A DNA stretch of 64,000 nucleotides, from positions 4,083 through 68,082 of the forward strand of contig NZ_KB890435.1 in the NCBI RefSeq assembly GCF_000373105.1, in the 5' to 3' direction. The position numbers and the translations under genes were made by a program. Within the stretch, counting starts at the first letter, position 1. Each line of letters starts with the position of its first letter. Below the pieces are notes generated by a model. It was given only the letters and a program-made list of their open reading frames with translations, made no database searches and had not been told where the DNA came from. This document shows positions 1-64,000 of this stretch, piece after piece. Origin of the DNA: Neolewinella persica DSM 23188. GTDB lineage: Bacteria > Bacteroidota > Bacteroidia > Chitinophagales > Saprospiraceae.

Positions 1-702
1 GGTCGCTGCGCTCTGGTTGCAGGAGTTGCAGGTGGCTGCGCTCTGGTTGCAGGAGTTGCAGGTCGCTGCGCTCCGGTTGCAGGGGTTGCAGGGTCGCTAC
101 GCTCCCGTTGCAGGGGTTGCAGGGTCGCTGCGCTCTGGTTGCAGGAGTTGCAGGTGGCTGCGCTCTGGTTGCAGGAGTTGCAGGTCGCTGCGCTCCGGTT
201 GCAGGGGTTGCAGGGTCGCTACGCTCCCGTTGCAGGGGTTGCAGGGTCGCTGCGCTCTGGTTGCAGGAGTTGCAGGTGGCTGCGCTCTGGTTGCAGGAGT
301 TGCAGGTCGCTGCGCTCCGGTTGCAGGGGTTGCAGGGTCGCTACGCTCCCGTTGCAGGGGTTGCAGGGTCGCTGCGCTCTGGTTGCAGGAGTTGCAGGGG
401 CGCTGCGCTCCGGTTGCAGGAGTTGCAGGGTCGCTGCGCTCCCGTTGCAGGAGTTGCAGGGTCGCTGCGCTCTGGTTGCAGGAGTTACAGGGTCGCTGCG
501 CTCCGGCTGCAGGAGTTGCAGGGTCGCTACGCTCCGGTTGCAGGTTGCTTGGGTCGCTGCGCTCCGGTTGCAGGAGTTGCAGGGTCGCTGCGCTCTGGTT
601 GCAGGAGTTGCAGGGTCGCTGCGCTCCGGTTGCAGGAGTTGCAGGGTCGCTGCGCTCCCGTTGCAGGAGTTGCAGGGTCGCTGCGCTCCCGTTGCAGGTT
701 GC
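1..702. repeat. Tandem array of 30/31-bp units with a 122-bp higher-order period
   Basis: About 23 head-to-tail units resemble GGTCGCTGCGCTCTGGTTGC followed by AGGAGTTGCA. Four unit types (30, 30, 31 and 31 bp) recur in the same order, giving a near-identical higher-order block of about 122 bp at roughly 1-121, 122-243 and 244-365. The remaining units are more mixed. The array is open at the left window edge. It has few stops on either strand, so long ORFs cross it, but they translate only the repeat and I do not call them genes. Each unit carries two TTGCAGG-like words, the same word that forms the heptad arrays near 53400. Confidence 0.93.
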
Positions 703-733
703 TAGGGTCACGAGCGGAGCGAGCTGCCTTGTG

Positions 734-789
734 CGGTAGCTGCAACCACTGCAACCCTTGCAACAGGAAGCGAAGCGACCACAGCAACC
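734..789 (-). repeat. Diverged inverted unit of the tandem array
   Basis: Read on the minus strand this stretch gives GGTCGCTTCGCTTCCTGTTG and then CAAGGGTTGCAGTGGTTGCAG, clearly a decayed unit of the 1-702 array in opposite orientation. It lies between the array and the rpmA terminator, so array and unit could pair as a long hairpin. Confidence 0.7.
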
Positions 790-806
790 GAAGCCTAGCG
801 ACAAAG

Positions 807-840
807 AAAGCCCGGTCAAGCATCTGCTCAACCGGGCTTT
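807..840 (-). terminator. Terminator of the rplU-rpmA operon
   Basis: A perfect 10-bp stem (AAAGCCCGGT / ACCGGGCTTT) with a 14-base loop lies 27 bases past the rpmA stop. On the minus strand the stem ends in CTTT and continues CTTTGT, a modest T tail. Confidence 0.85.
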
Positions 841-867
841 CTAAAAGACATTACGTCAAAGAGGGAA

Positions 868-1551
868 TTACTTCACCTCCTTACCGCCGTCGAGTTCGTC
901 CTGGAGTTTTTCCAGTTCTGCCCACTTGGCGTCAGCGGCAAGAGCTGCCTGCTTGGCCCAGGTAGATGGGCTGTGAATGCGGTAGCGGGGACCTGCGTCG
1001 TCTAGCATCTGCTGCACCTTTGCTTCGGGAGCTTCTGCGAGTTCACGCCAGGTCTTGATGTCGATATCGTGGAGGAGACCTTCGATCTTAGGACCGATGC
1101 CTTCAACAACCTTCAGATCATCCTGCTTGATCTTCTTGCCGGAAGGCAACTCGATCTTTCCAGCTTTAGCCTTTTTGGCTGGCTTTTCAGCAGGGACGTC
1201 AGCAACGGCCTGAACCGGAGCTGCTTTTGGAGCCGGCGCTGCTTTAGGGGCAGCAGCTTTCTTCGGAGCCGGAGCGGCAGCTACGGGAGCCTCAGCACCT
1301 GCAGGTACGATGGATACATACATGCGGTTACGGAAACTCTTGCGGAAAGCGACGTTGCCGTCTACTTTAGCGTGGATCGTGAAATCACGGCCCATGTAAA
1401 CGTTTTCACCGGGGTGGTACTTAGTACCGCGCTGGCGAATGATGATGTTACCGGCTTTGGCAACCTGACCGCCGAAGAGCTTAACGCCAAGGCGTTTACT
1501 ATTACTGTCGCGGCCGTTATCGGTAGAACCTACACCTTTCTTATGTGCCAT
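868..1551 (-). CDS. rpmA: 50S ribosomal protein L27 with a C-terminal HhH extension
   Basis: Residues 1-85 are canonical L27, starting [20 protein letters not shown], a basic protein of the large subunit near the peptidyl-transferase centre. L27 normally ends near residue 85-90. Here a flexible Ala/Pro/Lys linker (about 86-140) leads into a domain at 144-225 that begins [16 protein letters not shown], a helix-hairpin-helix signature. That domain closely matches the C-terminal domain of the membrane protein at 53720-54709. Bacteroidota L21 proteins sometimes carry such tails (family knowledge), but here the tail is on L27 and the neighbouring L21 is short. The ATG at 1551 is fixed by the conserved N-terminus. 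The gene is cotranscribed with rplU, 94 bases downstream of it. L27 identity is certain; the tail's role is unknown. Confidence 0.97.
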
Positions 1552-1568
1552 GGTATTTTATTTATGGC

Positions 1569-1590
1569 ACTGACAACGCTAATTGTCAGT
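1569..1590 (-). promoter_or_regulatory. Hairpin in the rplU-rpmA spacer
   Basis: A perfect 8-bp inverted repeat ACTGACAA / TTGTCAGT with a 6-base loop sits about 18 bases upstream of the rpmA start, in the transcript between the two ribosomal genes. It could tune rpmA translation or mRNA stability. It has no T tail, so it is not a normal terminator. Confidence 0.4.
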
Positions 1591-1645
1591 GGGTTAATTA
1601 TTAATGCTCCCCGTTAAGGCAACACATTTAGAATGCGGGCCGTGA

Positions 1646-1957
1646 CTAGCCTGCGATGGAATCAATTTTGATCTTCGTGAATTGCTGGCGGTGACCGTTC
1701 TTTACCCGGTACCCCTTACGGCGCTTCTTCTTGAAAACGACGACTTTGTCGCCTTTCACGTGATCAATGACGGTTGCTCCTACGGAGAAACCCTTTACGT
1801 TCGGCGTGCCGACAGATACACCCGCGTCACCAGAGGTGAGGTGTACATTGTCGAAGCTGACAGAATCGCCAGCATTGGCTTCTAACCGGTGGACGAAGAT
1901 CTCCTGACCTTCCTCAACTTTGAACTGCTGACCGGCTATGGTTACGATTGCAAACAT
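1646..1957 (-). CDS. rplU: 50S ribosomal protein L21
   Basis: The 103-residue protein starts MFAIVTIAGQQFKVEEGQ and contains the L21 signature region with KKKRRKGYRVKNGHRQQFTKI near the C-terminus. L21 binds 23S rRNA in the large subunit and is normally encoded just before L27, as here. A longer reading from 2050 adds 31 residues with no L21 similarity and would cross the promoter at 1984-1991, so I use the ATG at 1957. The protein lacks the long C-terminal tail known in some relatives; that tail is on L27 in this genome. Confidence 0.96.
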   Translation of the reverse strand: MFAIVTIAGQQFKVEEGQEIFVHRLEANAGDSVSFDNVHLTSGDAGVSVGTPNVKGFSVGATVIDHVKGDKVVVFKKKRRKGYRVKNGHRQQFTKIKIDSIAG

Positions 1958-1983
1958 TAAGAATGTATTTATTAATTGGGGCG

Positions 1984-1991
1984 CAAAGGTA
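1984..1991 (-). promoter_or_regulatory. Bacteroidota-type -7 element of rplU-rpmA
   Basis: The minus strand reads TACCTTTGCGCCCC, an exact match to TAnnTTTG followed by the GC-rich start region. A TTGG about 19 bases upstream may be the -33 element. The leader to rplU would be about 20-25 bases. Confidence 0.7.
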
Positions 1992-2224
1992 AGTGGAATC
2001 TTTCTTTTAACCAAGCCCAATTTATAAGTCCGTTCGTTCTTTGTCCACACGGCAGATTCATTACTGTACCACCTGGTTATTGGGGCGTAGGTTTCTTAAG
2101 TCCAGAACTGGCCAAAACGCGTGATTTACGATGTGCTTTGGAGGTGCGGCCAATAAAGTGGGCGTTTATACTGAGGGTCGTCGGGACGTGGTCCAGATAA
2201 TGGTTGATGGCCAACCATGCACAG

Positions 2225-2368
2225 CTACTCCGGCTCTTGCTGCAGCATCCGATAAACGAAGTAAAAGATGCCGCCCACCAACGCAATGATGATCGCGAGC
2301 ACCAGGTAAGCGGTAGCATCACCGTTGCCGCCAAGGATAGGAGGAAATTTCAGAAGCATACTATTCAT
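2225..2368 (-). CDS. Small single-pass membrane protein (47 aa)
   Basis: The reading frame starts ATG at 2368 (MNSMLLKFPPILGGNGDATA) and ends TAG at 2225. Residues about 21-40 (YLVLAIIIALVGGIFYFVYR) form a single transmembrane helix followed by the short polar tail MLQQEPE. This is a plausible small inner-membrane protein. I do not recognise a family; it is not CcoS-like in detail. It stands alone between rplU and the M64 peptidase, in the same orientation as both. A longer ORF in another frame here (2077-2334) looks like a shadow. Confidence 0.5.
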   Translation of the reverse strand: MNSMLLKFPPILGGNGDATAYLVLAIIIALVGGIFYFVYRMLQQEPE

Positions 2369-2443
2369 ACTACAAAAATACGTCCGGGGAGGCTGCCAAA
2401 CGGGGTAACGGTCCCCCTACCCTGCTTTTTTTACTTTTTTCTT

Positions 2444-2460
2444 GCACCTGCGGCCGCGCA
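2444..2460 (+). repeat. R17 dispersed repeat, copy 1
   Basis: R17 is my name for the core GCACCTGCGGCCGCGCC, found 13 times between genes in this window and usually preceded by a pyrimidine-rich tract of 20-30 bases. This copy follows a T/C run and differs only in its last base (A). The perfect form contains a NotI site. Confidence 0.85.
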
Positions 2461-2472
2461 TTATTAGTGTTA

Positions 2473-2576
2473 TAGTTCATAGTTCAGTAGTTCATAGTAG
2501 CTGTCGTAAGAAAATGCTCCCTTCATTCGTGAGAGCGGTAGCTACTATAAACTATCGGTTACTGAACTATGAACTA
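2473..2576 (-). terminator. Long inverted repeat covering the end of the M64 gene
   Basis: Perfect 17-bp outer arms (2473-2489 and 2560-2576, TAGTTCATAGTTCAGTA and its complement) enclose inner arms at 2490-2502 and 2540-2552 that match at 12 of 13 positions. The M64 stop codon lies in the right arm. The arms are built from the repeated word AGTTCATAGTTC. It may act as terminator of the minus-strand gene, though it lacks a T tail. Confidence 0.6.
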
Positions 2577-4181
2577 ACGTAAAACCACCCGCTGCGTATG
2601 CACCTCTGTGCCCGAAACTACCCGGATAGTATAACTTCCACTCGCAAGGGGCGAGAAATTGAGAGAAGTCTGGTTCCAGCCCTGATCGGCGACCGCCTTT
2701 TGCTGCAATACCTGCCGGCCATCCGCAGAGAAAACAGTTACCTCCAGTTGGCCAGCTTGCTCGCCGTAAACCGCAACGTTGACCTGGTCGGAAGCAACCG
2801 TTGGCCAGACCTTGAAGTAGTTCCGCGCGACACTTACGACTTTCCGAATTGGACTGTCCGTCAGGGTACCATCAAAATCTTCCGCCCTTACCCGGTAAAA
2901 ATTAGAACCTACCAAAGGGAGTTCGTCGTAGTATATATAGGACTCATTCCCAGTCAACGGAACACGGTCCAGGCTTTTCCAGGCTGCACCATCGGCAGAC
3001 CGTTCTACAAGGAAGTGGCTGCTGCCCTCCGGGTCTGCTATCTGCCAATCAAGACGGTTGATCTTATCTTCAGCCCTGGCAGTAAAACTTACCCACTCCA
3101 GCGGGAGAGACTCATTTACGATCGTCCACTCATAGGTGAACACGTAGTTCGCGTTTTTCAAACTCAGCGCCGTCTCATCGGTGACGCGTACCAATAGCGT
3201 ATGGTTATCTGTGGTAATCTGCGCCGGAGAAATGGTGACGCTCTCTACTCCCGCAGCAATTTCCTGTCCGTCCAGCTCCCAGGTATAAGACAGCGTGTTG
3301 GGGACGGGTTTAACACTGGTGATGCTAAAATCAAGCGCAGTGCCGAGAAAATCGACGTCAGCGGTGGCCGGGGTCGTCGTTTCCAGTGGACTTACATTTT
3401 CGTAGATGGTCTCGATGGTCTGTTCCTGACAAACGGAACAGAAACCGCGACTTAGAAGCTCCATCATACACTCGCCATCTACTGGCTTGAAAGTGGAACC
3501 GTTTCTGGAAAACTCCCCTACTCCGTTTATACTGACCCAGTCGTTCCAGCGCGTGTTGCCGGCGTTTGACTGAGCCGTAATGTTCGGCCGTTCACTATTG
3601 TTGCCCGAATTATACTCATCGCCCAGGTTCATGAAGGAGTGTCCGGTTTCGTGGAGCGCCAGGTTGCTAGCGCTGGAATGCGCACTACCTACTGCTGTTG
3701 CACCACCGGATCCCCCATAAAAGGGACTGTTGACCACGATAATTGCCTGATCATAATTCGGATAATGCGCGGCTAACTCAGCATAAACCAACGAATTGCT
3801 CACGACCAATAAACGGTGAATATTACCAGCATCAAAGCGCGCATTAAGTGCGGTATTAACCGTGGAAACGGCAAAGACCGGCTCGTTCACATCTGTTGCT
3901 GTTCCCGGATGGTCTGCACCACCTTCCTGGCTAACCACCTCTAATGCGTGGACGTTGAAGAAATTGGTGTACTGTAAAAATGGCGGTTCGTTAAAGAAGT
4001 CGGTAGTGATGTTATCTGCATGATCCGCAAAATCCGTTTGCTGTCCAGAAGTATAACCATCTCCCAGGATGACGAAGTTGATCCGCTTGTCGTCGGGCCC
4101 GGCGTCTTTGATTTTGGTGACCTGGGCCGCTAAGCCTGCAGAAAGCATTAATAAAAAGAAGATTCTCAAGTAGGTTCTCAT
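2574..4181 (-). CDS. Secreted M64-family metallopeptidase with T9SS sorting domain
   Basis: From the ATG at 4181 the protein has a signal peptide (MRTYLRIFFLLMLSAGLAAQ). A start at 4205 would put eight charged residues before it. The N-terminal half resembles peptidase family M64 (IgA-peptidase-like): a GDGYT motif near residue 41 and the zinc motif HETGHSFMNLGDEY at about 177-190. A middle region has Ig/fibronectin-like character. The last 80 residues, from YFKVWPT to the terminal QRVVLR, form a type A T9SS sorting domain, so export to the cell surface or medium is expected. It is monocistronic; a long inverted repeat overlaps its stop. Confidence 0.88.
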   Translation of the reverse strand: MRTYLRIFFLLMLSAGLAAQVTKIKDAGPDDKRINFVILGDGYTSGQQTDFADHADNITTDFFNEPPFLQYTNFFNVHALEVVSQEGGADHPGTATDVNEPVFAVSTVNTALNARFDAGNIHRLLVVSNSLVYAELAAHYPNYDQAIIVVNSPFYGGSGGATAVGSAHSSASNLALHETGHSFMNLGDEYNSGNNSERPNITAQSNAGNTRWNDWVSINGVGEFSRNGSTFKPVDGECMMELLSRGFCSVCQEQTIETIYENVSPLETTTPATADVDFLGTALDFSITSVKPVPNTLSYTWELDGQEIAAGVESVTISPAQITTDNHTLLVRVTDETALSLKNANYVFTYEWTIVNESLPLEWVSFTARAEDKINRLDWQIADPEGSSHFLVERSADGAAWKSLDRVPLTGNESYIYYDELPLVGSNFYRVRAEDFDGTLTDSPIRKVVSVARNYFKVWPTVASDQVNVAVYGEQAGQLEVTVFSADGRQVLQQKAVADQGWNQTSLNFSPLASGSYTIRVVSGTEVHTQRVVLR

Positions 4182-4311
4182 ACGAATTCGGGTTGGTTTG
4201 ATCACTTAACAACTCGCCAAAGAATAGTAAGCAGTACAAGTATTCATTCCTTAACGAGCCCTAAAGTACGTCTCTCCTTACCTTTTTATTCGCCCCCTTG
4301 AGACATCTGTC

Positions 4312-4335
4312 GGAAGGGTTTTTAAAAAACCTTCC
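4312..4335 (-). terminator. Possible terminator after the ChaN-like gene
   Basis: GGAAGG, an unpaired G and TTTTT are mirrored by AAAAA, an A and CCTTCC. The palindrome lies 13 bases past the stop of the gene at 4348-5622 and has T-rich character inside the stem rather than after it. Confidence 0.4.
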
Positions 4336-4347
4336 TCCTTTTTGATA

Positions 4348-5622
4348 TTAGTTGTTTTTTATCCCCTCCACGTCCATGGGCGTAATTAACACCACGTCAT
4401 ACCGGTCAAAGTATTCCCTGATCCGATCGTTTACCTCAAATTTCTGCTGGTAGTAAAAGCTATCCCGTAAACCGCGTAAATCAATGACGGCCCATTCCTC
4501 CTTGCGCCCCATTTGGATAAAGTCCCCAAAGGACTTTGCAAACCAGGATTCCTTGTCAGCCAGTTCATCGGTGATCTCACCATCAGCTCCCTGGTGGTAG
4601 CGGGAGAGCACGTCCGTATGCAGGGAGCTGTTCCCATGAAATCGTGCCAATTCTGCCAGGGTATTCCCAACGTCGAACATGCTGTAGTTGTTTTTTCCCT
4701 TTGCGGTGTGTAGCCCGCCCATCTTTACAAGTAACTTGTCAGACTGGAGCTTAAAATCGGTTGCTTGAAGTCCGTTCCGAAGGTTAGTCACGAAGCTTTC
4801 CGTTCGCAACTCATTAGATCGCCAGTAGTGACGTAAACCCGATTGCCGGTAAATTTCAGCAGATTGCCGGATCAAGGAAATAATATCTTTTACTTCCGGT
4901 GAGACTGATGCCATATTGTCCAAAAAGCCATTCACAAAAGCGGAGTGGTGCAGTAACTTAATGAATCGTTTTCCTTCCTCCGTCCGCTTGTCAATATAAT
5001 CGACCTCCTTTTCGTAATACAAGCTCAGGGTATCCCGCACACGACGGTAATCGGTTCGGAGTCCACGCTGTCGCTTCTCCGGGAGCTTAGTAAAGGCATG
5101 GTCTACCAAAGCGAGGTAGCCAAATATAAACTCCTGGTCCAGCCCGATCATTTGGAGATTTAACTTGCCAGCCTCCGCAAGAAACACTGCATCCTTCCGG
5201 TTGGAGAAAAAAGGTATTGGGTAGTAATCACGCTTCGCGCCGTGTAAAATATATTTCCTGTTATAGTCTCGTATTCGTTCCATCGTTCTTTCCGGCGTAG
5301 CGGCAAAGTCCAATAGTATTGTTGCTGAAGTTGGCCCCACCTCCAGGGCAAGATGCCGTCCGCCAGCCTGATAATAAAGCGGAAGTAACGCCGTGGTGAG
5401 TTCCGAAATACGGGGAGAATCGTGGTATTCTCCCAGCAGGACGTATTGGTGGTCGACGAATGCCTGTCGTAAAAAATCAGCTCCAGGACCGTGTATTTCT
5501 TTATTCTTCAGGGTGAAATAAACCGTATGGTCCTGCAATGCTGCTACGTCAAGACTATCCTGCGCATATATCGCAAAGGAGGCTACCAGAAGTATGGTAC
5601 TGAATAAGAGGCGTTCGAACAT
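4348..5622 (-). CDS. Exported ChaN/EreA-like superfamily protein
   Basis: The 424-residue protein has a signal peptide (MFERLLFSTILLVASFAIYAQ). Near residue 62 it has VLLGEYHDSPRISEL, near 93 ALEVGP, and near 314 KMGGLHTAKG. This Glu/His pattern is shared by the ChaN, EreA and TraB/TIKI-type superfamily, whose members include metal-binding or esterase-like periplasmic proteins. I see no heme or lipobox motif. It is the first of three minus-strand genes that appear to belong to this superfamily, the others ending at 5666 and 6589. Substrate is unknown. The superfamily call is a pattern judgement, not a search result. Confidence 0.65.
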   Translation of the reverse strand: MFERLLFSTILLVASFAIYAQDSLDVAALQDHTVYFTLKNKEIHGPGADFLRQAFVDHQYVLLGEYHDSPRISELTTALLPLYYQAGGRHLALEVGPTSATILLDFAATPERTMERIRDYNRKYILHGAKRDYYPIPFFSNRKDAVFLAEAGKLNLQMIGLDQEFIFGYLALVDHAFTKLPEKRQRGLRTDYRRVRDTLSLYYEKEVDYIDKRTEEGKRFIKLLHHSAFVNGFLDNMASVSPEVKDIISLIRQSAEIYRQSGLRHYWRSNELRTESFVTNLRNGLQATDFKLQSDKLLVKMGGLHTAKGKNNYSMFDVGNTLAELARFHGNSSLHTDVLSRYHQGADGEITDELADKESWFAKSFGDFIQMGRKEEWAVIDLRGLRDSFYYQQKFEVNDRIREYFDRYDVVLITPMDVEGIKNN

Positions 5623-5665
5623 AATATTTGGTTTTAAGGAAGTCGTTGTTCAGGTTTCGTTTACT

Positions 5666-6484
5666 CTACTTACTAAGCAATCCGGAGCTATCCACCCAGT
5701 CCCAATCCACCCGGTCCCGAATCAGGTCGTCGAGTATTTCTTTATGCCCGGCGCCAAACAGGACCAGGATTCGGTCCTCAGGTTCCATGATTCGATGCAG
5801 ATTAGTAAATATGCGGAGGTTTCTGGCGTACCATTCTTCTACGACGTAGGTACCGGGATAGTCGTCTCTCTGCCCCAGGTCGACGAGGTGCCGGAGGTAA
5901 AACGCCTGATTCATACTGGCCCCAAAAAAGCGGGAGTTCACGGCTCGCAGTAAATCCGGGACGGTCAATTGAACCAGGGAATCTAACGCCACCTGCATAC
6001 CACCGAGGTATTTTTGGAAGGCAGCGACTTCATCTGTCTGTCCGTGGGTTTCAGCATGGGCCAGTGCACTGTCCAGCGGAAAGGAGGTGAAGGCATCGAT
6101 CGGGTCAAGGTGGTCCAGTCCCGCCGCTCTGGCTAACGGATAGGCCAATTGGACAATCTCGCTGGTGAGCAGGTACTCATCTTCCGGATCGATCACCTCT
6201 TCCAGGCGGTTTTCCAGCCACGCCTGGTAGTAGTAGTCACTCCACAGGGTATCCCCTTTAGCAAATTCGAAAGCGATTTTGGTGGGTTTGAAGCGGCCTA
6301 CGAGGTCAACAACCTCCCTTAATTCGGCTTGTCGTTGGGGAGAACGGATATCGCCAACGTCGGCATTCACCGCATCCCGGCCGGGGTTATGAAGGTGCAA
6401 CAGCCCGAGGACGGATACCTGAGGGCGTTGGGCGGAAAGGGATAGACCGCCTAAGCAGCATAAAAGAATTAGAAAACGGGGCAT
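5666..6484 (-). CDS. Exported DUF5694-like protein, upstream paralogue of the pair
   Basis: A 272-residue protein with signal peptide MPRFLILLCCLGGLSLSAQ. Landmarks are VSVLGLLHLHNPGRD (24-38), RFKPTKIAFE (about 70), EEWYARNLRIF and ILVLFGAGHKEILDDLI near the C-terminus. The same landmarks occur in the next gene at 6589-7449. DUF5694 is placed in the EreA/ChaN/TraB-like group, and the trailing GAGH may correspond to GGLH of the gene at 4348-5622. The function is unknown. Its stop is 43 bases from the start of that neighbour. Confidence 0.65.
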   Translation of the reverse strand: MPRFLILLCCLGGLSLSAQRPQVSVLGLLHLHNPGRDAVNADVGDIRSPQRQAELREVVDLVGRFKPTKIAFEFAKGDTLWSDYYYQAWLENRLEEVIDPEDEYLLTSEIVQLAYPLARAAGLDHLDPIDAFTSFPLDSALAHAETHGQTDEVAAFQKYLGGMQVALDSLVQLTVPDLLRAVNSRFFGASMNQAFYLRHLVDLGQRDDYPGTYVVEEWYARNLRIFTNLHRIMEPEDRILVLFGAGHKEILDDLIRDRVDWDWVDSSGLLSK

Positions 6485-6518
6485 GGTAGTTGATTTTGCT
6501 TTTTGAAAATGTTGGCTT

Positions 6519-6535
6519 GTACCTGCGGCCTCGCC
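6519..6535 (+). repeat. R17 dispersed repeat, copy 2
   Basis: Two mismatches (GTACC at the start, TCGCC at the end). It lies 35 bases upstream of the start of the gene at 5666-6484, between the two DUF5694-like genes. Confidence 0.65.
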
Positions 6536-6588
6536 TTATTGGACTATTGGTACAATCGTTTCCTTAGACCAATACGACCAACAGACCA

Positions 6589-7449
6589 CTAAAGGCTTCC
6601 AAAATCCACCAACTCATAAGCCGGGGAACTCTCGAACTGCTGCCGTAAGATCCCCAGATGCCCAGCACCGAACAGAACCATGATCCGGTCATCGGGAGAA
6701 GTGGTCGCTTTTTGAATTTTCCGATAAATGCGCAGGTTGCGGCTGTACCACCAAATGGCGAGGGCATCCGGGGATTCATCACTGTCGAATGTCAGATAGT
6801 GGCCATGTCCGCGTTTGATGCGGTGGGTACTGTTCATGTATTTAAACACCTCCAAAAGTTCGGCCCGCGCATCCATTTTGTCTTCCAGGTCATAAAGCTG
6901 AAAGTATCGTTTATCGATGGTGGTATCCGACGTGGGGTCATTGGCAGTAAACAGGCTGTCCATCAGCGGCCGGAGTACCAGGGAATCTTTGTGCCAGTAC
7001 AGGGAGTTGGACAGCGTCCGGTCATCCCCCAGGATCAGGGTGTCGATACCAAACTGTTTACCAAGCCTGAAGGCCAGCTGCTCGATCTCGCCCTTACCAA
7101 GTTCGTGCTTCCCGTCGAGGTACTTTTGGTACGTATCATTTATGGTGCTTCCGCTACGGCGCTCCACCACGATTTTATTGGGCTTAAAGCGGGCGATGTA
7201 ATCGAGTAATTCCCGTAATTCTGCTTGTTTGGCAGCGGTTTTCACGTCGACCTGGTCTTCTGAGGAAGTAACGTGGCTGTCCAGGTTCGGATAGTTGAAA
7301 TGAAAGGAGCCCACCAGCAGTACTTTAGGCAGTTTGTCCTTCCCGATCAGAATTTCATCCGGGTCGAAGGTATTGAGGTCAGGGATTTTTTGGGCGCGGA
7401 CGCTGGTGCAGATTAAAGTTAAAAGAAGCAGGGTTAGAAAACTACGCAT
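6589..7449 (-). CDS. Exported DUF5694-like protein
   Basis: A 286-residue protein with signal peptide MRSFLTLLLLTLICTSVRAQ. It has KVLLVGSFHFNYPNLDSH, ARFKPNKIVVE, an Arg-rich centre with KRGHGHYLTFDSDES, and IMVLFGAGHLGILRQQFE near the end, matching the paralogue at 5666-6484. The codons for its signal-peptide end (CTSVRA) match the R17 dispersed repeat at 7393-7409. It is transcribed divergently from the LytS/LytTR operon; the shared 178-base region carries LytTR-like direct repeats. Confidence 0.65.
   Translation of the reverse strand: MRSFLTLLLLTLICTSVRAQKIPDLNTFDPDEILIGKDKLPKVLLVGSFHFNYPNLDSHVTSSEDQVDVKTAAKQAELRELLDYIARFKPNKIVVERRSGSTINDTYQKYLDGKHELGKGEIEQLAFRLGKQFGIDTLILGDDRTLSNSLYWHKDSLVLRPLMDSLFTANDPTSDTTIDKRYFQLYDLEDKMDARAELLEVFKYMNSTHRIKRGHGHYLTFDSDESPDALAIWWYSRNLRIYRKIQKATTSPDDRIMVLFGAGHLGILRQQFESSPAYELVDFGSL
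7393..7409 (-). repeat. R17 core inside a coding sequence
   Basis: The minus strand reads GCACCAGCGTCCGCGCC, one allowed variant at each of two positions, and is translated as part of CTSVRAQ at the signal-peptidase site of the DUF5694-like protein. A weaker match occurs at 15722-15738. Confidence 0.6.
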
Positions 7450-7512
7450 GGTTCACTGGTTTGGTGGTTCAATACTGCAATCTTCAGGGTTCTCCTCCCC
7501 GGTACCAACCTG

Positions 7513-7586
7513 AATCGGTGAACCGTGCTGTATTTCCTGTGAGTTATCCCCCTAAATTCACCGATCAAACCTGACCATTCACCGAT
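7513..7586. promoter_or_regulatory. Candidate LytTR-type operator, direct repeats 21 bp apart
   Basis: ATTCACCGAT occurs at 7556-7565 and 7577-7586, a start-to-start distance of exactly 21 bp, two helical turns. An inverted copy (AATCGGTGAA) lies at 7513-7522. LytTR response regulators are known to bind short direct repeats with this spacing. The site lies just upstream of the lytS/lytR-type operon and in the divergent region with the DUF5694-like gene, so autoregulation or control of both is plausible. Confidence 0.55.
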
Positions 7587-7627
7587 TCCATTCCGCCTCA
7601 TGCTGGCCGACGGCTTAATTTTAGCCT

Positions 7628-8767
7628 ATGCAAACGATCAATAAAATGCCCCTCCGTATCGGGACCCTGAGCCTTTGGTACCTTGGCGTGTTCCTTATTG
7701 CGATCCGGCTTCGGGATTTTCTTGAAGTTGATGCCATCCAGCAGGAGATTGCAGAATGGAGTCATCCTCATATGGCCGCCCTGAAAATATCTTCCGGGTT
7801 AGCCTTTTTCAGTTACAGCCTGGCCGCCTACCTACTGCTCTATTTTCTATACGAACGTTTCCGGTGGTATCTTCTTTTACCGGCCCTGGCGACCCTGGCG
7901 ATGGGCTGCATGTTTTTTCGATCCTTCCTTGAAGAGGTAGTCATCCTCAACTTGTTTGGTCACGGCAACTACAACCCTAACATGAGTTGGGGGGCTTACC
8001 TGCTCGACAATCTTTACTACGCCATACTGTTTACCTCCCTGGGCATCATTTACTACTTCGTCCAGCTGTCCCAACACAAGTCCACCGCATTGCAGAAAAC
8101 CATGATACTCCAGAAAGAAACGGAGTTGAAGTTCCTCCGCTCTCAGGTCAACCCTCACTTTCTGTTCAATACCCTGAACAACCTCTACGCCCTGGTCCAC
8201 ACCAATTCACCTCAGGCACTGCCTGCCCTGGAGAAACTAAGCGGCCTGCTCCGATATTCCCTTTACGAGCAGGAACCTTCCGTAGCGCTGGAACGGGAAG
8301 TCGGCTATCTGAGAGACCTCCTTCATCTGGAGAGCCTTCGGGTAGACGGGCTGGCACAGCCGCAGGTGGTTGTTGGTCCCTTCACCAGGGAATGGAAGCT
8401 CCCCCCGCTCCTGCTGGTTCCCTTTGTGGAGAACGCCTTCAAACACGGTGACCTGAAAGACTTTAGTCATCCGCTACAGCTCTCGCTGACCGAAAGTACC
8501 GATGGAAGCACCCTGTTTTTCCGGGTCAAGAATCTGATTCGGACTAACATTACCTCCAAAGACCAGGTCGGGGGCATCGGTTTGCCCAACGTACGCAAGC
8601 GGCTGGCCCTACTCTACCCCGGCCTGCATCAACTGAGCGCTGGCCCTCAGGGAGACCTTTTCGTGGTGGAATTAGTGCTTTCCCAACCGATCAAAAAACA
8701 AGCCGACATTGCTCCTCGGCTGACGCCGGAGGCGTCCAATCGTTTTGACCCCGGATGGAGCAGCTGA
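7628..8767 (+). CDS. LytS-type sensor histidine kinase
   Basis: The 379-residue inner-membrane protein has four N-terminal transmembrane helices (about 13-30, 54-75, 80-100, 125-147) and a His_kinase domain with QVNPHFLFNTLNNLYAL; the phospho-acceptor is H177. The ATP-binding part includes LVPFVENAFKHG and GIGLPNVRKRL. Members autophosphorylate and pass phosphate to LytTR regulators, here the gene 53 bases downstream. A second possible start is the ATG at 7646; a TAATTTTA at 7616-7623, if it is the -7 element, would favour that start. There is no periplasmic sensor domain, so the signal is probably membrane-borne. Confidence 0.93.
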   Translation: MQTINKMPLRIGTLSLWYLGVFLIAIRLRDFLEVDAIQQEIAEWSHPHMAALKISSGLAFFSYSLAAYLLLYFLYERFRWYLLLPALATLAMGCMFFRSFLEEVVILNLFGHGNYNPNMSWGAYLLDNLYYAILFTSLGIIYYFVQLSQHKSTALQKTMILQKETELKFLRSQVNPHFLFNTLNNLYALVHTNSPQALPALEKLSGLLRYSLYEQEPSVALEREVGYLRDLLHLESLRVDGLAQPQVVVGPFTREWKLPPLLLVPFVENAFKHGDLKDFSHPLQLSLTESTDGSTLFFRVKNLIRTNITSKDQVGGIGLPNVRKRLALLYPGLHQLSAGPQGDLFVVELVLSQPIKKQADIAPRLTPEASNRFDPGWSS

Positions 8768-8820
8768 CGGAGTCAGCCGCGTGATCCGGAGAGCCCTCCC
8801 CATCCACCACCATACCGCCC

Positions 8821-9519
8821 ATGAAAACCATCATCATCGACGACGAACCGCTGGCCATCAAACTCCTGGAAGCCTACGTCAACAAGCACCCCGAGCTCTC
8901 CCTCTCCGCCTCCTTCACCAACCCCATCGACGGACTGGAGCACCTGCGCAATAACCCGGCGGACCTTCTCCTGCTCGACATCCAGATGCCAGAGCTCAAC
9001 GGGCTTCACGTTGCCCGGCTCGTGCGTGGCCAGTGCAAAGTCATCTTCACCACCGCCTACGAAGAGCATGCACTCAAGGGCTTCGATCTCGATGCGATCG
9101 ATTACCTGCTCAAGCCCATATCCTATGATCGGTTTTGTCGCGCCGTCGTTAAAGCAACGTCTGGCGAAGCCGCCGTCAAGCAATCCCCTGCAGCAACCGC
9201 TGCCCCGGCCCCAACTTCCCTGTTCGTCAAATCCGGCACCCGCACCCTCCGCCTGCAACTCGATGAACTCACGCATGGTTCTTCCTCCGGCGACTACCTC
9301 ACACTGTACCTGGCCGATGGCAACAAAATTCTGACGCTGGAGAACCTGACCGACTTCCTGACCCGGCTGCCTGCCGATCGTTTCTGCCGCATCCATAGGA
9401 GTCATTTCGTTGCCCTCCCGGCCATCACTTTTGTGGAGCGGCGGCGGGTGGTGATCGGTGAGACCTGGTTGCCGGTCAGCGATGGGTACCGGGAGGCCTT
9501 TACTAAGCTTATCGGCTAA
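8821..9519 (+). CDS. LytTR-family response regulator
   Basis: A 232-residue protein with a receiver domain (MKTIIIDDEPLAIKLLE; acidic pocket D7/D8, phospho-acceptor D53 in LLLLDIQMPELNG; K107 in YLLKPIS) and a C-terminal LytTR DNA-binding domain (about 135-230, with LFVKSG and FCRIHRSHFVAL). A Pro/Ala linker separates them. It is the partner of the upstream kinase. Likely targets are the 21-bp-spaced repeats at 7556-7586. Confidence 0.95.
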   Translation: MKTIIIDDEPLAIKLLEAYVNKHPELSLSASFTNPIDGLEHLRNNPADLLLLDIQMPELNGLHVARLVRGQCKVIFTTAYEEHALKGFDLDAIDYLLKPISYDRFCRAVVKATSGEAAVKQSPAATAAPAPTSLFVKSGTRTLRLQLDELTHGSSSGDYLTLYLADGNKILTLENLTDFLTRLPADRFCRIHRSHFVALPAITFVERRRVVIGETWLPVSDGYREAFTKLIG

Positions 9520-9591
9520 TTGTTAACTAAAAGCTGCCTACTCCATTCATTACCCACAAAACAATACCTCAAAAGCTGCATTAATCATTTA

Positions 9592-10323
9592 ATGAAGCTA
9601 CTCCTCCTCTTCTTCCTGACCCTGACTTTCCTTTCCTGCGATCCCAACCGTAAGCCCCCCACTTACTCCCGGGACGATGGCAACCTTACCGTTGCCGGTT
9701 CCATGCGGGCCGTTCTGTATGACGGTAAAACCAAGGGACAGATTCAACTAGACACCATCAGCGAACGTGAGGGTTTGTACGGCCTCGGGCCAGCGGCCTT
9801 CCTGCAGGGAGAGTTGCTCGTTCTGGACGGACAAGCGTTCCGTAGTCGGGTCATCAGTCAAAAAGAGATGAAGGTCGAACAGACCTTCTCGGCTAAGGCA
9901 CCTTACTTCGTCTACACCCACCAAACGGACTGGCAAGAATTTACCCTTCCCCCTTCCGTGCGCACCTACCGACAGCTACTCGATTATGTTGACCGGATGA
10001 CGACCTCAAAACCCAGACCATTAGTTTTTCGATTAAGCGGCCGGGTGAAACAAGCCGATATTCACATAGCCAACCTGCCCAACGGTGTATTCCCAAGTGA
10101 GCCCAAAGAAGCCCTGACGGGGCAGCAAAGCTACCGGCTAATCGACCGTGACGTTGAGATCGTAGGCTTCTTCAGTGTCCACCATCAGGGTATATTTACC
10201 GACCTCGACAGCTATGGCCACCTGCACCTCATCACTACTGACCGGGACCTTATGGGGCACCTGCACGGCATTCAACCCGGAACTGGGATGCAGTTATTTT
10301 TGCCTAAGCAAGTGAGTGAGTAA
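9592..10323 (+). CDS. Alpha-acetolactate decarboxylase-like lipoprotein
   Basis: The 243-residue product starts MKLLLLFFLTLTFLSCDPN; the lipobox LSC predicts a lipoprotein. A longer TTG-start reading from 9520 would bury the signal. The mature part follows the BudA family: GLGPAAFLQGELLVLDGQ, then IVGFFSVHHQGIFTDLDSYGHLHLITTDRDLMGHLHG, which supplies the metal-binding histidines HLH and GH. BudA converts 2-acetolactate to acetoin, usually as a soluble enzyme, so a lipid-anchored form is odd. No acetolactate synthase or butanediol gene is nearby. It follows the LytTR regulator by 72 bases and may share its transcript. Confidence 0.82.
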   Translation: MKLLLLFFLTLTFLSCDPNRKPPTYSRDDGNLTVAGSMRAVLYDGKTKGQIQLDTISEREGLYGLGPAAFLQGELLVLDGQAFRSRVISQKEMKVEQTFSAKAPYFVYTHQTDWQEFTLPPSVRTYRQLLDYVDRMTTSKPRPLVFRLSGRVKQADIHIANLPNGVFPSEPKEALTGQQSYRLIDRDVEIVGFFSVHHQGIFTDLDSYGHLHLITTDRDLMGHLHGIQPGTGMQLFLPKQVSE

Positions 10324-10334
10324 GGGATCAGCAC

Positions 10335-12269
10335 CTATTCCTCCCATTTGAACCGATAAGACGTAGTCATCCTCGTCCTTCCCGGTAGGCTGTAACTAAC
10401 GTTTACGTCGATTTTCTTTACGTCTTCTAACCCGGGAATTTTCAAGGTTTCCAGCTTCTGGATATTCGACGGGGCAATTTGGCTGACCACTGCGGTAAAA
10501 TTGCCCGTCTGCCCTGCTTGTGGGGCCAAAGCATTCAGGCGTTGCAAGACCTCAGCATAAGCCGGTATCCGTGCTGCCACCATACCGCGCACCTCCTCCA
10601 GAACAAGGTTGGCCTGGTCCTGAAAAATGTATCGATAAGTCCCGATGAGCGGAGGAACAACCGGAGGTGTTTTAGCCAAAAAGTCAGCTTCCGTAATCCG
10701 TTGGGGCTGGTCATCTCCGTAGTCAAAGCTAAAGTTTTCCCGGGGTACGGCGGGCATTTTCAGACTACTATTGGAGTAAGCACTTCGCCTGGCGCCTTTT
10801 TCATTTTTATAGTTAAGCTTACGATACTTCTTAGCCCTTTCGGCATAAGGCAAAAACTCGATGGCGACCAGGCTATCGATGTTAAGACTGCCACGATTAG
10901 CTTCCAGGTAAGCAACGTACTCAAGATTAGGATGGTGCAGAAACTGCTGGACGTCGCGTCCTAATGCCGTGCTAAGTACTCCTTCTGCCTTAGAGGAAGC
11001 GTTAGGCCGGATGCTACACAGCGCAAGCATACCATTGAGGCCGTTTTGATCCTCCGCAGCAAAACCCTCGCTTCCTCGTATAATAACGGTGTTGTTGTCT
11101 TCTCCGGCTTCCAATTGTGCCGCAATAATTTTCACATAAAAAGAGGAGAAGGAACTGGTGCGGAAGTAAGCCCGAAAAAAGAGCTGCTCTGCAGGTTCCC
11201 GACCCTTTACTTCACGGTGCCGTACGTTTTTACTGATAATGTCTGCGACCGACTTCTTTGCATAAAAATTAAGTTCATTAGCTAAAGCGTTTGGATCAAT
11301 GTCTACCAAGGACATTTCGTACACCTTGTTTTCCTCCAGAAACGTTACGGGGATACCATACTGGAGTAAGTCTCCGGACTCCGCGGCAACATCGGTATAC
11401 ACCACTTCTCCGGTCTGATTTTTCCACTTCATCCACAACCGACCATCGTTAGCCGGGCTCCGAAGTCCCCCCTGGTAATGCTTAAAAAGTAAGAAGCCTT
11501 CATGCGTTCGCTGCTCCCTGGCATAAAAGGCAAACTGCCCGTTTTGCGGATAAGACGTAAAAATGTCAGCGTCAGGAATACTCCCGCCAGCGGTTGCTGT
11601 ACCTCCATCCGCTTTCCTGCTCTGCTCAGAAGAGATTTTAATGTAGTGTTCAATTGGCCGGGAGCCGTCACGCTTCCTATTCCAAAATAGTAGATCAGTT
11701 CGTGAAGGCCTGGAGATAATATCTCCTCTGACATACAAGCCGCTATAGTTATCCGTACGAAGGTGGAAGAGTAGCTGACGGCGCACCAACTCCGGTTGGA
11801 GCAGAGAAGTCAGCCATGATTCGTTGGCCCTCCTTCTTATCCACTCATCGGAATGCTGATCGTAAATGCGCCGGAGCAAAGGAATATCGGAAAGCGCCTT
11901 ACCTGCCTTGGCCGCCCTACCCCATTGACTAATACGATTGTCGTAAAATTTCATCTTCCGGAGTACGGCTAACGCAACGCCCAGGCTATCCGGTGGACAT
12001 GCTTGCCGGACTAAGTCTTCGTGGGCCGCCTGCCAATCATAATTTTGGAGCATAGAGCTACCCACCAACCGCTTAAAGTGTGCCTCTTCCCGGTTGTACT
12101 TTGCCTGGTTAGCCGTTAATGAATCTATATGCTCAATTACAATAGTCTTAATGGGAACGATCATGGCTTCCCGAAACAGGTCAAACTCTGTTGGTCGTTG
12201 CCCCTTCAGGCCCAAAGAGGCCGTTATTAACACCAGGAGCGGTAGGATAGAACGCAATCGAATCATCAT
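10335..12269 (-). CDS. Large exported protein of unknown function, last gene of a seven-gene operon
   Basis: A 644-residue protein with signal peptide (MMIRLRSILPLLVLITASLG, cleaved before QRPTEF); the start could be either of the two adjacent ATGs. I recognise no family. The N-terminal 180 residues look helical and rich in charged residues. The middle has beta-rich stretches and repeated aromatic patterns (SFSSFYVKIIAAQLE). The C-terminal part (PQRITEADFLAKTPPVVPPLIG onward) ends in a helical and then beta segment, SYRFKWEE. It has no lipobox, membrane helix or T9SS tail, so it is probably periplasmic. It lies 22 bases behind the CsgG-like gene and closes the operon. Confidence 0.75.
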   Translation of the reverse strand: MMIRLRSILPLLVLITASLGLKGQRPTEFDLFREAMIVPIKTIVIEHIDSLTANQAKYNREEAHFKRLVGSSMLQNYDWQAAHEDLVRQACPPDSLGVALAVLRKMKFYDNRISQWGRAAKAGKALSDIPLLRRIYDQHSDEWIRRRANESWLTSLLQPELVRRQLLFHLRTDNYSGLYVRGDIISRPSRTDLLFWNRKRDGSRPIEHYIKISSEQSRKADGGTATAGGSIPDADIFTSYPQNGQFAFYAREQRTHEGFLLFKHYQGGLRSPANDGRLWMKWKNQTGEVVYTDVAAESGDLLQYGIPVTFLEENKVYEMSLVDIDPNALANELNFYAKKSVADIISKNVRHREVKGREPAEQLFFRAYFRTSSFSSFYVKIIAAQLEAGEDNNTVIIRGSEGFAAEDQNGLNGMLALCSIRPNASSKAEGVLSTALGRDVQQFLHHPNLEYVAYLEANRGSLNIDSLVAIEFLPYAERAKKYRKLNYKNEKGARRSAYSNSSLKMPAVPRENFSFDYGDDQPQRITEADFLAKTPPVVPPLIGTYRYIFQDQANLVLEEVRGMVAARIPAYAEVLQRLNALAPQAGQTGNFTAVVSQIAPSNIQKLETLKIPGLEDVKKIDVNVSYSLPGRTRMTTSYRFKWEE

Positions 12270-12291
12270 AAACTATTGTGCTTAAACGGTA

Positions 12292-13236
12292 TCATTGCCT
12301 GTTTGGCGTCGAGAACCACGTGGTGGGGAACTCAACGTCTTCACTAAGCATTACGTATTTTACCTTATCTGCCGCCCAGGCCTGTAAGATTTCTTTTCCT
12401 CCTTTCTCTACACTGCAACGGGTTATATCCCGGGATTTCCCCATCCCGGTCCTGGCCATACCTAAGGTCGCCATTCGTTGTACTTCCCGCCCGCCTACTA
12501 CAACCGTTTGCTCTTCAATTACGCGTAGATCAGCACCTTTAGGCAGGTCAGCTTTCTTTCCTCCCAACAAATAAAGCGTATGGGCCTTTTTTTTGTCTCC
12601 AGCCAGGTCGAGTATTGGAATTTTAGGATTAACCAGCTGCAGAATATGCCGCCGGTTAAGGTTCCAGACTGCCCGACGCAAGTAATGACCGGCAGATCGG
12701 CGAAGGCCAAATTTTTCTATTTCTACCTCCTTATGGTTGACAATGTCCGGATTGCCTTTTGCTTCCAGATCTACCACCCCCAAAACTTCAGAAGTTTCCA
12801 GGTCAACCACCTTAAGTTGATACTTTAGAACGAGGGTCAACCGATAATCGTAAGGGTTCACCAGCTCCTTCGAACCTTTGATCTTCGTAGAGTCCCAGGA
12901 TTCAAAATATTCTTTAATCTGAAACTCCACCATCAGGGTCGCACCGTTCAGTATGCTACTTACGTAAGGGTCGTCCTGGTTCTTACTTGCCCGGCCCCGT
13001 TCCTTCATGATCGCATCATAGTTCTCCCGCTCTACAATATTGTAGAGGTGGCTGGCCTGACTCACCTGGCGAATAATCTCGGACTGCATCAATCTGTAGG
13101 CCCCTTCCTTTGATTTGTCCTCGGTAGTTACGTCACTAACGACCAGATTCACCGGTGCCATTGACTGAGCAATAAGCTTAGCCTGGCCCAGCCAATTGAC
13201 GACCAGGAGGAGAAGAATAATCTTTAATTTCATCAT
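12292..13236 (-). CDS. Exported CsgG-like protein
   Basis: A 314-residue protein with signal peptide MMKLKIILLLLVVNWLGQAKLIAQ. Residues 30-130 follow the CsgG/LpoB-like pattern: a beta strand with VSDVTTEDKSKEG, then YNIVERENYDAIMKERGRASKN and a strand ATLMVEFQIKEY after a conserved GA-type turn. A conserved YQLKVVDLETSEVLG strand follows. Unlike CsgG it has no lipobox Cys and no obvious pore loop. Its ATG overlaps the stop of the preceding gene by four bases (ATGA), so translation is coupled. Confidence 0.7.
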   Translation of the reverse strand: MMKLKIILLLLVVNWLGQAKLIAQSMAPVNLVVSDVTTEDKSKEGAYRLMQSEIIRQVSQASHLYNIVERENYDAIMKERGRASKNQDDPYVSSILNGATLMVEFQIKEYFESWDSTKIKGSKELVNPYDYRLTLVLKYQLKVVDLETSEVLGVVDLEAKGNPDIVNHKEVEIEKFGLRRSAGHYLRRAVWNLNRRHILQLVNPKIPILDLAGDKKKAHTLYLLGGKKADLPKGADLRVIEEQTVVVGGREVQRMATLGMARTGMGKSRDITRCSVEKGGKEILQAWAADKVKYVMLSEDVEFPTTWFSTPNRQ

Positions 13237-14147
13237 TGCAGTAGATCAAGGTCTTTACACATATACACGGTACCTCCGGCAGCTATCTCCTCCTCAATCT
13301 TTTTCTTCCCCCAGCCAATGGTGTAAAGGATTCTGGAGTTTCGTGCCGTCTTCTTCACTAACAGGCCGGTCGCAACGCGTTTAAATTCGAAGAAGTTTCC
13401 GTACTCCGTATTCAATGCTTGCGTGACAATAAAAATCTCCACCTTACCTGGCACATCCTTACCAAAGCCAACAGAAGGGACATAAACGCCGTCGAGATAC
13501 TTCTTGCCACCGTCCACGAATTTCAAAATCGGAACGGGATGTAGAAAGAAAGGGCTCACCTGTTCGCCAACGGCGTGGGAAAGCGCCTCGTATAGCGCCC
13601 AGGTAACAATGGTCGTCCGGGGGTTCTTTTCATGTGCCGCAATCGCTTCCTTCATTTTTGAACGCGAATCGGCATGCAGTCGGGTAACGAATTCCACCCG
13701 TGAAGTAGCCAGGTTAATTATGGAGATGCGTACATCGAGGTAACGCATATATTCTTTGCCTTGCGATCCATCCAGGTTTTTGCGGTAAAGTATTCCGCCA
13801 TCCTCAACAACCGTCCGAATCATATAGTGCGAGCTCTCATTTTTCGTCAAAATGCGCTGCGCATTTTTTCCGTAAGTAACACGCATCCGATTCAAATTTT
13901 TCTCGGCAACGACCCGGGCAACCCCGGGGAATTTCTGTACCCGGTTACTGATAGTCGCTTCAAAAGGATCTCTTTCCAGGCCCGGAGCATATTCAAGTCC
14001 TTCTACGGGTAAAAGGCCAACAAAGGCAGAAAATGGCTTACCGAGAATATCGTTTTTTGCATTAAACTCCTGGGCCTGAAGTACCGGCAAAGACAACAAT
14101 AAAATCAGTAGAAATAAGCCTCCGCTGAATGGTTTAAGATTTGGCAT
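13233..14147 (-). CDS. Exported protein, divergent CsgG-like
   Basis: From ATG 14147 the 304-residue product begins with a signal peptide (MPNLKPFSGGLFLLILLLSL, cleaved near LQAQ); the longer reading from 14225 has no signal in front. The mature part has strands and helices in the same order as its neighbours: an N-terminal FVGLLPVEGLEYAPGLE, KFPGVARVVAEKNLNRM, then YLDVRISIINLATSRVEF. The C-terminal third is beta-rich. It overlaps the upstream gene by 14 bases and the downstream one by four. The CsgG link is weaker than for the two flanking genes. Confidence 0.6.
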   Translation of the reverse strand: MPNLKPFSGGLFLLILLLSLPVLQAQEFNAKNDILGKPFSAFVGLLPVEGLEYAPGLERDPFEATISNRVQKFPGVARVVAEKNLNRMRVTYGKNAQRILTKNESSHYMIRTVVEDGGILYRKNLDGSQGKEYMRYLDVRISIINLATSRVEFVTRLHADSRSKMKEAIAAHEKNPRTTIVTWALYEALSHAVGEQVSPFFLHPVPILKFVDGGKKYLDGVYVPSVGFGKDVPGKVEIFIVTQALNTEYGNFFEFKRVATGLLVKKTARNSRILYTIGWGKKKIEEEIAAGGTVYMCKDLDLLQ

Positions 14148-14901
14148 AAAGGGTAATATTTTGGGCCAATAGGCTGACAATCTCTTTTCCGCCATCCTTG
14201 ACCGAAACATTAAAAAAATTGTCATTCTCTATCTCATCAATCCTGACCAGGCCGACCGACGCTTCGTAGTCAACCGTTTTGTTCCCAACCTTTTTCCTGA
14301 TGATCTGGAATATCGTTATTTCATCTCCTTTCTTCAGGCTTCCCATGTCTTCAGTAAAGCAGAGTAATCGGCGGGCCTTCCCTCCTTTTTCTTCCAGTAC
14401 CTCTGCGACTTGGGCCGGAATGGATTTCTGTAGAGGCTCCAGACAACCAGTAACATCCGTTTCCAGCAAAGGCCAGAGCTCGTCATTTAGTTCGTAGTTG
14501 GCCATATAGGTTTCGAGAGCGTAGGTATGAACGCAGCTGATCTCCCCACTTTCCAGGTTCCTTAACTCAAGCCGAAGCAGGCCGGCATCCCGATCGTATA
14601 GCGGGCTCAGTAGCAACAGTGCGCCCAGCATTTTTCCCTGGTCAGCAGTTACGCCGTCCATGAAGCCTTCGTTCTTCTGTCGCTCCTGTTCCTCTACAAC
14701 CTGATCAAACGCTCTACGCTCGACCAGCTTCAGACCAGGCTGTGCGGCGGTGGTTCTCAGCAAAAAATCATAGATGAGCGTCCCGCTTTCTTCAAAGTAG
14801 GGATCAAAATGTTCAATTTCAGCAACGCTGATCGTAACCGTCTGGCCGAATAAAAAAGCCGACAAAAACAGTACGGGTAAACAGATAACCTTCCTAATCA
14901 T
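14134..14901 (-). CDS. Exported CsgG-like protein
   Basis: The 255-residue product from ATG 14901 starts MIRKVICLPVLFLSAFLFGQ, a clear signal peptide; the reading from 14961 adds 20 unlikely residues. The CsgG-like core reads VTISVAEIEHFDPYFEE, LKLVERRAFDQVVEEQERQK, then GKMLGALLLLSPLYD and LRLELRNLESGEI. Its C-terminal half contains a beta-barrel-like segment (SLKKGDEITIFQIIRKKVG, VGLVRIDEI). Start and stop overlap both neighbours. Confidence 0.72.
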   Translation of the reverse strand: MIRKVICLPVLFLSAFLFGQTVTISVAEIEHFDPYFEESGTLIYDFLLRTTAAQPGLKLVERRAFDQVVEEQERQKNEGFMDGVTADQGKMLGALLLLSPLYDRDAGLLRLELRNLESGEISCVHTYALETYMANYELNDELWPLLETDVTGCLEPLQKSIPAQVAEVLEEKGGKARRLLCFTEDMGSLKKGDEITIFQIIRKKVGNKTVDYEASVGLVRIDEIENDNFFNVSVKDGGKEIVSLLAQNITLYAKS

Positions 14902-15787
14902 ATCGTACGGAATTAAGGACAAGCTGAGAGATGATGTACCTGCGCGCAGCGTACCGGTCATAATTATTGCTGCGGTAGCGCAAATGCCAGTCTAATGGTC
15001 GCAACTCCCCTGCGGTTGCTTTCTCCACCAGCTGGTCTACCAGCTCATCAGCTTTTTCGTCGCAGCTCAGTTCAGGGTCAAGGCGGGAAAGGATACGGCT
15101 GGCGCCAGCGATGTTTCCAGCCACCAATTGCAACTTAGCTGCCCGGATCAATTGGCTGCATTCAAGCGCCTGCTGCTCTTGGTAAACCTCTGCAGTCAGC
15201 GTGTTTACCTTTCCGTGGCAAGTATTGGTGGGCCCAATATGGTTGCTTAGCGCCAGGAGGTCTGCTGTCCGGCGTTCGGTTATCAGTTGGTCCATTAATG
15301 GGAGAAGCTCAGAACAGTTTGAGGTAGCATTCTGATGGTCGTTCTTCGCGCTTATGATTGCCTGGGCGAGCTTTTTCTGAGGCTCCTCCAGTTTTTCCAG
15401 CGCATTCAATGCGGCGGCGGCTTTGGACGATCCACTTCCGGTTACTGTAACCGCAACACTTCCAAATTCCTTTCCCAGTGCATCATCATAGAAAGTTGCT
15501 TTTAGCACAAAACGTCGGATAAACTTTTTGGCCATCCCCATGATCGCCCGCTCATCGGTTACTCGCCAATTAAGTTTACAGGAGAAAGAACCGTACTGCT
15601 GGCTCTCCGTCAGGCTGTCTATTTGCACCTGTATCAGGGCGCGTAGTTCAATTGCCAATGAACGATTTTCGCTTGCCGGCACTTCCACTTCTTTTACTAA
15701 AATAGAAAGGGACTGAAGCTGGGCGGGGACGCAGGTGCAGAGTAAGGTTAAAAGAAGCAGGAATCTAAGCACTACCATACCGTTCAT
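14894..15787 (-). CDS. Exported protein with cysteine-rich helical repeats, function unknown
   Basis: The start is the ATG at 15787 (MNGMVVLRFLLLLTLLCTCVPAQ) or the one at 15778; the reading from 15850 overlaps the upstream gene. Residues 24-130 are beta-rich. From about 140 on, helical segments carry paired cysteines (NCSELLPL, NTCHGK, ECSQLI, SCDEKADELV) in a TPR-like arrangement, suggesting disulphides in the periplasm. The lipobox-like LLCTC cannot be excluded as a lipoprotein signal. The end of its signal peptide is encoded by a near match to the R17 repeat. I recognise no family. Confidence 0.65.
   Translation of the reverse strand: MNGMVVLRFLLLLTLLCTCVPAQLQSLSILVKEVEVPASENRSLAIELRALIQVQIDSLTESQQYGSFSCKLNWRVTDERAIMGMAKKFIRRFVLKATFYDDALGKEFGSVAVTVTGSGSSKAAAALNALEKLEEPQKKLAQAIISAKNDHQNATSNCSELLPLMDQLITERRTADLLALSNHIGPTNTCHGKVNTLTAEVYQEQQALECSQLIRAAKLQLVAGNIAGASRILSRLDPELSCDEKADELVDQLVEKATAGELRPLDWHLRYRSNNYDRYAARRYIISQLVLNSVRYD
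15722..15738 (-). repeat. Degenerate R17 core inside a signal-peptide coding region
   Basis: The minus strand reads GCACCTGCGTCCCCGCC and encodes CTCVPAQ at the signal-peptidase site of the gene at 14894-15787. Confidence 0.4.
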
Positions 15788-15791
15788 GTAA

Positions 15792-16679
15792 TTATTGAAT
15801 CGTAATAAAAATCCGGTTTCCCTGAACGTCACGGGTAGCCTCCAGCCCAAGTGCCTTCAGATGATTCCGGAATTGTCCCGCAAAGCGGGAGGCCCGGAAG
15901 TTTCGGCCGTTCTCATCTTTCAACGGGACTTTAATGGCATCAACCAATAACTTGGTAGCCGTTACGCCCTGAACGTGGTAATATCCTTCGTAAGCATTAT
16001 CAGCAATCCAATCCTCAATACTATCAGAAAGTAAGTCGCCACCTGTGCCTACTTCGGTATCCATATCTTTATCAGACGCTACATCAAAGGTTATGCTCAT
16101 GGTAATCGTCCGTCCGTTTTCAACGATATCGTCAAACTTAAGCTGAATCGTATTCAACAATTCTTCTACCGTATTTCCAAGTGCCCGCTCCGTCAGCTTC
16201 CCATAATCATCCGTATAGAATTTGGGCGATGATGCCACCTTATTAGCTAAAGACTGGCTCGAAAAAGCATCATAGGCAGTCATCACCACGGTTGCAGAGT
16301 TGCCGGTTCCCGTACGGGTTTTCTGCACTTCCACCTCCACGTAAATGTCTGCACCGGAAAGCTCGATCACTTCCTGCTTTAAGGAAGTAGCGTTTTCCAT
16401 TTCCATTACCCGATCGTTGTTTAACTGGTTCAGCTTTGCCCGGAAATCGATGGTAGAATACCCCCGGTCATCAAAACCTTCTTTTACTTTAGTTACGGCT
16501 ACGCGCAAGGCTGCGTCGTTTTCCAATACCGTGCGCAATTGTTCTTCCTCTTTAGCAAAAGGAATCACCATTATGGTAGGCTGAACTGTAGGGTGCTCTG
16601 AGGTGGCTCCCGCCTGGCTGTAGGCGGGGCTAGAGGTTGCCGAAAGCAGGGCAACCATTAAAAAAGTGAATAGTCTCAT
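15792..16679 (-). CDS. Exported DUF6175-like protein
   Basis: A 295-residue protein with signal peptide (MRLFTFLMVALLSATSSPAYS). Landmarks are PTIMVIPFAKEEEQLRTVLE, KVKEGFDDRGYSTIDFRAKL and a second half with VKVP/ENGRNFRASRFAGQFRN. The first strand-helix unit looks like the N-terminal half of TolB/CsgG-like folds. The family name DUF6175 is from memory and should be checked. It lies four bases before the next gene and 15 behind the previous one. Confidence 0.65.
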   Translation of the reverse strand: MRLFTFLMVALLSATSSPAYSQAGATSEHPTVQPTIMVIPFAKEEEQLRTVLENDAALRVAVTKVKEGFDDRGYSTIDFRAKLNQLNNDRVMEMENATSLKQEVIELSGADIYVEVEVQKTRTGTGNSATVVMTAYDAFSSQSLANKVASSPKFYTDDYGKLTERALGNTVEELLNTIQLKFDDIVENGRTITMSITFDVASDKDMDTEVGTGGDLLSDSIEDWIADNAYEGYYHVQGVTATKLLVDAIKVPLKDENGRNFRASRFAGQFRNHLKALGLEATRDVQGNRIFITIQ

Positions 16680-16694
16680 CTGATCAATTGGAGG

Positions 16695-17153
16695 TTAAAA
16701 ACCGAATTTACGCACAACCCCCTGCTCCTCAAGATAAGCGCGCAGGCTGCTTACGTTGACTTCAAGTCGAACCGTCAGGTTAGGGATTCTTTTCTTTGTT
16801 TTGCGGCTGAAACGACTCGCTTCCTGAGCTATTAGAAAAGAGGTGTATGTCTTTTCGGCAAAGAAGGAATCGAAAAAGGCCTGATGCTTTGCCATCACAG
16901 CGTTGGGTTTACTACCCAGCATTGGTTTGTACTGGAAAGAGCCGGCAATACCTCTGGTCAATAACTGGCGGAAGGTAGTACTAACGGCATGCTCAAAGGC
17001 TTCAGGTTTCTTTTCCCCGAACCCATCTGCGGTCACGGTAATTACGCCCTCCGAATAGCTCCCAAGGTACTTTACGTTCCCGCCGGCCACCTGGCCCATA
17101 AGCGAAAAGGAACCCGCCATCAAAAATAGCAGTAAGGTCAATAATGGCTTCAT
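16695..17153 (-). CDS. Small exported protein, first gene of the seven-gene operon
   Basis: A 152-residue protein with signal peptide (MKPLLTLLLFLMAGSFSLMG). The mature part has EGVITVTADGFGEKKPEAFEHAV, a pattern like LPP20-type or SIMPL-like strand-helix repeats in which a beta strand is followed by a long helix of conserved Ala/Glu. It ends with a predicted coiled helix RAYLEEQGVVRKFGF. The function is unknown. It begins the operon that runs to 10335. Confidence 0.6.
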   Translation of the reverse strand: MKPLLTLLLFLMAGSFSLMGQVAGGNVKYLGSYSEGVITVTADGFGEKKPEAFEHAVSTTFRQLLTRGIAGSFQYKPMLGSKPNAVMAKHQAFFDSFFAEKTYTSFLIAQEASRFSRKTKKRIPNLTVRLEVNVSSLRAYLEEQGVVRKFGF

Positions 17154-17203
17154 GTGTCTATATACTAATGAACTCAGCGGGCTATACCCGTTAAGGGGGC
17201 CGC

Positions 17204-17211
17204 CAAAGGTA
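17204..17211 (-). promoter_or_regulatory. -7 element for the seven-gene operon
   Basis: The minus strand reads TACCTTTGGCGG, matching TAnnTTTG, 51 bases before the first ATG. No clear -33 TTTG is seen at the expected spacing. Confidence 0.5.
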
Positions 17212-17475
17212 ATACGCTAAGGCCGGAATTCATAAGCGGGAGCAATTGGCCCATAACTCTATTCGAAACCAAATATTTCTTAAGGGCAAAGCTATCTGGC
17301 GATATGTATTTTCAACCAAAACCGAGTAACGTTTTAACGAGAGCCTTCTCTGTAAGGCAGCTTTTTTCAGGCATATGAGAATAAGTGTACGCACTTGTAT
17401 GAACGCTATCACCCTTGGCAGCTCCGGGCAAAAGGCTCATCGGCCGAGCGTACTTTTTTCTGTCATCCTTTCCCT

Positions 17476-17492
17476 GCACCTGCGGCCGCGCC
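17476..17492 (+). repeat. R17 dispersed repeat, copy 3
   Basis: Perfect core with NotI site, preceded by TCATCCTTTCCCT. It lies seven bases from the terminator of the respiratory operon, in a 404-base gap that otherwise holds only the promoter at 17204. Confidence 0.9.
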
Positions 17493-17499
17493 CAAAATA

Positions 17500-17537
17500 A
17501 AAACGCCACCATCAACCATGGTTGACGGTGGCGTTTT
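17500..17537 (-). terminator. Terminator of the Act-caa3 respiratory operon
   Basis: AAAACGCCACC and GGTGGCGTTTT form an 11-bp perfect stem, with further pairing of CAACC/GGTTG inside. It begins 20 bases past the last gene stop. On the minus strand the stem ends in TTTT and runs into TATTTTG. Confidence 0.85.
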
Positions 17538-17557
17538 AGTCTTGAAGACCAATAAAG

Positions 17558-17977
17558 TTAGCCAATAATCAGGTCATCTTGAGCCGGAGTGATGGCCCCC
17601 GTAGACCCTGACTGAATAGGAGCTTCTATGCGGTTACGCTTATTGATTTCTTCACGATTTCCTTTCCAGGCATCACCTTCGTAAAAGAAGGCAATGACCC
17701 CCCAAACGAGCAAGCCCATTGGCAGTAGCACCGTTAAGGCCAGGCCTTTGACTTCGTAGGCCATGTGCATGAACTCGTAAATGATGAAGTATGCCTTGTA
17801 AACCGAGAGGACGATGATCAGTATAGCAAGTCCGATGAAGATCGGTTGCATGTCTTTAGCCCAGTCCTGAGCCTTAAGAAGAGAAAGGATTACTTCCGCA
17901 ACGGTAACCGCTGCCAACAAGCCAAGTCCTTTCCAAACCGCTTTTTTTGAATCTTCGTAGCTAGCGTGAGATGCCAT
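17558..17977 (-). CDS. Cytochrome c oxidase subunit IV
   Basis: A 139-residue inner-membrane protein with three transmembrane segments (about 16-33, 43-66 and 78-97). It matches the small prokaryotic subunit IV family of caa3-type oxidases, which stabilises the complex and has no redox centre. A soluble tail of about 40 residues (GDAWKGNREEINKRNRIEAP and on) follows the last helix. It is the last gene of the respiratory operon, 123 bases behind coxIII, and is followed by the terminator. Confidence 0.85.
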   Translation of the reverse strand: MASHASYEDSKKAVWKGLGLLAAVTVAEVILSLLKAQDWAKDMQPIFIGLAILIIVLSVYKAYFIIYEFMHMAYEVKGLALTVLLPMGLLVWGVIAFFYEGDAWKGNREEINKRNRIEAPIQSGSTGAITPAQDDLIIG

Positions 17978-18100
17978 GAGGATAATATTTTTTCGCCAGT
18001 AAAGCCGGCCGTTAGGTTATTGTTATTTGCTGTCTGCAAAATGCGCAGCGTTTCAATAGTTCCTTTCCGCAATACTACGGAAAGAGACTGGAAAGTAGAT

Positions 18101-19075
18101 TTACAGGAGGTAGAATACGAGGAATACGAAGACCCATACCAAATCTACAAAGTGCCAGTAGAGGCCGATCTTTTCGACCATCTCGTAGCCGTTTCTGCGG
18201 GCGGCGTAGACGCCGCTGCCTGCGTTAATCAGGATGATAAGCAGGAAGCCGACGCCGGTAAGTACGTGAAAACCGTGGAAACCGGTAATGCCGAAGAAGA
18301 GGGCACCGAAGGCAGATGGGCCGAATTCCTGGGTTTTGGTAGCTCCGGCATCGAAGCCATCGCTTACCAGAAATTTGCGATGAATGTAGCCGCGGTCGTC
18401 GACCATATAGCCCGCAGCATCAGTCGCCGTGGTTGGATACTCGAAGTGGGCTTCTCCTTCATGACCTTCGCCGTGGCTCTCACCCGCTTTGTGCATGAGG
18501 TAGGTTTCACCAGCAACTACCGCTTCATCGGTAGGCTCGCCAGTTTCGGGGTCAAGGTAAACGCCGTTTTCCACATAGGTGCCAAACGGGTTAGTGGTTA
18601 CCGTCATGTGCTCTACGTTGATCAGGTTGTTCCACTCCCAGGCCTGACAGCCAAGAAAGCCAGCTCCACCAATTACGGTAAGTAACATCCAGAAAACCAC
18701 TCCACGTTTGTTCTCGCGTGCGCCTTCCTGCACCGCCCGAACCATGGTACCGGAGCTGATGATGAGGAGGAACGACATGAAAGTTACAAAGATCAGTGGC
18801 GCATGGCCACCGGGAAATAACTCATGGATACCAAAGGGAGCGGTAGCGAAAACCGCGTCAGGAACTGGCCAGCTGGGGCTACTGATACGCAGGGTACCGT
18901 AGGCAATCAGGAAGCCTGAAAAGGTAAAAGCATCCGAAAGCAGGAAGTACCACATCATCAACTTCCCGTAGGAAGTCGCGAAGGGTTTACTATCACCGCC
19001 TTCCCATCCGCCCTCGGGCTGGTGGTGCTCGGCGTGCGCGTCGTGTTCAACGAGAAGGTCCGTTTCTGCGGCCAT
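18101..19075 (-). CDS. Cytochrome c oxidase subunit III (larger paralogue)
   Basis: A 324-residue membrane protein. It has a His-rich N-terminus (EHDAHAEHHQ), the first helix after KLMMWYFLLSDAFTFSGFL, a central block FLGCQAWEW, and the C-terminal FGITGFHGFHVLTG and GLYWHFVDLVWVFVF that are typical of subunit III. An insertion of about 90 residues between helices (about 150-240, with ESHGEGHEGEAHFEYP) is long for the family and histidine-rich. It carries no redox centre and supports proton uptake and stability of the oxidase. A second, shorter coxIII gene lies directly upstream in the operon. Confidence 0.92.
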   Translation of the reverse strand: MAAETDLLVEHDAHAEHHQPEGGWEGGDSKPFATSYGKLMMWYFLLSDAFTFSGFLIAYGTLRISSPSWPVPDAVFATAPFGIHELFPGGHAPLIFVTFMSFLLIISSGTMVRAVQEGARENKRGVVFWMLLTVIGGAGFLGCQAWEWNNLINVEHMTVTTNPFGTYVENGVYLDPETGEPTDEAVVAGETYLMHKAGESHGEGHEGEAHFEYPTTATDAAGYMVDDRGYIHRKFLVSDGFDAGATKTQEFGPSAFGALFFGITGFHGFHVLTGVGFLLIILINAGSGVYAARRNGYEMVEKIGLYWHFVDLVWVFVFLVFYLL

Positions 19076-19148
19076 GTTTTTGCTATTTATACTCGGTGGT
19101 TATACATACTTCCCACTGCCGTAGCATTGGGATGTTCTCTTAAAATTA

Positions 19149-19739
19149 TTAGCGTTGCAAGCTCAGGAATACGATCAGGTAGATCCAGAGCAGGTCAACA
19201 AAATGCCAGTAGGTCAGCGTCAACTCCAACCGCAACTGGCGGGCGGGAGTACGCTTCAACTTGCGTACGAAAGCGACGACCAGGGCTACGGTCAGTACAG
19301 CGATGCCACCCAATACGTGGACAGCGTGTAAGCCACTGATGGCGTAGACAAAATCACCGGATGGATTGATCTTTAACGGGACGCCTTCGGCGGCCAGTTG
19401 TTCCCAACCCAGGTATTGCAGTATTACAAAGGCGATCCCTAAAACAAAGGTCAGGCTAAGTAATGACTTGTAGGCAAACGCTGCTTCTCGTTTGAAGGCA
19501 CTATAAGCGGCGTGCAAAGTTAGGCTACTTACAACTATGACCAAAGTGTTCCAGTAGAAAATAGATGGGATGTCGAATTCCAGCCAGTTTCCAGCTGCTC
19601 TCCGAACCACATAGGCACTGGTCAGCGCTGTGAACATCATTATCAGGCTCACCAACCCTACCCAAAGCGCTAGCTTTTTGGGGTGAATTTTATTGCGCCG
19701 GGTGGCAACCTCCATTTCCTTATTTACGGTAGTTTCCAT
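19149..19739 (-). CDS. Cytochrome c oxidase subunit III (shorter paralogue)
   Basis: A 196-residue protein with five membrane helices. It has WVGLVSLIMMFTALTSAYVVRR, FYWNTLVIVVSS, VLQYLGWEQL, ISGLHAVHVLGG and TYWHFVDLLWIYLIVFL. Two coxIII genes per operon are usual in Bacteroidota. It lies five bases behind ctaB and so is probably translationally linked to it. Confidence 0.92.
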   Translation of the reverse strand: METTVNKEMEVATRRNKIHPKKLALWVGLVSLIMMFTALTSAYVVRRAAGNWLEFDIPSIFYWNTLVIVVSSLTLHAAYSAFKREAAFAYKSLLSLTFVLGIAFVILQYLGWEQLAAEGVPLKINPSGDFVYAISGLHAVHVLGGIAVLTVALVVAFVRKLKRTPARQLRLELTLTYWHFVDLLWIYLIVFLSLQR

Positions 19740-19744
19740 GGCAA

Positions 19745-20659
19745 TTAGTTTAAGATAAATTGCTGCCCTATCCAGTAAGCTGTGAACGCCAGAGGAAGGT
19801 AGGCAAAAGAGAAAAACATCATGCCCAGCGCCGACTTGCGTCCGGGTTGAGCACGAAAAGCCAATGCAAAGTGGAGAAAGACACCACTCAGCAAGACCAC
19901 CAGGCCAGCGGCCCAGATGGAGGTTACCCCTAAATAGTAAGGAACCGCAGCAAGTGGTACCAGAACGATGGCAGCAATAACAGCGTCACGCCCTAAGGTC
20001 TTTGCATCTACAGTACCATTCCGTTCGGGGACCAATTTAAACCCGGCCTTCGCATAATCTTCGTAGCCCAAGTAACCTATCGCATAGAAGTGTGGTAGCT
20101 GCCAGAAAAACTGGATAGTGAAAAGCGTCAGTCCCAGTAAAGTTATTTGCCCTTCTGCAGCGGCGCAGCCGATGAGTGCGGGTAAAGCTCCCGGGATCGC
20201 ACCGACCAGAACAGCCACCGGTCCCACACGCTTTAACGGTGTGTAAACAAAAGCGTAACTGATCAACGAAACCATCCCAAGAAAGGCCGTCCAGGGGTTG
20301 AACAGTGCCAACAAGGTAATGCCACCAATGCTGGAAAACCCTGCAATCAGTAAAGCATCACTGGAACTAAGTCGACCTTCCGCCAGCGGACGCGTACGCG
20401 TACGCTCCATTTGACGGTCGTAATCCTTCTCGAGTACCTCATTAAGCACGTTGGCGGCGGCAGTAGTCAGAAAGCCACCAGCGGTAAGTACGAATACGTA
20501 CCACCAGCTAAACGAGCCTGCACCTAAAGCGACCATGTAAGCCAACACGGAAGACAGGACCACCGTAGCGGACAGCCTGAATTTAACCAGGGCGCCCAAG
20601 TCCGTTAGCCGCTGGCTAAACGTACTGGTAATTTCCCGACTTGCGCTTTGATGCTTCAC
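19745..20659 (-). CDS. ctaB: Protoheme IX farnesyltransferase (heme O synthase)
   Basis: A 304-residue UbiA-type prenyltransferase with about eight to nine membrane helices. The prenyl-diphosphate site is NVLNEVLEKDYDRQMERT followed by RTRPL; the second Asp-rich part includes YEDYAKAGFKLVPERNG. It converts heme B to heme O for the oxidase encoded around it. It follows coxI at 99 bases, with a stem-loop between them at 20702-20736. Confidence 0.96.
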   Translation of the reverse strand: MKHQSASREITSTFSQRLTDLGALVKFRLSATVVLSSVLAYMVALGAGSFSWWYVFVLTAGGFLTTAAANVLNEVLEKDYDRQMERTRTRPLAEGRLSSSDALLIAGFSSIGGITLLALFNPWTAFLGMVSLISYAFVYTPLKRVGPVAVLVGAIPGALPALIGCAAAEGQITLLGLTLFTIQFFWQLPHFYAIGYLGYEDYAKAGFKLVPERNGTVDAKTLGRDAVIAAIVLVPLAAVPYYLGVTSIWAAGLVVLLSGVFLHFALAFRAQPGRKSALGMMFFSFAYLPLAFTAYWIGQQFILN

Positions 20660-20701
20660 GATTGATTAAACAAGGAATGATAAATGCAGGAACTAAAAAC
20701 C

Positions 20702-20736
20702 AGAAACTAGGAACCAGCAGCTAGTTCCTAGTTTCT
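20702..20736 (-). promoter_or_regulatory. 13-bp perfect intercistronic stem-loop
   Basis: AGAAACTAGGAAC and GTTCCTAGTTTCT are separated by nine bases, between coxI and ctaB. A further CTAGTTCC word lies just beside it. It could act as a processing or 3-prime-protecting hairpin that lowers ctaB relative to coxI. It has no T tail. Confidence 0.6.
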
Positions 20737-20758
20737 AGCGCTCTAGTTCCTTAGAGGC

Positions 20759-22609
20759 CTAGTGTGCCGGAGATTCATCCGGGCCTACCGGTTCGACCTG
20801 AGAAATAAACTCTCGTCCGTCTTTACCGTAGTCATAAGCCCAGCGCTGAACAGCAGGCAGTTTACCCGGCCAGTTACCGTGGCCTGTTTCGATTGGTGTA
20901 GTCCACTCCAACGTGTTGGCGTTGTAGGGGTTCATCGTTTTCATCTTACGTCCTTTCCAGATGCTGTAGAAGAAGTTCAGAACGAAGAGCAGCTGGAAAC
21001 CAAAAGTGATGATGGCTGCAATAGTTATGAATTTATTCAAATCTCCAAATTGGCTAAAAGACTGGAAGACATCGAAGCTGTAGTAACGGCGAGGCACACC
21101 TGCCATACCGATAAAGTGCATCGGCCAGAAGACACAGTAGGCACCAATGATCGTTCCCCAGAAGTGGAACTTACCAAGTGTTTCGTTCATAAAGCGACCG
21201 TACATCTTGGGGAACCAGTGGTAAACACCGGCGTACATACCGAAGAAGGCCGCTACTCCCATCACAATGTGGAAGTGAGCTACTACGAAGTAAGTATCGT
21301 GCAGTTGAATATCAAGGGTAGAGTTACCGAGCCAGATACCGGTAAGACCACCGGAAATGAACATGGAGACAAAGCCGATACCAAAGAGGCTGGCGGGATT
21401 GAAGCGTACGCTACCACCGTATAAAGTAGCAATCCAGTTGAACACTTTTACTGCCGATGGTACGGCAATGATCAACGTAAAGACCACGAAGAAATTGGCG
21501 ATGAAAGGATTGACCCCAGACATAAACATGTGGTGTGCCCACACGATGAAAGAGAGGAAACCAATCGCCAGTATCGAAAAGACCATGGCCTTGTATCCAA
21601 AGATCGGCTTACGGGCATTAACGGAGAGTACCTCCGAAACAATACCCATCGCAGGAAGGATAATGATGTATACCTCCGGGTGACCGAGGAACCAGAACAA
21701 GTGCTGGTAAAGGATCGGGCTACCACCTACGTGGTCAAGTGCCTGTCCGCCAATGTAAATGTCGGAAAGGTAGAAGCTGGTACCGATACCACGGTCAAGC
21801 ATCATCAGGAAGAAGGCAGAGACCAACACGGGGAAAGACAGCAAGCCCAAAATAGCCGTCACGAAGAAAGCCCAAATCGGGAGTGGCAAACGCCACATGC
21901 TCATGCCCTTAGTCCGAAGGTTAAGTACGGTAGTAATGTAGTTGATGCCACCAAGGAGGACTGAAACCACGAAAAATACCAAAGAGATTGTCCAAAGCGT
22001 CATACCGGCACCAGATCCATCCATGGCTTGGGGGAGTGCGGAAAGCGGAGGATAGGCTACCCAACCACCGGCAAATGGGCCGGTACTGAGGAACAGGGAA
22101 GCAAACATGATCGTACCGGAAATAAAGAAGAACCAGTAACTCATCATATTGAGCATTGGCGAAGCCATATCTCTGGCGCCAATCATCAGCGGGATCAATA
22201 GGTTCGAGAAGGTACCTGACAAGCCAGCGGTGAGCACGAAGAATACCAGAATGGTACCGTGCATAGTAACCAAAGCGTAGTAGAAATCAGGTACAAGACT
22301 ACCAACTCCATCGGAGTTGACAGCTATCCATTTTCCAAGTACGGGCTTTAGCCAGGCGATGCTCTCTTCAGGAAAGCCAAGTTGCATCCGGAATACCAGA
22401 GACATCAGACCACCAATAATGGCCCACATCATCCCGGTAATCAGGAACTGCTTGGCAATCATTTTGTGATCCTGCGAGAAAACATAATGAGAGATGAAAT
22501 TAGATTGGTATTTGTCTCCGTGGTGATGCTCGTGGAAGTGGTCCTCGTAACCCAATTCCTGGATCAGACCTTCCTCACGATTTGCCGGAGCTATAACTGC
22601 TGTTGCCAT
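20759..22609 (-). CDS. ctaD: Cytochrome c oxidase subunit I
   Basis: A 616-residue protein of twelve main helices that holds the low-spin heme and the heme/CuB centre. Seen motifs are YALVTMHGTILVFF (heme ligand), WFLGHPEVYIIILP with the Glu and the His-Tyr cross-link pair (GHPEVY), WAHHMF (CuB His pair) and HDTYFVVAHFHIVMG with ligands of both hemes. The GHPEVY Glu places it in the A1-like group. A His-rich N-terminus (EDHFHEHHHGDKYQ) is unusual. It follows coxII by 35 bases. Confidence 0.97.
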   Translation of the reverse strand: MATAVIAPANREEGLIQELGYEDHFHEHHHGDKYQSNFISHYVFSQDHKMIAKQFLITGMMWAIIGGLMSLVFRMQLGFPEESIAWLKPVLGKWIAVNSDGVGSLVPDFYYALVTMHGTILVFFVLTAGLSGTFSNLLIPLMIGARDMASPMLNMMSYWFFFISGTIMFASLFLSTGPFAGGWVAYPPLSALPQAMDGSGAGMTLWTISLVFFVVSVLLGGINYITTVLNLRTKGMSMWRLPLPIWAFFVTAILGLLSFPVLVSAFFLMMLDRGIGTSFYLSDIYIGGQALDHVGGSPILYQHLFWFLGHPEVYIIILPAMGIVSEVLSVNARKPIFGYKAMVFSILAIGFLSFIVWAHHMFMSGVNPFIANFFVVFTLIIAVPSAVKVFNWIATLYGGSVRFNPASLFGIGFVSMFISGGLTGIWLGNSTLDIQLHDTYFVVAHFHIVMGVAAFFGMYAGVYHWFPKMYGRFMNETLGKFHFWGTIIGAYCVFWPMHFIGMAGVPRRYYSFDVFQSFSQFGDLNKFITIAAIITFGFQLLFVLNFFYSIWKGRKMKTMNPYNANTLEWTTPIETGHGNWPGKLPAVQRWAYDYGKDGREFISQVEPVGPDESPAH

Positions 22610-22644
22610 GGTAATCAGCTTTTAAATTGCTTCTGTGTGATAGT

Positions 22645-24177
22645 TTACTTAGACGGAGTATTGACGATTGTCGTCGGTACGGGTAATGCACCCCGTGTAA
22701 CATATAATTCTGTACGTCGGTTGGCCTCGCGGCCGTCTTCAGTTGCGTTGTCGGCGACGGGGGCGTACTGCCCGAAGCCAGAACTGACCAGTCGGTCGGC
22801 ACTAATGCCTCCTTTAACCAGATAATCCAGGACAACAGCTGCTCTGCGGTCGGAGAGCGTCAGATTTGCTTCCGCATTTCCAGTGTTGTCAGTATGCCCC
22901 TTCAGCAGGGACTTAACTTCCGCGTTCTTTTTCAAGAAAGCGATCGCATCATCCAACTGGTAACGACTCAGTTCAGTAAGCTGAGCACTTCCGGTTTCAA
23001 AAGTTACGTACTTCAGGATGAGCGTATTGTCATCATCTTCCGGGGTTTCCAGTGCCGTATTGGCCTCGGTATTAAATTCCTGACGGCGTTGCTCGATCTC
23101 TGCGGGGAACAGCATGCCAGTATTTGGGTCATTTTCCGTGAAACGGATGTTCTCCATGTAGTAAGATGGCTGCTCAGCCAACCAGGCTTCGTATTCATCT
23201 TCTTCGACAACTTCAAAAGTCCGCAACATCGAGTAATGACCGTTGCCACAAAGTTCAGCACATGCTAACTCGTAATTAGCCGTTTCCCAAAGCATCTTTT
23301 CCGGATCGTTCGGATCGGGAACCTGATATTCTTCGTACTCGCTGAGTGATTTGCGCCACTCCTTCGTCGTCTTTGTAGGTGTAAAAACGAAATAGGTAGG
23401 CAGGCCGGGCAATGCGTCCATCTTCACCCGAAACTGAGGAAGGTAGAAATCATGCAGTACATCCTTGGCCGTAATACGAACCCGTATCTTTTTGTTAAGC
23501 GGAAGCTTGAAATTGTTGACGAGTTTATCATCAGCGTTCTTCAAGTCAGTCCAGTCCTGACCAAGCGAGTTCGTACCATCGATCAGACGAAAGTCCTTAC
23601 GACCAATAAGGCCGTCTTCGCCAGGAAAACGTAGCTGCCAGGCAAACTGGTAACCAGTTGCTTCAATTTCGATGTAGTCGTCATCAGCACCAACATCTCC
23701 CATGATATCGTTCCAGGCGTCCAGACCGCTGATCACCAAAAAGGTCATAACGATGGCAGGAATACCCGTCCAGATAATCTCCAGTTGATTGTTGTGAGAA
23801 ATGAACTGTGCTTTGCCGCCTTTACGCTGGCGGTACTTGTAGGCGTACCAGAACAGGAGGATGTGTGTGAGAATGAACACGATATAGGTTACCGCAAGGG
23901 TAACGTTCATCATGCTGTCGATCCGACCACCATGAGCAGAGGCCGATTCGTGTGGACCATAGCCCAACATCCAGTTCTTGTAATAAAAAGCGGAGGCAGT
24001 ACATAGAACCAGGAAGGCAACCATGAAGGCAACAAGGTAGTACCCCGTCATCTTAGTGTTACGTGCTTCAACTTCCTCAGCACCGCGTAACTGCTTCGCC
24101 AGATCACGCACCCGTCCGATCTGAAGAACGATCAGGAGCAAAAGCGCAATACAGATAAATACTATTAGTGTAGACAT
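22645..24177 (-). CDS. ctaC: Cytochrome c oxidase subunit II fused to an OmpA-like domain
   Basis: A 510-residue protein. It has an extra N-terminal helix (4-20), a further one at 44-64, and the two subunit II helices near 88-112 and 135-152. The periplasmic CuA domain follows, with H242, C306, E308, C310, H314 and M317 in CAELCGNGHYSM. Residues 387-495 are an OmpA-like peptidoglycan-binding domain with LKGHTDNTGNAEANLTLSDRRA and GREANRRTELYV. Normal subunit II ends after CuA. The fusion would tie the oxidase to the cell wall from the periplasmic side. There is no heme c motif, so electrons must arrive from a separate cytochrome, probably ActE or the ActA c domain. Confidence 0.96.
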   Translation of the reverse strand: MSTLIVFICIALLLLIVLQIGRVRDLAKQLRGAEEVEARNTKMTGYYLVAFMVAFLVLCTASAFYYKNWMLGYGPHESASAHGGRIDSMMNVTLAVTYIVFILTHILLFWYAYKYRQRKGGKAQFISHNNQLEIIWTGIPAIVMTFLVISGLDAWNDIMGDVGADDDYIEIEATGYQFAWQLRFPGEDGLIGRKDFRLIDGTNSLGQDWTDLKNADDKLVNNFKLPLNKKIRVRITAKDVLHDFYLPQFRVKMDALPGLPTYFVFTPTKTTKEWRKSLSEYEEYQVPDPNDPEKMLWETANYELACAELCGNGHYSMLRTFEVVEEDEYEAWLAEQPSYYMENIRFTENDPNTGMLFPAEIEQRRQEFNTEANTALETPEDDDNTLILKYVTFETGSAQLTELSRYQLDDAIAFLKKNAEVKSLLKGHTDNTGNAEANLTLSDRRAAVVLDYLVKGGISADRLVSSGFGQYAPVADNATEDGREANRRTELYVTRGALPVPTTIVNTPSK

Positions 24178-24308
24178 CAGCTTTAAGTTAGCTTATTTAG
24201 ACGATCCGAATACTTGCTTCCGGACTTTCACAAATTTAACGAGTGTTGGACGTTTGTGTTAACCAGTTGCCCCTTGTTTAGATCGAGTCTAAATAATGGG
24301 CTGATTGG

Positions 24309-25721
24309 CTACGTATGGTGGTGCAGGCTCTCTTCGAAATACGGGTCTTTCTTAGGCTCCAACGGAGCTTTGGTCAGCATGCTGAGCACAAAGAACAGAA
24401 AGCCACCAAGGAAGCCCAGGAATATTCCAATCTCCAGTAAACCAGGGATAGTGTATCCCGCCTTGTAGGGCAGGAATACCCGGGTAGACTCATGGCCTTC
24501 GCCATGACCGGCAGCTGCGTGGTCGTCTCCATGACCCTCGGCGGCGTGGCCGTCGTCGTGACTGGCAGTGGCATGACCGTCGTCTGCCGCAGCGTGGTCG
24601 TCTCCGTGGCCAGCAGCATCCATAGTAGCGTGCTCCTCGTCACCGTGCCCACCAGCATCGTGCGTCATGTGGGTCAGTGTTTCACGGGCAGCTGGCTTGA
24701 TCATGTTGAAAAAATCGAACCAGTGGCCGAAGAACACAATCGCTGAAGCGAAGAATAATGTACCGAACTTACGCTTGGTATCGTTCCGCATCAGAATGAA
24801 GAACGGGGCGATAAAGTTCAGCAGGAGGTTCCCCCAGAACAATACCGGGTAGTTGTCCATCCGCGTTCGGAAGTAGATCGTTTCTTCCCCAACGTTTCCG
24901 TACCAGATCAACATGAACTGGCTGAACCATACATAGGTCCAGAAGATGGAGATAGCAAAAAGGTACTTACCAAGGTCATGGAAGTGTTCCGCGTTGATAC
25001 CGGGGAAGTAACCACGGCTCTTAAGGTAGATCAGTAGCATGATGGTCAGTGCCGTCATGGCAACAAACAGTGAAGCAGACGCATACCAGGCAAACATGGT
25101 AGAGTACCAGTGTGCATCGAGCGACATGATCCACTGCCAGATGACCGCGGCGGTGGTGAAACCAAGAATGATCAGGAAAGGAGCGGCGTACTTCTTGATA
25201 CGGGCGTGGTGCTCGTAGGCAGTCGTTCCGTTCTTGTCCTCATCAATACTGATTTGGCGAATCCGGCTGATGAAGAAATACCACAGGCCCATGAAGCCGA
25301 TCGTTGCGCCAGTATACCATACGGGGTTAAGGAAGGCAGACTTATGCTTAAGGATTGCATCGGTTGCTACCGCCTCCGCATCATTCCAGTGATACATGTG
25401 ATGAGCACCGGTCCACAGACCGACGATGATGACACCCATCAGGAACAGTCCCGGCAGCAGGAACATTCCGAAGGCCTCCCACACACGCTTAAATTGCACA
25501 AACCAACCGGCATAGGCCGTGGTAAAGGCAGCATAGGCGAAACAGGCCATGAAGGAAATTCCGATGAAAAAGACGGAATTGTGAAGCAGGTTAGTCCAGA
25601 ACCGCATGTGGTGGCCTTCGCCACCGTCCACAAAGTAGCTTGCTACGAGCAACACCAAACCAATGAGGGCGAGGCCTCCGGTTACTGTTTTTGCCCGGGA
25701 TGAGAATACGAAGTTCTCCAT
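24309..25721 (-). CDS. actF: Alternative complex III subunit ActF
   Basis: A 470-residue protein of ten membrane helices, NrfD-like and paralogous to ActC, that supports quinol binding. Landmarks are FWTNLLHNSVFFIGISFMACF, GLWTGAHHMYHWND, SLDAHWYSTMFAWYASASLF and ISIFWTYVWFSQFMLIWYGN. Residues 352-411 form a His/Asp/Gly insertion with more than a dozen histidines before the last helix, likely at the membrane surface and able to bind metal. The last helix is at about 425-450. It lies 63 bases behind actE. Confidence 0.93.
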   Translation of the reverse strand: MENFVFSSRAKTVTGGLALIGLVLLVASYFVDGGEGHHMRFWTNLLHNSVFFIGISFMACFAYAAFTTAYAGWFVQFKRVWEAFGMFLLPGLFLMGVIIVGLWTGAHHMYHWNDAEAVATDAILKHKSAFLNPVWYTGATIGFMGLWYFFISRIRQISIDEDKNGTTAYEHHARIKKYAAPFLIILGFTTAAVIWQWIMSLDAHWYSTMFAWYASASLFVAMTALTIMLLIYLKSRGYFPGINAEHFHDLGKYLFAISIFWTYVWFSQFMLIWYGNVGEETIYFRTRMDNYPVLFWGNLLLNFIAPFFILMRNDTKRKFGTLFFASAIVFFGHWFDFFNMIKPAARETLTHMTHDAGGHGDEEHATMDAAGHGDDHAAADDGHATASHDDGHAAEGHGDDHAAAGHGEGHESTRVFLPYKAGYTIPGLLEIGIFLGFLGGFLFFVLSMLTKAPLEPKKDPYFEESLHHHT

Positions 25722-25784
25722 CTGATATATTTATTTCGGAGCCGTAGCCCGCTGTGTTTTATAGTTGGGTGGTTCTGTACTCCT

Positions 25785-26714
25785 TTATTTCTTGCTGTGG
25801 TCTTCACCGTGGCCAGCGTCGCCATCATGGCCTTCTCCCTGCCCGGCCTCGTGGCCTCCGGCGTCCATATGCTGTTCACCGTCGGTATCATGGCCAGCAG
25901 CCATGCCTTTGAACTCAGCACCAGGAGTGCCGAATGCAGGGTTCAGTGTATTTATCATCGGGGAGTATTCAGTCTTAGTTTCCTTAGCCTGCAAAGATCG
26001 AATGTAGTGGATCACCTGCCAGCGCTCTTCGTAGCTGATCTTGTCTTTGTAAGCACCCATCGCGTTGTAACCGTGCATAATGGCATTGTAGTAACGGCCA
26101 TTAGATGCGGCAAGGAATTCAGCGTTCAGGAAGTTTGCCGGAGCAAGTGGGTATTTGGCGTTGGGGTTCTGCTCATCGTCGTACAGATATCCTAGTCCGT
26201 TACCACTCATTCCGTGGCAAATACCACAGAAAATATTGTATAATTTAGCACCACGAATCATACCTTCTTCAGTAATCGGAAAAGGATTATCAACCAATCC
26301 AGCAATTGCCGCGAGGCGACCTTCAGGGGTATCATCGTAGTAATACGGTACCTGGCCATTGGTAGGAACACTGATGGCATTCATGTGCTTACCATCAACC
26401 ATGGTACCACGCATGAGTTCGGCGTCTTCCAACGATTTGGGAGCAGACATCCCAGACAGGTAGGAACTGGCATAGCCACGTGGTACCGTTCCGGCAGGAA
26501 CGGTCCGTGGGTAAACCAGCTTGGCCAGCTCAATGGTAGATTCCTTATCCCAGGTATTATAGTAGTAATAGTTGTAGGTATTCGCCTCAACGGCCAGGGA
26601 ATGGGCCATATCGGGCATGTACTCACTTCCCGTGAAGTTATCTTCCGGGTAAGAGCAAGCCGTAAGAATAACGGCTAAACTCAGAGACAATACCAGTACG
26701 CGCAAATCTTTCAT
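25785..26714 (-). CDS. actE: Alternative complex III monoheme cytochrome c ActE
   Basis: A 309-residue lipoprotein-type cytochrome: signal MKDLRVLVLSLSLAVILTAC with lipobox LTAC, then a class I c-type domain with CGICH (heme site) near residue 164 and downstream Met candidates in YNAIMHGYNAMGAYKD. ActE takes electrons from ActB/ActA and can hand them to the oxidase. The C-terminal 45 residues are a His/Gly/Asp-rich tail (HDTDGEQHMDAGGHEAG and on) like the insertion in ActF. Its leader region upstream carries two R17 repeats. Confidence 0.93.
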   Translation of the reverse strand: MKDLRVLVLSLSLAVILTACSYPEDNFTGSEYMPDMAHSLAVEANTYNYYYYNTWDKESTIELAKLVYPRTVPAGTVPRGYASSYLSGMSAPKSLEDAELMRGTMVDGKHMNAISVPTNGQVPYYYDDTPEGRLAAIAGLVDNPFPITEEGMIRGAKLYNIFCGICHGMSGNGLGYLYDDEQNPNAKYPLAPANFLNAEFLAASNGRYYNAIMHGYNAMGAYKDKISYEERWQVIHYIRSLQAKETKTEYSPMINTLNPAFGTPGAEFKGMAAGHDTDGEQHMDAGGHEAGQGEGHDGDAGHGEDHSKK

Positions 26715-26767
26715 GCTGTATACTTCGATGGAGAAAAAAGCTTCTCCGTTAATAGTTATATTTTTTT

Positions 26768-26784
26768 GGCGCGGCCGCTGGTGC
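26768..26784 (-). repeat. R17 dispersed repeat, copy 4
   Basis: One mismatch (GCACCAGC). It forms an inverted pair with copy 5 across 78 bases within the 182-base actD-actE gap, so the transcript of the respiratory operon would contain a long hairpin here. Confidence 0.85.
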
Positions 26785-26862
26785 AGGGAAAGCGGAAAGA
26801 AGCAAGGGAAGAAGGACCAGTGTTTCCACCTTTTCGCCCATTGCTTTTATATACCTTCTGTG

Positions 26863-26879
26863 GCACCTGCGGCCGCGCC
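26863..26879 (+). repeat. R17 dispersed repeat, copy 5
   Basis: Perfect core, inverted relative to copy 4, just downstream of the actD stop at 26897. Confidence 0.9.
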
Positions 26880-26896
26880 CAAAGGACGCTTCCCGC

Positions 26897-27442
26897 TTAC
26901 GCTGGAACCATTTTAGAATGAACGCTTTCTGCACCAGTTTTGGAGAAGTACCCTTTCAGGTCATCCACCGCGCCGGACGCCAGGTCGGTTGCGTCGAAGG
27001 CAATGCAAAACTTATCGTCTGTAATCCGATCGTGTAAGCGCCGGGGCTCAGCACCAGGGCCGAGGCCACAGATAATGTAGAACACCAGTACCATTCCCAC
27101 GGCAGCGAATAGTACCGTAAGTTCGAAGGTAATCGGGATAAAGGCTGGTACAGACCAGTATGGCTTACCACCAAAGATGATCGGCCAGTCGCGGGTAAAC
27201 ACCCACGTCATGAATCCAAACCCGAACAAACAACCGATGGTCCCGAAAATGAATCCGGCGATGTGCAGGCGACTCTCCTCCAGGCCCAGCAGCGGATCAA
27301 GTCCGTGCACGGGAAAGGGAGTGTACACCTCATCAATGTTGAGGTGGGCAGCGTTGGCGGCCTTTACGGCATCCAGCAGCTTTACTTCGTCGTCATAGAG
27401 TCCGAAGAGGATATTGCGTTCTGTTGACATTACTTCTGCCAT
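26897..27442 (-). CDS. actD: Alternative complex III subunit ActD (DUF3341)
   Basis: A 181-residue protein with an N-terminal soluble part (ILFGLYDDEVKLLDAVKAAN, VYTPFPVHGLDPLLGL) and two membrane helices (about 60-80 and 100-125) with a conserved RDWPIIFGGKPYWSVPAFIPITFELTVLFA region between and into them. ActD has no cofactor and anchors the complex in the membrane. It follows actC by 20 bases. Confidence 0.94.
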   Translation of the reverse strand: MAEVMSTERNILFGLYDDEVKLLDAVKAANAAHLNIDEVYTPFPVHGLDPLLGLEESRLHIAGFIFGTIGCLFGFGFMTWVFTRDWPIIFGGKPYWSVPAFIPITFELTVLFAAVGMVLVFYIICGLGPGAEPRRLHDRITDDKFCIAFDATDLASGAVDDLKGYFSKTGAESVHSKMVPA

Positions 27443-27462
27443 GATATTTTCCTTTTGCGGAT

Positions 27463-28926
27463 CTACTTGATCTCGTTTTCGTTGTTGTCGATGTCTACCG
27501 TACTTCCTGCAGCAAGGTCGTTGGCTGCGGCCGGCACATGGTGGCCATGACCGACAGCCTCGTCACCAATGTACTGGTCTCCTGCCGTCTTGAGGATCGA
27601 CTTAATCTCGGCGATGGCCACAACTGGTGCCACACGAGTGAAGATCAGGAAGAGGGTGAAGAACAAACCAAGCGTACCGATGAAGATACAAATCTCCACC
27701 CAGGAGGGTACGTAGTAACTCCAGCTGGAGGGGAGGTAATCGCGGGCCAGTGTAGTGGCAATGATCACAAAGCGTTCGAACCACATACCGATGTTGATGA
27801 AGATCGACATGAAGAAGGTCCAGAACAGACTGCGACGGATTTTCTTGCTCCAGAAGATCTGGGGAGAAAGTACGTTACAGAGCATCATTCCGATGTACGA
27901 CCAATAGTAAGGGCCAAGTACCCGGTTAAGGAAGGCGAATTGCTCGTAGATGTAGCCAGAGTACCAGGCGATAAAAAGCTCCGTCAGGTAAGCAACACCA
28001 ACGATAGAGCCGGTGAGCAGGATTACTTTGTTCATCGACTCGACGTGTTCGAGCGTGATGTAGTCTTCCAGTTTGAGGACCTTACGGGCAATAAGCATCA
28101 GTGTAAGTACCATCGCGAAGCCGGAGAAGATGGCCCCCGCCACGAAGTAGGGAGGGAAGATGGTCGTATGCCAGCCGGGAATTACCGAAGTAGCGAAGTC
28201 AAAGGATACGATCGTGTGTACCGAAAGTACCAGTGGCGTAGCCAAGCCGGCCAGAATGAGGGAAAGACTCTCCCAGCGCTGCCAATGCTTGGCAGATCCG
28301 TTCCAGCCGAAGGATACGATGCTGTAAATTTTCTTCCGCAGGCCTTTCGCCCGGTCACGGACCGTAGCCAAATCAGGTACCAAACCAGCATACCAGAAAA
28401 GGAGGGATACCGTGAAGTAAGTAGAGATGGCAAATACGTCCCAAAGCAGCGGGCTGTTGAAGTTTACCCACAGCGGACCCCGGGTGTTGGGGTAAGGGAA
28501 GATGAAGATGGCCAGCCAAAGGCGCCCCATGTGGATCAGTGGAAACTGACCGGCACAGATTACGGCAAAAATTGTCATGGCCTCAGCTGCACGGTTTACA
28601 CCCGTCCGCCATTTCTGGCGGAACAGCAAGAGAATCGCGGAGATAAGGGTACCGGCGTGACCAATACCTACCCACCAAACGAAGTTGGTAATGTCCCAAC
28701 CCCAGTTGATGGTTCGGTTCAGGTTCCACGAACCGATACCGACCCAGACCGTCCAGGCGACGGAGAAGGCAAACATACCGAGGCACATCACCGAAAGGAT
28801 GAAGGTGATGACCCAGCTAAGCGAGGGGGCCGTTTCCGTCGGGCGACAGATGTCTTCCGTGATCTGATGGTAGGTTTTTCTACCCGTGATCAGCGGCTTA
28901 CGAACGGGGGCTACATGTCCACTCAT
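27463..28926 (-). CDS. actC: Alternative complex III subunit ActC (NrfD-like)
   Basis: A 487-residue integral membrane protein of ten helices that binds menaquinol and conducts protons. Landmarks are YHQITEDICRPTE, WVWWVGIGHAGTLISAIL-type helix 3 (seen as FVWWVGIGHAGTLISAIL), FPLIHMGRLWLAIFIFPYPN and PYYWSYIGMMLCNVLSPQIFW. The Gly-His and His-Met-Gly-Arg pairs are the conserved quinol-site residues of the family. It is 87 bases behind actB, with two GC-rich stem-loops between. Confidence 0.95.
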   Translation of the reverse strand: MSGHVAPVRKPLITGRKTYHQITEDICRPTETAPSLSWVITFILSVMCLGMFAFSVAWTVWVGIGSWNLNRTINWGWDITNFVWWVGIGHAGTLISAILLLFRQKWRTGVNRAAEAMTIFAVICAGQFPLIHMGRLWLAIFIFPYPNTRGPLWVNFNSPLLWDVFAISTYFTVSLLFWYAGLVPDLATVRDRAKGLRKKIYSIVSFGWNGSAKHWQRWESLSLILAGLATPLVLSVHTIVSFDFATSVIPGWHTTIFPPYFVAGAIFSGFAMVLTLMLIARKVLKLEDYITLEHVESMNKVILLTGSIVGVAYLTELFIAWYSGYIYEQFAFLNRVLGPYYWSYIGMMLCNVLSPQIFWSKKIRRSLFWTFFMSIFINIGMWFERFVIIATTLARDYLPSSWSYYVPSWVEICIFIGTLGLFFTLFLIFTRVAPVVAIAEIKSILKTAGDQYIGDEAVGHGHHVPAAANDLAAGSTVDIDNNENEIK

Positions 28927-28941
28927 AGTTTATAGTTAGGA

Positions 28942-28960
28942 GGCGGGGGTGAACCCCGCC
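28942..28960 (-). promoter_or_regulatory. GC-rich intercistronic stem-loop 1 (actB-actC)
   Basis: GGCGGGG/CCCCGCC forms a 7-bp stem around GTGAA, just upstream of actC. Confidence 0.5.
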
Positions 28961-28989
28961 CTTACGTTAAAGCTTTAGTTCCTTAGTAT

Positions 28990-29010
28990 GGGAGGGGTTT
29001 GCCCCCTCCC
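28990..29010 (-). promoter_or_regulatory. GC-rich intercistronic stem-loop 2 (actB-actC)
   Basis: GGGAGGGG/CCCCTCCC forms an 8-bp stem with a 5-base loop directly after the actB stop. Such hairpins often protect the upstream message from exonucleases or reduce readthrough. Confidence 0.55.
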
Positions 29011-29013
29011 GCA

Positions 29014-32000
29014 CTAGGCTTCGAGTTCTTCTAATGGGTTGTGTACTCGGGCTGCGTAGAAAACACCAGGTTGAGTGTTCACTTCCTCAAGAGCCAGATA
29101 GTTCAGCGGGTTGTCCAGCTTACCTGCAATGTCTCCCTGCTTATTGTTACGGTCACCGAAGGTGATCGCACCAGTTGGGCAGGCCGTCTGGCAAGCCGTA
29201 CGAACATCAGAATCGCGCAGCGCGCGCTTCTCGATCTTGGCGGCGAGCTTGCCTTCCTGCAGACGCTGTGTACAGAAGCTACACTTCTCGATTACACCAC
29301 GGCTACGTACGGTTACATCCGGATTAAGGACCATCCGCGTCAGGTTATCAGCACCGAAGGCCAATTCCTCGCCCTGAACGGTTGGTTCATTGGAGCTGAA
29401 GAGGTCACCGGTCGTGTAATCCAACCAGTTGAAGCGACGAACCTTATAAGGACAGTTGTTGGCACAGTAACGGGTACCGATACAACGGTTGTAGATCATT
29501 TGGTTTAGTCCTTCATCACTGTGCTGGCTGGCGTTTACCGGACAAACGTTCTCACAAGGAGCATTGTCACAGTGCTGGCACATCATCGGCTGGTAGACGG
29601 CGCGAGGATTTTCAACATCACCGTAGAAGTAACGGTCAATCCGGAGCCACTTCATTTCGTGGTGGCGCCAAACTTCGTACTTACCAACGATTGGCACGTT
29701 GTTTTCAGCAACACAGGCTACTTCACAAGCAGCACAACCGATACAGGCACTCAGGTCGACGTGCATCGCCCACCAGTGGCCCTGGCTGTAAATGTCTTCG
29801 ACGTACTCCTCGTAAGGGTACAGCGTCTGATCATTCAGGTGTTGGGCATCGCTCCGCTTTTCAGCGATATGGCCTTTGAGTTCGCCTAAATCAGCGAAGG
29901 TTCCCTGGTAAATAATGGAACGATCAACAAGACCGCCCTGCATATCACCCAGGCTTCCGCCGTTACCGTTCATCACGGTAGCTTCATCTACGTTGTAAGG
30001 CTGTAGGTATTCAGCCTGCTCGGCAGTCAGCTCACCTGAATGGCTTTCAGTTTCTCCGGTGTTAGTGTTGTAGTACACCATTGCGCCGGATTCGTCCTTT
30101 GTTGTGAGGCCCATCGTGTGATGGTACTGAACGCTGGCGAATTCATCTTCAACGGCAACGCGGCCACTCACCTCCGCCTGATCGGCGAAGTACTGAACGT
30201 AGCCGGCGTCATCGACGGGAAGCCATGGGTAGACATTGATGCCCACTTCATGGCCAATTGCGCGACCGGAAACACCGGTGATCGACCGACCGTAACCCAG
30301 CGCAAGGCCAAAGGTATCCGGCTTCTGGCCAAACTGGCGGACGGCGGTAACCACCTGGGCGGTGCCACCAATAGTAACACTGACTTTGTCGGCTTTGCCT
30401 TTGTATTCTTCCTGGTTGAGGTCGTTGTAGGCAGTGTAGGTATAACCTTCTACCCAGCTTACGGGAATACTGAGGTAATTGCCCCATACCGTGCGGAGGA
30501 TCGGGTCGGGAACTTCTTGCAGCCAGGGGTTACCGGCGTATACACCGTTACCAATATTGACTGTCTCGTAGAAGGTAACCTCCTGGCCTGAACCAGCTTG
30601 AGACACACGGCCAGCAGCACCGGAAATTGCTCCGGCGTTATAGCCGCCAGCAGCAACTTCTCCTTCTTCCGTCGCAACGGTGCCAGCTGGCAGCGTAAGC
30701 ACGCCGGCCTGAAGCGCAGCATCCCAGAAGGAACGGAAGGAGACGAAATCGGACTGAGCACCGAAGGCCGTAGCCTCCCAGTTGCTTTTCACGAATTCAA
30801 GGTAAGGCTGATCTGCATCGGCCATTAGCTTATCGGACTTGGCCCAGCTGAGGAAAGTTTCTCCCTGCTCGCGGGTGCCGGCACGGCCGACGCTTGCGAA
30901 GATGGGGGTAATGGTAGGTTGTACCAGCGACAACTGACCCTGTACTGCCTCCACATCGCCCCAGCTTTCGAGGTAATGGTGGGTAGGCGTAACGTACTGG
31001 CACAGCATCGTCGTTTCATTGGGCACACCGCTCATACTGACGGAGAGCTTGGCTTTGCTGAGGTTCTCAGCGATACTGGCCGCCCATGGGTTGTCCCAGG
31101 CCGGGTTAGCGCCGTCGAGGACGATAACTGCGTCGACGCTGCCAGCGGCAAGGTCGTCAGAGAAACGGGCCAGAGCCTGGTCGCTGCCCTTACGTTGCAT
31201 GCTCCACCGGTCGGTGGTGATGGTGTGTCCGTAGGCACCGATGGCATTGTTGATGGCGTTGACCAACATTTGCTCACCGAGATTATTTGTTCCGCTGACG
31301 ACGAGGCCGCGGGTACGGTTGCGCTTAAGTTCGGCGGCAACAGCTTTTACTTTTGCAAGTGCGTCAGCCGGGAGGCTGGCGGAGGCACCACCACCAACTA
31401 CTTCGTTGTAGAGGGCGAGGATAGCCTGTCCCTGCTCACTTGGCTTGACGAGGATGCGGTTATCCGCATTGGAGCCGGTAAGGCTCATGTGGCTTTCGAT
31501 CTGTACGTGACGGCTCATCTTCTTGGCATCCGTCTTACGGCCCATCGAGTACTGGCGGGCGTATTGTACCGGGCTGATCCAGGTACCGAGGAAGTCACAG
31601 TTGATGGCAACGATAACGTCGGCCTTGTCGAAGTGGTAACTGGGGACGGCACGGGTGCCGAAAGTTTGCAGGTTAGCATCGAGTAATGCAGCACTGGAAA
31701 CGGGATCATACTGCACCAGTTCGGTATTGCTGAACTTTCCTTTGAACTCGTTGATTGCAGCGAGGAGCGAAGGACTCATCACGGTATGAGATACGATGCG
31801 CACCTTAGAACCGGCGGACAGTTTGCCGGCGATTTCAGCGTCGATGATGTCCCAACCATCATTATCCGAGTGGTTTTTGGCAGATTTGGCCATTCCTTCA
31901 CTGATCCGGTACGGGCCATCGAAGCGGCTGGTGTCATAAACACCCAACACCGAAGCTTGTACACGAGCGCTGGTACCACCACCGGTGATTGGGCTCATGC

Positions 32001-32352
32001 TGTTGCCTTCCACCTTAATTGGCCGACCTTCGCGGGTTTTCACCAGTACGGGGATGTAGTCACCACCCTGCACAAAGGTAGAAGCGTAGTAAGAAGCAAC
32101 GCCCGGAACGATGGAATCTGGCTTAGAAACGTAGGGAATTGCCTTACGAACCGGAATATCACAAGATGCGATGGTCGCGGCCGTCATGCCAAAACCAAGG
32201 TATTTAAGAAAATCCCGGCGGCTGGCTTCCAGACGCGGGTTTTCACTCATGGCCTCGGGCGCGCCTACTTCGTTGTCGGTGGCTTTGATGTATTCCTGGC
32301 TGGATTCGAGTTGATCCGTGCCTAACCAGATTTTGTTGACTTGCTTCTTCAT
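29014..32352 (-). CDS. actB: Alternative complex III iron-sulphur subunit ActB
   Basis: A 1112-residue periplasmic protein exported through Tat (RRDFLKYLGFG at about 45-55). The first 750 residues have a molybdopterin-oxidoreductase fold that is not expected to bind Mo in this family. The C-terminal ferredoxin-like part holds four Cys clusters: CIGCAACEVAC, CQHCDNAPCENVCPVNA, CIGTRYCANNC and CSFCTQRL with CQTACPTGAI, giving three or four Fe-S clusters. It receives electrons from quinol at ActC and passes them to ActA and ActE. It is 108 bases behind actA. Confidence 0.96.
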   Translation of the reverse strand: MKKQVNKIWLGTDQLESSQEYIKATDNEVGAPEAMSENPRLEASRRDFLKYLGFGMTAATIASCDIPVRKAIPYVSKPDSIVPGVASYYASTFVQGGDYIPVLVKTREGRPIKVEGNSMSPITGGGTSARVQASVLGVYDTSRFDGPYRISEGMAKSAKNHSDNDGWDIIDAEIAGKLSAGSKVRIVSHTVMSPSLLAAINEFKGKFSNTELVQYDPVSSAALLDANLQTFGTRAVPSYHFDKADVIVAINCDFLGTWISPVQYARQYSMGRKTDAKKMSRHVQIESHMSLTGSNADNRILVKPSEQGQAILALYNEVVGGGASASLPADALAKVKAVAAELKRNRTRGLVVSGTNNLGEQMLVNAINNAIGAYGHTITTDRWSMQRKGSDQALARFSDDLAAGSVDAVIVLDGANPAWDNPWAASIAENLSKAKLSVSMSGVPNETTMLCQYVTPTHHYLESWGDVEAVQGQLSLVQPTITPIFASVGRAGTREQGETFLSWAKSDKLMADADQPYLEFVKSNWEATAFGAQSDFVSFRSFWDAALQAGVLTLPAGTVATEEGEVAAGGYNAGAISGAAGRVSQAGSGQEVTFYETVNIGNGVYAGNPWLQEVPDPILRTVWGNYLSIPVSWVEGYTYTAYNDLNQEEYKGKADKVSVTIGGTAQVVTAVRQFGQKPDTFGLALGYGRSITGVSGRAIGHEVGINVYPWLPVDDAGYVQYFADQAEVSGRVAVEDEFASVQYHHTMGLTTKDESGAMVYYNTNTGETESHSGELTAEQAEYLQPYNVDEATVMNGNGGSLGDMQGGLVDRSIIYQGTFADLGELKGHIAEKRSDAQHLNDQTLYPYEEYVEDIYSQGHWWAMHVDLSACIGCAACEVACVAENNVPIVGKYEVWRHHEMKWLRIDRYFYGDVENPRAVYQPMMCQHCDNAPCENVCPVNASQHSDEGLNQMIYNRCIGTRYCANNCPYKVRRFNWLDYTTGDLFSSNEPTVQGEELAFGADNLTRMVLNPDVTVRSRGVIEKCSFCTQRLQEGKLAAKIEKRALRDSDVRTACQTACPTGAITFGDRNNKQGDIAGKLDNPLNYLALEEVNTQPGVFYAARVHNPLEELEA

Positions 32353-32460
32353 TCAACTTTATTTGAACTTGGGTCTTTGCCTTCGTTCGTTAACCGCCAG
32401 AGCGGTATGTTTTTTGTTTTGACTAACTCCCTAGTTGCCAGTTCCCCAGCGACCAGTTCT

Positions 32461-33942
32461 CTAGTAGTGGCAACGCTGACAGTTAAGTCCACCAACGTCT
32501 TCTACCGTAACTCCATCACGCTGACCGGCTTTGATTTCCTCATGGTAGCGCTCGTAAGCTTTATAGTAATCATTCTTTTCGAACTCTACCTCGGTTTCAC
32601 GGTGACAGTTTACACACCATCCCATGCTGAGGGGGCTGTACTGGTATACCAGTTCCATTTCCTCTACGGGGCCGTGACAGTTCTGACACTTGAGGTTACC
32701 AACGGTAACGTGCTGTGCGTGATTGAAGTAGGCGTGGTCGGGAAGGTTGTGGATACGTACCCATTCAACGGGGCCAGCGATCTTGTCATCACCAGTCATT
32801 TCATTGGTCAGGGCTGCTTCGATGGCGTCGAGTTGGTCATCGATCACATTCTCCATGTCGTCCAGGTCTCCCTCGTCGGCCATGTATTCCTGAGCAATCC
32901 ACTTTTTGTAGACGTCTTTGACTTCTTCGTTAGTGTAGTCCTCATATCCTTCCAGATATTCATCAGCAATCGGGTCGTAACCGATGGCGGCATAAATCTT
33001 GGTGATTTCAGCAGTACCGTACTGGCTCCCCTTCTTGATGGCGCGGTGACAGTTCATACAGGTATTCACCGCCGGAATAACGGAGTGCTTGGAGCGGCGG
33101 GCACCGTCGTGGCAGTACTGACATTCGATCTGGTTGAGACCAGCGTGCGTTACGTGGCTGAATTTGATCGGCTGCTCTGGCTGGTAGTCTTGCTGACGAC
33201 CAAGCTCGATGGCATGATTCACCGTGGTGTAACCACCCAGTACGACAAGGGCGAAAACGACAAAGGCGATCATGCCTTTGCTGGTCAGGACCTCCATCAG
33301 GGTGCGCCGTTCGGGGTTCCCCCCCTCCTTAGTCGACACCATGTACTGCATGTTGCTCGTGATCCGGGCAAGGATCAGGGACAACAGCAATAAGGCACCG
33401 CCAAGAATGACGAAGAGCCAGGTGTTGTCGACCTTTTCAGCAGGACCAGAAACTACAGGGCCTCCGGCAACCTGTGGTTTACCAATGCCCGTATACTCTG
33501 CTTTGACAAAAGCGAGGAGGTGCTCGACGTCACCGTCGGTCAGATTGGTGTAGTTCGACATTACTGTCGGCTTCCACTGCGCCCATACGGCTTTAGCACG
33601 TTCACTTTCACCCGAGTTGATGAGTGCCTGCGATTGCTGGACCCAACGGTAAAGGTGTTCTCGTGGCTCCGCAGCCCAACGTTCCTGAACACCACCGAGG
33701 GCGGGGCCAGTTGCGTCGTCCTTCATACTCTTAGCGTGGCAAGCGCCACAACCATTAGCATTCCAGAGGGTCTTGCCGACTTTATAGTCCCCTGCGCCTT
33801 CCGCGACCCCGGTAGGGGTTACTTCGGCATCAGTTATGGGAGCCGGAGCTGCTTCAGTATCCTGAGCAAAGGCCGAAAAGCCACTCAAAAGGAGACAACA
33901 GACGAGAAGAAAAGATTGTAAAAACTTTGGGTGGTATGTCAT
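32461..33942 (-). CDS. actA: Alternative complex III multiheme cytochrome ActA
   Basis: A 493-residue protein with signal peptide (MTYHPKFLQSFLLVCCLLLSGFSAFA). It carries six CxxCH motifs: CGACH in an N-terminal class I c domain, then CQYCH, CMNCH, CQNCH, CVNCH and CQRCH in the pentaheme part. A membrane helix near 165-185 (WLFVILGGALLLLSLILA) and one near 215-235 separate them. The R. marinus ActA has five hemes, so the extra N-terminal cytochrome domain is a fusion common in Bacteroidota relatives (from memory). It is the first gene of the 12-gene operon. Confidence 0.95.
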   Translation of the reverse strand: MTYHPKFLQSFLLVCCLLLSGFSAFAQDTEAAPAPITDAEVTPTGVAEGAGDYKVGKTLWNANGCGACHAKSMKDDATGPALGGVQERWAAEPREHLYRWVQQSQALINSGESERAKAVWAQWKPTVMSNYTNLTDGDVEHLLAFVKAEYTGIGKPQVAGGPVVSGPAEKVDNTWLFVILGGALLLLSLILARITSNMQYMVSTKEGGNPERRTLMEVLTSKGMIAFVVFALVVLGGYTTVNHAIELGRQQDYQPEQPIKFSHVTHAGLNQIECQYCHDGARRSKHSVIPAVNTCMNCHRAIKKGSQYGTAEITKIYAAIGYDPIADEYLEGYEDYTNEEVKDVYKKWIAQEYMADEGDLDDMENVIDDQLDAIEAALTNEMTGDDKIAGPVEWVRIHNLPDHAYFNHAQHVTVGNLKCQNCHGPVEEMELVYQYSPLSMGWCVNCHRETEVEFEKNDYYKAYERYHEEIKAGQRDGVTVEDVGGLNCQRCHY

Positions 33943-34005
33943 TAGGAATTGACATTTAGTAAGTTGCGCTAAAAAGGAAGAATTATTACCCCTTCTCTAG
34001 TGGCG

Positions 34006-34013
34006 CAAAGATA
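34006..34013 (-). promoter_or_regulatory. Promoter of the Act-caa3 operon
   Basis: The minus strand reads TATCTTTGCGCC, an exact TAnnTTTG -7 element, and GTTTGTTA 20 bases upstream (34031-34038) supplies a TTTG -33 element. Leader to the actA ATG is about 58 bases. Confidence 0.8.
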
Positions 34014-34190
34014 CTTTCATGACATTTCTTTAACAAACATGTTCACTAACTCATACCTTATTTAGACAAGTTCTAATAAGCAGGGTGCTGCTTAACGATT
34101 ACTTCACGGCCCTGAATCGTCATTTCCAAGGAGGCTTGAGGCATGTTTTGCTGTCTTTGAGCTTCCGTTCGATGTCTTGGCAACAGATCA

Positions 34191-34207
34191 GGCGCGGACG
34201 CAGGTGC
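34191..34207 (-). repeat. R17 dispersed repeat, copy 6
   Basis: The variant GCACCTGCGTCCGCGCC, in a 523-base gap (33943-34465) that also holds the act promoter, the hairpin at 34230 and the inverted repeat at 34303. Confidence 0.8.
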
Positions 34208-34229
34208 AAAGATTTTTTTTGAATAGCAA

Positions 34230-34262
34230 ACACCTTTTACCGCTAACATCGGTAAAAGGTGT
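34230..34262 (-). terminator. Terminator-like hairpin after the AraC gene
   Basis: ACACCTTTTACCG and CGGTAAAAGGTGT form a perfect 13-bp stem around CTAACAT. On the minus strand, T-rich sequence is limited to the stem and TTTGC after it. Confidence 0.55.
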
Positions 34263-34302
34263 GCCTGGACAGGTGTCCTTATATATAGGTAGACGGGGAT
34301 GA

Positions 34303-34383
34303 GGGGCTGCACCCCGGAATATTTGTGGCAATAAGCCGGGTGTTGATTTGAAAAAGCTTCGCTTTCTTCCCGGGGCGCAGCCC
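34303..34383. repeat. Imperfect GC-rich inverted repeat
   Basis: GGGGCTGCACCCCGG at 34303-34317 pairs with CCGGGGCGCAGCCC at 34370-34383. The arms resemble those of the larger palindrome upstream of ffh (56031-56121), which also contain a GGGGCACAGCCC-type word. Confidence 0.6.
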
Positions 34384-34465
34384 TGGAGGTAAATGGGAGA
34401 ATACCGAAAGCAGCCACTTTACATCGATAGCAGGCTTTCGGAGAGAACGCTCCGGCTCTTATTCG

Positions 34466-35368
34466 CTAATCTTCCGGAAGAATTCCCATTACGTTTGCCA
34501 TCAGGTCACTCCGGTATTCGGTGGGCGTCCGGCCAACACAGCGACGAAATGCCCGGTTGAACTGGCTGAGCGAATTGAAGCCACTGTCGTAGGCTACCTC
34601 CGCAATGGTCGAATGATCGTCCCCCAACAATTTACAGGCGTAGACGACCCGATAGTTGGTGAGGTAAGCGATAAAGGTGTTTCCGCTGACTTTTTTAAAG
34701 TACCGGCAAAAAGCTGGTATGGTCATCGAAGCAACGCCGGAAACTTCAGCCAGGGAGATGTCCCGGCGGAAGTTGTCACTTATGAATTGCTGGATATCGT
34801 TAAAGCGATCGTACCCATGGGTGGCGATCTGCAGGTGAAAGCCATCAGCATTGAGGCTCTGATAGTCTTCACTTATCGCCAGCTGCTGTAAGATGTCGAT
34901 CAGTGACAGCATCCGGTTCATCGGGTCCTGCTTGATGAGGTGCTCCATACGAGCACCCAAAGCCTGGCGGGTGTAGCCACTAAAGGACAGGCCGTTACGT
35001 GCCCGATCGAACAGGTTACTTACGTTACGCATTTCCGGTAGGTTCAGAAAGTCGGCCGTGGGGAAGTCCGTCGAAAATTGAACCACCGTTTCGGCCTTGT
35101 TACCGGTAAACTGGTCGGTGAACCCCCAGTGCGGAAGGTTAGAGCCAATAAGGATCAGCTCACCGTCCCGATAATGGGACACATGGCTGCCGATGTGCCG
35201 ACGCCCGTGACCGCCCCGGACGTAAACGAGTTCAAGTTCCGGATGGAAGTGCCAGTTGGGCGTCTTATTTGCCCTACTCCCCGGATCGGAAAAGTGCTTT
35301 ACGAGAAAAGATGTCCCTGGAGTAGGGATTACCTGTTCGCGTACAGGATGGTTTGAGGAAGCCTGCAT
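34466..35368 (-). CDS. AraC-family transcriptional regulator with cupin sensor domain
   Basis: From ATG 35368 the 300-residue protein has an N-terminal cupin-like domain (NWHFHPELELVYVRGGHGRRHIGSH; the longer reading from 35398 adds ten residues). Two C-terminal helix-turn-helix motifs follow: DISLAEVSGVASMTIPAFCRYFKKVSG and STIAEVAYDSGFNSLSQFNRAFRRCVGRTPTEYR. Such proteins typically control sugar or surface-related genes in response to a small ligand bound by the cupin. No target is visible nearby. It is monocistronic. Confidence 0.92.
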   Translation of the reverse strand: MQASSNHPVREQVIPTPGTSFLVKHFSDPGSRANKTPNWHFHPELELVYVRGGHGRRHIGSHVSHYRDGELILIGSNLPHWGFTDQFTGNKAETVVQFSTDFPTADFLNLPEMRNVSNLFDRARNGLSFSGYTRQALGARMEHLIKQDPMNRMLSLIDILQQLAISEDYQSLNADGFHLQIATHGYDRFNDIQQFISDNFRRDISLAEVSGVASMTIPAFCRYFKKVSGNTFIAYLTNYRVVYACKLLGDDHSTIAEVAYDSGFNSLSQFNRAFRRCVGRTPTEYRSDLMANVMGILPED

Positions 35369-35762
35369 GGTGAAGGTTATTTGGGGATGTAAAAGCACGA
35401 GGGGAAAATTTCGCGCTTAGGGTTTACTCAGTACGTTGTTTTTGGCTTTACAGCAACAAGAAACAGTCCGTCTGGCAAACTTCAAAGGGATTACGTTTAA
35501 AACAAAGTCCGCTATTGGGACGAAAAGAATACACACAAGTAACGTAATACGGCTCAAAAGGATGCCTTGACACAACGAAAATCCGAACTCTTTTCCACTT
35601 GGTCACTCATGGATTACCCTCCACTGCGCAAATATTAACCCTGGGGTAAAAATTGCGCGACGTTCATCAAAATCTGCGTGGATAAATATAAACGATCGCC
35701 GGTTCTTTGCATGGCAAGGAAGTCGAAAGTGCAGCTTACTGTAATCTATAATTCCCTGACAA
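35369..35762. other. Intergenic region with no recognised element
   Basis: The 394 bases upstream of the AraC gene and the exported gene at 35763 are AT-richer than the genes. I see no repeat, hairpin of note or clear TAnnTTTG. GGTTCTTTGC near 35692 is the nearest promoter-like word for the plus gene. Confidence 0.5.
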
Positions 35763-36362
35763 ATGAAACTAATTACCACCATCTTCCTATTGATGTTTGC
35801 CACAGCTTCGGCCCTGGCATCAATCAATCCGTTGGACCTCACCGCCCAACGGGATGTAACTAGTGGAACGCTCGTCATTCGCAGCATCGTCGGCCTGGAA
35901 AATACGTCATTGTTTGAAGTCTACGACGACATCGGCAATGTATTGTACTCAGACTCCGTCGTTGCGGGTGATTTCATCAACAAGCGGTTCCCCGCAATTA
36001 CTTTAGTGCGCAACACCTACCATCTTGTAATAACCGACGTTCGTGGTCGAACGACCCAACCACTCCGGATGGACACAAATGGCAACCTCCTGGACCACAC
36101 CACCGCCGAAGTTTTTCTCTTCCCCCGGGTAGACCTGCGAGCCGAACGAATGCTCGTAATCGACTATACCAATAAGGGTGGTCGTCGGGTCAACATTTCT
36201 ATCGCCAATACAAACGGAGACATTGTTTTCTCAGACGTCGTTAACGGCAAAGAAGAAGTACAGCGGGCCTACCGGCTGGACCAACTCGCCGTCGGCAACT
36301 ACCAACTCATCGTCTCCGCCCGAGACGTAAAGAGCCACGCAACTGCTTTTGCGCTGCGTTAA
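35763..36362 (+). CDS. Small exported beta-sandwich protein
   Basis: A 199-residue protein with signal peptide MKLITTIFLLMFATASALA. The mature part contains two similar beta-rich halves (about 38-100 and 120-199), each with the pattern FEVYDDIGNVLYSDSVV / ISIANTNGDIVFSDVVNGK and a late NxYHLVITD / GNYQLIVSA strand, like the fold of T9SS sorting domains or DUF3244-type proteins. The last residues AFALR are not a clear sorting motif. Function unknown. A strong terminator follows. Confidence 0.75.
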   Translation: MKLITTIFLLMFATASALASINPLDLTAQRDVTSGTLVIRSIVGLENTSLFEVYDDIGNVLYSDSVVAGDFINKRFPAITLVRNTYHLVITDVRGRTTQPLRMDTNGNLLDHTTAEVFLFPRVDLRAERMLVIDYTNKGGRRVNISIANTNGDIVFSDVVNGKEEVQRAYRLDQLAVGNYQLIVSARDVKSHATAFALR

Positions 36363-36391
36363 GAATTTTGCATGATCGACTTTAAGTTTCG

Positions 36392-36424
36392 CCCCTTCCG
36401 CTTTTTTCGGGAGGGGCTTTTTTG
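36392..36424 (+). terminator. Rho-independent terminator
   Basis: GCCCCTTCCG and CGGGAGGGGC (one G-T pair) enclose a T-rich loop and are followed by TTTTTT on the plus strand, 30 bases after the stop of the gene at 35763. Confidence 0.85.
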
Positions 36425-36533
36425 TGTGCCTCTGGCAACACGCTACTCGTTGTTCCTTACCCGGGACTGCGTCGTGCCTCCATATCCCGGGCAACTCATG
36501 TTAAGTAGCTACACGACGGGCCATGGTATCAGA

Positions 36534-37241
36534 TTAGCGCAACTCAAAGTCCACATGATAATGGTCATCATGCAGTTCGTCTACCAGTCGGGGCAGTGAT
36601 TTGGCGAAGTAGATGCCACGTTGCCGGACCTTTTTACCGCTGGGGCTGGCGTAAAACTCCTCCTTCAGGTCGATCTGGACGATGATCTTCTTTATGCGGA
36701 GCCCGTTGGTCCTGGCAGCATCGTCGAGGGCCAGGAGGTGGCGCCCCATAGTTTCGAAGTCGATGCTTACACGTTTGGAGTAAGCGCCCCGGCCGTCTGC
36801 TGACAGCAGGTAATGCCATATGCCCAGGTGATCGAGCAGCCGGTGAGCGCTGCCATTCCGTGTTTTGGGCAGCATAAAATCGGCAGATAAGCCAATTTGG
36901 TGGGTACGATGTGGCCACATTTTGCCCCCGTGCTTATTGGCGCATTCCATCAGCCGGAACTGAACGCCGGGGCAGGTGGTTTCACAGGTCTGGTAGGCGT
37001 CGAGAATGGTGTTGTGTACCCGATGGTGGGTGTATCCCCGATTAAGGAGGTAGTAACTCACGGGACTGAAATACCGATAATTCTTTCCGAAGTACGGAAC
37101 CAGCCAAGCGTTTTCGAGGGAGCCCTTGCCGACGGTTCCGGAGGCAACGGCTTTGTCTTTGTTTTGGTGGGTTAGTTCGGGGAAGGCCAGGGCCAATAGG
37201 CCAAAGGCTAATAGAATCAGGAGTGTTTTTCGCTTTTTCAT
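36534..37241 (-). CDS. MepA-like (M74) murein endopeptidase
   Basis: A 235-residue exported protein (signal MKKRKTLLILLAFGLLALAF). Zinc ligands are at the spacing of E. coli MepA: H111, H114 and D121 in HRTHQIGLSADF, and H224, H227 and H229 in HDDHYHVDF. M74 enzymes cleave D-Ala-meso-DAP cross-links in peptidoglycan. C86, C90 and C100 may form a disulphide. The protein is shorter than MepA and diverges outside the motifs, so a related DD- or LD-endopeptidase is possible. The gene is single. Confidence 0.78.
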   Translation of the reverse strand: MKKRKTLLILLAFGLLALAFPELTHQNKDKAVASGTVGKGSLENAWLVPYFGKNYRYFSPVSYYLLNRGYTHHRVHNTILDAYQTCETTCPGVQFRLMECANKHGGKMWPHRTHQIGLSADFMLPKTRNGSAHRLLDHLGIWHYLLSADGRGAYSKRVSIDFETMGRHLLALDDAARTNGLRIKKIIVQIDLKEEFYASPSGKKVRQRGIYFAKSLPRLVDELHDDHYHVDFELR

Positions 37242-37318
37242 TGGGTAAGTAGCGAGGCGGGAAGAAGGGTTTATTGATCAACGATCTTGATAAATTAATT
37301 ATTCCTTTAGGTTCCTTA

Positions 37319-37390
37319 GCGATTCGCTCATCGGATGCATCTTCCAGCCTGGCGCAGCCGGATGGACGTTCATCCGATGCGTCGAATCGC
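37319..37390 (-). repeat. S stem-loop, copy 3
   Basis: S is my name for a family of four long stem-loops. Read on the minus strand: outer arms GCGATTCG / CGAATCGC, then CATCGGATG / CATCCGATG, an internal loop AA opposite ATG, an inner stem CGTCCATCC / GGCTGGAAG (seven of nine pairs) and the loop GGCTGCGCCA. It faces copy 1, six bases away. Confidence 0.75.
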
Positions 37391-37396
37391 ATGCCC

Positions 37397-37466
37397 GCGC
37401 ATTTTATACATCCGATAAACTTTTGCGACTACGTCAGCAAAAGATGTATCGGATGAAAAAATGCGC
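37397..37466 (+). repeat. S stem-loop, copy 1
   Basis: Outer arms GCGCATTTT / AAAATGCGC, CATCCGATA / TATCGGATG, internal loop AA opposite ATG, inner stem CTTTTGC / GCAAAAG, loop GACTACGTCA. It ends two bases before the stop codon of the kinase gene at 37469. Confidence 0.8.
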
Positions 37467-37468
37467 TG

Positions 37469-38029
37469 TTACCAGTCGTAATGTGCCACAATACGCTCGG
37501 CCACCTCATCGGGGGTGAGGTTAGCGTTATTGATCTTCAGGATTTTCCGTTCCGGCATTTCACCGGGTCGGGTATTTTGGCGGTACTTCTTATCGTCGGC
37601 CAGCAGCATGCCTTCTGAATGCGCTATATCCCGCTTGGAAGCTTTCTCATCCAGGCGGTCCGGGTGGCGGTTACGCTGCAGGCGTACGTCCTGCGCTGCT
37701 TCCAATTCTACGTAGTGAATGTGGGCACCGCCGGCTTTGAAGATATTGACTATGCGGTCGACGTACTCCGCTTCTGAAGGTAAATCGAGGGCCCAGCAGA
37801 AAGTGAAGATAAAGCCCTTCATGTTACTCTCCGCCGCCACTTCAAAGGTACCGAACCGGACTAAGCTATCTAGTTTCCTGAACGCCTCGGTCCCGAAATC
37901 GAATAACCGGTTGGCCAGTTCCAACGACACGTGGTTGTGGAATAGTTTATAGCCGGTTTTTTCGGCCAGGGCCTTGCCTACCGTCATTTTCCCAACCGCT
38001 GAGGGACCGAAGATCAGGATAAATTTCAT
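37469..38029 (-). CDS. P-loop AAA-type nucleotide kinase
   Basis: A 186-residue protein with Walker A GPSAVGKMTVGK at 8-19, a first helix/strand block FHNHVSLELANRL and a C-terminal lid region (RHPDRLDEKASKRDI). It resembles small P-loop kinases of the shikimate/gluconate/chloramphenicol-phosphotransferase type. The substrate is not evident. The unusual methionine in the Walker A (GKMT) is tolerated in relatives. Single gene, minus strand. Confidence 0.75.
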   Translation of the reverse strand: MKFILIFGPSAVGKMTVGKALAEKTGYKLFHNHVSLELANRLFDFGTEAFRKLDSLVRFGTFEVAAESNMKGFIFTFCWALDLPSEAEYVDRIVNIFKAGGAHIHYVELEAAQDVRLQRNRHPDRLDEKASKRDIAHSEGMLLADDKKYRQNTRPGEMPERKILKINNANLTPDEVAERIVAHYDW

Positions 38030-38095
38030 GGATTGGTAATGTTGTGAGCGGAAGTTAAAGTTACTGAAGAAGGAGGTATTCTGGTACGGCCGAAG

Positions 38096-38165
38096 AGTGA
38101 ATGGGAGAATTATTGAAGGAGAGAATAGCTGCTACCGTTCTCCCCTTGCTCCTTCAATATTCACT
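38096..38165. repeat. Imperfect hairpin abutting R17 copy 7
   Basis: AGTGAAT / ATTCACT and ATTGAAGGAG / CTCCTTCAAT pair, with an extra nine bases in the left arm. The hairpin ends exactly where R17 copy 7 begins. The word GAATGGGAGAATAGCT-like recurs near 38200. Confidence 0.65.
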
Positions 38166-38182
38166 GCACCTGCGGCCCCGCC
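38166..38182 (+). repeat. R17 dispersed repeat, copy 7
   Basis: GCACCTGCGGCCCCGCC, one mismatch, about 210 bases upstream of prfA. The 38030-38392 gap holds this, the hairpin beside it and the prfA promoter. Confidence 0.85.
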
Positions 38183-38361
38183 CCCTTAAATGAATTCTTG
38201 AATGGGAGAATAGCTGCGGCTGGTTCCACTCAACTACGCTGCGCTTGTTTCGCCAAGGTGAACAAGCGACCGCCGAAGGTAGCCACGAAGTGAACGGTAC
38301 TTGCGGAAGCTATTCACTCATTCTCTCGTTCACTCATTCCCTTTACTCCCTTGCCCTTAGT

Positions 38362-38369
38362 TATCTTTG
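38362..38369 (+). promoter_or_regulatory. -7 element of prfA
   Basis: TATCTTTGCGCCCCC matches TAnnTTTG; CTTTAC lies 20 bases upstream. The leader to the ATG is about 20 bases. Confidence 0.7.
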
Positions 38370-38392
38370 CGCCCCCTACGAATTACCCAACT

Positions 38393-39460
38393 ATGTTAAA
38401 CCAACTGGAAGCCATCTACAACCGCTTCAAGAATCTTGAAGAGCAGCTCTCCGACCCGGAGATCATTACCGATCCGTCTAAATTCACGAAAGTGAATAAG
38501 GAATACGGTAAGCTGAAGCCGATTGCCGATACGTACCTAACCTACGCCGAACTGCTGGAGAACATCAAAAGCAGCGACGCCATGCGCAAGGACCCGGACC
38601 CGGAAATGCGGGAAATGGCGCAGATGGAATACGACGAATCCCGGGCGGAGAAAGAAAAAATGGACGAAGACATTAAGGTGATGCTCATTCCGAAAGACCC
38701 GGAAGACGAGCGGGACATCATCATGGAAATTCGTTCTGGTGCGGGCGGGGACGAAGCCGCCATCTTCGCCGGTGACCTCTACGACATGTACCGCCGCTAT
38801 TGCGACAATATGGGGTGGAAAATTGAGGTGATCGATGAAAACGAAGGTACTGCCGGCGGCTACTCTAAATTGGTGATTGAGGTGCATGGCGACGACGTCT
38901 ACAGCCACCTTAAGTTCGAATCCGGCGCACACCGGGTTCAGCGCGTTCCAAAAACGGAGAGCCAGGGCCGGGTGCATACTTCAGCCGCCACCGTTGCCGT
39001 ACTACCCAAAATGGAAGAAGAGGACATCAACATCAACAAAGCAGACTTGAAGATCGATACCTTCCGCGCCTCCGGCGCAGGTGGGCAGCACGTCAACAAG
39101 ACGGAATCTGCCATCCGGATCACCCACTTGCCCACCGGTATTGTGAGTGAAAGCCAGGATGGCCGCAGCCAGCATAAGAACAAGGAGATTGCCATGGCGC
39201 AGCTCTACCAGCGCATCAAGAACGCCCAGGACACGGCCGCGCACAACGAGATGGCCAGCGCGCGCAAATCCCTTGTCGGAAGCGGCGACCGTTCCGAGAA
39301 GATCCGGACCTACAACTACCCACAAAACCGGGTGACCGATCACCGCATCAATCTGACGCTGCACAATCTGGACAAGATTATTGCCGGCGGGCTGGAACCG
39401 GTGATTGAGGGGTTGCAGGTGGCGGAGAATGCAACTAAGCTGCAGGAAGGGGTTGTGTAA
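38393..39460 (+). CDS. prfA: Peptide chain release factor 1
   Basis: A 355-residue protein that releases peptides at UAA and UAG. The PxT stop-recognition motif is PKT at 186-188 within [14 protein letters not shown]. The catalytic GGQ is at 230-232 in [16 protein letters not shown], followed by [18 protein letters not shown]. The ATG at 38393 gives the usual N-terminus ([12 protein letters not shown]); the reading from 38351 would start upstream of the promoter. Hairpins follow the stop, and no prmC lies beside it. Confidence 0.97.
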
Positions 39461-39466
39461 GTAGAC

Positions 39467-39489
39467 GAAAACTCGCTGCGCTCGTTTTC
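39467..39489 (+). terminator. Possible terminator of prfA
   Basis: GAAAAC and GTTTTC flank an 11-base self-complementary loop TCGCTGCGCTC seven bases after the stop. An almost identical block follows ffh at 57539-57561, sharing GTAGACGAAAA and GCGCTGCGC words. Confidence 0.45.
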
Positions 39490-39637
39490 TTGGCAGATGT
39501 GCTTCGCACTTGGTAGTGGGTAGTGCTCTACCGCAGGGCTTTGCTCACTCCACTCGCAGGGCAATTTCACAATGCTTTCATCAAAAGAAAACCCCCACCT
39601 AAGAAATGCGTTATCAAGCAGTAACTAAATTCTTAGC

Positions 39638-40984
39638 ATGCTCCGCCTCCCGGCTCTCCTCCTTTCCGCCCTACTTCTTTCCATCCTTACTTCCTGCACC
39701 TTCGTCCAGGACCGCTACCCCACCCTGCCTCCCGGCCTTTACCGGGCCGAGCTTGCGCTGGAGTACAACCCCATCGTACCTAACCCAAAAGGCGCGCCGA
39801 TCCCGGAAAAGACCAACCTTGAATTCGACGAGGTAACGGAAGGCCAACTCCCCTTCACGATGGAAGTAGTGTACGAAACGGACACCACCTTCCGCATCGA
39901 GATCCACAATGGTGAAGAAATTACGGTGGTACCGGCCAAGGACATCATCACCGGCAGAGATCAGCAGGCCGGCCGCGATACCCTCCGTATCGACTTTCCG
40001 GTATTCGACACGCACATCAGTGCTTACCACGAAGAAAACGTGATCGAAGGCGTCTGGGTAATTCATTACCGGGACAACTACAGGATTCCTTTCAAAGCTT
40101 ATTTCGGAAGAGGCCACCGTTTTACTTCCCTTCGTAAAACACCCGCAGCGGACGTTTCCGGAAAGTGGGCCGTGACCTTCGGAATGGGAGACGAGGAACC
40201 TTTCCCCGGAATTGCGGAGTTTGAACAAAACGGGAACCACCTTACGGGAACGTTCCGCACGGAAACCGGGGACTATCGCTACCTGGAAGGAACCGTACAG
40301 GCCAACAAGTTGTATCTGAGTGTTTTTGATGGTAGCCACGCCTTCCTTTTTGAAGCCATCATCAAGGAAGATGGCACCATTAGCGGCACCTTCCGATCCG
40401 GTCGCCATTACCTGACCAACTGGACGGCGAAGCGTGACGATAACTTCACCCTCATCAACCCGAATGAATTGACGCTGATGAAAGAGGATATTCCGCTCAG
40501 CTTCAGCTTTCCCAACGTTGATGGAGACACCATCTCGCTGGACGGCGAACAGTACGATGGACGGCCCAAGTTGGTCCAGATCATGGGGACCTGGTGCCCC
40601 AACTGTCGGGAGGAAACTGCATTCATAAGAGATTACCTGGCCAACAACGACGTCAGAGACCTGGAAGTCATCACCCTGGCCTTTGAAAAGTACGGCCAGG
40701 AAGATGAACGGAGTAAAGCATCGATTCGCCAATACTACGAGAACATGAAGGTATCGTGGCCAATACTGCTGGCTGGCCCCGCCGACAAGGACGCTGCTGG
40801 CATAGCCTTACCCATGCTTAGCAAAATCTTCAGCTTCCCCACCCTGCTGTTCGTGGACCGTGATAATAAGGTGAAGCGGATTTATACGGGCTTTAATGGA
40901 AAAGCGACCAGCAAGTATGGAGAATTTGAAGCTGGGTTTGAGGCTTCGGTTTCGGAGTTATTAAAGACGGAAGCGAGTAAGTAG
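39638..40984 (+). CDS. TlpA-like thioredoxin-domain lipoprotein
   Basis: A 448-residue lipoprotein (signal MLRLPALLLSALLLSILTSC; lipobox LTSC). The N-terminal 280 residues are beta-rich with YLEGTVQANKLYLSVFDG and FRSGRHYLTNW. The C-terminal 150 residues form a TlpA/ResA-like domain: TISLDGEQYDGRPKLVQIMG, active-site WCPNCREE (CxxC), and SFPTLLFVDRDNKVKRIY with a cis-Pro context. It probably reduces or isomerises exported proteins at the periplasmic face. It is co-oriented with the following gene 117 bases later. Confidence 0.9.
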   Translation: MLRLPALLLSALLLSILTSCTFVQDRYPTLPPGLYRAELALEYNPIVPNPKGAPIPEKTNLEFDEVTEGQLPFTMEVVYETDTTFRIEIHNGEEITVVPAKDIITGRDQQAGRDTLRIDFPVFDTHISAYHEENVIEGVWVIHYRDNYRIPFKAYFGRGHRFTSLRKTPAADVSGKWAVTFGMGDEEPFPGIAEFEQNGNHLTGTFRTETGDYRYLEGTVQANKLYLSVFDGSHAFLFEAIIKEDGTISGTFRSGRHYLTNWTAKRDDNFTLINPNELTLMKEDIPLSFSFPNVDGDTISLDGEQYDGRPKLVQIMGTWCPNCREETAFIRDYLANNDVRDLEVITLAFEKYGQEDERSKASIRQYYENMKVSWPILLAGPADKDAAGIALPMLSKIFSFPTLLFVDRDNKVKRIYTGFNGKATSKYGEFEAGFEASVSELLKTEASK

Positions 40985-41101
40985 ATTTACCTGTTTAGTG
41001 GTACTCAATAAGGGTGGTCCCTCTAAATGTTTAACTTGTGGTTGACTCAAGCTCGCTTAGCTTGCTTGATTAGCCTAAACACACAATTGAACATCCCCAC
41101 T

Positions 41102-42742
41102 ATGATTACTCTTTCTAAGCGGAAATCCCGCTTTCGTCTCTTGGTGTCCCTCATCATTATCCTGTTGGTTTGCCCACAGCTTCGTAGCCAAATAACTGCC
41201 GATGCGGGCGGGCCTTATGCCCTGGATGCCGATGGTAGCATTGCCCTGCAGGGCATGGCTGAGGTGAATGGAGATAAGCTTAGGCAGGTTGTCCTCGCTG
41301 CACAAAATTTTGCATCTGCCTACATAAGACTACCAGCTGCCTACCTGACCGATCCTTCCGGTACTCCGTTACTGAGTTGGCGTGTCATCCTCCTTCCTTT
41401 CCTGGGCGAACTGGAGCTATACAACCAATTCGACCGGACCAAAGCCTGGGATGACCCCGTCAACTTACCATTACTGGACCAAATGCCGGAAGTCTATCGT
41501 CGGTTAGGTGCGGCACCTGATGATGTTAATACGGCCTTTACGGGCGCTTTTCGAACGTTTGTGAGTGGGTCTGGGCAGAACGCCATGTTCGAGGGCGGTC
41601 CTGATGCAGGTTTTGAAACCAGTGGAGCAGGCACCACCCGCTTCCGGGACGTTACTGACGGCAGCTCCAATACTCTTTACCTTGGTGAAGTGGCTGGAAC
41701 CGATATTCCTTGGACGGCCCCATTTGACGTAGACTTGAACACCTCCTCAATGCTCGACGACCCAGCAGGTTTTTCGGGTGCGGCCGATAACGCCATCCTT
41801 TTTAGCTTACTTGATGGGCGGATAAAATTCCTGCTCGCCAATACTCCGCAAAACATCGTAGATGGCCTGTTTACCCGGGATGGCCGAGAAGACTCGGAAG
41901 ACTTTCCGCTCTATCTTCTGGACCCTGGCACCATTGACGACAGCAGCTTTGCGTGGGACCTGGACGATGACGGCACCTTTGAATTTGTGGGGCCAACCCC
42001 TACCATTTCAGGATCGGACCTCCTTGTAGGGGTCAATAACGTAAGCTTAAGAGTCACGACCACCACCGGAGTGGCCATTACGGTTTCCAGTACGGTAACT
42101 GTCAATGCCGTCAGTAACGACGAAGATGGAGACGGAGTGCTGGATGAGGCTGACTTTTGCCCGGGTACAGACATACCGGAGGCCACGGTTCCCGTCATCC
42201 GGTTAAAGCCCCGTCGCTTTGCGCTGCTGGACGGAGACGATCAGTTCGAAGGCCAGGCTTTTGGTTTCACCTTCGACCTGGAGGATACCGGCGGCTGCTC
42301 CTGCGAGCAAATCATCGATGAGCTACAACTCTCCAATAATAATCGCCGCTTTGGTTGCCGTTTCTTCCCGATGGCTGTTTGGGCAACCTACGTTTACTTT
42401 AATTCCCCTGTCCCCAAATCCCTGGACGGATCAGAAAAGCCAGCAGGCAATGACTGGGCCGAATTTCTTTCCGTAGAGGACAATGTTCTGGGTGCCAATT
42501 ACCCCAACCCAGCTAACCAGGTAACCGTGGTTCCTTTTTCTATTCTGGAGGAAGGCACTACCCGCCTGGAAGTATATGATGCCCTCGGGCGGCTGGTGGC
42601 CATCCCCCTTGCCGGAGAACGCCTGCCGGCGGGTAACTATGAAGTGGAAGTGGATGCCAGCCGTTTAACCGCCGGAACTTACTACTACCGGCTTTCTTCC
42701 GGAGACTTCACCGCCGTGAAACCAATGCAGGTAGTTCACTGA
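41102..42742 (+). CDS. Exported DUF1559-like protein with T9SS sorting domain
   Basis: From ATG 41102 the 546-residue protein has a signal peptide (MITLSKRKSRFRLLVSLIII and on). Residues about 60-260 follow DUF1559: FASAYIRLPAAYLTD, SWRVILLPFLGELELYNQFD, MPEVYRRL, and the hallmark DGSSNTLYLGE. DUF1559 is a signature of Planctomycetes exported proteins, so its place here is unusual. A short Ca-binding-type region NDEDGDGVLDEADFCPG follows. The last 80 residues (NYPNPANQVTVVPFSI onward) are a T9SS sorting domain. A start at 41027 adds 25 non-signal residues. Confidence 0.82.
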   Translation: MITLSKRKSRFRLLVSLIIILLVCPQLRSQITADAGGPYALDADGSIALQGMAEVNGDKLRQVVLAAQNFASAYIRLPAAYLTDPSGTPLLSWRVILLPFLGELELYNQFDRTKAWDDPVNLPLLDQMPEVYRRLGAAPDDVNTAFTGAFRTFVSGSGQNAMFEGGPDAGFETSGAGTTRFRDVTDGSSNTLYLGEVAGTDIPWTAPFDVDLNTSSMLDDPAGFSGAADNAILFSLLDGRIKFLLANTPQNIVDGLFTRDGREDSEDFPLYLLDPGTIDDSSFAWDLDDDGTFEFVGPTPTISGSDLLVGVNNVSLRVTTTTGVAITVSSTVTVNAVSNDEDGDGVLDEADFCPGTDIPEATVPVIRLKPRRFALLDGDDQFEGQAFGFTFDLEDTGGCSCEQIIDELQLSNNNRRFGCRFFPMAVWATYVYFNSPVPKSLDGSEKPAGNDWAEFLSVEDNVLGANYPNPANQVTVVPFSILEEGTTRLEVYDALGRLVAIPLAGERLPAGNYEVEVDASRLTAGTYYYRLSSGDFTAVKPMQVVH

Positions 42743-42769
42743 TATCCAAATAACGGGTATATTTCCGGG

Positions 42770-43462
42770 ATGCAACTAACCAACTCCAAGAAAATCGCTC
42801 TGCTGCTGGGTGCTACCGGTCTGGTAGGCTCCGCATTACTTGACGAACTACTGGCGCACGATGCGTACATCCGGGTCATCGCCCCCACGCGCAGGCCGAT
42901 GCACCGCCAGCACGACAAACTGGAAAACCCCGTCATCAACTTCGATGAACTGGAAGAATATGCCGGCAAACTTCCCTGCCAGGATGTGTTCATTGCACTT
43001 GGTACGACCATCAAAAAAGCGGGCAGCAAGGAAGCGTTTCGGAAGGTGGACTTTGACTACATCGTCAAGGGTGCCCTGGTGGCTAAAACCGGTGGTGCCA
43101 ACCAGTGCCTGTTGGTTTCCTCCTCCGGTGCCGATGTAGAGAGTCGGTTTTTCTACACCAGCGTCAAGGGGCAAACGGAAGAGGCCATAAAGGACCTTGG
43201 GTTCTGGGCCACCCACATTTTCCAACCGGGTGTATTGGTTGGTAACCGGGAAGAATTCCGGCTGGGCGAACGCATCGGTATCGGCGTTTCTAACCTGTTG
43301 CGGCGGATCAGTCCCGAAATCCTGGGCGATTACAACCCCACTAAAGTCAGCGTATTAGCCCAAAAAATGGTGGACGCGGCGCAGGGAATGGAGCCTGGTG
43401 TGCAGGTTCATGGTGCGATGAGTTTGTTGGAGGATAAGGCGGTTTCTGACGAGGATATTTAG
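42770..43462 (+). CDS. NAD(P)-dependent SDR-like oxidoreductase
   Basis: A 230-residue cytosolic protein with the Rossmann motif GATGLVGSALLDELL near residue 15 and VSSSGADVESRFFYTSVKGQTEEAIKD, in which Ser-Ser and Tyr-Lys positions recall the atypical SDR group of HTATIP2/TIP30-like NAD(P)H-binding proteins. Substrate unknown. The ATG is 28 bases after the T9SS protein's stop, so the two may share a transcript. R17 copy 8 begins three bases past the stop codon. Confidence 0.8.
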   Translation: MQLTNSKKIALLLGATGLVGSALLDELLAHDAYIRVIAPTRRPMHRQHDKLENPVINFDELEEYAGKLPCQDVFIALGTTIKKAGSKEAFRKVDFDYIVKGALVAKTGGANQCLLVSSSGADVESRFFYTSVKGQTEEAIKDLGFWATHIFQPGVLVGNREEFRLGERIGIGVSNLLRRISPEILGDYNPTKVSVLAQKMVDAAQGMEPGVQVHGAMSLLEDKAVSDEDI

Positions 43463-43464
43463 GG

Positions 43465-43481
43465 GGCGCGGTCGCAGGTGC
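43465..43481 (-). repeat. R17 dispersed repeat, copy 8
   Basis: GCACCTGCGACCGCGCC, one mismatch. Its pyrimidine tract continues away from the gene as AAGGAAAGGGATAACGGAGC on the plus strand. Confidence 0.8.
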
Positions 43482-43535
43482 AAGGAAAGGGATAACGGAG
43501 CAAGGGCAGAAGGGCGATAGCTTCACCCGATTAGA

Positions 43536-43544
43536 CCCGGAGGG
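43536..43544 (+). repeat. Left 9-bp direct repeat (target duplication)
   Basis: CCCGGAGGG lies next to the left terminal inverted repeat and is repeated exactly at 43781-43789. Confidence 0.75.
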
Positions 43545-43582
43545 CTACGGTGTGCACAGATCTTTACGGTGCTCTAAATGAT

Positions 43583-43656
43583 CGCGATTTTACACATCCG
43601 ATGAACTTTCAGCCGACTACGTCAGGCTGAAAGATGCATCGGATGAGAAAACCGCG
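43583..43656 (+). repeat. S stem-loop, copy 2
   Basis: Outer arms CGCGATTTT / AAAACCGCG with one mismatch, CATCCGATG / CATCGGATG, internal loop AA opposite ATG, perfect inner stem CTTTCAGCC / GGCTGAAAG and the loop GACTACGTCA identical to copy 1. Confidence 0.85.
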
Positions 43657-43667
43657 TGACTGTCGAG

Positions 43668-43751
43668 CCGTTTTCTCATCGTAGGCATCTTTTTTGAGCA
43701 CGGAGGCGAAGCCGAAGCGCTCAAAAAAGTTCCTCCGATGTGTAAAACGGC
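43668..43751 (-). repeat. S stem-loop, copy 4
   Basis: On the minus strand: GCCGTTTT / AAAACGGC, CATCGGAGG / CCTACGATG (one mismatch), internal loop AA opposite ATG, 11-bp inner stem CTTTTTTGAGC / GCTCAAAAAAG and a 19-base loop that can fold further. Confidence 0.75.
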
Positions 43752-43780
43752 GGGTCTGTAAACTTGTGTGCACACCATAG

Positions 43781-43789
43781 CCCGGAGGG
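43781..43789 (+). repeat. Right 9-bp direct repeat (target duplication)
   Basis: CCCGGAGGG, identical to the copy at 43536-43544. Confidence 0.75.
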
Positions 43790-43973
43790 TCGTCCGGCGA
43801 AGTAAGGGGCGAGCGATGAACCGCAGGATCAGGGAACCCCTCGCTCGTTTTCGTTGACGTAGCAGCATAAATGCTGCAGAACAGTGATCACAAAAAAAAT
43901 AGTCTCCTGGTCACCGAAGGATTTCTCCAAGGAAGGCATCTAACCCAAAAACTTGTTTTTGAAACTCCAACAA

Positions 43974-46241
43974 ATGAAGAACTTCCACCTCACAATTTGC
44001 CTCCTGTTTTCGCTTTCCCTAACCGGACAACAATTTTACGACCTCAACACCATTCAAACCATTGAAATTACCTTCGCTCAAAGCAACTGGGACCAGTTAC
44101 TCGACGACGAGAAGGCTGGAGAGGAGAACTACATCCTGGCACAAAGTGTCAGCATCAACGGTACCGTCTTTGACAGCGTAGGCGTAAAGTATAAGGGCAA
44201 CAGTACTTACAACGCTAACCAAACGAAGAATCCTTTCCACATTGAACTGGATACTTATAAAGACCACGATTATCAGGGCTATAAAGACATCAAACTGAGC
44301 AACGTGGCCAAAGATCCGTCGTTCCTGCGCGAGGTACTGAGCTACCAGATTCTGGGACAGTACATGGACGCGCCCTTGTCGAACTTCACCAATGTGTACG
44401 TCAACGGCACGCTGATCGGGCTATACTCCAACAGCGAAGCCATCAGCAAAACCTTTGTCAAAGATCGTTTTGGTTCCAAGAGCAATACCTTCATCAAATG
44501 TAATCCGCCAGCGGGGGCCGGGCCACAGTCCAACGATTTCCCCAATCTGGTTTATCTCGGCCAGGACAGCTCGGACTACTACGATGCTTACGAATTAAAA
44601 TCAGATGCTGGCTGGCAGGAGCTCATCGACCTGTGTGACACCCTCAGTAACGAAATAGACGCGATTGAAAGCATTCTGGACGTAGACCGTGCGCTATGGA
44701 TGATGGCTTTTAACAACGTATTTGTCAACCTGGACAGCTACCTGGGTGCCTTTTCGCAAAATTATTACCTGTACCGGGACGATTACGGCCGCTTCATCCC
44801 CGTTGTCTGGGACCTTAATGAATCCTTCGGCAAGTTTGCCATGACCGGTTCCGGACAACTAAATGGCACCGCAGCCATGCAACGGATGAGCCACCTGCAG
44901 GAATCTACCAATGCCAGTTACCCGCTCATTCGCCAGCTATTAGCCAACCCAACCTACAAGCGCATGTATGTAGCGCACATGAAAACCATGCTGTTGGAGA
45001 ACTTCGACAATGCAACCTATGCCGCAACCGGAGAAGCCCTCCAGGCCCTGATCGATGATGCCGTAATGGCCGACGGTAACAAGTTTTTCACCTACGCTAA
45101 TTTCATTAGTAACCTGAACAGCGACATCAGTACAGGCGGCGGACCACGCGGTGAAAACACCCCCGGCATCACCAACCTGATGGACGGCCGGTCTGACTAT
45201 CTGCTTGGGCTGACGGACTTTACGGCAGCAGCTCCCTCCATTGTTGACCCGGCGGTTAGTGAGCCTTCCCCTGTGGTCGGTGAATCCGTGACCGTTACGG
45301 CGGTGATTGCCGGAGGTTCTTCGGTCACATTGGGTTACCGCAGTACGCATCAGGCACCCTTTACTAAAGTAACCATGTTTGACGACGGCGCCAACGGCGA
45401 CGGTGCAGCAAATGATGGCATTTATGGTGTTAGTATCCGCATCACCGGAACCCAGACCGAATACTTCGTGTACGCGGAAAACGAGGATGCTGGTCTGTTC
45501 TCTCCCCAGCGTGCGGAACATGAGTTCCACACCATCGCGGCCACCACCTCCGGCGTCACCGCCGGCGACCTGGTCATCAATGAGTTTATGGCCTCCAACG
45601 ACGCAACAGTCGCCGATGAACGCGGTGATTTTGACGACTGGATCGAACTCTACAACAACACCTCCTCCCCCATCGACCTTACCGGTTACTTTCTTTCTGA
45701 CAATCCGGATAACCTGGATAAGTACGACATTCCCGAAGGCACCGTTATTGAAGGAAATGGTTACCTGATCATCTGGGCCGACGAAGACGGCGACGAGCAG
45801 GAAGGGCTCCATGCGAACTTCAAACTCTCCGCCGGAGGCGAATCCGTACTGCTGATGAACGCAGATACCGTGATCATCGACGAGGTGACCTACGGTGAAA
45901 TTGAAACGGACATCTCCTACGCCCGCCTGCCAAATGGCACCGGCGATTTTGAGTTCGCCTCCCCCACCTTCAATGCGGAGAATACGGTGGTAGCCACCGC
46001 CAACCCTCAGGCTGTCAGCATCGGTCTGCGCGTATCTCCAAACCCCGCCAACGGCGGCTTCTACCTCGATTTTGATACGCCACAAAACGACGGTCGAGAC
46101 CTGAGCATCTACGACATTACCGGGCGCATGATGCTGCAGAAAGTCATCCGGGGCGGGCATTGGATAGAAACAGCCGATTGGAAACCCGGGCTTTACCTGG
46201 TTCGGGTAGATTCTGGTGTGGTAAAGTTAGTAGTGGAGTAA
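43974..46241 (+). CDS. CotH-domain surface protein with lamin-tail and T9SS domains
   Basis: A 755-residue exported protein from ATG 43974 (MKNFHLTICLLFSLSLTGQQ). Residues 20-430 are a CotH kinase-like domain with SVGVKYKGNSTYN, a FLREVLSYQILGQYMDAPLSNF block and LYRDDYGRFIPVVWDLNESFG, where the Asp/Asn pair corresponds to the active site of the atypical kinase fold. A short Ig-like linker follows. A lamin-tail domain at about 535-660 begins VINEFMASNDATVADERGDFDDWIELYN. The T9SS sorting domain is at about 680-755 (RVSPNPANGGFYLDFDTP to VVKLVVE). It is probably displayed on the cell surface; the phosphorylated target is unknown. The gene is single. Confidence 0.92.
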   Translation: MKNFHLTICLLFSLSLTGQQFYDLNTIQTIEITFAQSNWDQLLDDEKAGEENYILAQSVSINGTVFDSVGVKYKGNSTYNANQTKNPFHIELDTYKDHDYQGYKDIKLSNVAKDPSFLREVLSYQILGQYMDAPLSNFTNVYVNGTLIGLYSNSEAISKTFVKDRFGSKSNTFIKCNPPAGAGPQSNDFPNLVYLGQDSSDYYDAYELKSDAGWQELIDLCDTLSNEIDAIESILDVDRALWMMAFNNVFVNLDSYLGAFSQNYYLYRDDYGRFIPVVWDLNESFGKFAMTGSGQLNGTAAMQRMSHLQESTNASYPLIRQLLANPTYKRMYVAHMKTMLLENFDNATYAATGEALQALIDDAVMADGNKFFTYANFISNLNSDISTGGGPRGENTPGITNLMDGRSDYLLGLTDFTAAAPSIVDPAVSEPSPVVGESVTVTAVIAGGSSVTLGYRSTHQAPFTKVTMFDDGANGDGAANDGIYGVSIRITGTQTEYFVYAENEDAGLFSPQRAEHEFHTIAATTSGVTAGDLVINEFMASNDATVADERGDFDDWIELYNNTSSPIDLTGYFLSDNPDNLDKYDIPEGTVIEGNGYLIIWADEDGDEQEGLHANFKLSAGGESVLLMNADTVIIDEVTYGEIETDISYARLPNGTGDFEFASPTFNAENTVVATANPQAVSIGLRVSPNPANGGFYLDFDTPQNDGRDLSIYDITGRMMLQKVIRGGHWIETADWKPGLYLVRVDSGVVKLVVE

Positions 46242-46307
46242 GCGTACTGACCCTAAACTAATAGTACGGCACAAGCCCAACCTCGACCATTAAGTGTCGA
46301 AAATGTT

Positions 46308-46340
46308 AGGCCCCGTATCCAAGCATGGGATACGGGGCCT
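46308..46340. terminator. Bidirectional terminator between converging genes
   Basis: AGGCCCCGTATCC and GGATACGGGGCCT form a perfect 13-bp stem with a 7-base loop, midway between the stops of the CotH gene and the gene at 46412-48337. Confidence 0.75.
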
Positions 46341-46411
46341 ATAAACGTTCAGCAGAGAAATGCTTAACGTAAACCACAGAAGGGCAGCAGCAGCTTCCAA
46401 GCTACCGTATC

Positions 46412-48337
46412 CTACTCGATCAAAAAGATCTTGAAGGTCTTATTAGCCTGGTAGTACAAGCGGCCGTTCAGATAATCAATCTCGTACAAAGGCGTGAGGT
46501 CGTCAAATCGGTACTTATTGACTTCCTCCCCGGTATTTTTGTCCACTTTGAAAAGTGTGGCGCCTTCCTGGCCGTCGCGGGCAAAGAAGAAAGCGTACTC
46601 CTCATCAATGCGGCCATTGACCTTACGATCGGTGGCGAAGCCAAAGCTCGCATCACTTGCGGCATTTGCAGCACCCATCCGATTGTTATAACGATTGACG
46701 GAACCACCAACATCTCCGGTCGTTGCGGCAGAAGTTACCATGTTCGCAGACTGAGCACCAGCGTAAGCCATGCCACCGGCGGCGGTAGCAATCGCCGTTA
46801 GTGTACGCAAAGTTGCCGTCGGGTCTGGGTACCATTCGTCCTTATTGTCGGAGAAGCCGTCTTGTGGGTTGTAGTTCATCAGGACATATCCGCGGTCATT
46901 ATAGAAGAAGTAACCACCATCTACTTTATCAAAAGCGGCGAGTCCTTTTTTCAGGCCGAAGTATTCTCGGTTTGTTTCAACCTCTTCGCCACCAAGTTCG
47001 ATGGCCGTAGCGATAAAGCGTGGCTTACCGATTCGGGTACCTTCCGTTGGCTCAGGGATAACCACTACAATACGGTCTTCCTCTTCAACAATCCAGGTGA
47101 AAGGATAGCTTGGTGCACGATAGCCTTCGCCAATGGTGATGGAGCCTGAGTTGAAAGTTACTTTATGCTTACCGATTTGGCGAACCTCAGGTTCGTAGTT
47201 CGACGCAAGGCCCCAAAGGAAGCCTTTCGACTCCTTCTCCAGTTTTTCCGCTTTCTTCCATTTATCATCGCCAGAAACAGGGTCCACCAGCATTCGCTTG
47301 CTTTTGAAGTAGATCATGAGACCTTCTGCTTCCTGCTCAACGTTGACTACGCCTTTTTCAGAGTAATCTTTTTTCCAGCGGCCGTCTCCTTTTGCATCAT
47401 CAAAAGTATAGATGTTCATTCCTTCGTCATGAACCACCAGGAAACCACCATCATAAGGCGTTACGTAGAGTACGTTACCGTCCAACTTCTTTTCTTTTTT
47501 CCAGACGCTTTGCCCGGTTTCAGTATCAATCAGGTGGAGTTTCTTACCAAACTTCTGGCCGGAAGAAGACCCTGATCCAGGAACTGCAGCCATCATGCCG
47601 CCCAGGCCGCCACGAGCTTCAGCAATAACCATACGGTTCCCTGCCTGATTCGTAAAGATGTAGCCTGCGTTTATTTTCTCGTTCCACTTCAACTCTCCAC
47701 TTTTCATGTCGATGAGTGCGAGGTACTTACCGTTATCATAAATAAGGTCTCCGGCCGCATTCAGCTGGGGCTTCAAATCTTCGGAAGATAACCCGGGGTT
47801 ATCCTCCGAAATTGTCATGGAAAGGCCAGATGCTTCGCGCAGCTGAACGCCCCATTTCTGTACGTTTTCAAAAGGATCAACACCATAAAGGTAGATGGCA
47901 CCTTTACCAGCAATTTCCATCAGTATCAAGTCCTGATCAGGAAGTACATAAAAAGTACGAAGACGACGCAGGTCATTTTCGGTACCGTTAATGATGATCT
48001 TGCCAGAAATGACATTGAGCAGGTTTCCACCAGCGAAGACCAGCGGTGTATTGGGGATTTCATCGAAATCTTTGTTCTCACCGTCACTGTCTGCCATCTC
48101 CGACAGAGAAGCGCCAATGTTACGCTCTACCTGCCAGAGGATCGTCCCGTCCTTTGGGCTCATCCCCATGTAGAACCTTGGCGTCTGTAGAACCGGGATT
48201 CCGGTTGCAGTATTGGTGAAAATGTTTTTCGCGTCCGCTTCAAGCGGCGTTTCTGCAATCGGTTCAAGAACCTGTGCATAGGATAGTGTTGACATTCCCA
48301 AAAACAGGGAAGCCAATAGGAAAAAATGAATTCGCAT
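46412..48337 (-). CDS. Exported PQQ-like beta-propeller protein
   Basis: A 641-residue protein with signal peptide (MRIHFFLLASLFLGMSTLSY) from ATG 48337; the reading from 48388 crosses its promoter. Repeated W-motifs of the PQQ/BamB propeller type are seen: SPKDGTILWQVERN, MKSGELKWNEKINAG, DTETGQSVWKKEKK and DPVSGDDKWKKAEK. No quinone-protein catalytic residues are evident, so the propeller probably binds proteins. An Ala/Gly-rich segment (TAIATAAGGMAYAGAQSAN) interrupts the last blades. Function unknown. No T9SS tail. Single gene. Confidence 0.78.
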   Translation of the reverse strand: MRIHFFLLASLFLGMSTLSYAQVLEPIAETPLEADAKNIFTNTATGIPVLQTPRFYMGMSPKDGTILWQVERNIGASLSEMADSDGENKDFDEIPNTPLVFAGGNLLNVISGKIIINGTENDLRRLRTFYVLPDQDLILMEIAGKGAIYLYGVDPFENVQKWGVQLREASGLSMTISEDNPGLSSEDLKPQLNAAGDLIYDNGKYLALIDMKSGELKWNEKINAGYIFTNQAGNRMVIAEARGGLGGMMAAVPGSGSSSGQKFGKKLHLIDTETGQSVWKKEKKLDGNVLYVTPYDGGFLVVHDEGMNIYTFDDAKGDGRWKKDYSEKGVVNVEQEAEGLMIYFKSKRMLVDPVSGDDKWKKAEKLEKESKGFLWGLASNYEPEVRQIGKHKVTFNSGSITIGEGYRAPSYPFTWIVEEEDRIVVVIPEPTEGTRIGKPRFIATAIELGGEEVETNREYFGLKKGLAAFDKVDGGYFFYNDRGYVLMNYNPQDGFSDNKDEWYPDPTATLRTLTAIATAAGGMAYAGAQSANMVTSAATTGDVGGSVNRYNNRMGAANAASDASFGFATDRKVNGRIDEEYAFFFARDGQEGATLFKVDKNTGEEVNKYRFDDLTPLYEIDYLNGRLYYQANKTFKIFLIE

Positions 48338-48385
48338 AGGATAGTTAATTTGATTAAAGGTGAATATTTCGTAATCAATTTGACG

Positions 48386-48393
48386 CAAAAGTA
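48386..48393 (-). promoter_or_regulatory. -7 element of the PQQ-like gene
   Basis: The minus strand reads TACTTTTGCGTC, matching TAnnTTTG, about 49 bases before the ATG. A TTGA word lies near the -33 position. Confidence 0.6.
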
Positions 48394-48575
48394 AGTAATT
48401 ATACCCGTCTTTGATTCAAGGTTCAATAGTTATTTTCAGGTTCCTGTCATGGCAAATCCATAAATCGTTAACTGTCAGACTATTAATCCTGGACAGTACT
48501 TCCATCTGCAAAATAAAACAACACTTACGGGCTTATAATGACGTTTTTTAACCGGTTTTCAGGCTCGGGGATTCA

Positions 48576-48592
48576 GGCGCGGCCGCAGGTGC
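48576..48592 (-). repeat. R17 dispersed repeat, copy 9
   Basis: Perfect core with NotI site. It lies 46 bases past the stop of the small lipoprotein at 48638. Confidence 0.9.
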
Positions 48593-48637
48593 AAAAGTTG
48601 TTTTAAGCAGCAGAGGAGGTGCCCGGTACTCCCTCTT

Positions 48638-48922
48638 TTAACAGGTATAATTTGTATGAAGAAATGGTTTCAGTGTAACCTCTTCCGAAGCGTATAAATC
48701 GGGGGCCAGCCGGAAGGAACCGTCTTCCCCAATGCTGTCAGTGGCCAGGTTATCCGCCCAGTAGACGGTGCCTTCAGCACGTATTTTTCGGGTACCCGGG
48801 TATTTTTGGTGATCTACGAATTCACCGGTGATGACGGTCGGAAGAAATTGAATGGCTTCCGGTTCGGTATTGAAACAGGAGAATAGAACCAGGGCTAAGC
48901 CTAGTAACAGGACATTTTTCAT
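48638..48922 (-). CDS. Small lipoprotein, possibly truncated
   Basis: From ATG 48922 the 94-residue product starts MKNVLLLGLALVLFSC, a lipobox. The mature part TVITGEFVDHQKYPGTRKIRAEGTVYW and IGEDGSFRLAPDLYASEEVTLKPFLHTNYTC has the look of the first domain of longer Bacteroidota lipoproteins with a carboxypeptidase-regulatory-like fold. The end just after LKPFLHTNYT is abrupt, and R17 copy 9 follows at 46 bases. It may be a decayed fragment. Confidence 0.5.
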   Translation of the reverse strand: MKNVLLLGLALVLFSCFNTEPEAIQFLPTVITGEFVDHQKYPGTRKIRAEGTVYWADNLATDSIGEDGSFRLAPDLYASEEVTLKPFLHTNYTC

Positions 48923-48960
48923 GTTAATCGGGTTAGGTAACACTTTAGCTGAACAACAAG

Positions 48961-49437
48961 TTAATCTCTTGGCAACCTGAACTTTATGGGAAGGTTTACG
49001 TGAACACGGACAGGCTTTCCACCCTGCATTCCTGGGCGCCAGGGTGGAAGATCCATGGCCATGACATCAATGATGTATAAGGATTCCTCCGTGATGGATG
49101 GGCATACGGTGCGGGTAGCATTAATACTAGTCATTCGCCCATCTTTTTCAACGATAAAAGAGACTACCGCCATGCCTTCTATCCCATCTTCAATGGCATC
49201 TTCCGGGTACCTCAAGGTACCATAGATAAACTCCAGCATTTTTTTATCGCTGCACTGTTTTAATTTCATGTATTCCAGAGTATTATCACAGCCAGGGAAT
49301 AAAGGCATTTGTTCCGTCACTTTGAATACAAAGCCAGTATCCGAAGGCAATAAGGGATGCCCCAACAGCGGCTCCGCCTGACTAAACAGGAATACTGGAG
49401 ATAGGAATAGGGATAACAACAGGGTCTTGGTGTACAT
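48961..49437 (-). CDS. Exported TonB C-terminal domain protein
   Basis: A 158-residue protein with signal peptide MYTKTLLLSLFLSPVFLFSQ. The rest follows the TonB_C pattern common in Bacteroidota: LFPGCDN, LRYPEDAIEDGIEGMAVVSFIVEKDGRM, IDVMAMDLPPWRPGMQGGKPVRVHVNLPIKFRL. It lacks the N-terminal anchor of true TonB, so its role may be structural or as an accessory to outer-membrane receptors. It is co-oriented with the small lipoprotein 38 bases downstream. Confidence 0.85.
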   Translation of the reverse strand: MYTKTLLLSLFLSPVFLFSQAEPLLGHPLLPSDTGFVFKVTEQMPLFPGCDNTLEYMKLKQCSDKKMLEFIYGTLRYPEDAIEDGIEGMAVVSFIVEKDGRMTSINATRTVCPSITEESLYIIDVMAMDLPPWRPGMQGGKPVRVHVNLPIKFRLPRD

Positions 49438-49493
49438 CTATGAGTAGGGTTTTAAGGTATTGCAAGGTAGGATTATTGAGGAGAAATTCAGCT

Positions 49494-49564
49494 TTGTTCC
49501 CCGGCACTTGTGCCGGCCTGCAAAAGCGGGTCAGGTATTTTCCGGCACAAGTGCCGGGGAACAA
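49494..49564. repeat. 23-bp perfect palindrome upstream of kdsA
   Basis: TTGTTCCCCGGCACTTG followed by TGCCGG (49494-49516) is exactly complementary to 49542-49564. Each arm contains CCGGCACTTGTGCCGG, itself nearly self-complementary, giving a nested cruciform-type structure. It lies in the divergent region between the TonB-like gene and kdsA. Confidence 0.75.
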
Positions 49565-49595
49565 GCGGGAGAAAGGCTTTCTACAGGGCCTGTCG

Positions 49596-49603
49596 TACCT
49601 TTG
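49596..49603 (+). promoter_or_regulatory. -7 element of kdsA
   Basis: TACCTTTGCTC matches TAnnTTTG, 45 bases before the kdsA ATG and within the pyrimidine tract of R17 copy 10. Confidence 0.6.
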
Positions 49604-49619
49604 CTCTTCAACTTCCCCT

Positions 49620-49636
49620 GCACCTGCGTCCGCGCC
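49620..49636 (+). repeat. R17 dispersed repeat, copy 10
   Basis: Variant GCACCTGCGTCCGCGCC in the 5-prime leader of kdsA, 12 bases upstream of its ATG. It is the only copy clearly inside a gene leader. Confidence 0.85.
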
Positions 49637-49647
49637 AAAAGATTATC

Positions 49648-50457
49648 ATGATTCAAGTCCCAAAGCTTAAGCACACCGACAAAAACAGTTTCTTCCTGAT
49701 TGCCGGCCCCTGCGCCATTGAAGGGGAAGACATCGCGATGGAGATCGCCGAACGCGTCGGGGAAATCACCGACAAGCTAGGAATCCCTTATATCTTCAAG
49801 GGAAGCTACCGCAAAGCCAACCGGAGCCGCATCGACAGTTTCACGGGTATTGGCGATGAAAAAGCCCTGAACATCCTAGCTAAAGTTGCCCAACGGTTCG
49901 ACTTGCCAGCCACAACTGATATCCACGCCGAAGGCGAAGCCGTCATGGCCGCTCAATACGTCGACGTTCTTCAAATCCCGGCCTTCCTGTGCCGGCAAAC
50001 CGACCTGCTGGTCGCCGCAGCAAATACCGGAAAAGTGGTCAACATCAAAAAAGGGCAATTCCTAAGCCCGGAAGCCATGGCCTTCACCCGGCAAAAAGTC
50101 ATCGACTCCGGCAACGATCAAGTCTGGCTCACCGAACGTGGTGCCACCTTTGGTTACACCGACCTGGTCGTTGATTTTCGGGGCATTCCCGTCATGCGCC
50201 AGCTTGGTAGCCCGGTAGTAATGGACTGTACCCACAGTCTTCAGCAGCCCAACCAGGCCAGTGGCGTTACCGGCGGTAAGCCCGCCCTGATCGAGACCAT
50301 CGCAAAGGCCGCCATCGCCGTAGGTGCCGACGGCATCTTTATGGAGACACACCCCAACCCTTCCGTGGCTAAAAGTGATGCGGCAAATATGTTGCCGCTG
50401 GATAAGCTGGAGGGGATTTTGACCAAGCTGATGCGGATTCGGGAAGCTGTTGGTTAA
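49648..50457 (+). CDS. kdsA: 3-deoxy-8-phosphooctulonate synthase
   Basis: A 269-residue cytosolic enzyme that joins arabinose 5-phosphate and phosphoenolpyruvate to make KDO-8-phosphate for lipopolysaccharide. Landmarks are FFLIAGPCAIEGEDIAMEIAE, FKGSYRKANRSRIDSFTG, DIHAEGEAVMAA, VNIKKGQFLSPEAM and SVGVGADGIFMETHPNPSVAKSDAAN-type tail (here AVGADGIFMETHPNPSVAKSDA). N- and C-terminal lengths fit the family. An upstream start at 49510 would run through the promoter. No other KDO genes are nearby. Confidence 0.97.
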   Translation: MIQVPKLKHTDKNSFFLIAGPCAIEGEDIAMEIAERVGEITDKLGIPYIFKGSYRKANRSRIDSFTGIGDEKALNILAKVAQRFDLPATTDIHAEGEAVMAAQYVDVLQIPAFLCRQTDLLVAAANTGKVVNIKKGQFLSPEAMAFTRQKVIDSGNDQVWLTERGATFGYTDLVVDFRGIPVMRQLGSPVVMDCTHSLQQPNQASGVTGGKPALIETIAKAAIAVGADGIFMETHPNPSVAKSDAANMLPLDKLEGILTKLMRIREAVG

Positions 50458-50545
50458 CCTGGTGGTCTTGTAGCAGCTGCCGCAGGTGGGTGCTTGCTGC
50501 GCTCGTGATGTAGTCCATTAGATTTTGTAGTTACAGCCACAAGCT

Positions 50546-50579
50546 AAGAGGCCGGCGACACATTAGTCACCGGCCTCTT
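50546..50579. terminator. Bidirectional terminator between kdsA and kbp
   Basis: AAGAGGCCGG and CCGGCCTCTT form a 10-bp stem, with GAC/GTC pairing inside. A second smaller hairpin (CACCGAG / CTCGGTG, about 50607-50641) lies closer to kbp. Confidence 0.7.
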
Positions 50580-50651
50580 GGCAATTCGTCAATATTCAGC
50601 ACCCACCGAGCTTAGTTGAATAACTGGCAGACTCGGTGACTACTTGACTAC

Positions 50652-51101
50652 CTATTGCGGGATCCGCAGAACCTGTCCAGGATAAATTTTATCCGGGTGG
50701 CTCAGCATCGGCTTGTTAGCTTCGAAGATCTGCTCGTAGCGCATTGGGTCACCGTACTGCGTCTTGGAGATTTTGGAGAGGCTGTCACCTGCCTGAACGG
50801 TGTAGAACACGGCTTCTGGCTTAGGGTTGGCAACGTAGATCTGATTATCTACAGAGCCAATGCCTTCAATGTTACCCAGGGCCAAAACAACTTTCTCGGC
50901 TTCCTCGGTGGTATCGGTTGCACCTTGAACGATCACCTGCTCACACAGCTCGAGACGCAGGTCATTTACGTTGAGGCCAAGGCGCTGAATTTCAGCTTCC
51001 AGCTTCTGCACTTTCGTGAGGGCTACTTCCTGTGTTACTTCCTGTTCTTTCTTGCCGAACAGTTTGGCACCTTTGCCTTTGAGGAATGAAAATAATCCCA
51101 T
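50652..51101 (-). CDS. kbp: BON-LysM potassium-binding-like protein
   Basis: The 149-residue protein equals E. coli Kbp (YgaU) in length and layout: MGLFSFLKGKGAKLFGKKE, a BON-like domain (KVQKLEAEIQRLGLNVNDLRLELCEQVIVQGATDTTEEAEKVVLALGNIEGIGSV), then a LysM domain (YTVQAGDSLSKISKTQYGD to KIYPGQVLRIPQ). Kbp is a cytoplasmic potassium-binding protein in E. coli. There is no signal peptide. Single gene. Confidence 0.88.
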   Translation of the reverse strand: MGLFSFLKGKGAKLFGKKEQEVTQEVALTKVQKLEAEIQRLGLNVNDLRLELCEQVIVQGATDTTEEAEKVVLALGNIEGIGSVDNQIYVANPKPEAVFYTVQAGDSLSKISKTQYGDPMRYEQIFEANKPMLSHPDKIYPGQVLRIPQ

Positions 51102-51203
51102 AATTTTGATTGGTTTAGTTAATAGAAAGGAGTTATTTCCTTTCCAGTGGTAATATCGTAATTATCCGCTATATGTTCAGACGCAGTATGTTTTAGTTAG
51201 TCA

Positions 51204-51734
51204 CTATCGCTCCAGTTTATTTTCCCGCAATTCTTTTAGCTTCAGGCTTACCATCTCGTCGTCCAGCGCTTCGTTGTTTTCCAGATACCCCTTGATGAAC
51301 GTCTCCAACTCTTCTGGCCTCTGGGTTCCAATCATCAGCCGTTCCCCGTCCATAAATTCCAGTTGCAGGCCATGATTGCCCTGCATATTGTAGGCTTTCC
51401 CGCCAGGGCCGATCCGATAGCCCCAGCCACCAAACTCCCTTATTGGCATGTACTTCCGAACCTCTGCACGCTTAATCTCCGATTTGAAGATCCGCTGACG
51501 ACCAAAGGGCCAGAACTTAACTTCTATCCCATCTTCGGTGATTACCGTCCTTAGTTCGAGTGTAGCCAGTAATATCATGACTAAAGCCATCACCCCGGGG
51601 CCAATAAGCGCCTCAACTATTCCTCCCCCGTTTGACCAGGACGACCAACCCGCGACGGATACTCCCGCGAACACCACGAGGTTGATCAGCCATAACCACC
51701 ACTGGTTAAATTTTTGTGATTCTTTGTATTGCAT
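51204..51734 (-). CDS. Two-helix membrane protein with PH-like domain
   Basis: The ATG at 51734 gives 176 residues (MQYKESQKFNQWWLWLINLV); the TTG reading from 51743 lies in the octamer repeats and is less likely. Two membrane helices at about 13-30 and 45-62 precede a beta-rich soluble domain with LRTVITEDGIEVKFWPFGRQ, EIKRAEVRKYMPIREFGGWGYRIGPGGKAYN and LQLEFMDGERLMIGTQRPEEL, which resembles bacterial PH domains. Function unknown. An octamer tandem repeat lies directly before the start codon. Confidence 0.7.
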   Translation of the reverse strand: MQYKESQKFNQWWLWLINLVVFAGVSVAGWSSWSNGGGIVEALIGPGVMALVMILLATLELRTVITEDGIEVKFWPFGRQRIFKSEIKRAEVRKYMPIREFGGWGYRIGPGGKAYNMQGNHGLQLEFMDGERLMIGTQRPEELETFIKGYLENNEALDDEMVSLKLKELRENKLER

Positions 51735-51735
51735 G

Positions 51736-51783
51736 GTTGTCAAGTTGTCGGGTTGTCGGGTTGTCGGGTTGTCGGGTTGTCAA
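51736..51783. repeat. Octamer tandem repeat GTTGTCGG, six units
   Basis: Units are GTTGTCAA, four copies of GTTGTCGG and a final GTTGTCAA, ending one base before the ATG of the membrane protein. On the coding strand this is a run of CCGACAAC in the place of a leader, so a change in copy number would change the spacing of promoter or ribosome site. Confidence 0.8.
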
Positions 51784-51867
51784 GGTACAAAAAAGGGAAG
51801 ATTGGCTCACGCCAAACGGTTTAGATGTACTCGCTGTATTGATTATCCCATTAACAGCTAATGAAAA

Positions 51868-51900
51868 AACCGTCGATCACTCCCATGGCAATCGACGGTT
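51868..51900 (-). terminator. Rho-independent terminator of xylA
   Basis: AACCGTCGAT and ATCGACGGTT form a 10-bp stem with a 13-base loop; the minus strand continues in T residues (GGTTTTTTCAT). It begins 22 bases past the xylA stop. Confidence 0.9.
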
Positions 51901-51921
51901 ATTCCTGAAACTATGGCGTTG

Positions 51922-53232
51922 TTAGCTGTATTGCGTGAGGATATTCTCGTAGAGCTCCTGCCGACCACTCGTCTGCTTAGGTTCCCCCTGGGCATGGCCA
52001 ATTTTTGCCAATTCCTCCAACGTCATTTTACCCGCTTCGTAGTTGGCCCCGTTACCTGCGTCAAAAGAGCTGTATCGCTCCTCCCGCATAGGCTTGTATT
52101 TACTGGAGGACAGAATTTTGTCTGCGGCGATGAGTGCACGCGCAAACGCATCCATGCCACCAATGTGGGCGTGGAAGATGTCTTCGAGATCGGTTGAATT
52201 CCTGCGGGTCTTAGCGTCGAAATTAACGCCACCTCCCTGGAGGCCACCGCCCTCGAGAATGACGAGCATTGCTTCGGTTAGTTCCGGAACGTTAGTCGGG
52301 AATTGATCCGTGTCCCAGCCATTCTGGTAGTCGCCGCGGTTAGCGTCGATGCTGCCCAGCAACCCCTCGGAAACGGCCACCGCCAGCTCATGCTGGAACG
52401 TATGTTGGGCCAGCGTGGCGTGGTTTACCTCGATGTTGAGTTTGAAGTCGTCCATCAGGTCATACTTACGCAGGAACCCGGCAACGGTAGCGGAGTCGAA
52501 GTCGTACTGGTGCTTGCTGGGCTCGAATGGTTTGGGTTCGATAAAGAAGGTACCGGTGAAGCCTTGCTTGCGCGCATAGTCGCGCGCCATGGTCAGGAAT
52601 TGCGCCAGGTGGTCTACCTCCCTGCCAAGGTCGGTATTCAGCAAACTCATGTAGCCTTCGCGGCCTCCCCAGAAGACGTAGTTCTCGCCACCAACTTTAA
52701 TGGTCGCGTCAATGGCGTTCTTAAGTTGGGCGCCGGCGTAGGCCACGACGTTAAAGTCCGGATTAGTACTCGCACCGTTCATGTAACGGGGGTTGCTGAA
52801 CAGGTTGGCGGTTCCCCACAGGCACTTCTTGCCGCTGGCATCCATTTTCGCCTTGAGGTAATCGGTCACTTCATCGAGTCGCTTACCGTAGGTTGCCAGG
52901 TCGGCACCTTCTTCGTCCAGCAGGTCAACGTCATGAAAACAGTAGTAGTCCAGGCCGAGTTTCTCCAGGATTTCCACCCCTGCGTCGATCTTATCCTTTG
53001 CCCGTTGCACCGGGTCCGCCGCCGCCAGCCAGGGGTAGATGGCCGTTCCGGGGCCAAAGGGATCCCCACCGGTATTACATAGGGTATGCCACCAGGCCAT
53101 CGCGAACCTGAAGTGTTCGCCCATGGTCTTTCCGGCAACCACCTGGTCTTTGTCGTAATACTTGAAAGAATATGGGTTATCGCTGTCTTTTCCCTCGTAG
53201 CGAATCGTTGGAATATTGGTAAAATATGCCAT
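51922..53232 (-). CDS. xylA: Xylose isomerase
   Basis: A 436-residue class II xylose isomerase that converts xylose to xylulose with two divalent metals. It has the long N-terminal extension of the class ([20 protein letters not shown]), [20 protein letters not shown], the active-site His in [56 protein letters not shown] with metal-binding Glu/His and [17 protein letters not shown]. There is no xylB or xylose transporter beside it. Transcription ends at the terminator at 51868-51900. A possible -7 word TACATTGG lies near 53315 on the minus strand. Confidence 0.97.
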
Positions 53233-53398
53233 TGGTAATCTGTAATTTAGTTAGGTGTCGGGCGGGTAAATGCTGCCCTTCAGCTCAGTGCGTTATTGCA
53301 CTCGCACCCAATGTAGGGAATGTGTGGCAATAGCGTTGGCCCTTATGAAATTGCAATCGGTTGGTCTGAACTATTGCGTTGAAAAAAGATGATTTAGA

Positions 53399-53490
53399 GG
53401 TTGCAGGTTGCAGGTTGCAAGTTGCAGGTTGCAGGTTGCAGGTTGCAAGTTGCAGGTTGCAGGTTGCAAGTTGCAGGTTGCAGGTTGCAA
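53399..53490. repeat. Heptad array GGTTGCA, about 13 units
   Basis: Tandem 7-bp units GGTTGCA, some with AG in place of GG, in the 487-base gap between xylA and the HhH gene. It is inverted relative to the array at 53581-53625, so a long stem with a loop of about 90 bases can form. The word is the one repeated in the 1-702 array. Confidence 0.9.
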
Positions 53491-53580
53491 GACTCCCGGA
53501 ATCTTCGGACCAGCTCCTGAATACGCGCGCCCTAAGCACTGATCCTGAACTCTGTAGGCTGAACACTGAGTACCGACCCC

Positions 53581-53625
53581 TGCAACTTGCAACCTGCAAC
53601 CTGCAACCTGATACCTGCAACCTGC
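53581..53625. repeat. Inverted heptad array TGCAACC
   Basis: About six units of TGCAACC/TGCAACT with one changed unit (TGATACC). Between the arrays a 90-base spacer carries loose copies of CTGAACACTGA-type words. Confidence 0.85.
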
Positions 53626-53719
53626 TTACTACCCAAAACGGCCCCACCTCCAATGAAGGAAGCAGGGCCGCAATATCGAGGTCAATTAGGATGGACCTCA
53701 GCAATCAAACTTTTACAGG

Positions 53720-54709
53720 TTACTTACCTGCCTGCAGTTCATCCTGGAGCGCTTTGAGCTCCGCCCACTTGCCTTCGGCAGCGAGACCGGCCTGTTGAGC
53801 CCAGGTACGCGGTACGGCGAGTTGATAGCGAGGACCTGCGGCATCAAGGATACCCTGGATGCGGCTGACTTCAGCTGCAGCGAGTTCTGACCAGTTGCTG
53901 ATCCCGTCAGCCTTCAGGAGGCCTTCGATCTTGGGCCCGATGCCCTCTACGACTTTAAGGTCGTTCGGGTTGGAGCTGCTGAAGCCAAGCTTCTTAGCCG
54001 CAAGCTTCTCGAACTTGGAAGGCGTTTCGAAGTCGCCTTTAGTTTCCACACCACCATCAGTGAACTTCTGGTAGGTGATCAGTGCTTCCCAGTCGCCTGC
54101 GTCGGCAAGCTTGGCCTGGTGTGGCCAGCTGGTGGGGTCGCAAAGACCGAAGCGCTTACCGGCAGCATCGAGGTGGTTTTTGATGTCACCGGAATCAGCA
54201 GCGGCGAGGTCACTCCAGTTTTTGTAACCGGCGTCGATCAGTACGGCGTTTACCTTCGGGCCGATGCCTTCGATGATCTGGAAGTTATCGTTCTTAAAGA
54301 GGCCGGCGTAGATGGAACCACCGCCGCCGGAGGCGATACCCAGCTTGCCCGTGTCTGTGGGAATAGGGATTGGAATAGCGGCAGGACCCGCACTTTCAGC
54401 AGCGAACTTGAGCGCCTGCTTGTCTGATTCACAAGCCTGCAGACGGGCGCGGTAATCTGCTTCGCCTTTCTGGGCTTCCTCCAGTTGGTACTTAACGCTT
54501 TGGTAGTCGGTTTCCCACTTGGTAGCGGCTTTGTGGTAGCGGTCGCGGTCCGCTTCGATGCTGGTTACGTCCACTTTTTCGCCCCTGCCCCAGAAGAGCC
54601 AGTGCATGAGAGCACCGAGAATGAAAGCAAGAGCTGTCCAGAGAATCCACCAGTCACAGTGGAACCCAAAGAAGGAGTTGTCGTTTACGTGAAGAAGTAT
54701 ATATGTCAT
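53720..54709 (-). CDS. Membrane-anchored protein with two HhH-type domains
   Basis: A 329-residue protein with one membrane helix at about 20-39, a coiled-coil-like stretch (50-105) and a Pro/Ile/Gly linker. Two copies of the HhH-type domain follow: DNFQIIEGIGPKVNAVL (141-215) and [16 protein letters not shown] (250-327). The second closely resembles the extension of ribosomal protein L27 in this genome, through DAAGPRY and AKWAEL/GKWAEL to LQDEL. HhH domains bind nucleic acid or proteins; this one may sit on the cytoplasmic side. The gene lies 32 bases behind an OmpA-like gene. Confidence 0.85.
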   Translation of the reverse strand: MTYILLHVNDNSFFGFHCDWWILWTALAFILGALMHWLFWGRGEKVDVTSIEADRDRYHKAATKWETDYQSVKYQLEEAQKGEADYRARLQACESDKQALKFAAESAGPAAIPIPIPTDTGKLGIASGGGGSIYAGLFKNDNFQIIEGIGPKVNAVLIDAGYKNWSDLAAADSGDIKNHLDAAGKRFGLCDPTSWPHQAKLADAGDWEALITYQKFTDGGVETKGDFETPSKFEKLAAKKLGFSSSNPNDLKVVEGIGPKIEGLLKADGISNWSELAAAEVSRIQGILDAAGPRYQLAVPRTWAQQAGLAAEGKWAELKALQDELQAGK

Positions 54710-54741
54710 TGTTGATAAATGTAATCGTTAGAGGGATGTGG

Positions 54742-55596
54742 TTACTGGGCCTTGTTGAGGGTGACAACGGCGCGGCGGTTAAGCTGGCGGCCTTCGGCGG
54801 TGGCGTTAGAGGACTCCGGTTGACTTTCCCCCTTGGATGAGGTGGAAATGAGTCCGGCGTCTACCCCGTAGGTGCGCAGGCGGGCCTTCACAAAGTCTGC
54901 CCGTTGCTGCCCAAGTCTCATATTATAGGCATCGGAATCAACGTTATCGGTATGTCCAACGATGGTAATGGTCTCGTTAGAGGTCTTCACGCGTTCCGCC
55001 AGGACTTTGAGGTAATCCTCTACCTCTTTACCGAGCGTCTTGGTTGACTGATCAAACGGGAAGCGGATTTTTATCTCCGTATCGCTTACTTCTACGAGCT
55101 CCGGCTTGTCGGGTTCTCCCTCGACGGCCATAGTTCCCCAACCGAAGTTACCGGCGGCAAATTTGTCGTCACCAGTTGGTCTGGCACCAGAAATGAGTCG
55201 GCTGAGCGTCCGGATATTACCCTCGGGTATTCCCCTGGCGACCAGCAGTTTTTTGATCTCATCAGCCCGGTAGAAGCCCATGTTTTCGTAGCCTGCCGGA
55301 GCGGTTTCTCCTTCGTAAAAACGCCCCGTAACCTCCAATGCCTGGTTGGGGTCCTGTTGAAATTTGGCGTACAGTGCGTCGAGCTCAGTCTGCCATAAGC
55401 TGCCCGTAAGGACATCGTTGGAGCCGTAGCTGGAAACAATTGAATAGTTATCCGTGACGGGGGCGGGAGCGGGTGCGGTAATTGCAGCTCCGTCGTCGGC
55501 CGGGCAGTATTCTTCTTTAATGCAACCGTAGAAGGTTAACAGGAAGAACAAACCCCAGGCTAACGCCATCAAGATCAACTTGATAAAATTAGACAT
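54742..55596 (-). CDS. OmpA-family protein
   Basis: A 284-residue protein with an N-terminal membrane anchor (MSNFIKLILMALAWGLFFLL) that could be an uncleaved signal; a Cys at 25 (TFYGC) may be a lipobox-like site. Residues 55-140 form a BON-like fold (YGSNDVLTGSLWQTELDALY, FYRADEIKKLLVARGIPEGN). The C-terminal OmpA domain (about 170-284) carries IVGHTDNVDSDAYNMRLGQQRADFVKARL and EGRQLNRRAVVTL, the peptidoglycan-binding motifs. It is first of a two-gene unit with the HhH protein. Confidence 0.88.
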   Translation of the reverse strand: MSNFIKLILMALAWGLFFLLTFYGCIKEEYCPADDGAAITAPAPAPVTDNYSIVSSYGSNDVLTGSLWQTELDALYAKFQQDPNQALEVTGRFYEGETAPAGYENMGFYRADEIKKLLVARGIPEGNIRTLSRLISGARPTGDDKFAAGNFGWGTMAVEGEPDKPELVEVSDTEIKIRFPFDQSTKTLGKEVEDYLKVLAERVKTSNETITIVGHTDNVDSDAYNMRLGQQRADFVKARLRTYGVDAGLISTSSKGESQPESSNATAEGRQLNRRAVVTLNKAQ

Positions 55597-55880
55597 ATGT
55601 ATAATGTGTGGTTAATTAAATAAAGTAGTAAGAAGGCACACTCGTGTGTGTGCTATTTGTTTTGTTGCGGTGCTCCTGACAGGTACAAAAATCATAAAAC
55701 AGCCCTCTGGGCCGACTATTAATGGGGGAAGTACCGGCAATTTAATCATATAGACGGATTTTACAAGCGTAAGTCACGTGATTTTCCGGGAGTTCCTGCG
55801 TTTAGACGCATATTTTGCCCCTACCGATCTGAATTCCCACCCTAACTGTTCCAGAATTCCTTAATTACTAGGCTTTTAGG

Positions 55881-55897
55881 TGCGGGGTCGCAGGTGC
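55881..55897 (-). repeat. R17 dispersed repeat, copy 11
   Basis: Three mismatches (GCACCTGCGACCCCGCA), but the flanking pyrimidine tract on the minus strand (CCCTTGCTCCTTTTATCCC) is typical. Inverted pair with copy 12 across 90 bases. Confidence 0.7.
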
Positions 55898-55987
55898 TGG
55901 GAAGGGATAAAAGGAGCAAGGGGGGAAAGGGAAAGGAGTAAGGAAATCAGGGCTGGGTTCCTTGTCTGCTTTATTAGTCTTTTCCTT

Positions 55988-56004
55988 GCACCTGCGGCCG
56001 CGCC
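55988..56004 (+). repeat. R17 dispersed repeat, copy 12
   Basis: Perfect core preceded by TAGTCTTTTCCTT and followed by AAAAGA. Confidence 0.9.
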
Positions 56005-56030
56005 AAAAGAAACATCAACGTGTAAAGCCA

Positions 56031-56121
56031 AGGGCGAGCTGGCTGTGCCCCGAGATAAACCTTTGCCTCATCCACCTTGATACCAACCACTAACTATCTC
56101 GGGGCACAGCCCACTCGCCCT
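56031..56121. repeat. 27-base palindromic arms upstream of ffh
   Basis: AGGGCGAGCTGGCTGTGCCC and the next seven bases (56031-56057) are complementary to 56095-56121 with only two changes, around a 37-base loop. It sits 83 bases before the ffh ATG. Confidence 0.8.
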
Positions 56122-56174
56122 GACGACTCCTGGGAAAAGCCATAGTTCACTACCCAAAGTTCCCTCCGGCGAAC

Positions 56175-56182
56175 TATCTTCG
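56175..56182 (+). promoter_or_regulatory. -7 element of ffh
   Basis: TATCTTCGCACCCCC is a one-change variant of TAnnTTTG placed about 20 bases before the ATG; the same TTCG variant occurs at the cbs promoter. Confidence 0.55.
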
Positions 56183-56203
56183 CACCCCCAAGTTTATACC
56201 ATT

Positions 56204-57523
56204 ATGTTCGATAACCTGAGTGATCGCCTGGAAGGCGCGTTTAAGAGCCTGACCGGCGACAATAAAATTACCGAAATCAACGTAGCCACGAGTCTCAAAG
56301 AGATTCGGCGCGCCCTGGTTGGTGCCGACGTCAATTATAAGATTGCCAAAGAATTCACCGACAATGTGAAGGAAAAGGCGCTTGGCACTGACAATGTGCT
56401 CAAAGCGGTTAAACCCGGACAGATGATGGTTAAGATCGTCCAGGACGAACTGACCGAGCTGATGGGTGGCCAGAGTGTAGGGATCAACGTGAAAGGAGAA
56501 CCAGCCGTAGTGCTGATTGCCGGCCTTCAGGGTTCAGGTAAAACGACCTTTACCGGTAAACTTGCCCTTCACCTTAAAGAAAAGCGTAAGCTAAAAGTAC
56601 TGGTTACTGCCTGTGACGTTTACCGTCCGGCAGCCATCGATCAGCTTACGGTACTGGCCGAACAAGTCGGTGCCGGCATTTACAAAGAGCCGGAGAACAA
56701 GAATCCTGTGGAGATTGCGCTTAACGCCATCGCCCACGCCCAGGACGAAAAGTATGACGTGGTCATCGTCGATACTGCCGGCCGTCTTTCGGTCGACGAA
56801 AAAATGATGCAGGAGATCAGCGACGTTCGTGAAGCGATCTCCCCCAACGAAACGCTCTTCGTCGTTGACTCGATGACTGGTCAGGATGCCGTTAACACGG
56901 CCAAGGCCTTCAACGACCGGATCAACTTCGACGGTGTCGTCCTCACCAAACTCGATGGTGACACCCGTGGTGGTGCGGCCCTCTCGGTAAAGTACACCGT
57001 GGGTAAACCCATCAAGTTCATCTCTACCGGCGAGAAGCTGGATACGATGGACGTTTTCCACCCCGAGCGGATGGCCCAGCGGATTCTCGGCATGGGTGAC
57101 ATCATCTCCTTTGTGGAGCGCGCCCAGGACCAGTTCGACGAAGAGGAGGCCAAGCGCCTGGAGAAGAAGATCAAGAAGAACAAGTTCGACTTCAATGACT
57201 TCCTCGGTCAGCTCAACCAGCTGAAGAAGATGGGAGACATCAAGAGCTTGCTCAACATGATCCCCGGCATGAAGAAGATGATGAAGGATGTCGATATCGA
57301 CAATTCTGCCTTCAGCAAAGTTGAAGCCATCATCCAATCCATGACCCCCATGGAACGCGCCGAGCCCAAACTGATGAGCATGAGCCGCAAGAAGCGGATC
57401 GCCCGCGGCTGTGGCCAGAGTATGGACGACGTTAACCGGTTCATCAAGCAGTTCGACCAGATGTCGAAGATGATGCACAATATGAGTAAGAACCCGGCGA
57501 TGATGGGGAAGGGAAGGCGCTAA
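56204..57523 (+). CDS. ffh: Signal recognition particle protein Ffh
   Basis: A 439-residue SRP54 GTPase that binds 4.5S RNA and signal sequences and targets ribosomes to FtsY. N domain about 1-90; G domain with GLQGSGKTTFTGKLA (G1), DVYRPAAIDQL, DTAGRLSVDE (G3), TKLDGDTRGGAALS (G4 region). The Met-rich M domain (about 300-439) contains GMKKMMKDVDIDNSAF and MSRKKRIARGCGQSMDDVNRFIKQFDQMSKMMHNM. A terminator overlaps its stop codon. Confidence 0.98.
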   Translation: MFDNLSDRLEGAFKSLTGDNKITEINVATSLKEIRRALVGADVNYKIAKEFTDNVKEKALGTDNVLKAVKPGQMMVKIVQDELTELMGGQSVGINVKGEPAVVLIAGLQGSGKTTFTGKLALHLKEKRKLKVLVTACDVYRPAAIDQLTVLAEQVGAGIYKEPENKNPVEIALNAIAHAQDEKYDVVIVDTAGRLSVDEKMMQEISDVREAISPNETLFVVDSMTGQDAVNTAKAFNDRINFDGVVLTKLDGDTRGGAALSVKYTVGKPIKFISTGEKLDTMDVFHPERMAQRILGMGDIISFVERAQDQFDEEEAKRLEKKIKKNKFDFNDFLGQLNQLKKMGDIKSLLNMIPGMKKMMKDVDIDNSAFSKVEAIIQSMTPMERAEPKLMSMSRKKRIARGCGQSMDDVNRFIKQFDQMSKMMHNMSKNPAMMGKGRR

Positions 57524-57535
57524 GCGCCTTCTTTT
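57514..57535 (+). terminator. ffh terminator containing the stop codon
   Basis: AAGGCGC, TAA, GCGCCTT and then CTTTT form a compact 7-bp hairpin with the ffh stop codon as the loop, followed by a T-rich tail. A second hairpin (GAAAAG / CTTTTC, 57539-57561) follows. Confidence 0.85.
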
Positions 57536-57673
57536 AGACGAAAAGGCGCTGCGCGCTTTTCTTGTAGACAGCCTTCGGCTTTATAGACGCTGCGGTTGTA
57601 GGCTACCACAAGGTTCAGCTCGCTTCGCTCGTTTGGTCTCAAAGCAAATTCAAGGTTCTTTCCTACTAAAAAG

Positions 57674-57766
57674 CTTAATGCCTGAATGACCTTAATGGTT
57701 ACTCTTATCCCCCTACCCTTAGTGTAGCTGCTTAGTGCCCTAACTGTCTTAGTGGTTACTAAAACG
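57674..57766 (+). repeat. CTTAATGCC word repeat, copy A
   Basis: A 93-bp block contains CTTAATGCCTGAATGACC TTAATGGTTA and then CTTAGTGCCCTAACTGTC TTAGTGGTTACT, which are themselves two diverged copies of one word string. It sits directly upstream of the phosphatase start. Confidence 0.8.
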
Positions 57767-57775
57767 CACAACCCA

Positions 57776-58402
57776 ATGCCCCGCTACGCCATTTCCGATA
57801 TCCACGGCTGCCCCAAGACCTTCCGCGCGCTGTTGCAGCAATTAGACTTCAGTAAAGCTGACGAGCTTTTTCTGTTGGGAGATTACGTCGACAAAGGCCC
57901 GGACAGCTACAGCATCATTGAGTATATCTGGCAACTGCAGTCGGAAGGGTACACTGTAAAATGCCTGCGGGGAAACCACGAACAGATGTTCGTCAACGAA
58001 GTGATGCGCGGAGAACACTCGGGCGTCATCCCCATCCGGCACCACCAGGAGGTTTGTCGCTGGATGCTCACCCTACCCTACTACCTGGAAACTCCCGGGT
58101 ATTTCCTGGTCCACGCCGGCCTGAACTTCCGCCACCCCGATCCGCTGGAAGCCACCTACGATATGCTCTGGATCCGGTACTGGTACGACGAGATCGATCG
58201 CGACTGGCTCGGTGACCGCATCATCGTGCACGGACACACGCCTGAACCGATGACTTCGGTACGTTTTGGCATAAGCAAAATGCGGGAAGCGCAACGGGTT
58301 TGTATTGACTCGGGGTGTGCGCATTCGTATAAGGGCATGGGCTACCTCACGGCGCTTAACCTGGATTCGGGGGAAGGGACTTTTGTGCGGTTTGGGGAAT
58401 AG
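57776..58402 (+). CDS. PrpE/ApaH-like metallophosphatase
   Basis: From ATG 57776 the 208-residue protein shows the calcineurin-type metallophosphatase motifs in order: YAISDIHGC (DxH), LLGDYVDKGPDS (GDxxD), LRGNHEQM (GNHE), and the late histidines HAGLN and VHGHTPE. The family hydrolyses phosphoserine/phosphothreonine proteins or dinucleoside polyphosphates. The start at 57752 would add eight residues from repeat-derived sequence. Single gene. Confidence 0.92.
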   Translation: MPRYAISDIHGCPKTFRALLQQLDFSKADELFLLGDYVDKGPDSYSIIEYIWQLQSEGYTVKCLRGNHEQMFVNEVMRGEHSGVIPIRHHQEVCRWMLTLPYYLETPGYFLVHAGLNFRHPDPLEATYDMLWIRYWYDEIDRDWLGDRIIVHGHTPEPMTSVRFGISKMREAQRVCIDSGCAHSYKGMGYLTALNLDSGEGTFVRFGE

Positions 58403-58471
58403 TGCAGCCCATCCGGAAAAATAACCCATCCCAGCATAAATGCAGGGTAACCGGTATGCTGCGAAGCAGCC

Positions 58472-58566
58472 CTTAATGCCTGAATGGCCTTAATGGTTCT
58501 CCCTTCCAACACTCTTCTTAGTGTAGCTGCTTAGTGCCCTTACTGTCTTAGTGGTTACTAAAACGC
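58472..58566 (+). repeat. CTTAATGCC word repeat, copy B
   Basis: Nearly identical to copy A over most of its length (CTTAATGCCTGAATGGCC, then CTTAGTGTAGCTGCTTAGTG), with a different 20-base centre. It lies between the phosphatase and the end of the cbs gene. Confidence 0.8.
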
Positions 58567-58570
58567 CAGC

Positions 58571-59929
58571 CTAAATAGCCTGCAAAATGTCATACTGCGC
58601 AATCAGGTGCTTCTGCCCCAGCGCATCCTTCACCATTACGGCAGGGTTCTCCTTAGTCAGGTGCTTCCCGAGTTCGGAGAGGGTGAGGTCGCTGTTGATC
58701 TCGGGGAAGGGAGCCCTCATGATGTCGGAAACGGTTTTCTCCGAGTTCTCCATGGGGCTGGCCAGCAGGTAGTTCAGCACGTCGGTTTCGAGGATGCTTC
58801 CGACTACGGTATCTCCATCCAATACGGGCATCTGAGAAAACTCGTGCTCCTTCATCATCTTTAGTGCTTCGCGGACGGTTGCCGTCTTTTCGATACCGGA
58901 GAAAGTCGATCCTTTTTTATCGGCGATGAGATCGCGGACGCGAAGTTCTGTTTCGAGAAAACCGCGGTCACGCATCCAATCGTCGTTGTAGAGTTTACCG
59001 ATGTAGCGGCTGCCGTGGTCGTGGATAACGACGACGACGAGGTCATCGGCCGTCAGTTCGTCCTTCATCTGTAGGAGGCCGGCGACGGCGGAGCCGGCGG
59101 AGTAACCCAGGAGGAGGCCTTCCTCGCGCGCCAGGCGGCGCGCCATTACAGCTCCGTCCTTATCCGTCACCTTCTCGAAATGATCGATGACACCGAAATC
59201 GACGTTCTTGGGCAGGATGTCTTCGCCAATGCCTTCGGTGATGTAGGGGTAGATTTCTTTTTCGTCGAACTCCCCGGTCTCGTGGTACTTCTTGAAGACA
59301 GAACCGTAGGTGTCTACGCCCCAAATCTTAACGTTGGGATTCTGTTCCTTGAGGTATTTGCCCGTGCCGGAGATGGTTCCCCCGGTGCCGACACCAACGA
59401 TCATGTGGGTCAGCTGGCCATCGGTCTGTTTCCAGATTTCCGGGCCGGTGCTCTCGTAATGCGCCAGGCGGTTGCTGAGGTTATCGTACTGGTTAAACCA
59501 GAAGCTGTTGGGGATTTCCTTGCTCAGGCGTTCGGCCACGGAGTAGTAGCTTCGTGGGTCGTCGGGTGTGACGTTGGTGGGGCAAACGATGACTTCCGCG
59601 CCCATGGCGCGGAGGATGTCAAATTTCTCCTTACTCTGCTTATCCGAGGTCGTAAAGATGCACCGGTAGCCCTTCACACAACCGGCCAGGGCCAGCCCCA
59701 TGCCCGTATTACCACTGGTACACTCAATGATGGTACCACCGGGCTTCAGGCGGCCATCAGCCTCGGCGTCTTCTACCATTTTGAGGCCCATGCGGTCCTT
59801 AATGGAATGGCCGGGGTTGAAGGTCTCTACCTTCATCAGCACCCGGCAGGGGAGGCCTTTAATGACTTTATGCAGCTCCACCATGGGTGTATTACCGATG
59901 GTTTCGAGGATGTTATTTTTGATGTCCAT
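58571..59929 (-). CDS. cbs: Cystathionine beta-synthase
   Basis: A 452-residue PLP enzyme that condenses serine and homocysteine into cystathionine. Fold-type II catalytic domain with PLP Lys44 in NPGHSIKDRMG, the Asn loop TSGNTGMG, GTGGTISGTGKY and the LLGYSAGSAVAG segment. A C-terminal CBS pair (about 330-452: VREALKMMKEHEFSQMPVLDG and LSELGKHLTKENPAVMV) may regulate it. No heme-binding N-terminus is present. Without the CBS pair it would be called CysK, but the tail and lengths favour CBS. Single gene. Confidence 0.93.
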   Translation of the reverse strand: MDIKNNILETIGNTPMVELHKVIKGLPCRVLMKVETFNPGHSIKDRMGLKMVEDAEADGRLKPGGTIIECTSGNTGMGLALAGCVKGYRCIFTTSDKQSKEKFDILRAMGAEVIVCPTNVTPDDPRSYYSVAERLSKEIPNSFWFNQYDNLSNRLAHYESTGPEIWKQTDGQLTHMIVGVGTGGTISGTGKYLKEQNPNVKIWGVDTYGSVFKKYHETGEFDEKEIYPYITEGIGEDILPKNVDFGVIDHFEKVTDKDGAVMARRLAREEGLLLGYSAGSAVAGLLQMKDELTADDLVVVVIHDHGSRYIGKLYNDDWMRDRGFLETELRVRDLIADKKGSTFSGIEKTATVREALKMMKEHEFSQMPVLDGDTVVGSILETDVLNYLLASPMENSEKTVSDIMRAPFPEINSDLTLSELGKHLTKENPAVMVKDALGQKHLIAQYDILQAI

Positions 59930-59953
59930 TTGATCTTGGTTGGTTAGGCGGCG

Positions 59954-59961
59954 CGAAGGTA
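59954..59961 (-). promoter_or_regulatory. -7 element of cbs
   Basis: The minus strand reads TACCTTCGCGCCGCC, a TTCG variant of TAnnTTTG, 25 bases before the ATG. Confidence 0.5.
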
Positions 59962-60008
59962 CGAAGGAATGGGAGTAAAGGAGAAAAGGGGGAAAGGAGG
60001 GAAGGAAA

Positions 60009-60050
60009 TAACCATTAAGGCATTTAGGTACTAAGAAGCTACACTAAGGA
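60009..60050 (-). repeat. CTTAATGCC word repeat, copy C (partial, inverted)
   Basis: On the minus strand CTTAGTGTAGCTTCTTAGTA is followed by CCTAAATGCCTTAATGGTTA, using the same words as copies A and B in a different order. Confidence 0.65.
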
Positions 60051-60244
60051 AAGGAAAAAGAGAATAGAAGAAAAAGGGAAATCAAGGCGCAAACCAATTC
60101 AGCATAAAAGGCAGTAGCCGCCACGAGCGATAGCGAGCATCGTTTTACCTCGCAGAGCTGTATCGCAGGCCTCCGTTTTAACGCCGGCAAAGCCATCCCT
60201 CCTTGTTCTCCTTTTCTTCCCTTGCTCCTCTGTCCTTCTCTCGG

Positions 60245-60261
60245 GCACCTGCGTCCGCGCC
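60245..60261 (+). repeat. R17 dispersed repeat, copy 13
   Basis: Variant GCACCTGCGTCCGCGCC, preceded by a long pyrimidine tract (CTTTTCTTCCCTTGCTCCTC). The 59930-60470 gap otherwise holds only word repeat C and the cbs promoter; no promoter for the next gene is clear. Confidence 0.85.
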
Positions 60262-60470
60262 TCCTTTCAATTAATCGGAAATAAACAGACATACCCATCA
60301 TTTCCCGTCGAATATGAATTACTTAATTATTAAATATGAATCAGTTTTCACCTAATTCCCTGTGTTTTCGGCAATAAAACAAGTCTAAACAAGAAAAAAA
60401 GTCCCTGCGATGGGTAAGATTCTCTAATAACCACGATATTCCAGTAGACTTTCACCGCTAAATCATCCCG

Positions 60471-63400
60471 ATGATGCAACATATATACCGATACACACTA
60501 GTTTTTTTGTTTTTCCTAACCACCTTAACTAGCCTTTGGGCACAAGAAACACTTCCACTCGACTCCATCTGCCTGACTGCAGGCGGGCCCGGTTTCAACA
60601 TCGTAACCGACGACTTTCCCGCTGGTGGCGAGTACACCGTTCAGTTGGAAGTAGGGTCCGGTTGTATTATCCTTGACGAGCGGGGACTACTGACCATTCC
60701 CGCAGATGTTTCTGTAAGTAGATGCTGTGGTTTCCAGGGGAGGCTTATTGCATTTATCACATTCTTTGGTTCTAATGGTCAGGTCCAAACCTTCAGACAA
60801 GACATTGATTTAACCATCAAATGTCCTAAGCCTGATTGTGGTTTAGTGGACCTGGACGAAATCCCTCAACCTCGCCCAAATCCAAATCCGGACGAGCCGC
60901 AGGACATCCCCTGCATAAGCGCCTGTGAAAACAGTACGGCCACCTACCTGTTCAGCGAGAATATGGCCCTGACTTACGTTTGGCAGGCCACCAACGGAAC
61001 AGTTGATGAACTTCCGGGCCTCCCTGGCCAAATCCAGGTAAGCTGGGGCTCCCTTGGGTCCACCAGCCTCTCGGTAGAAATTTTTGACGCCGACGGTAAC
61101 CTGCTGACCACCCGCAGTTACTGCGTGACCCTGACGGAAGCTCCGATTGCGGATTTCACCGCTACCAGTGTTGCCTGTCTTGGCCAGGACGTTTACTTCA
61201 CCAATGCTTCCACGGGCGCTGCTGCTTCTTACGACTGGGATTTCGGTGACGGTAATACTGCCCAAAACGCAGCAACTCCGACCGTTACCCACGCCTATGA
61301 CACGCCGGGCACCTACACCGTGACGTTGGTCGCCACCTCCAACGGTGGCCTTAATGCTGACGGCAGCCAAGCCTGCTGCTGCATTGATTCCGTGAGTTAC
61401 GATATCGTTATTGACCCGGATCCCGGTCCTGGCATCTTCTGGATTTCCACACTCTGTGAAGGAGACGCCAGCAAGTACTGGACCGATGCGACCGGATGCT
61501 TAGATATTCTTTGGGAGATCAGTGGCAACGGGACCATAACCAGTGATCCAACCCTGGATACAATTATGGTGGATTGGGGCAGCGGTCCCTCCGGCACCCT
61601 CGAGCTCTTCGTTAATGACTGTGATCAGGACTATTGTCCTACCCCGTCGGTTGCGATAGTACCGATCATCTCAACTTCCGGGACCATTAGCGGTCCGATC
61701 GAAGTATGTGGCGGCGAGACGGCTAACTATTCCTTACCGAAATGGCTCACGACTGAATATACCTGGATACTACCTGACGGAGGATCCTTCAATGGCTCGA
61801 ATAATGGCCATACCACCAGCATTACCTGGCCCACTACCCCGGGTACTTACGAGATTGTCGTCGAATACGGCAGTTCGTTCCTCGCCGGCCTTCCGGGGCA
61901 CGAAGGCGATGATTGTTACGGTAGAGCCGTTCTGGAAGTTACGGTACTAAACAATTTCACCATCTCCGCAGCCCCCAACCCTGCTTGTGTGGACGGTATG
62001 ACCTTCTTTAATGCTTTTACCGATGGCTCCCCCACACTTTACAATTGGTCCGTTGTTGGCTACCCAGGCCTCGACATGTTAAACCAGCCCAATTTCGCCG
62101 TTGATTGGTCTCACCCCGACCTCCCCGGCGCAGGTGTTTACACCATCGTCGCCGAGGTCGTCAATGCCGCCGATTATTGCGTGGCTGTTCGCAGTGTTAC
62201 CGTAGTTGTTAAGGATGCGGTTAATCCGGTCATCAGTGGTCCGCTAGACTACTGTGTCGGTGATCCGGTCATTTACACCATCGTCAGCCCAACGCCGGGT
62301 TACACTTACACCTGGGCGGTGAGCATTGGTGATGGTTCGGTAACCCTGGGCCAGGGCGGGCCGACGGCAACCATCGTTTTCACCAATCCTACGGCTACCG
62401 TCAGTGTTTATGGCCAGGACAGCCAGGCACCCAACTGTATTTCTGAGGTCGTTGAGTTGGACGCAGAAGAAATAGTATTTGATGATCCGGTGACGATCAC
62501 TGGTCCTCCGGCCTGTACCAATAGTTTGGCCGATTACACTTTTGGCCCGGTACAGCATCCGGATGCCACCTACGCCTGGTCGGTGATTCCCATGACTGCG
62601 GGCAGTGTAATCGCCGGATCGGACGAAACTGTTGCCACCATCCAGTGGAATGACGATCCCGGAACCGTTTTTGTCCGGGTAGACATTTCATTGTGTGGCA
62701 ATACCATCTTTGACACCCTCGAACTTGAGCTCAATGCACCCATTGAACCGGTCATCACCCAGCTGGGCGACCTGTGTCCGGATGGAAGTGCGAAGCTGTT
62801 TATCGACAGTACTCAGTTCACGACCATTGTATGGGACCTTGGCGGGAACGCAGGTACAGTGTGGGCACCAAATGCAGGGTTGATCACCATCTTCGAAGAA
62901 GGAAGCTATGTGGTCAATACTATTGACGTTAACGGTTGTCCGGGCGTAGCCCGGATCCGGGTAGAGGACGTTCCCGGGCCTGACATCAGCATCACCACAG
63001 ATAGCGTTCGCCAGATCTGCGTCAACAGCCTGCCTTTCCCCAATAACCCGATTTTGGAAGCAGTCACCGACGCCGGCAACACCATCGAATGGTTCTGTGG
63101 CGGCGACAGCCAGGGACCAGCAGCAATTGGCAATACAACTTTCACCCACGTTTGGACCACCGTGCCGGGTACCTTCACCTACTTCGCCCGCGTAGTAGAC
63201 CCGGTTACGGGTTGTACGGAGGATTCCGACCCCCTCTTCATCTCACAAAGAGTTTGCTGTGGCCCACCGTATGTTTCTGATCCAATCTCTCAGATACACA
63301 CCTTCGAAGCCACCCGGCAGTCTCCAAATTGTGACCTGATCGACCTGGTAGCTACTTTCAGCCAGGACAGTGTTGTGGGGCACGGTTTCAACTGGGCCTT

Positions 63401-64000
63401 CCTTGATGCTCAGATCATTTCCGTGGGCGGCACTACCGGAAGAGATTCCATGACCATCCGTCTCCCGGGGGTAGGCTGTTACGACATCAACCACACCATC
63501 GACGTCTGGGCATACGATTACGACACCACTTTCATCCCCGGCTCGATGGTGATTGATGAAATCACCAAAGTGGATTCCATCCGTTGTGGTAAAACGTTGA
63601 CCAGGAAAGTTTGTAACCCACTGTTTGCCGACTTCGACAAGCGGGAAGAGTGTGGTGTGGTAGAATTCACCGACGAGAGTGATTTCGACCTTCCTTCTCC
63701 GGCGCCCACCATCACCTATACCTGGAATTTTGGTGATGGCAGCCTCCCAAGTTCCGACGTCAACCCCGTCCACGAGTACGGTGCCAACGGCACCTATACC
63801 GTTACGCTTTCCATTACGGACGGCGACTGCGTGTCAACTTCTACCATGGTCGTGGAAGTAACTGACCTGCCGGACACTGACTTCATGGTTGATCCTAACC
63901 CCGTATGCTACGGCCAGCCAGCCTTATTCACGGGTTCAGGAACCAACGTAATCGAGTGGGAATGGGATTTTGATGACGGTGCATCTTTCAACGGTAACGG
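60471..64000 (+). CDS. Giant exported PKD/Ig-repeat protein, 5-prime part (runs off window)
   Basis: The frame is open from ATG 60471 (or the next ATG at 60474) to the window end, 1176 codons. Signal peptide: HIYRYTLVFLFFLTTLTSLWAQ. The first 120 residues contain paired cysteines. Then come many PKD and Ig-like modules, for example YDWDFGDGNTAQNAATPTVTHAYDTPGTYTVTLVATS, YTWNFGDGSLPSSDVNPVHEYGANGTYTVTLSITDG and WEWDFDDGA near the edge, with others of the form TYTWAVSIGDGSVTLG. Cys-rich loops recur. Such proteins are adhesins or surface enzymes; a C-terminal T9SS or gliding-type domain is expected but lies outside. Confidence 0.92.
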   Translation, partial: MMQHIYRYTLVFLFFLTTLTSLWAQETLPLDSICLTAGGPGFNIVTDDFPAGGEYTVQLEVGSGCIILDERGLLTIPADVSVSRCCGFQGRLIAFITFFGSNGQVQTFRQDIDLTIKCPKPDCGLVDLDEIPQPRPNPNPDEPQDIPCISACENSTATYLFSENMALTYVWQATNGTVDELPGLPGQIQVSWGSLGSTSLSVEIFDADGNLLTTRSYCVTLTEAPIADFTATSVACLGQDVYFTNASTGAAASYDWDFGDGNTAQNAATPTVTHAYDTPGTYTVTLVATSNGGLNADGSQACCCIDSVSYDIVIDPDPGPGIFWISTLCEGDASKYWTDATGCLDILWEISGNGTITSDPTLDTIMVDWGSGPSGTLELFVNDCDQDYCPTPSVAIVPIISTSGTISGPIEVCGGETANYSLPKWLTTEYTWILPDGGSFNGSNNGHTTSITWPTTPGTYEIVVEYGSSFLAGLPGHEGDDCYGRAVLEVTVLNNFTISAAPNPACVDGMTFFNAFTDGSPTLYNWSVVGYPGLDMLNQPNFAVDWSHPDLPGAGVYTIVAEVVNAADYCVAVRSVTVVVKDAVNPVISGPLDYCVGDPVIYTIVSPTPGYTYTWAVSIGDGSVTLGQGGPTATIVFTNPTATVSVYGQDSQAPNCISEVVELDAEEIVFDDPVTITGPPACTNSLADYTFGPVQHPDATYAWSVIPMTAGSVIAGSDETVATIQWNDDPGTVFVRVDISLCGNTIFDTLELELNAPIEPVITQLGDLCPDGSAKLFIDSTQFTTIVWDLGGNAGTVWAPNAGLITIFEEGSYVVNTIDVNGCPGVARIRVEDVPGPDISITTDSVRQICVNSLPFPNNPILEAVTDAGNTIEWFCGGDSQGPAAIGNTTFTHVWTTVPGTFTYFARVVDPVTGCTEDSDPLFISQRVCCGPPYVSDPISQIHTFEATRQSPNCDLIDLVATFSQDSVVGHGFNWAFLDAQIISVGGTTGRDSMTIRLPGVGCYDINHTIDVWAYDYDTTFIPGSMVIDEITKVDSIRCGKTLTRKVCNPLFADFDKREECGVVEFTDESDFDLPSPAPTITYTWNFGDGSLPSSDVNPVHEYGANGTYTVTLSITDGDCVSTSTMVVEVTDLPDTDFMVDPNPVCYGQPALFTGSGTNVIEWEWDFDDGASFNGN

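Follow-up and report, generated by a model that had tools for sequence, protein, structure and literature searches.

Respiratory complexes are commonly pictured as diffusing freely in the inner membrane. Certain other inner-membrane machines, the MotB/PomB stator and the OmpA-bearing TssL, carry an OmpA-like domain attached through a linker in the periplasm.

Supercomplexes of alternative complex III (ACIII) with an aa3 or caa3 oxidase have been described from Flavobacterium johnsoniae and Rhodothermus marinus. According to the available sections of the Rhodothermus report, models docked into a 20-Å map put ActE in a good position to pass electrons directly to oxidase subunit II (PMC5928083). 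Flavobacterium is closer kin of the organism studied here than Rhodothermus is. The accessible part of one Flavobacterium study describes ACIII as the sole electron source of cytochrome aa3 and ActE as dispensable for the transfer (PMC8552683), and, in the available portions of the Rhodothermus report and of another text, the Flavobacterium supercomplex is reportedly built in another way, being joined by oxidase subunit III and having an ActA with an additional cytochrome domain (PMC8361435, PMC5928083).

The coxB-ompA gene and its operon

The window, by which we mean the whole 64,000-nucleotide stretch of Neolewinella persica DSM 23188 that was analysed, contains on its reverse strand a gene, coxB-ompA (22645-24177), for an oxidase subunit II (COX2) with a C-terminal OmpA domain. 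Its 510-codon frame is unbroken from ATG to stop, with zero internal stops. The nearest named records are from Neolewinella and Lewinella, and the NCBI taxonomy places Neolewinella in Lewinellaceae, Saprospiria. The protein is laid out as four helices, a CuA domain, a linker of ∼50 residues and an OmpA-type domain; the Pfam matches to COX2_TM, COX2 and OmpA each score above their curated cut-offs. The canonical transmembrane hairpin of COX2 spans residues 76-149 (23731-23952; Pfam COX2_TM) and the periplasmic CuA domain residues 171-335 (23173-23667), of which 171-259 match Pfam COX2. According to a check of individual residues, the CuA ligand set is complete (H242, C306, E308, C310, H314 and M317), with the loop C306-x-E308-x-C310-xxx-H314-xx-M317 at 23227-23262. 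A C...CG..H..M loop was found in 162 of the 162 COX2 entries checked, 131 by strict pattern and 31 by eye; the bridging Glu is absent from the COX2 of some relatives. The NCBIfam CoxB model scores the protein at 134.7 bits, under its cut-off of 147.7.

Beyond a linker at residues 336-386 (23020-23172), with a predicted helix at 358-377, lies the OmpA-like peptidoglycan-binding domain, recognized by Pfam, Foldseek and its motifs (residues 392-487 by the Pfam range; 22717-23004). The match to PF00691 is full-length, covering profile positions 1-98 of 98 with an E value of 1.4e-19. The domain possesses D430 and R445, 15 residues apart, as well as N438 and N486-R487-R488. In Acinetobacter OmpA, the D/R pair that binds diaminopimelate has, we take it, the same 15-residue spacing. 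MotB models matched this part of the protein far under their cut-offs. Residues 336-510 contain zero cysteines, so that the haem-binding CXXCH of caa3-type subunit IIc is absent from them. An AlphaFold2 model built from 13 sequences was mediocre overall (mean pLDDT 63.7, pTM 0.42) and better over residues 391-500, where 10-residue block means were 68-91; its Foldseek partners were COX2 chains and OmpA C-terminal domains. These data bear out the first-pass annotation in describing a COX2 with an intact CuA site that continues into a complete OmpA domain.

The same annotation had pointed to two additional N-terminal helices. The structural model and hydropathy place them at residues 1-71 (23965-24177), and chains of solved COX2 structures align to the protein only from residue 73 or later. 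The helices thus exist, and they are not special: by hydropathy count, four helices are present in 165 of 165 COX2 entries, 14 of which come from other orders of the class. We therefore do not count these helices as novel. They are a lineage-wide trait, unrelated to the OmpA fusion.

The gene sits between actF and coxA in an ACIII-oxidase operon whose genes, all those assigned here being on the reverse strand, run actB, actC, actD, actE, actF, coxB, coxA, a gene at 19745-20659, two COX3-like genes and subunit IV. Pfam families identify the iron-sulfur subunit ActB (29014-32352; Fer4 families), the NrfD-like ActC (27463-28926; NrfD), ActD (26897-27442; ActD), oxidase subunit I (coxA, 20759-22609; COX1), the two COX3-like genes (19149-19739 and 18101-19075; COX3) and subunit IV (17558-17977; COX4_pro). 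The monohaem cytochrome c of ACIII, ActE (25785-26714), is without an OmpA domain in the window. ActF (24309-25721), an ACIII membrane subunit, had no Pfam match and is assigned from its position and a weak similarity to ActC, and the product of 19745-20659 is, by appearance only, a putative haem O synthase. Because the act genes lie directly upstream of the cox genes, the partner of the oxidase is taken to be ACIII. A terminator-like hairpin of 17 pairs follows subunit IV (17537-17500), in a region whose count of terminator-like sites is not above that of shuffled sequence.

Some further features were observed in passing. ActE has a His/Asp/Glu-rich tail and ActF a His-rich stretch, both with the look of metal binding and both also noted at two other loci (L109, L111). 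Elsewhere in the window, a separate frame of 289 residues bears an OmpA domain (54745-55611, reverse strand).

A sequencing error or frameshift joining two genes, and an internal ribosome start yielding a free OmpA protein, had been named at the outset as what might undo the reading of a fused protein. A search of 20 same-genus genomes matched 18, and every one of the 18 matches is fused, extending to residue 495 or further; the two unmatched genomes are 88% and 55% complete. As the same fusion also occurs in other families, a frameshift or faulty assembly join is ruled out, and the probability we would assign to such an error is vanishingly small. Nor did the protein contain a signal or membrane segment from which a separately started OmpA product could be exported: the peak 19-residue hydropathy among windows starting at residues 330-400, by the junction, was 0.46. 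In seven comparisons within the genus, the OmpA part had pN values of 0.08-0.27 against pS values of 0.66-0.86, the synonymous sites being close to saturation. Within the genus, purifying selection acts on the OmpA part, and the linker is constrained to a similar degree (pN/pS about 0.14-0.29).

Distribution of the domain on COX2 and ActE

The first-pass annotation called for a search for further COX2-OmpA architectures, and these proved common among relatives. By hand count, and with N. persica included, 124 family genomes gave a COX2 match, of which 96 have the fusion; among the 28 others, two are cut by contig ends. The search was led to ActE by matches to the OmpA sequence in the neighbourhood of COX2 genes that lack the domain. 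ACIII-oxidase operons in which both genes were readable numbered 158, a set chosen partly by architecture and so non-random, with figures that are not prevalences. The domain is on COX2 in 80 of them and on ActE in 18; 60 have it on neither subunit and 0 on both. The window's family contributes 101 of these operons (76 COX2-OmpA, 8 ActE-OmpA and 17 neither). The set was reduced from 166 entries by removing those with a COX2 cut by a contig end (G735, G647) or interrupted by Ns (G540) and those with one gene absent from the stretch (G454, G729, G672, G521, G473). One genome, G515, whose frame is split by a scaffold gap, was entered by hand as ActE-OmpA.

A match was present in 104 of the 394 genomes of a phylum sample; stop-free matches into the OmpA part came from the window's family only. 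A class-level search at E 1e-85, too strict for distant fusions, returned 6 of 336, all of family f1. Families f4, f8 and f19 have COX2-OmpA as well; families f2, f12 and f75 have ActE-OmpA, the f75 case (G473) lying outside the 158. Among 80 loci compared, no stand-alone OmpA gene replacing the fusion was found. Three candidates were rejected: a stand-alone OmpA frame in G515, which is the ActE-OmpA gene broken by the scaffold gap; a COX2-OmpA in Polaribacter (L045), where COX2 stops at 339 residues and the match continues into coxA; and a fusion in G306, where the match reads through two stops.

The two carriers present similar domains. Among profile-detected domains, the D/R pair at a strict spacing of 15 was found in 79 of 83 borne by COX2 and 18 of 18 borne by ActE, and the NRR motif in 82 of 83 and 18 of 18, respectively. 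The linker between domain models has a median of 41 residues in COX2 (31-65) and 42 in ActE (25-161). ActE-OmpA proteins have CXXCH in 18 of 18 cases and a lipobox-like pattern in 11 of 18; these ActE counts of 18, for motifs and CXXCH alike, include G473 and omit G515. In one genus (G686, G595 and G621; L135, L136 and L256), the COX2 domain looks degenerate, with TD..G and NRR missing; these copies escape the profile and hence lie outside the motif counts. From their sequences, it appears that the domain can decay or persist without wall binding.

Other departures from the usual subunits were also seen. At four loci (L127, L129, L131 and L133), COX2 has a C-terminal extension of about 120-150 residues that is not OmpA, and at L131 it accompanies an OmpA domain on ActE. 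The ActE-OmpA of G515 (L244:567-2176), cut by the scaffold gap, has a long linker rich in Ala, Lys and Glu. At three loci (L112:6314-8056, L109:11849-13678 and L044:3658-5412), ActC is lengthened at its C-terminus by roughly 110-145 residues. In G049, inserts of about 100 residues in COX2 and about 180 in ActF were found (L114:7330-8793 and 8797-10575).

The fusions recur across several families. On a COX2 tree, made by a quick method that returned long-branch warnings, COX2-OmpA required 19 changes (gains or losses; at least 9 forced by the starred branches) and ActE-OmpA 8 (at least 3 forced); with three doubtful entries set aside, the counts were 17 and 8. The lack of operons bearing the domain on both subunits gives a naive Fisher p of 1e-6, a value that ignores kinship. 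As a statistical result this exclusivity does not stand, because the tree yields only three independent supported ActE contrasts and the entries were partly picked by architecture. A tree of the OmpA domain itself (110 columns, quick method) was poorly resolved. In it, all 31 sampled family-f1 COX2 domains (of 79) fell, with loose support, into a single group together with several ActE domains. The COX2 domains of G474 and G054 grouped with the OmpA domain of the G474 H+-pyrophosphatase, and the COX2 domains from G059 and G461 took other positions. The domain tree does not settle between one origin with hopping and several recruitments.

A proposed tether to peptidoglycan

We consider it likely that the OmpA domain tethers the ACIII-oxidase supercomplex to peptidoglycan. 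According to its motifs, the domain, on its ∼50-residue periplasmic linker, would bind the diaminopimelate stem of peptidoglycan and so hold the whole ACIII-aa3 supercomplex to the wall at its periplasmic, electron-entry face. The working likeness is MotB, in which an inner-membrane ion-translocating machine is held through an OmpA-like domain. We propose the whole supercomplex as the tethered object because the oxidase is encoded with ACIII and, in relatives, bound to it; by analogy, the supercomplex would also form in N. persica. A single tether per supercomplex, on COX2 or on ActE, may be enough, and anchoring might limit lateral diffusion or set the spacing to the wall. Since the Flavobacterium supercomplex is reportedly built differently from that of Rhodothermus, COX2 and ActE need not touch in Neolewinella. 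Two carriers, similar median linkers and wall-binding residues that are kept in almost all detected copies are what would be expected of an assembly tether. The first-pass annotation had the domain fixing the oxidase to the cell wall. Such fixing is the best explanation of the fusion and the ActE fusions lend it separate support, with binding read from motifs; because some relatives use ActE, it is more probable that the ACIII-oxidase assembly is anchored than the oxidase by itself. Against a tether, 60 of the 158 operons carry the domain on neither subunit, and the degenerate-looking COX2 copies of one genus and the reported Flavobacterium arrangement also weigh against it.

OmpA domains were also found on two other membrane machines. 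The H+-pyrophosphatase (HppA) of G474 (L302:1474-3285) has a C-terminal OmpA domain in which the wall-binding motif could be read. Of 158 genomes searched, 109 bear a pyrophosphatase, and HppA-OmpA was called, from alignments reaching the query end, in three: G474, G059 (C17:49833-51608) and G473 (C125:4041-5918). All three have a putatively tethered ACIII-oxidase. Fisher's test gave p = 0.08 for this association in 38 genomes and p = 0.008 in the 26 that lie outside the family; with a sample chosen partly for fusions, the association is suggestive only. The first periplasmic region of the SecD of G483 (L291:1-2754) contains an inserted OmpA domain; among 346 genomes searched (E 1e-36), the only other case was G495 (C322:2401-3111), of the same genus. 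The ActE-borne domains of G483 and G495 are 72-75% identical to the SecD OmpA query. OmpA matches numbered 30 in the N. persica genome and 19-29 in five others. At the loci fetched from these six genomes, comprising all of those of N. persica and part of the others, with several frames cut by locus ends, HppA and SecD were the only other multi-helix carriers. To us this points to repeated tethering of machines of the inner membrane, in a small sample. The broader proposal, to which we give an even chance, is that Saprospiria and neighbouring families use the peptidoglycan wall as a scaffold for energy-transducing inner-membrane machines, with tethers recruited again and again, interchangeably on COX2 or ActE and, in a few genomes, also on HppA and SecD, whose domains would be related to those of the supercomplex.

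The domain might instead be retained for protein-protein contact or stability within the supercomplex. Persistence of the degenerate-looking copies in G686, G595 and G621 would fit such a role, as would the non-OmpA extensions of about 120-150 residues on some other COX2 proteins of the family. We nevertheless regard it as rather unlikely: of 101 detected domains on both carriers, 97 keep the D/R pair and 100 the NRR motif, and placement on two subunits through linkers of variable length suggests a tether rather than a fixed interface. Neutral accretion, in which recombination adds C-terminal OmpA domains of little function, draws on the richness of these genomes in OmpA domains and on the appearance and disappearance of fusions along the tree. 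This seems quite improbable given the purifying selection within the genus despite near-saturated synonymous sites, the recurrent addition of the domain to the same pair of subunits in a single assembly, and the restriction of other multi-helix carriers at the fetched loci to HppA and SecD. As for cleavage in the periplasm, after which the OmpA part would act alone, the linker is long and probably exposed. The constraint on that linker is, however, about as strong as on the OmpA part, and beside the many other OmpA domains of the genome a free one would contribute little; we hold cleavage to be very improbable.

If true, an encoded tether would provide a natural experiment on the mobility, clustering and spacing of respiratory complexes, with COX2-OmpA, ActE-OmpA and neither, that is, putatively tethered and untethered relatives, occurring within one family. 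Placement on ActE likewise offers genomic support for ACIII and the oxidase acting as one unit.

Comparison with known systems

The operon has the same act and cox subunits as the ACIII-aa3/caa3 supercomplexes of F. johnsoniae and R. marinus. In the accessible portions of three texts on those supercomplexes, a peptidoglycan-binding domain was not found, and the word peptidoglycan is absent from all three main texts (PMC8361435, PMC5928083, PMC8552683); OmpA appears in PMC8552683 in a promoter context only. In an open PMC full-text search, no title or abstract opening suggested such a fusion, and domain databases may list the architecture.

With CoxB of A-type haem-copper oxidases (TIGR02866/PF00116), the protein shares the CuA ligands, the hairpin and an operon with coxA and COX3/COX4; it differs in having four helices rather than two and in its C-terminal OmpA domain. 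Like subunit IIc of the caa3 oxidases of Thermus and Rhodothermus, it is a COX2 with an added periplasmic C-terminal domain on the electron-entry side. In subunit IIc, however, the added domain is an electron-carrying cytochrome c, whereas that of coxB-ompA is a cysteine-free fold of the wall-binding type. In contrast to MotB/PomB and TssL, the protein belongs to another family and to a redox proton pump, with no role in torque or secretion. Overall, the fusion is real, conserved and recurrent, and it represents known parts in a new combination rather than a new kind of system.
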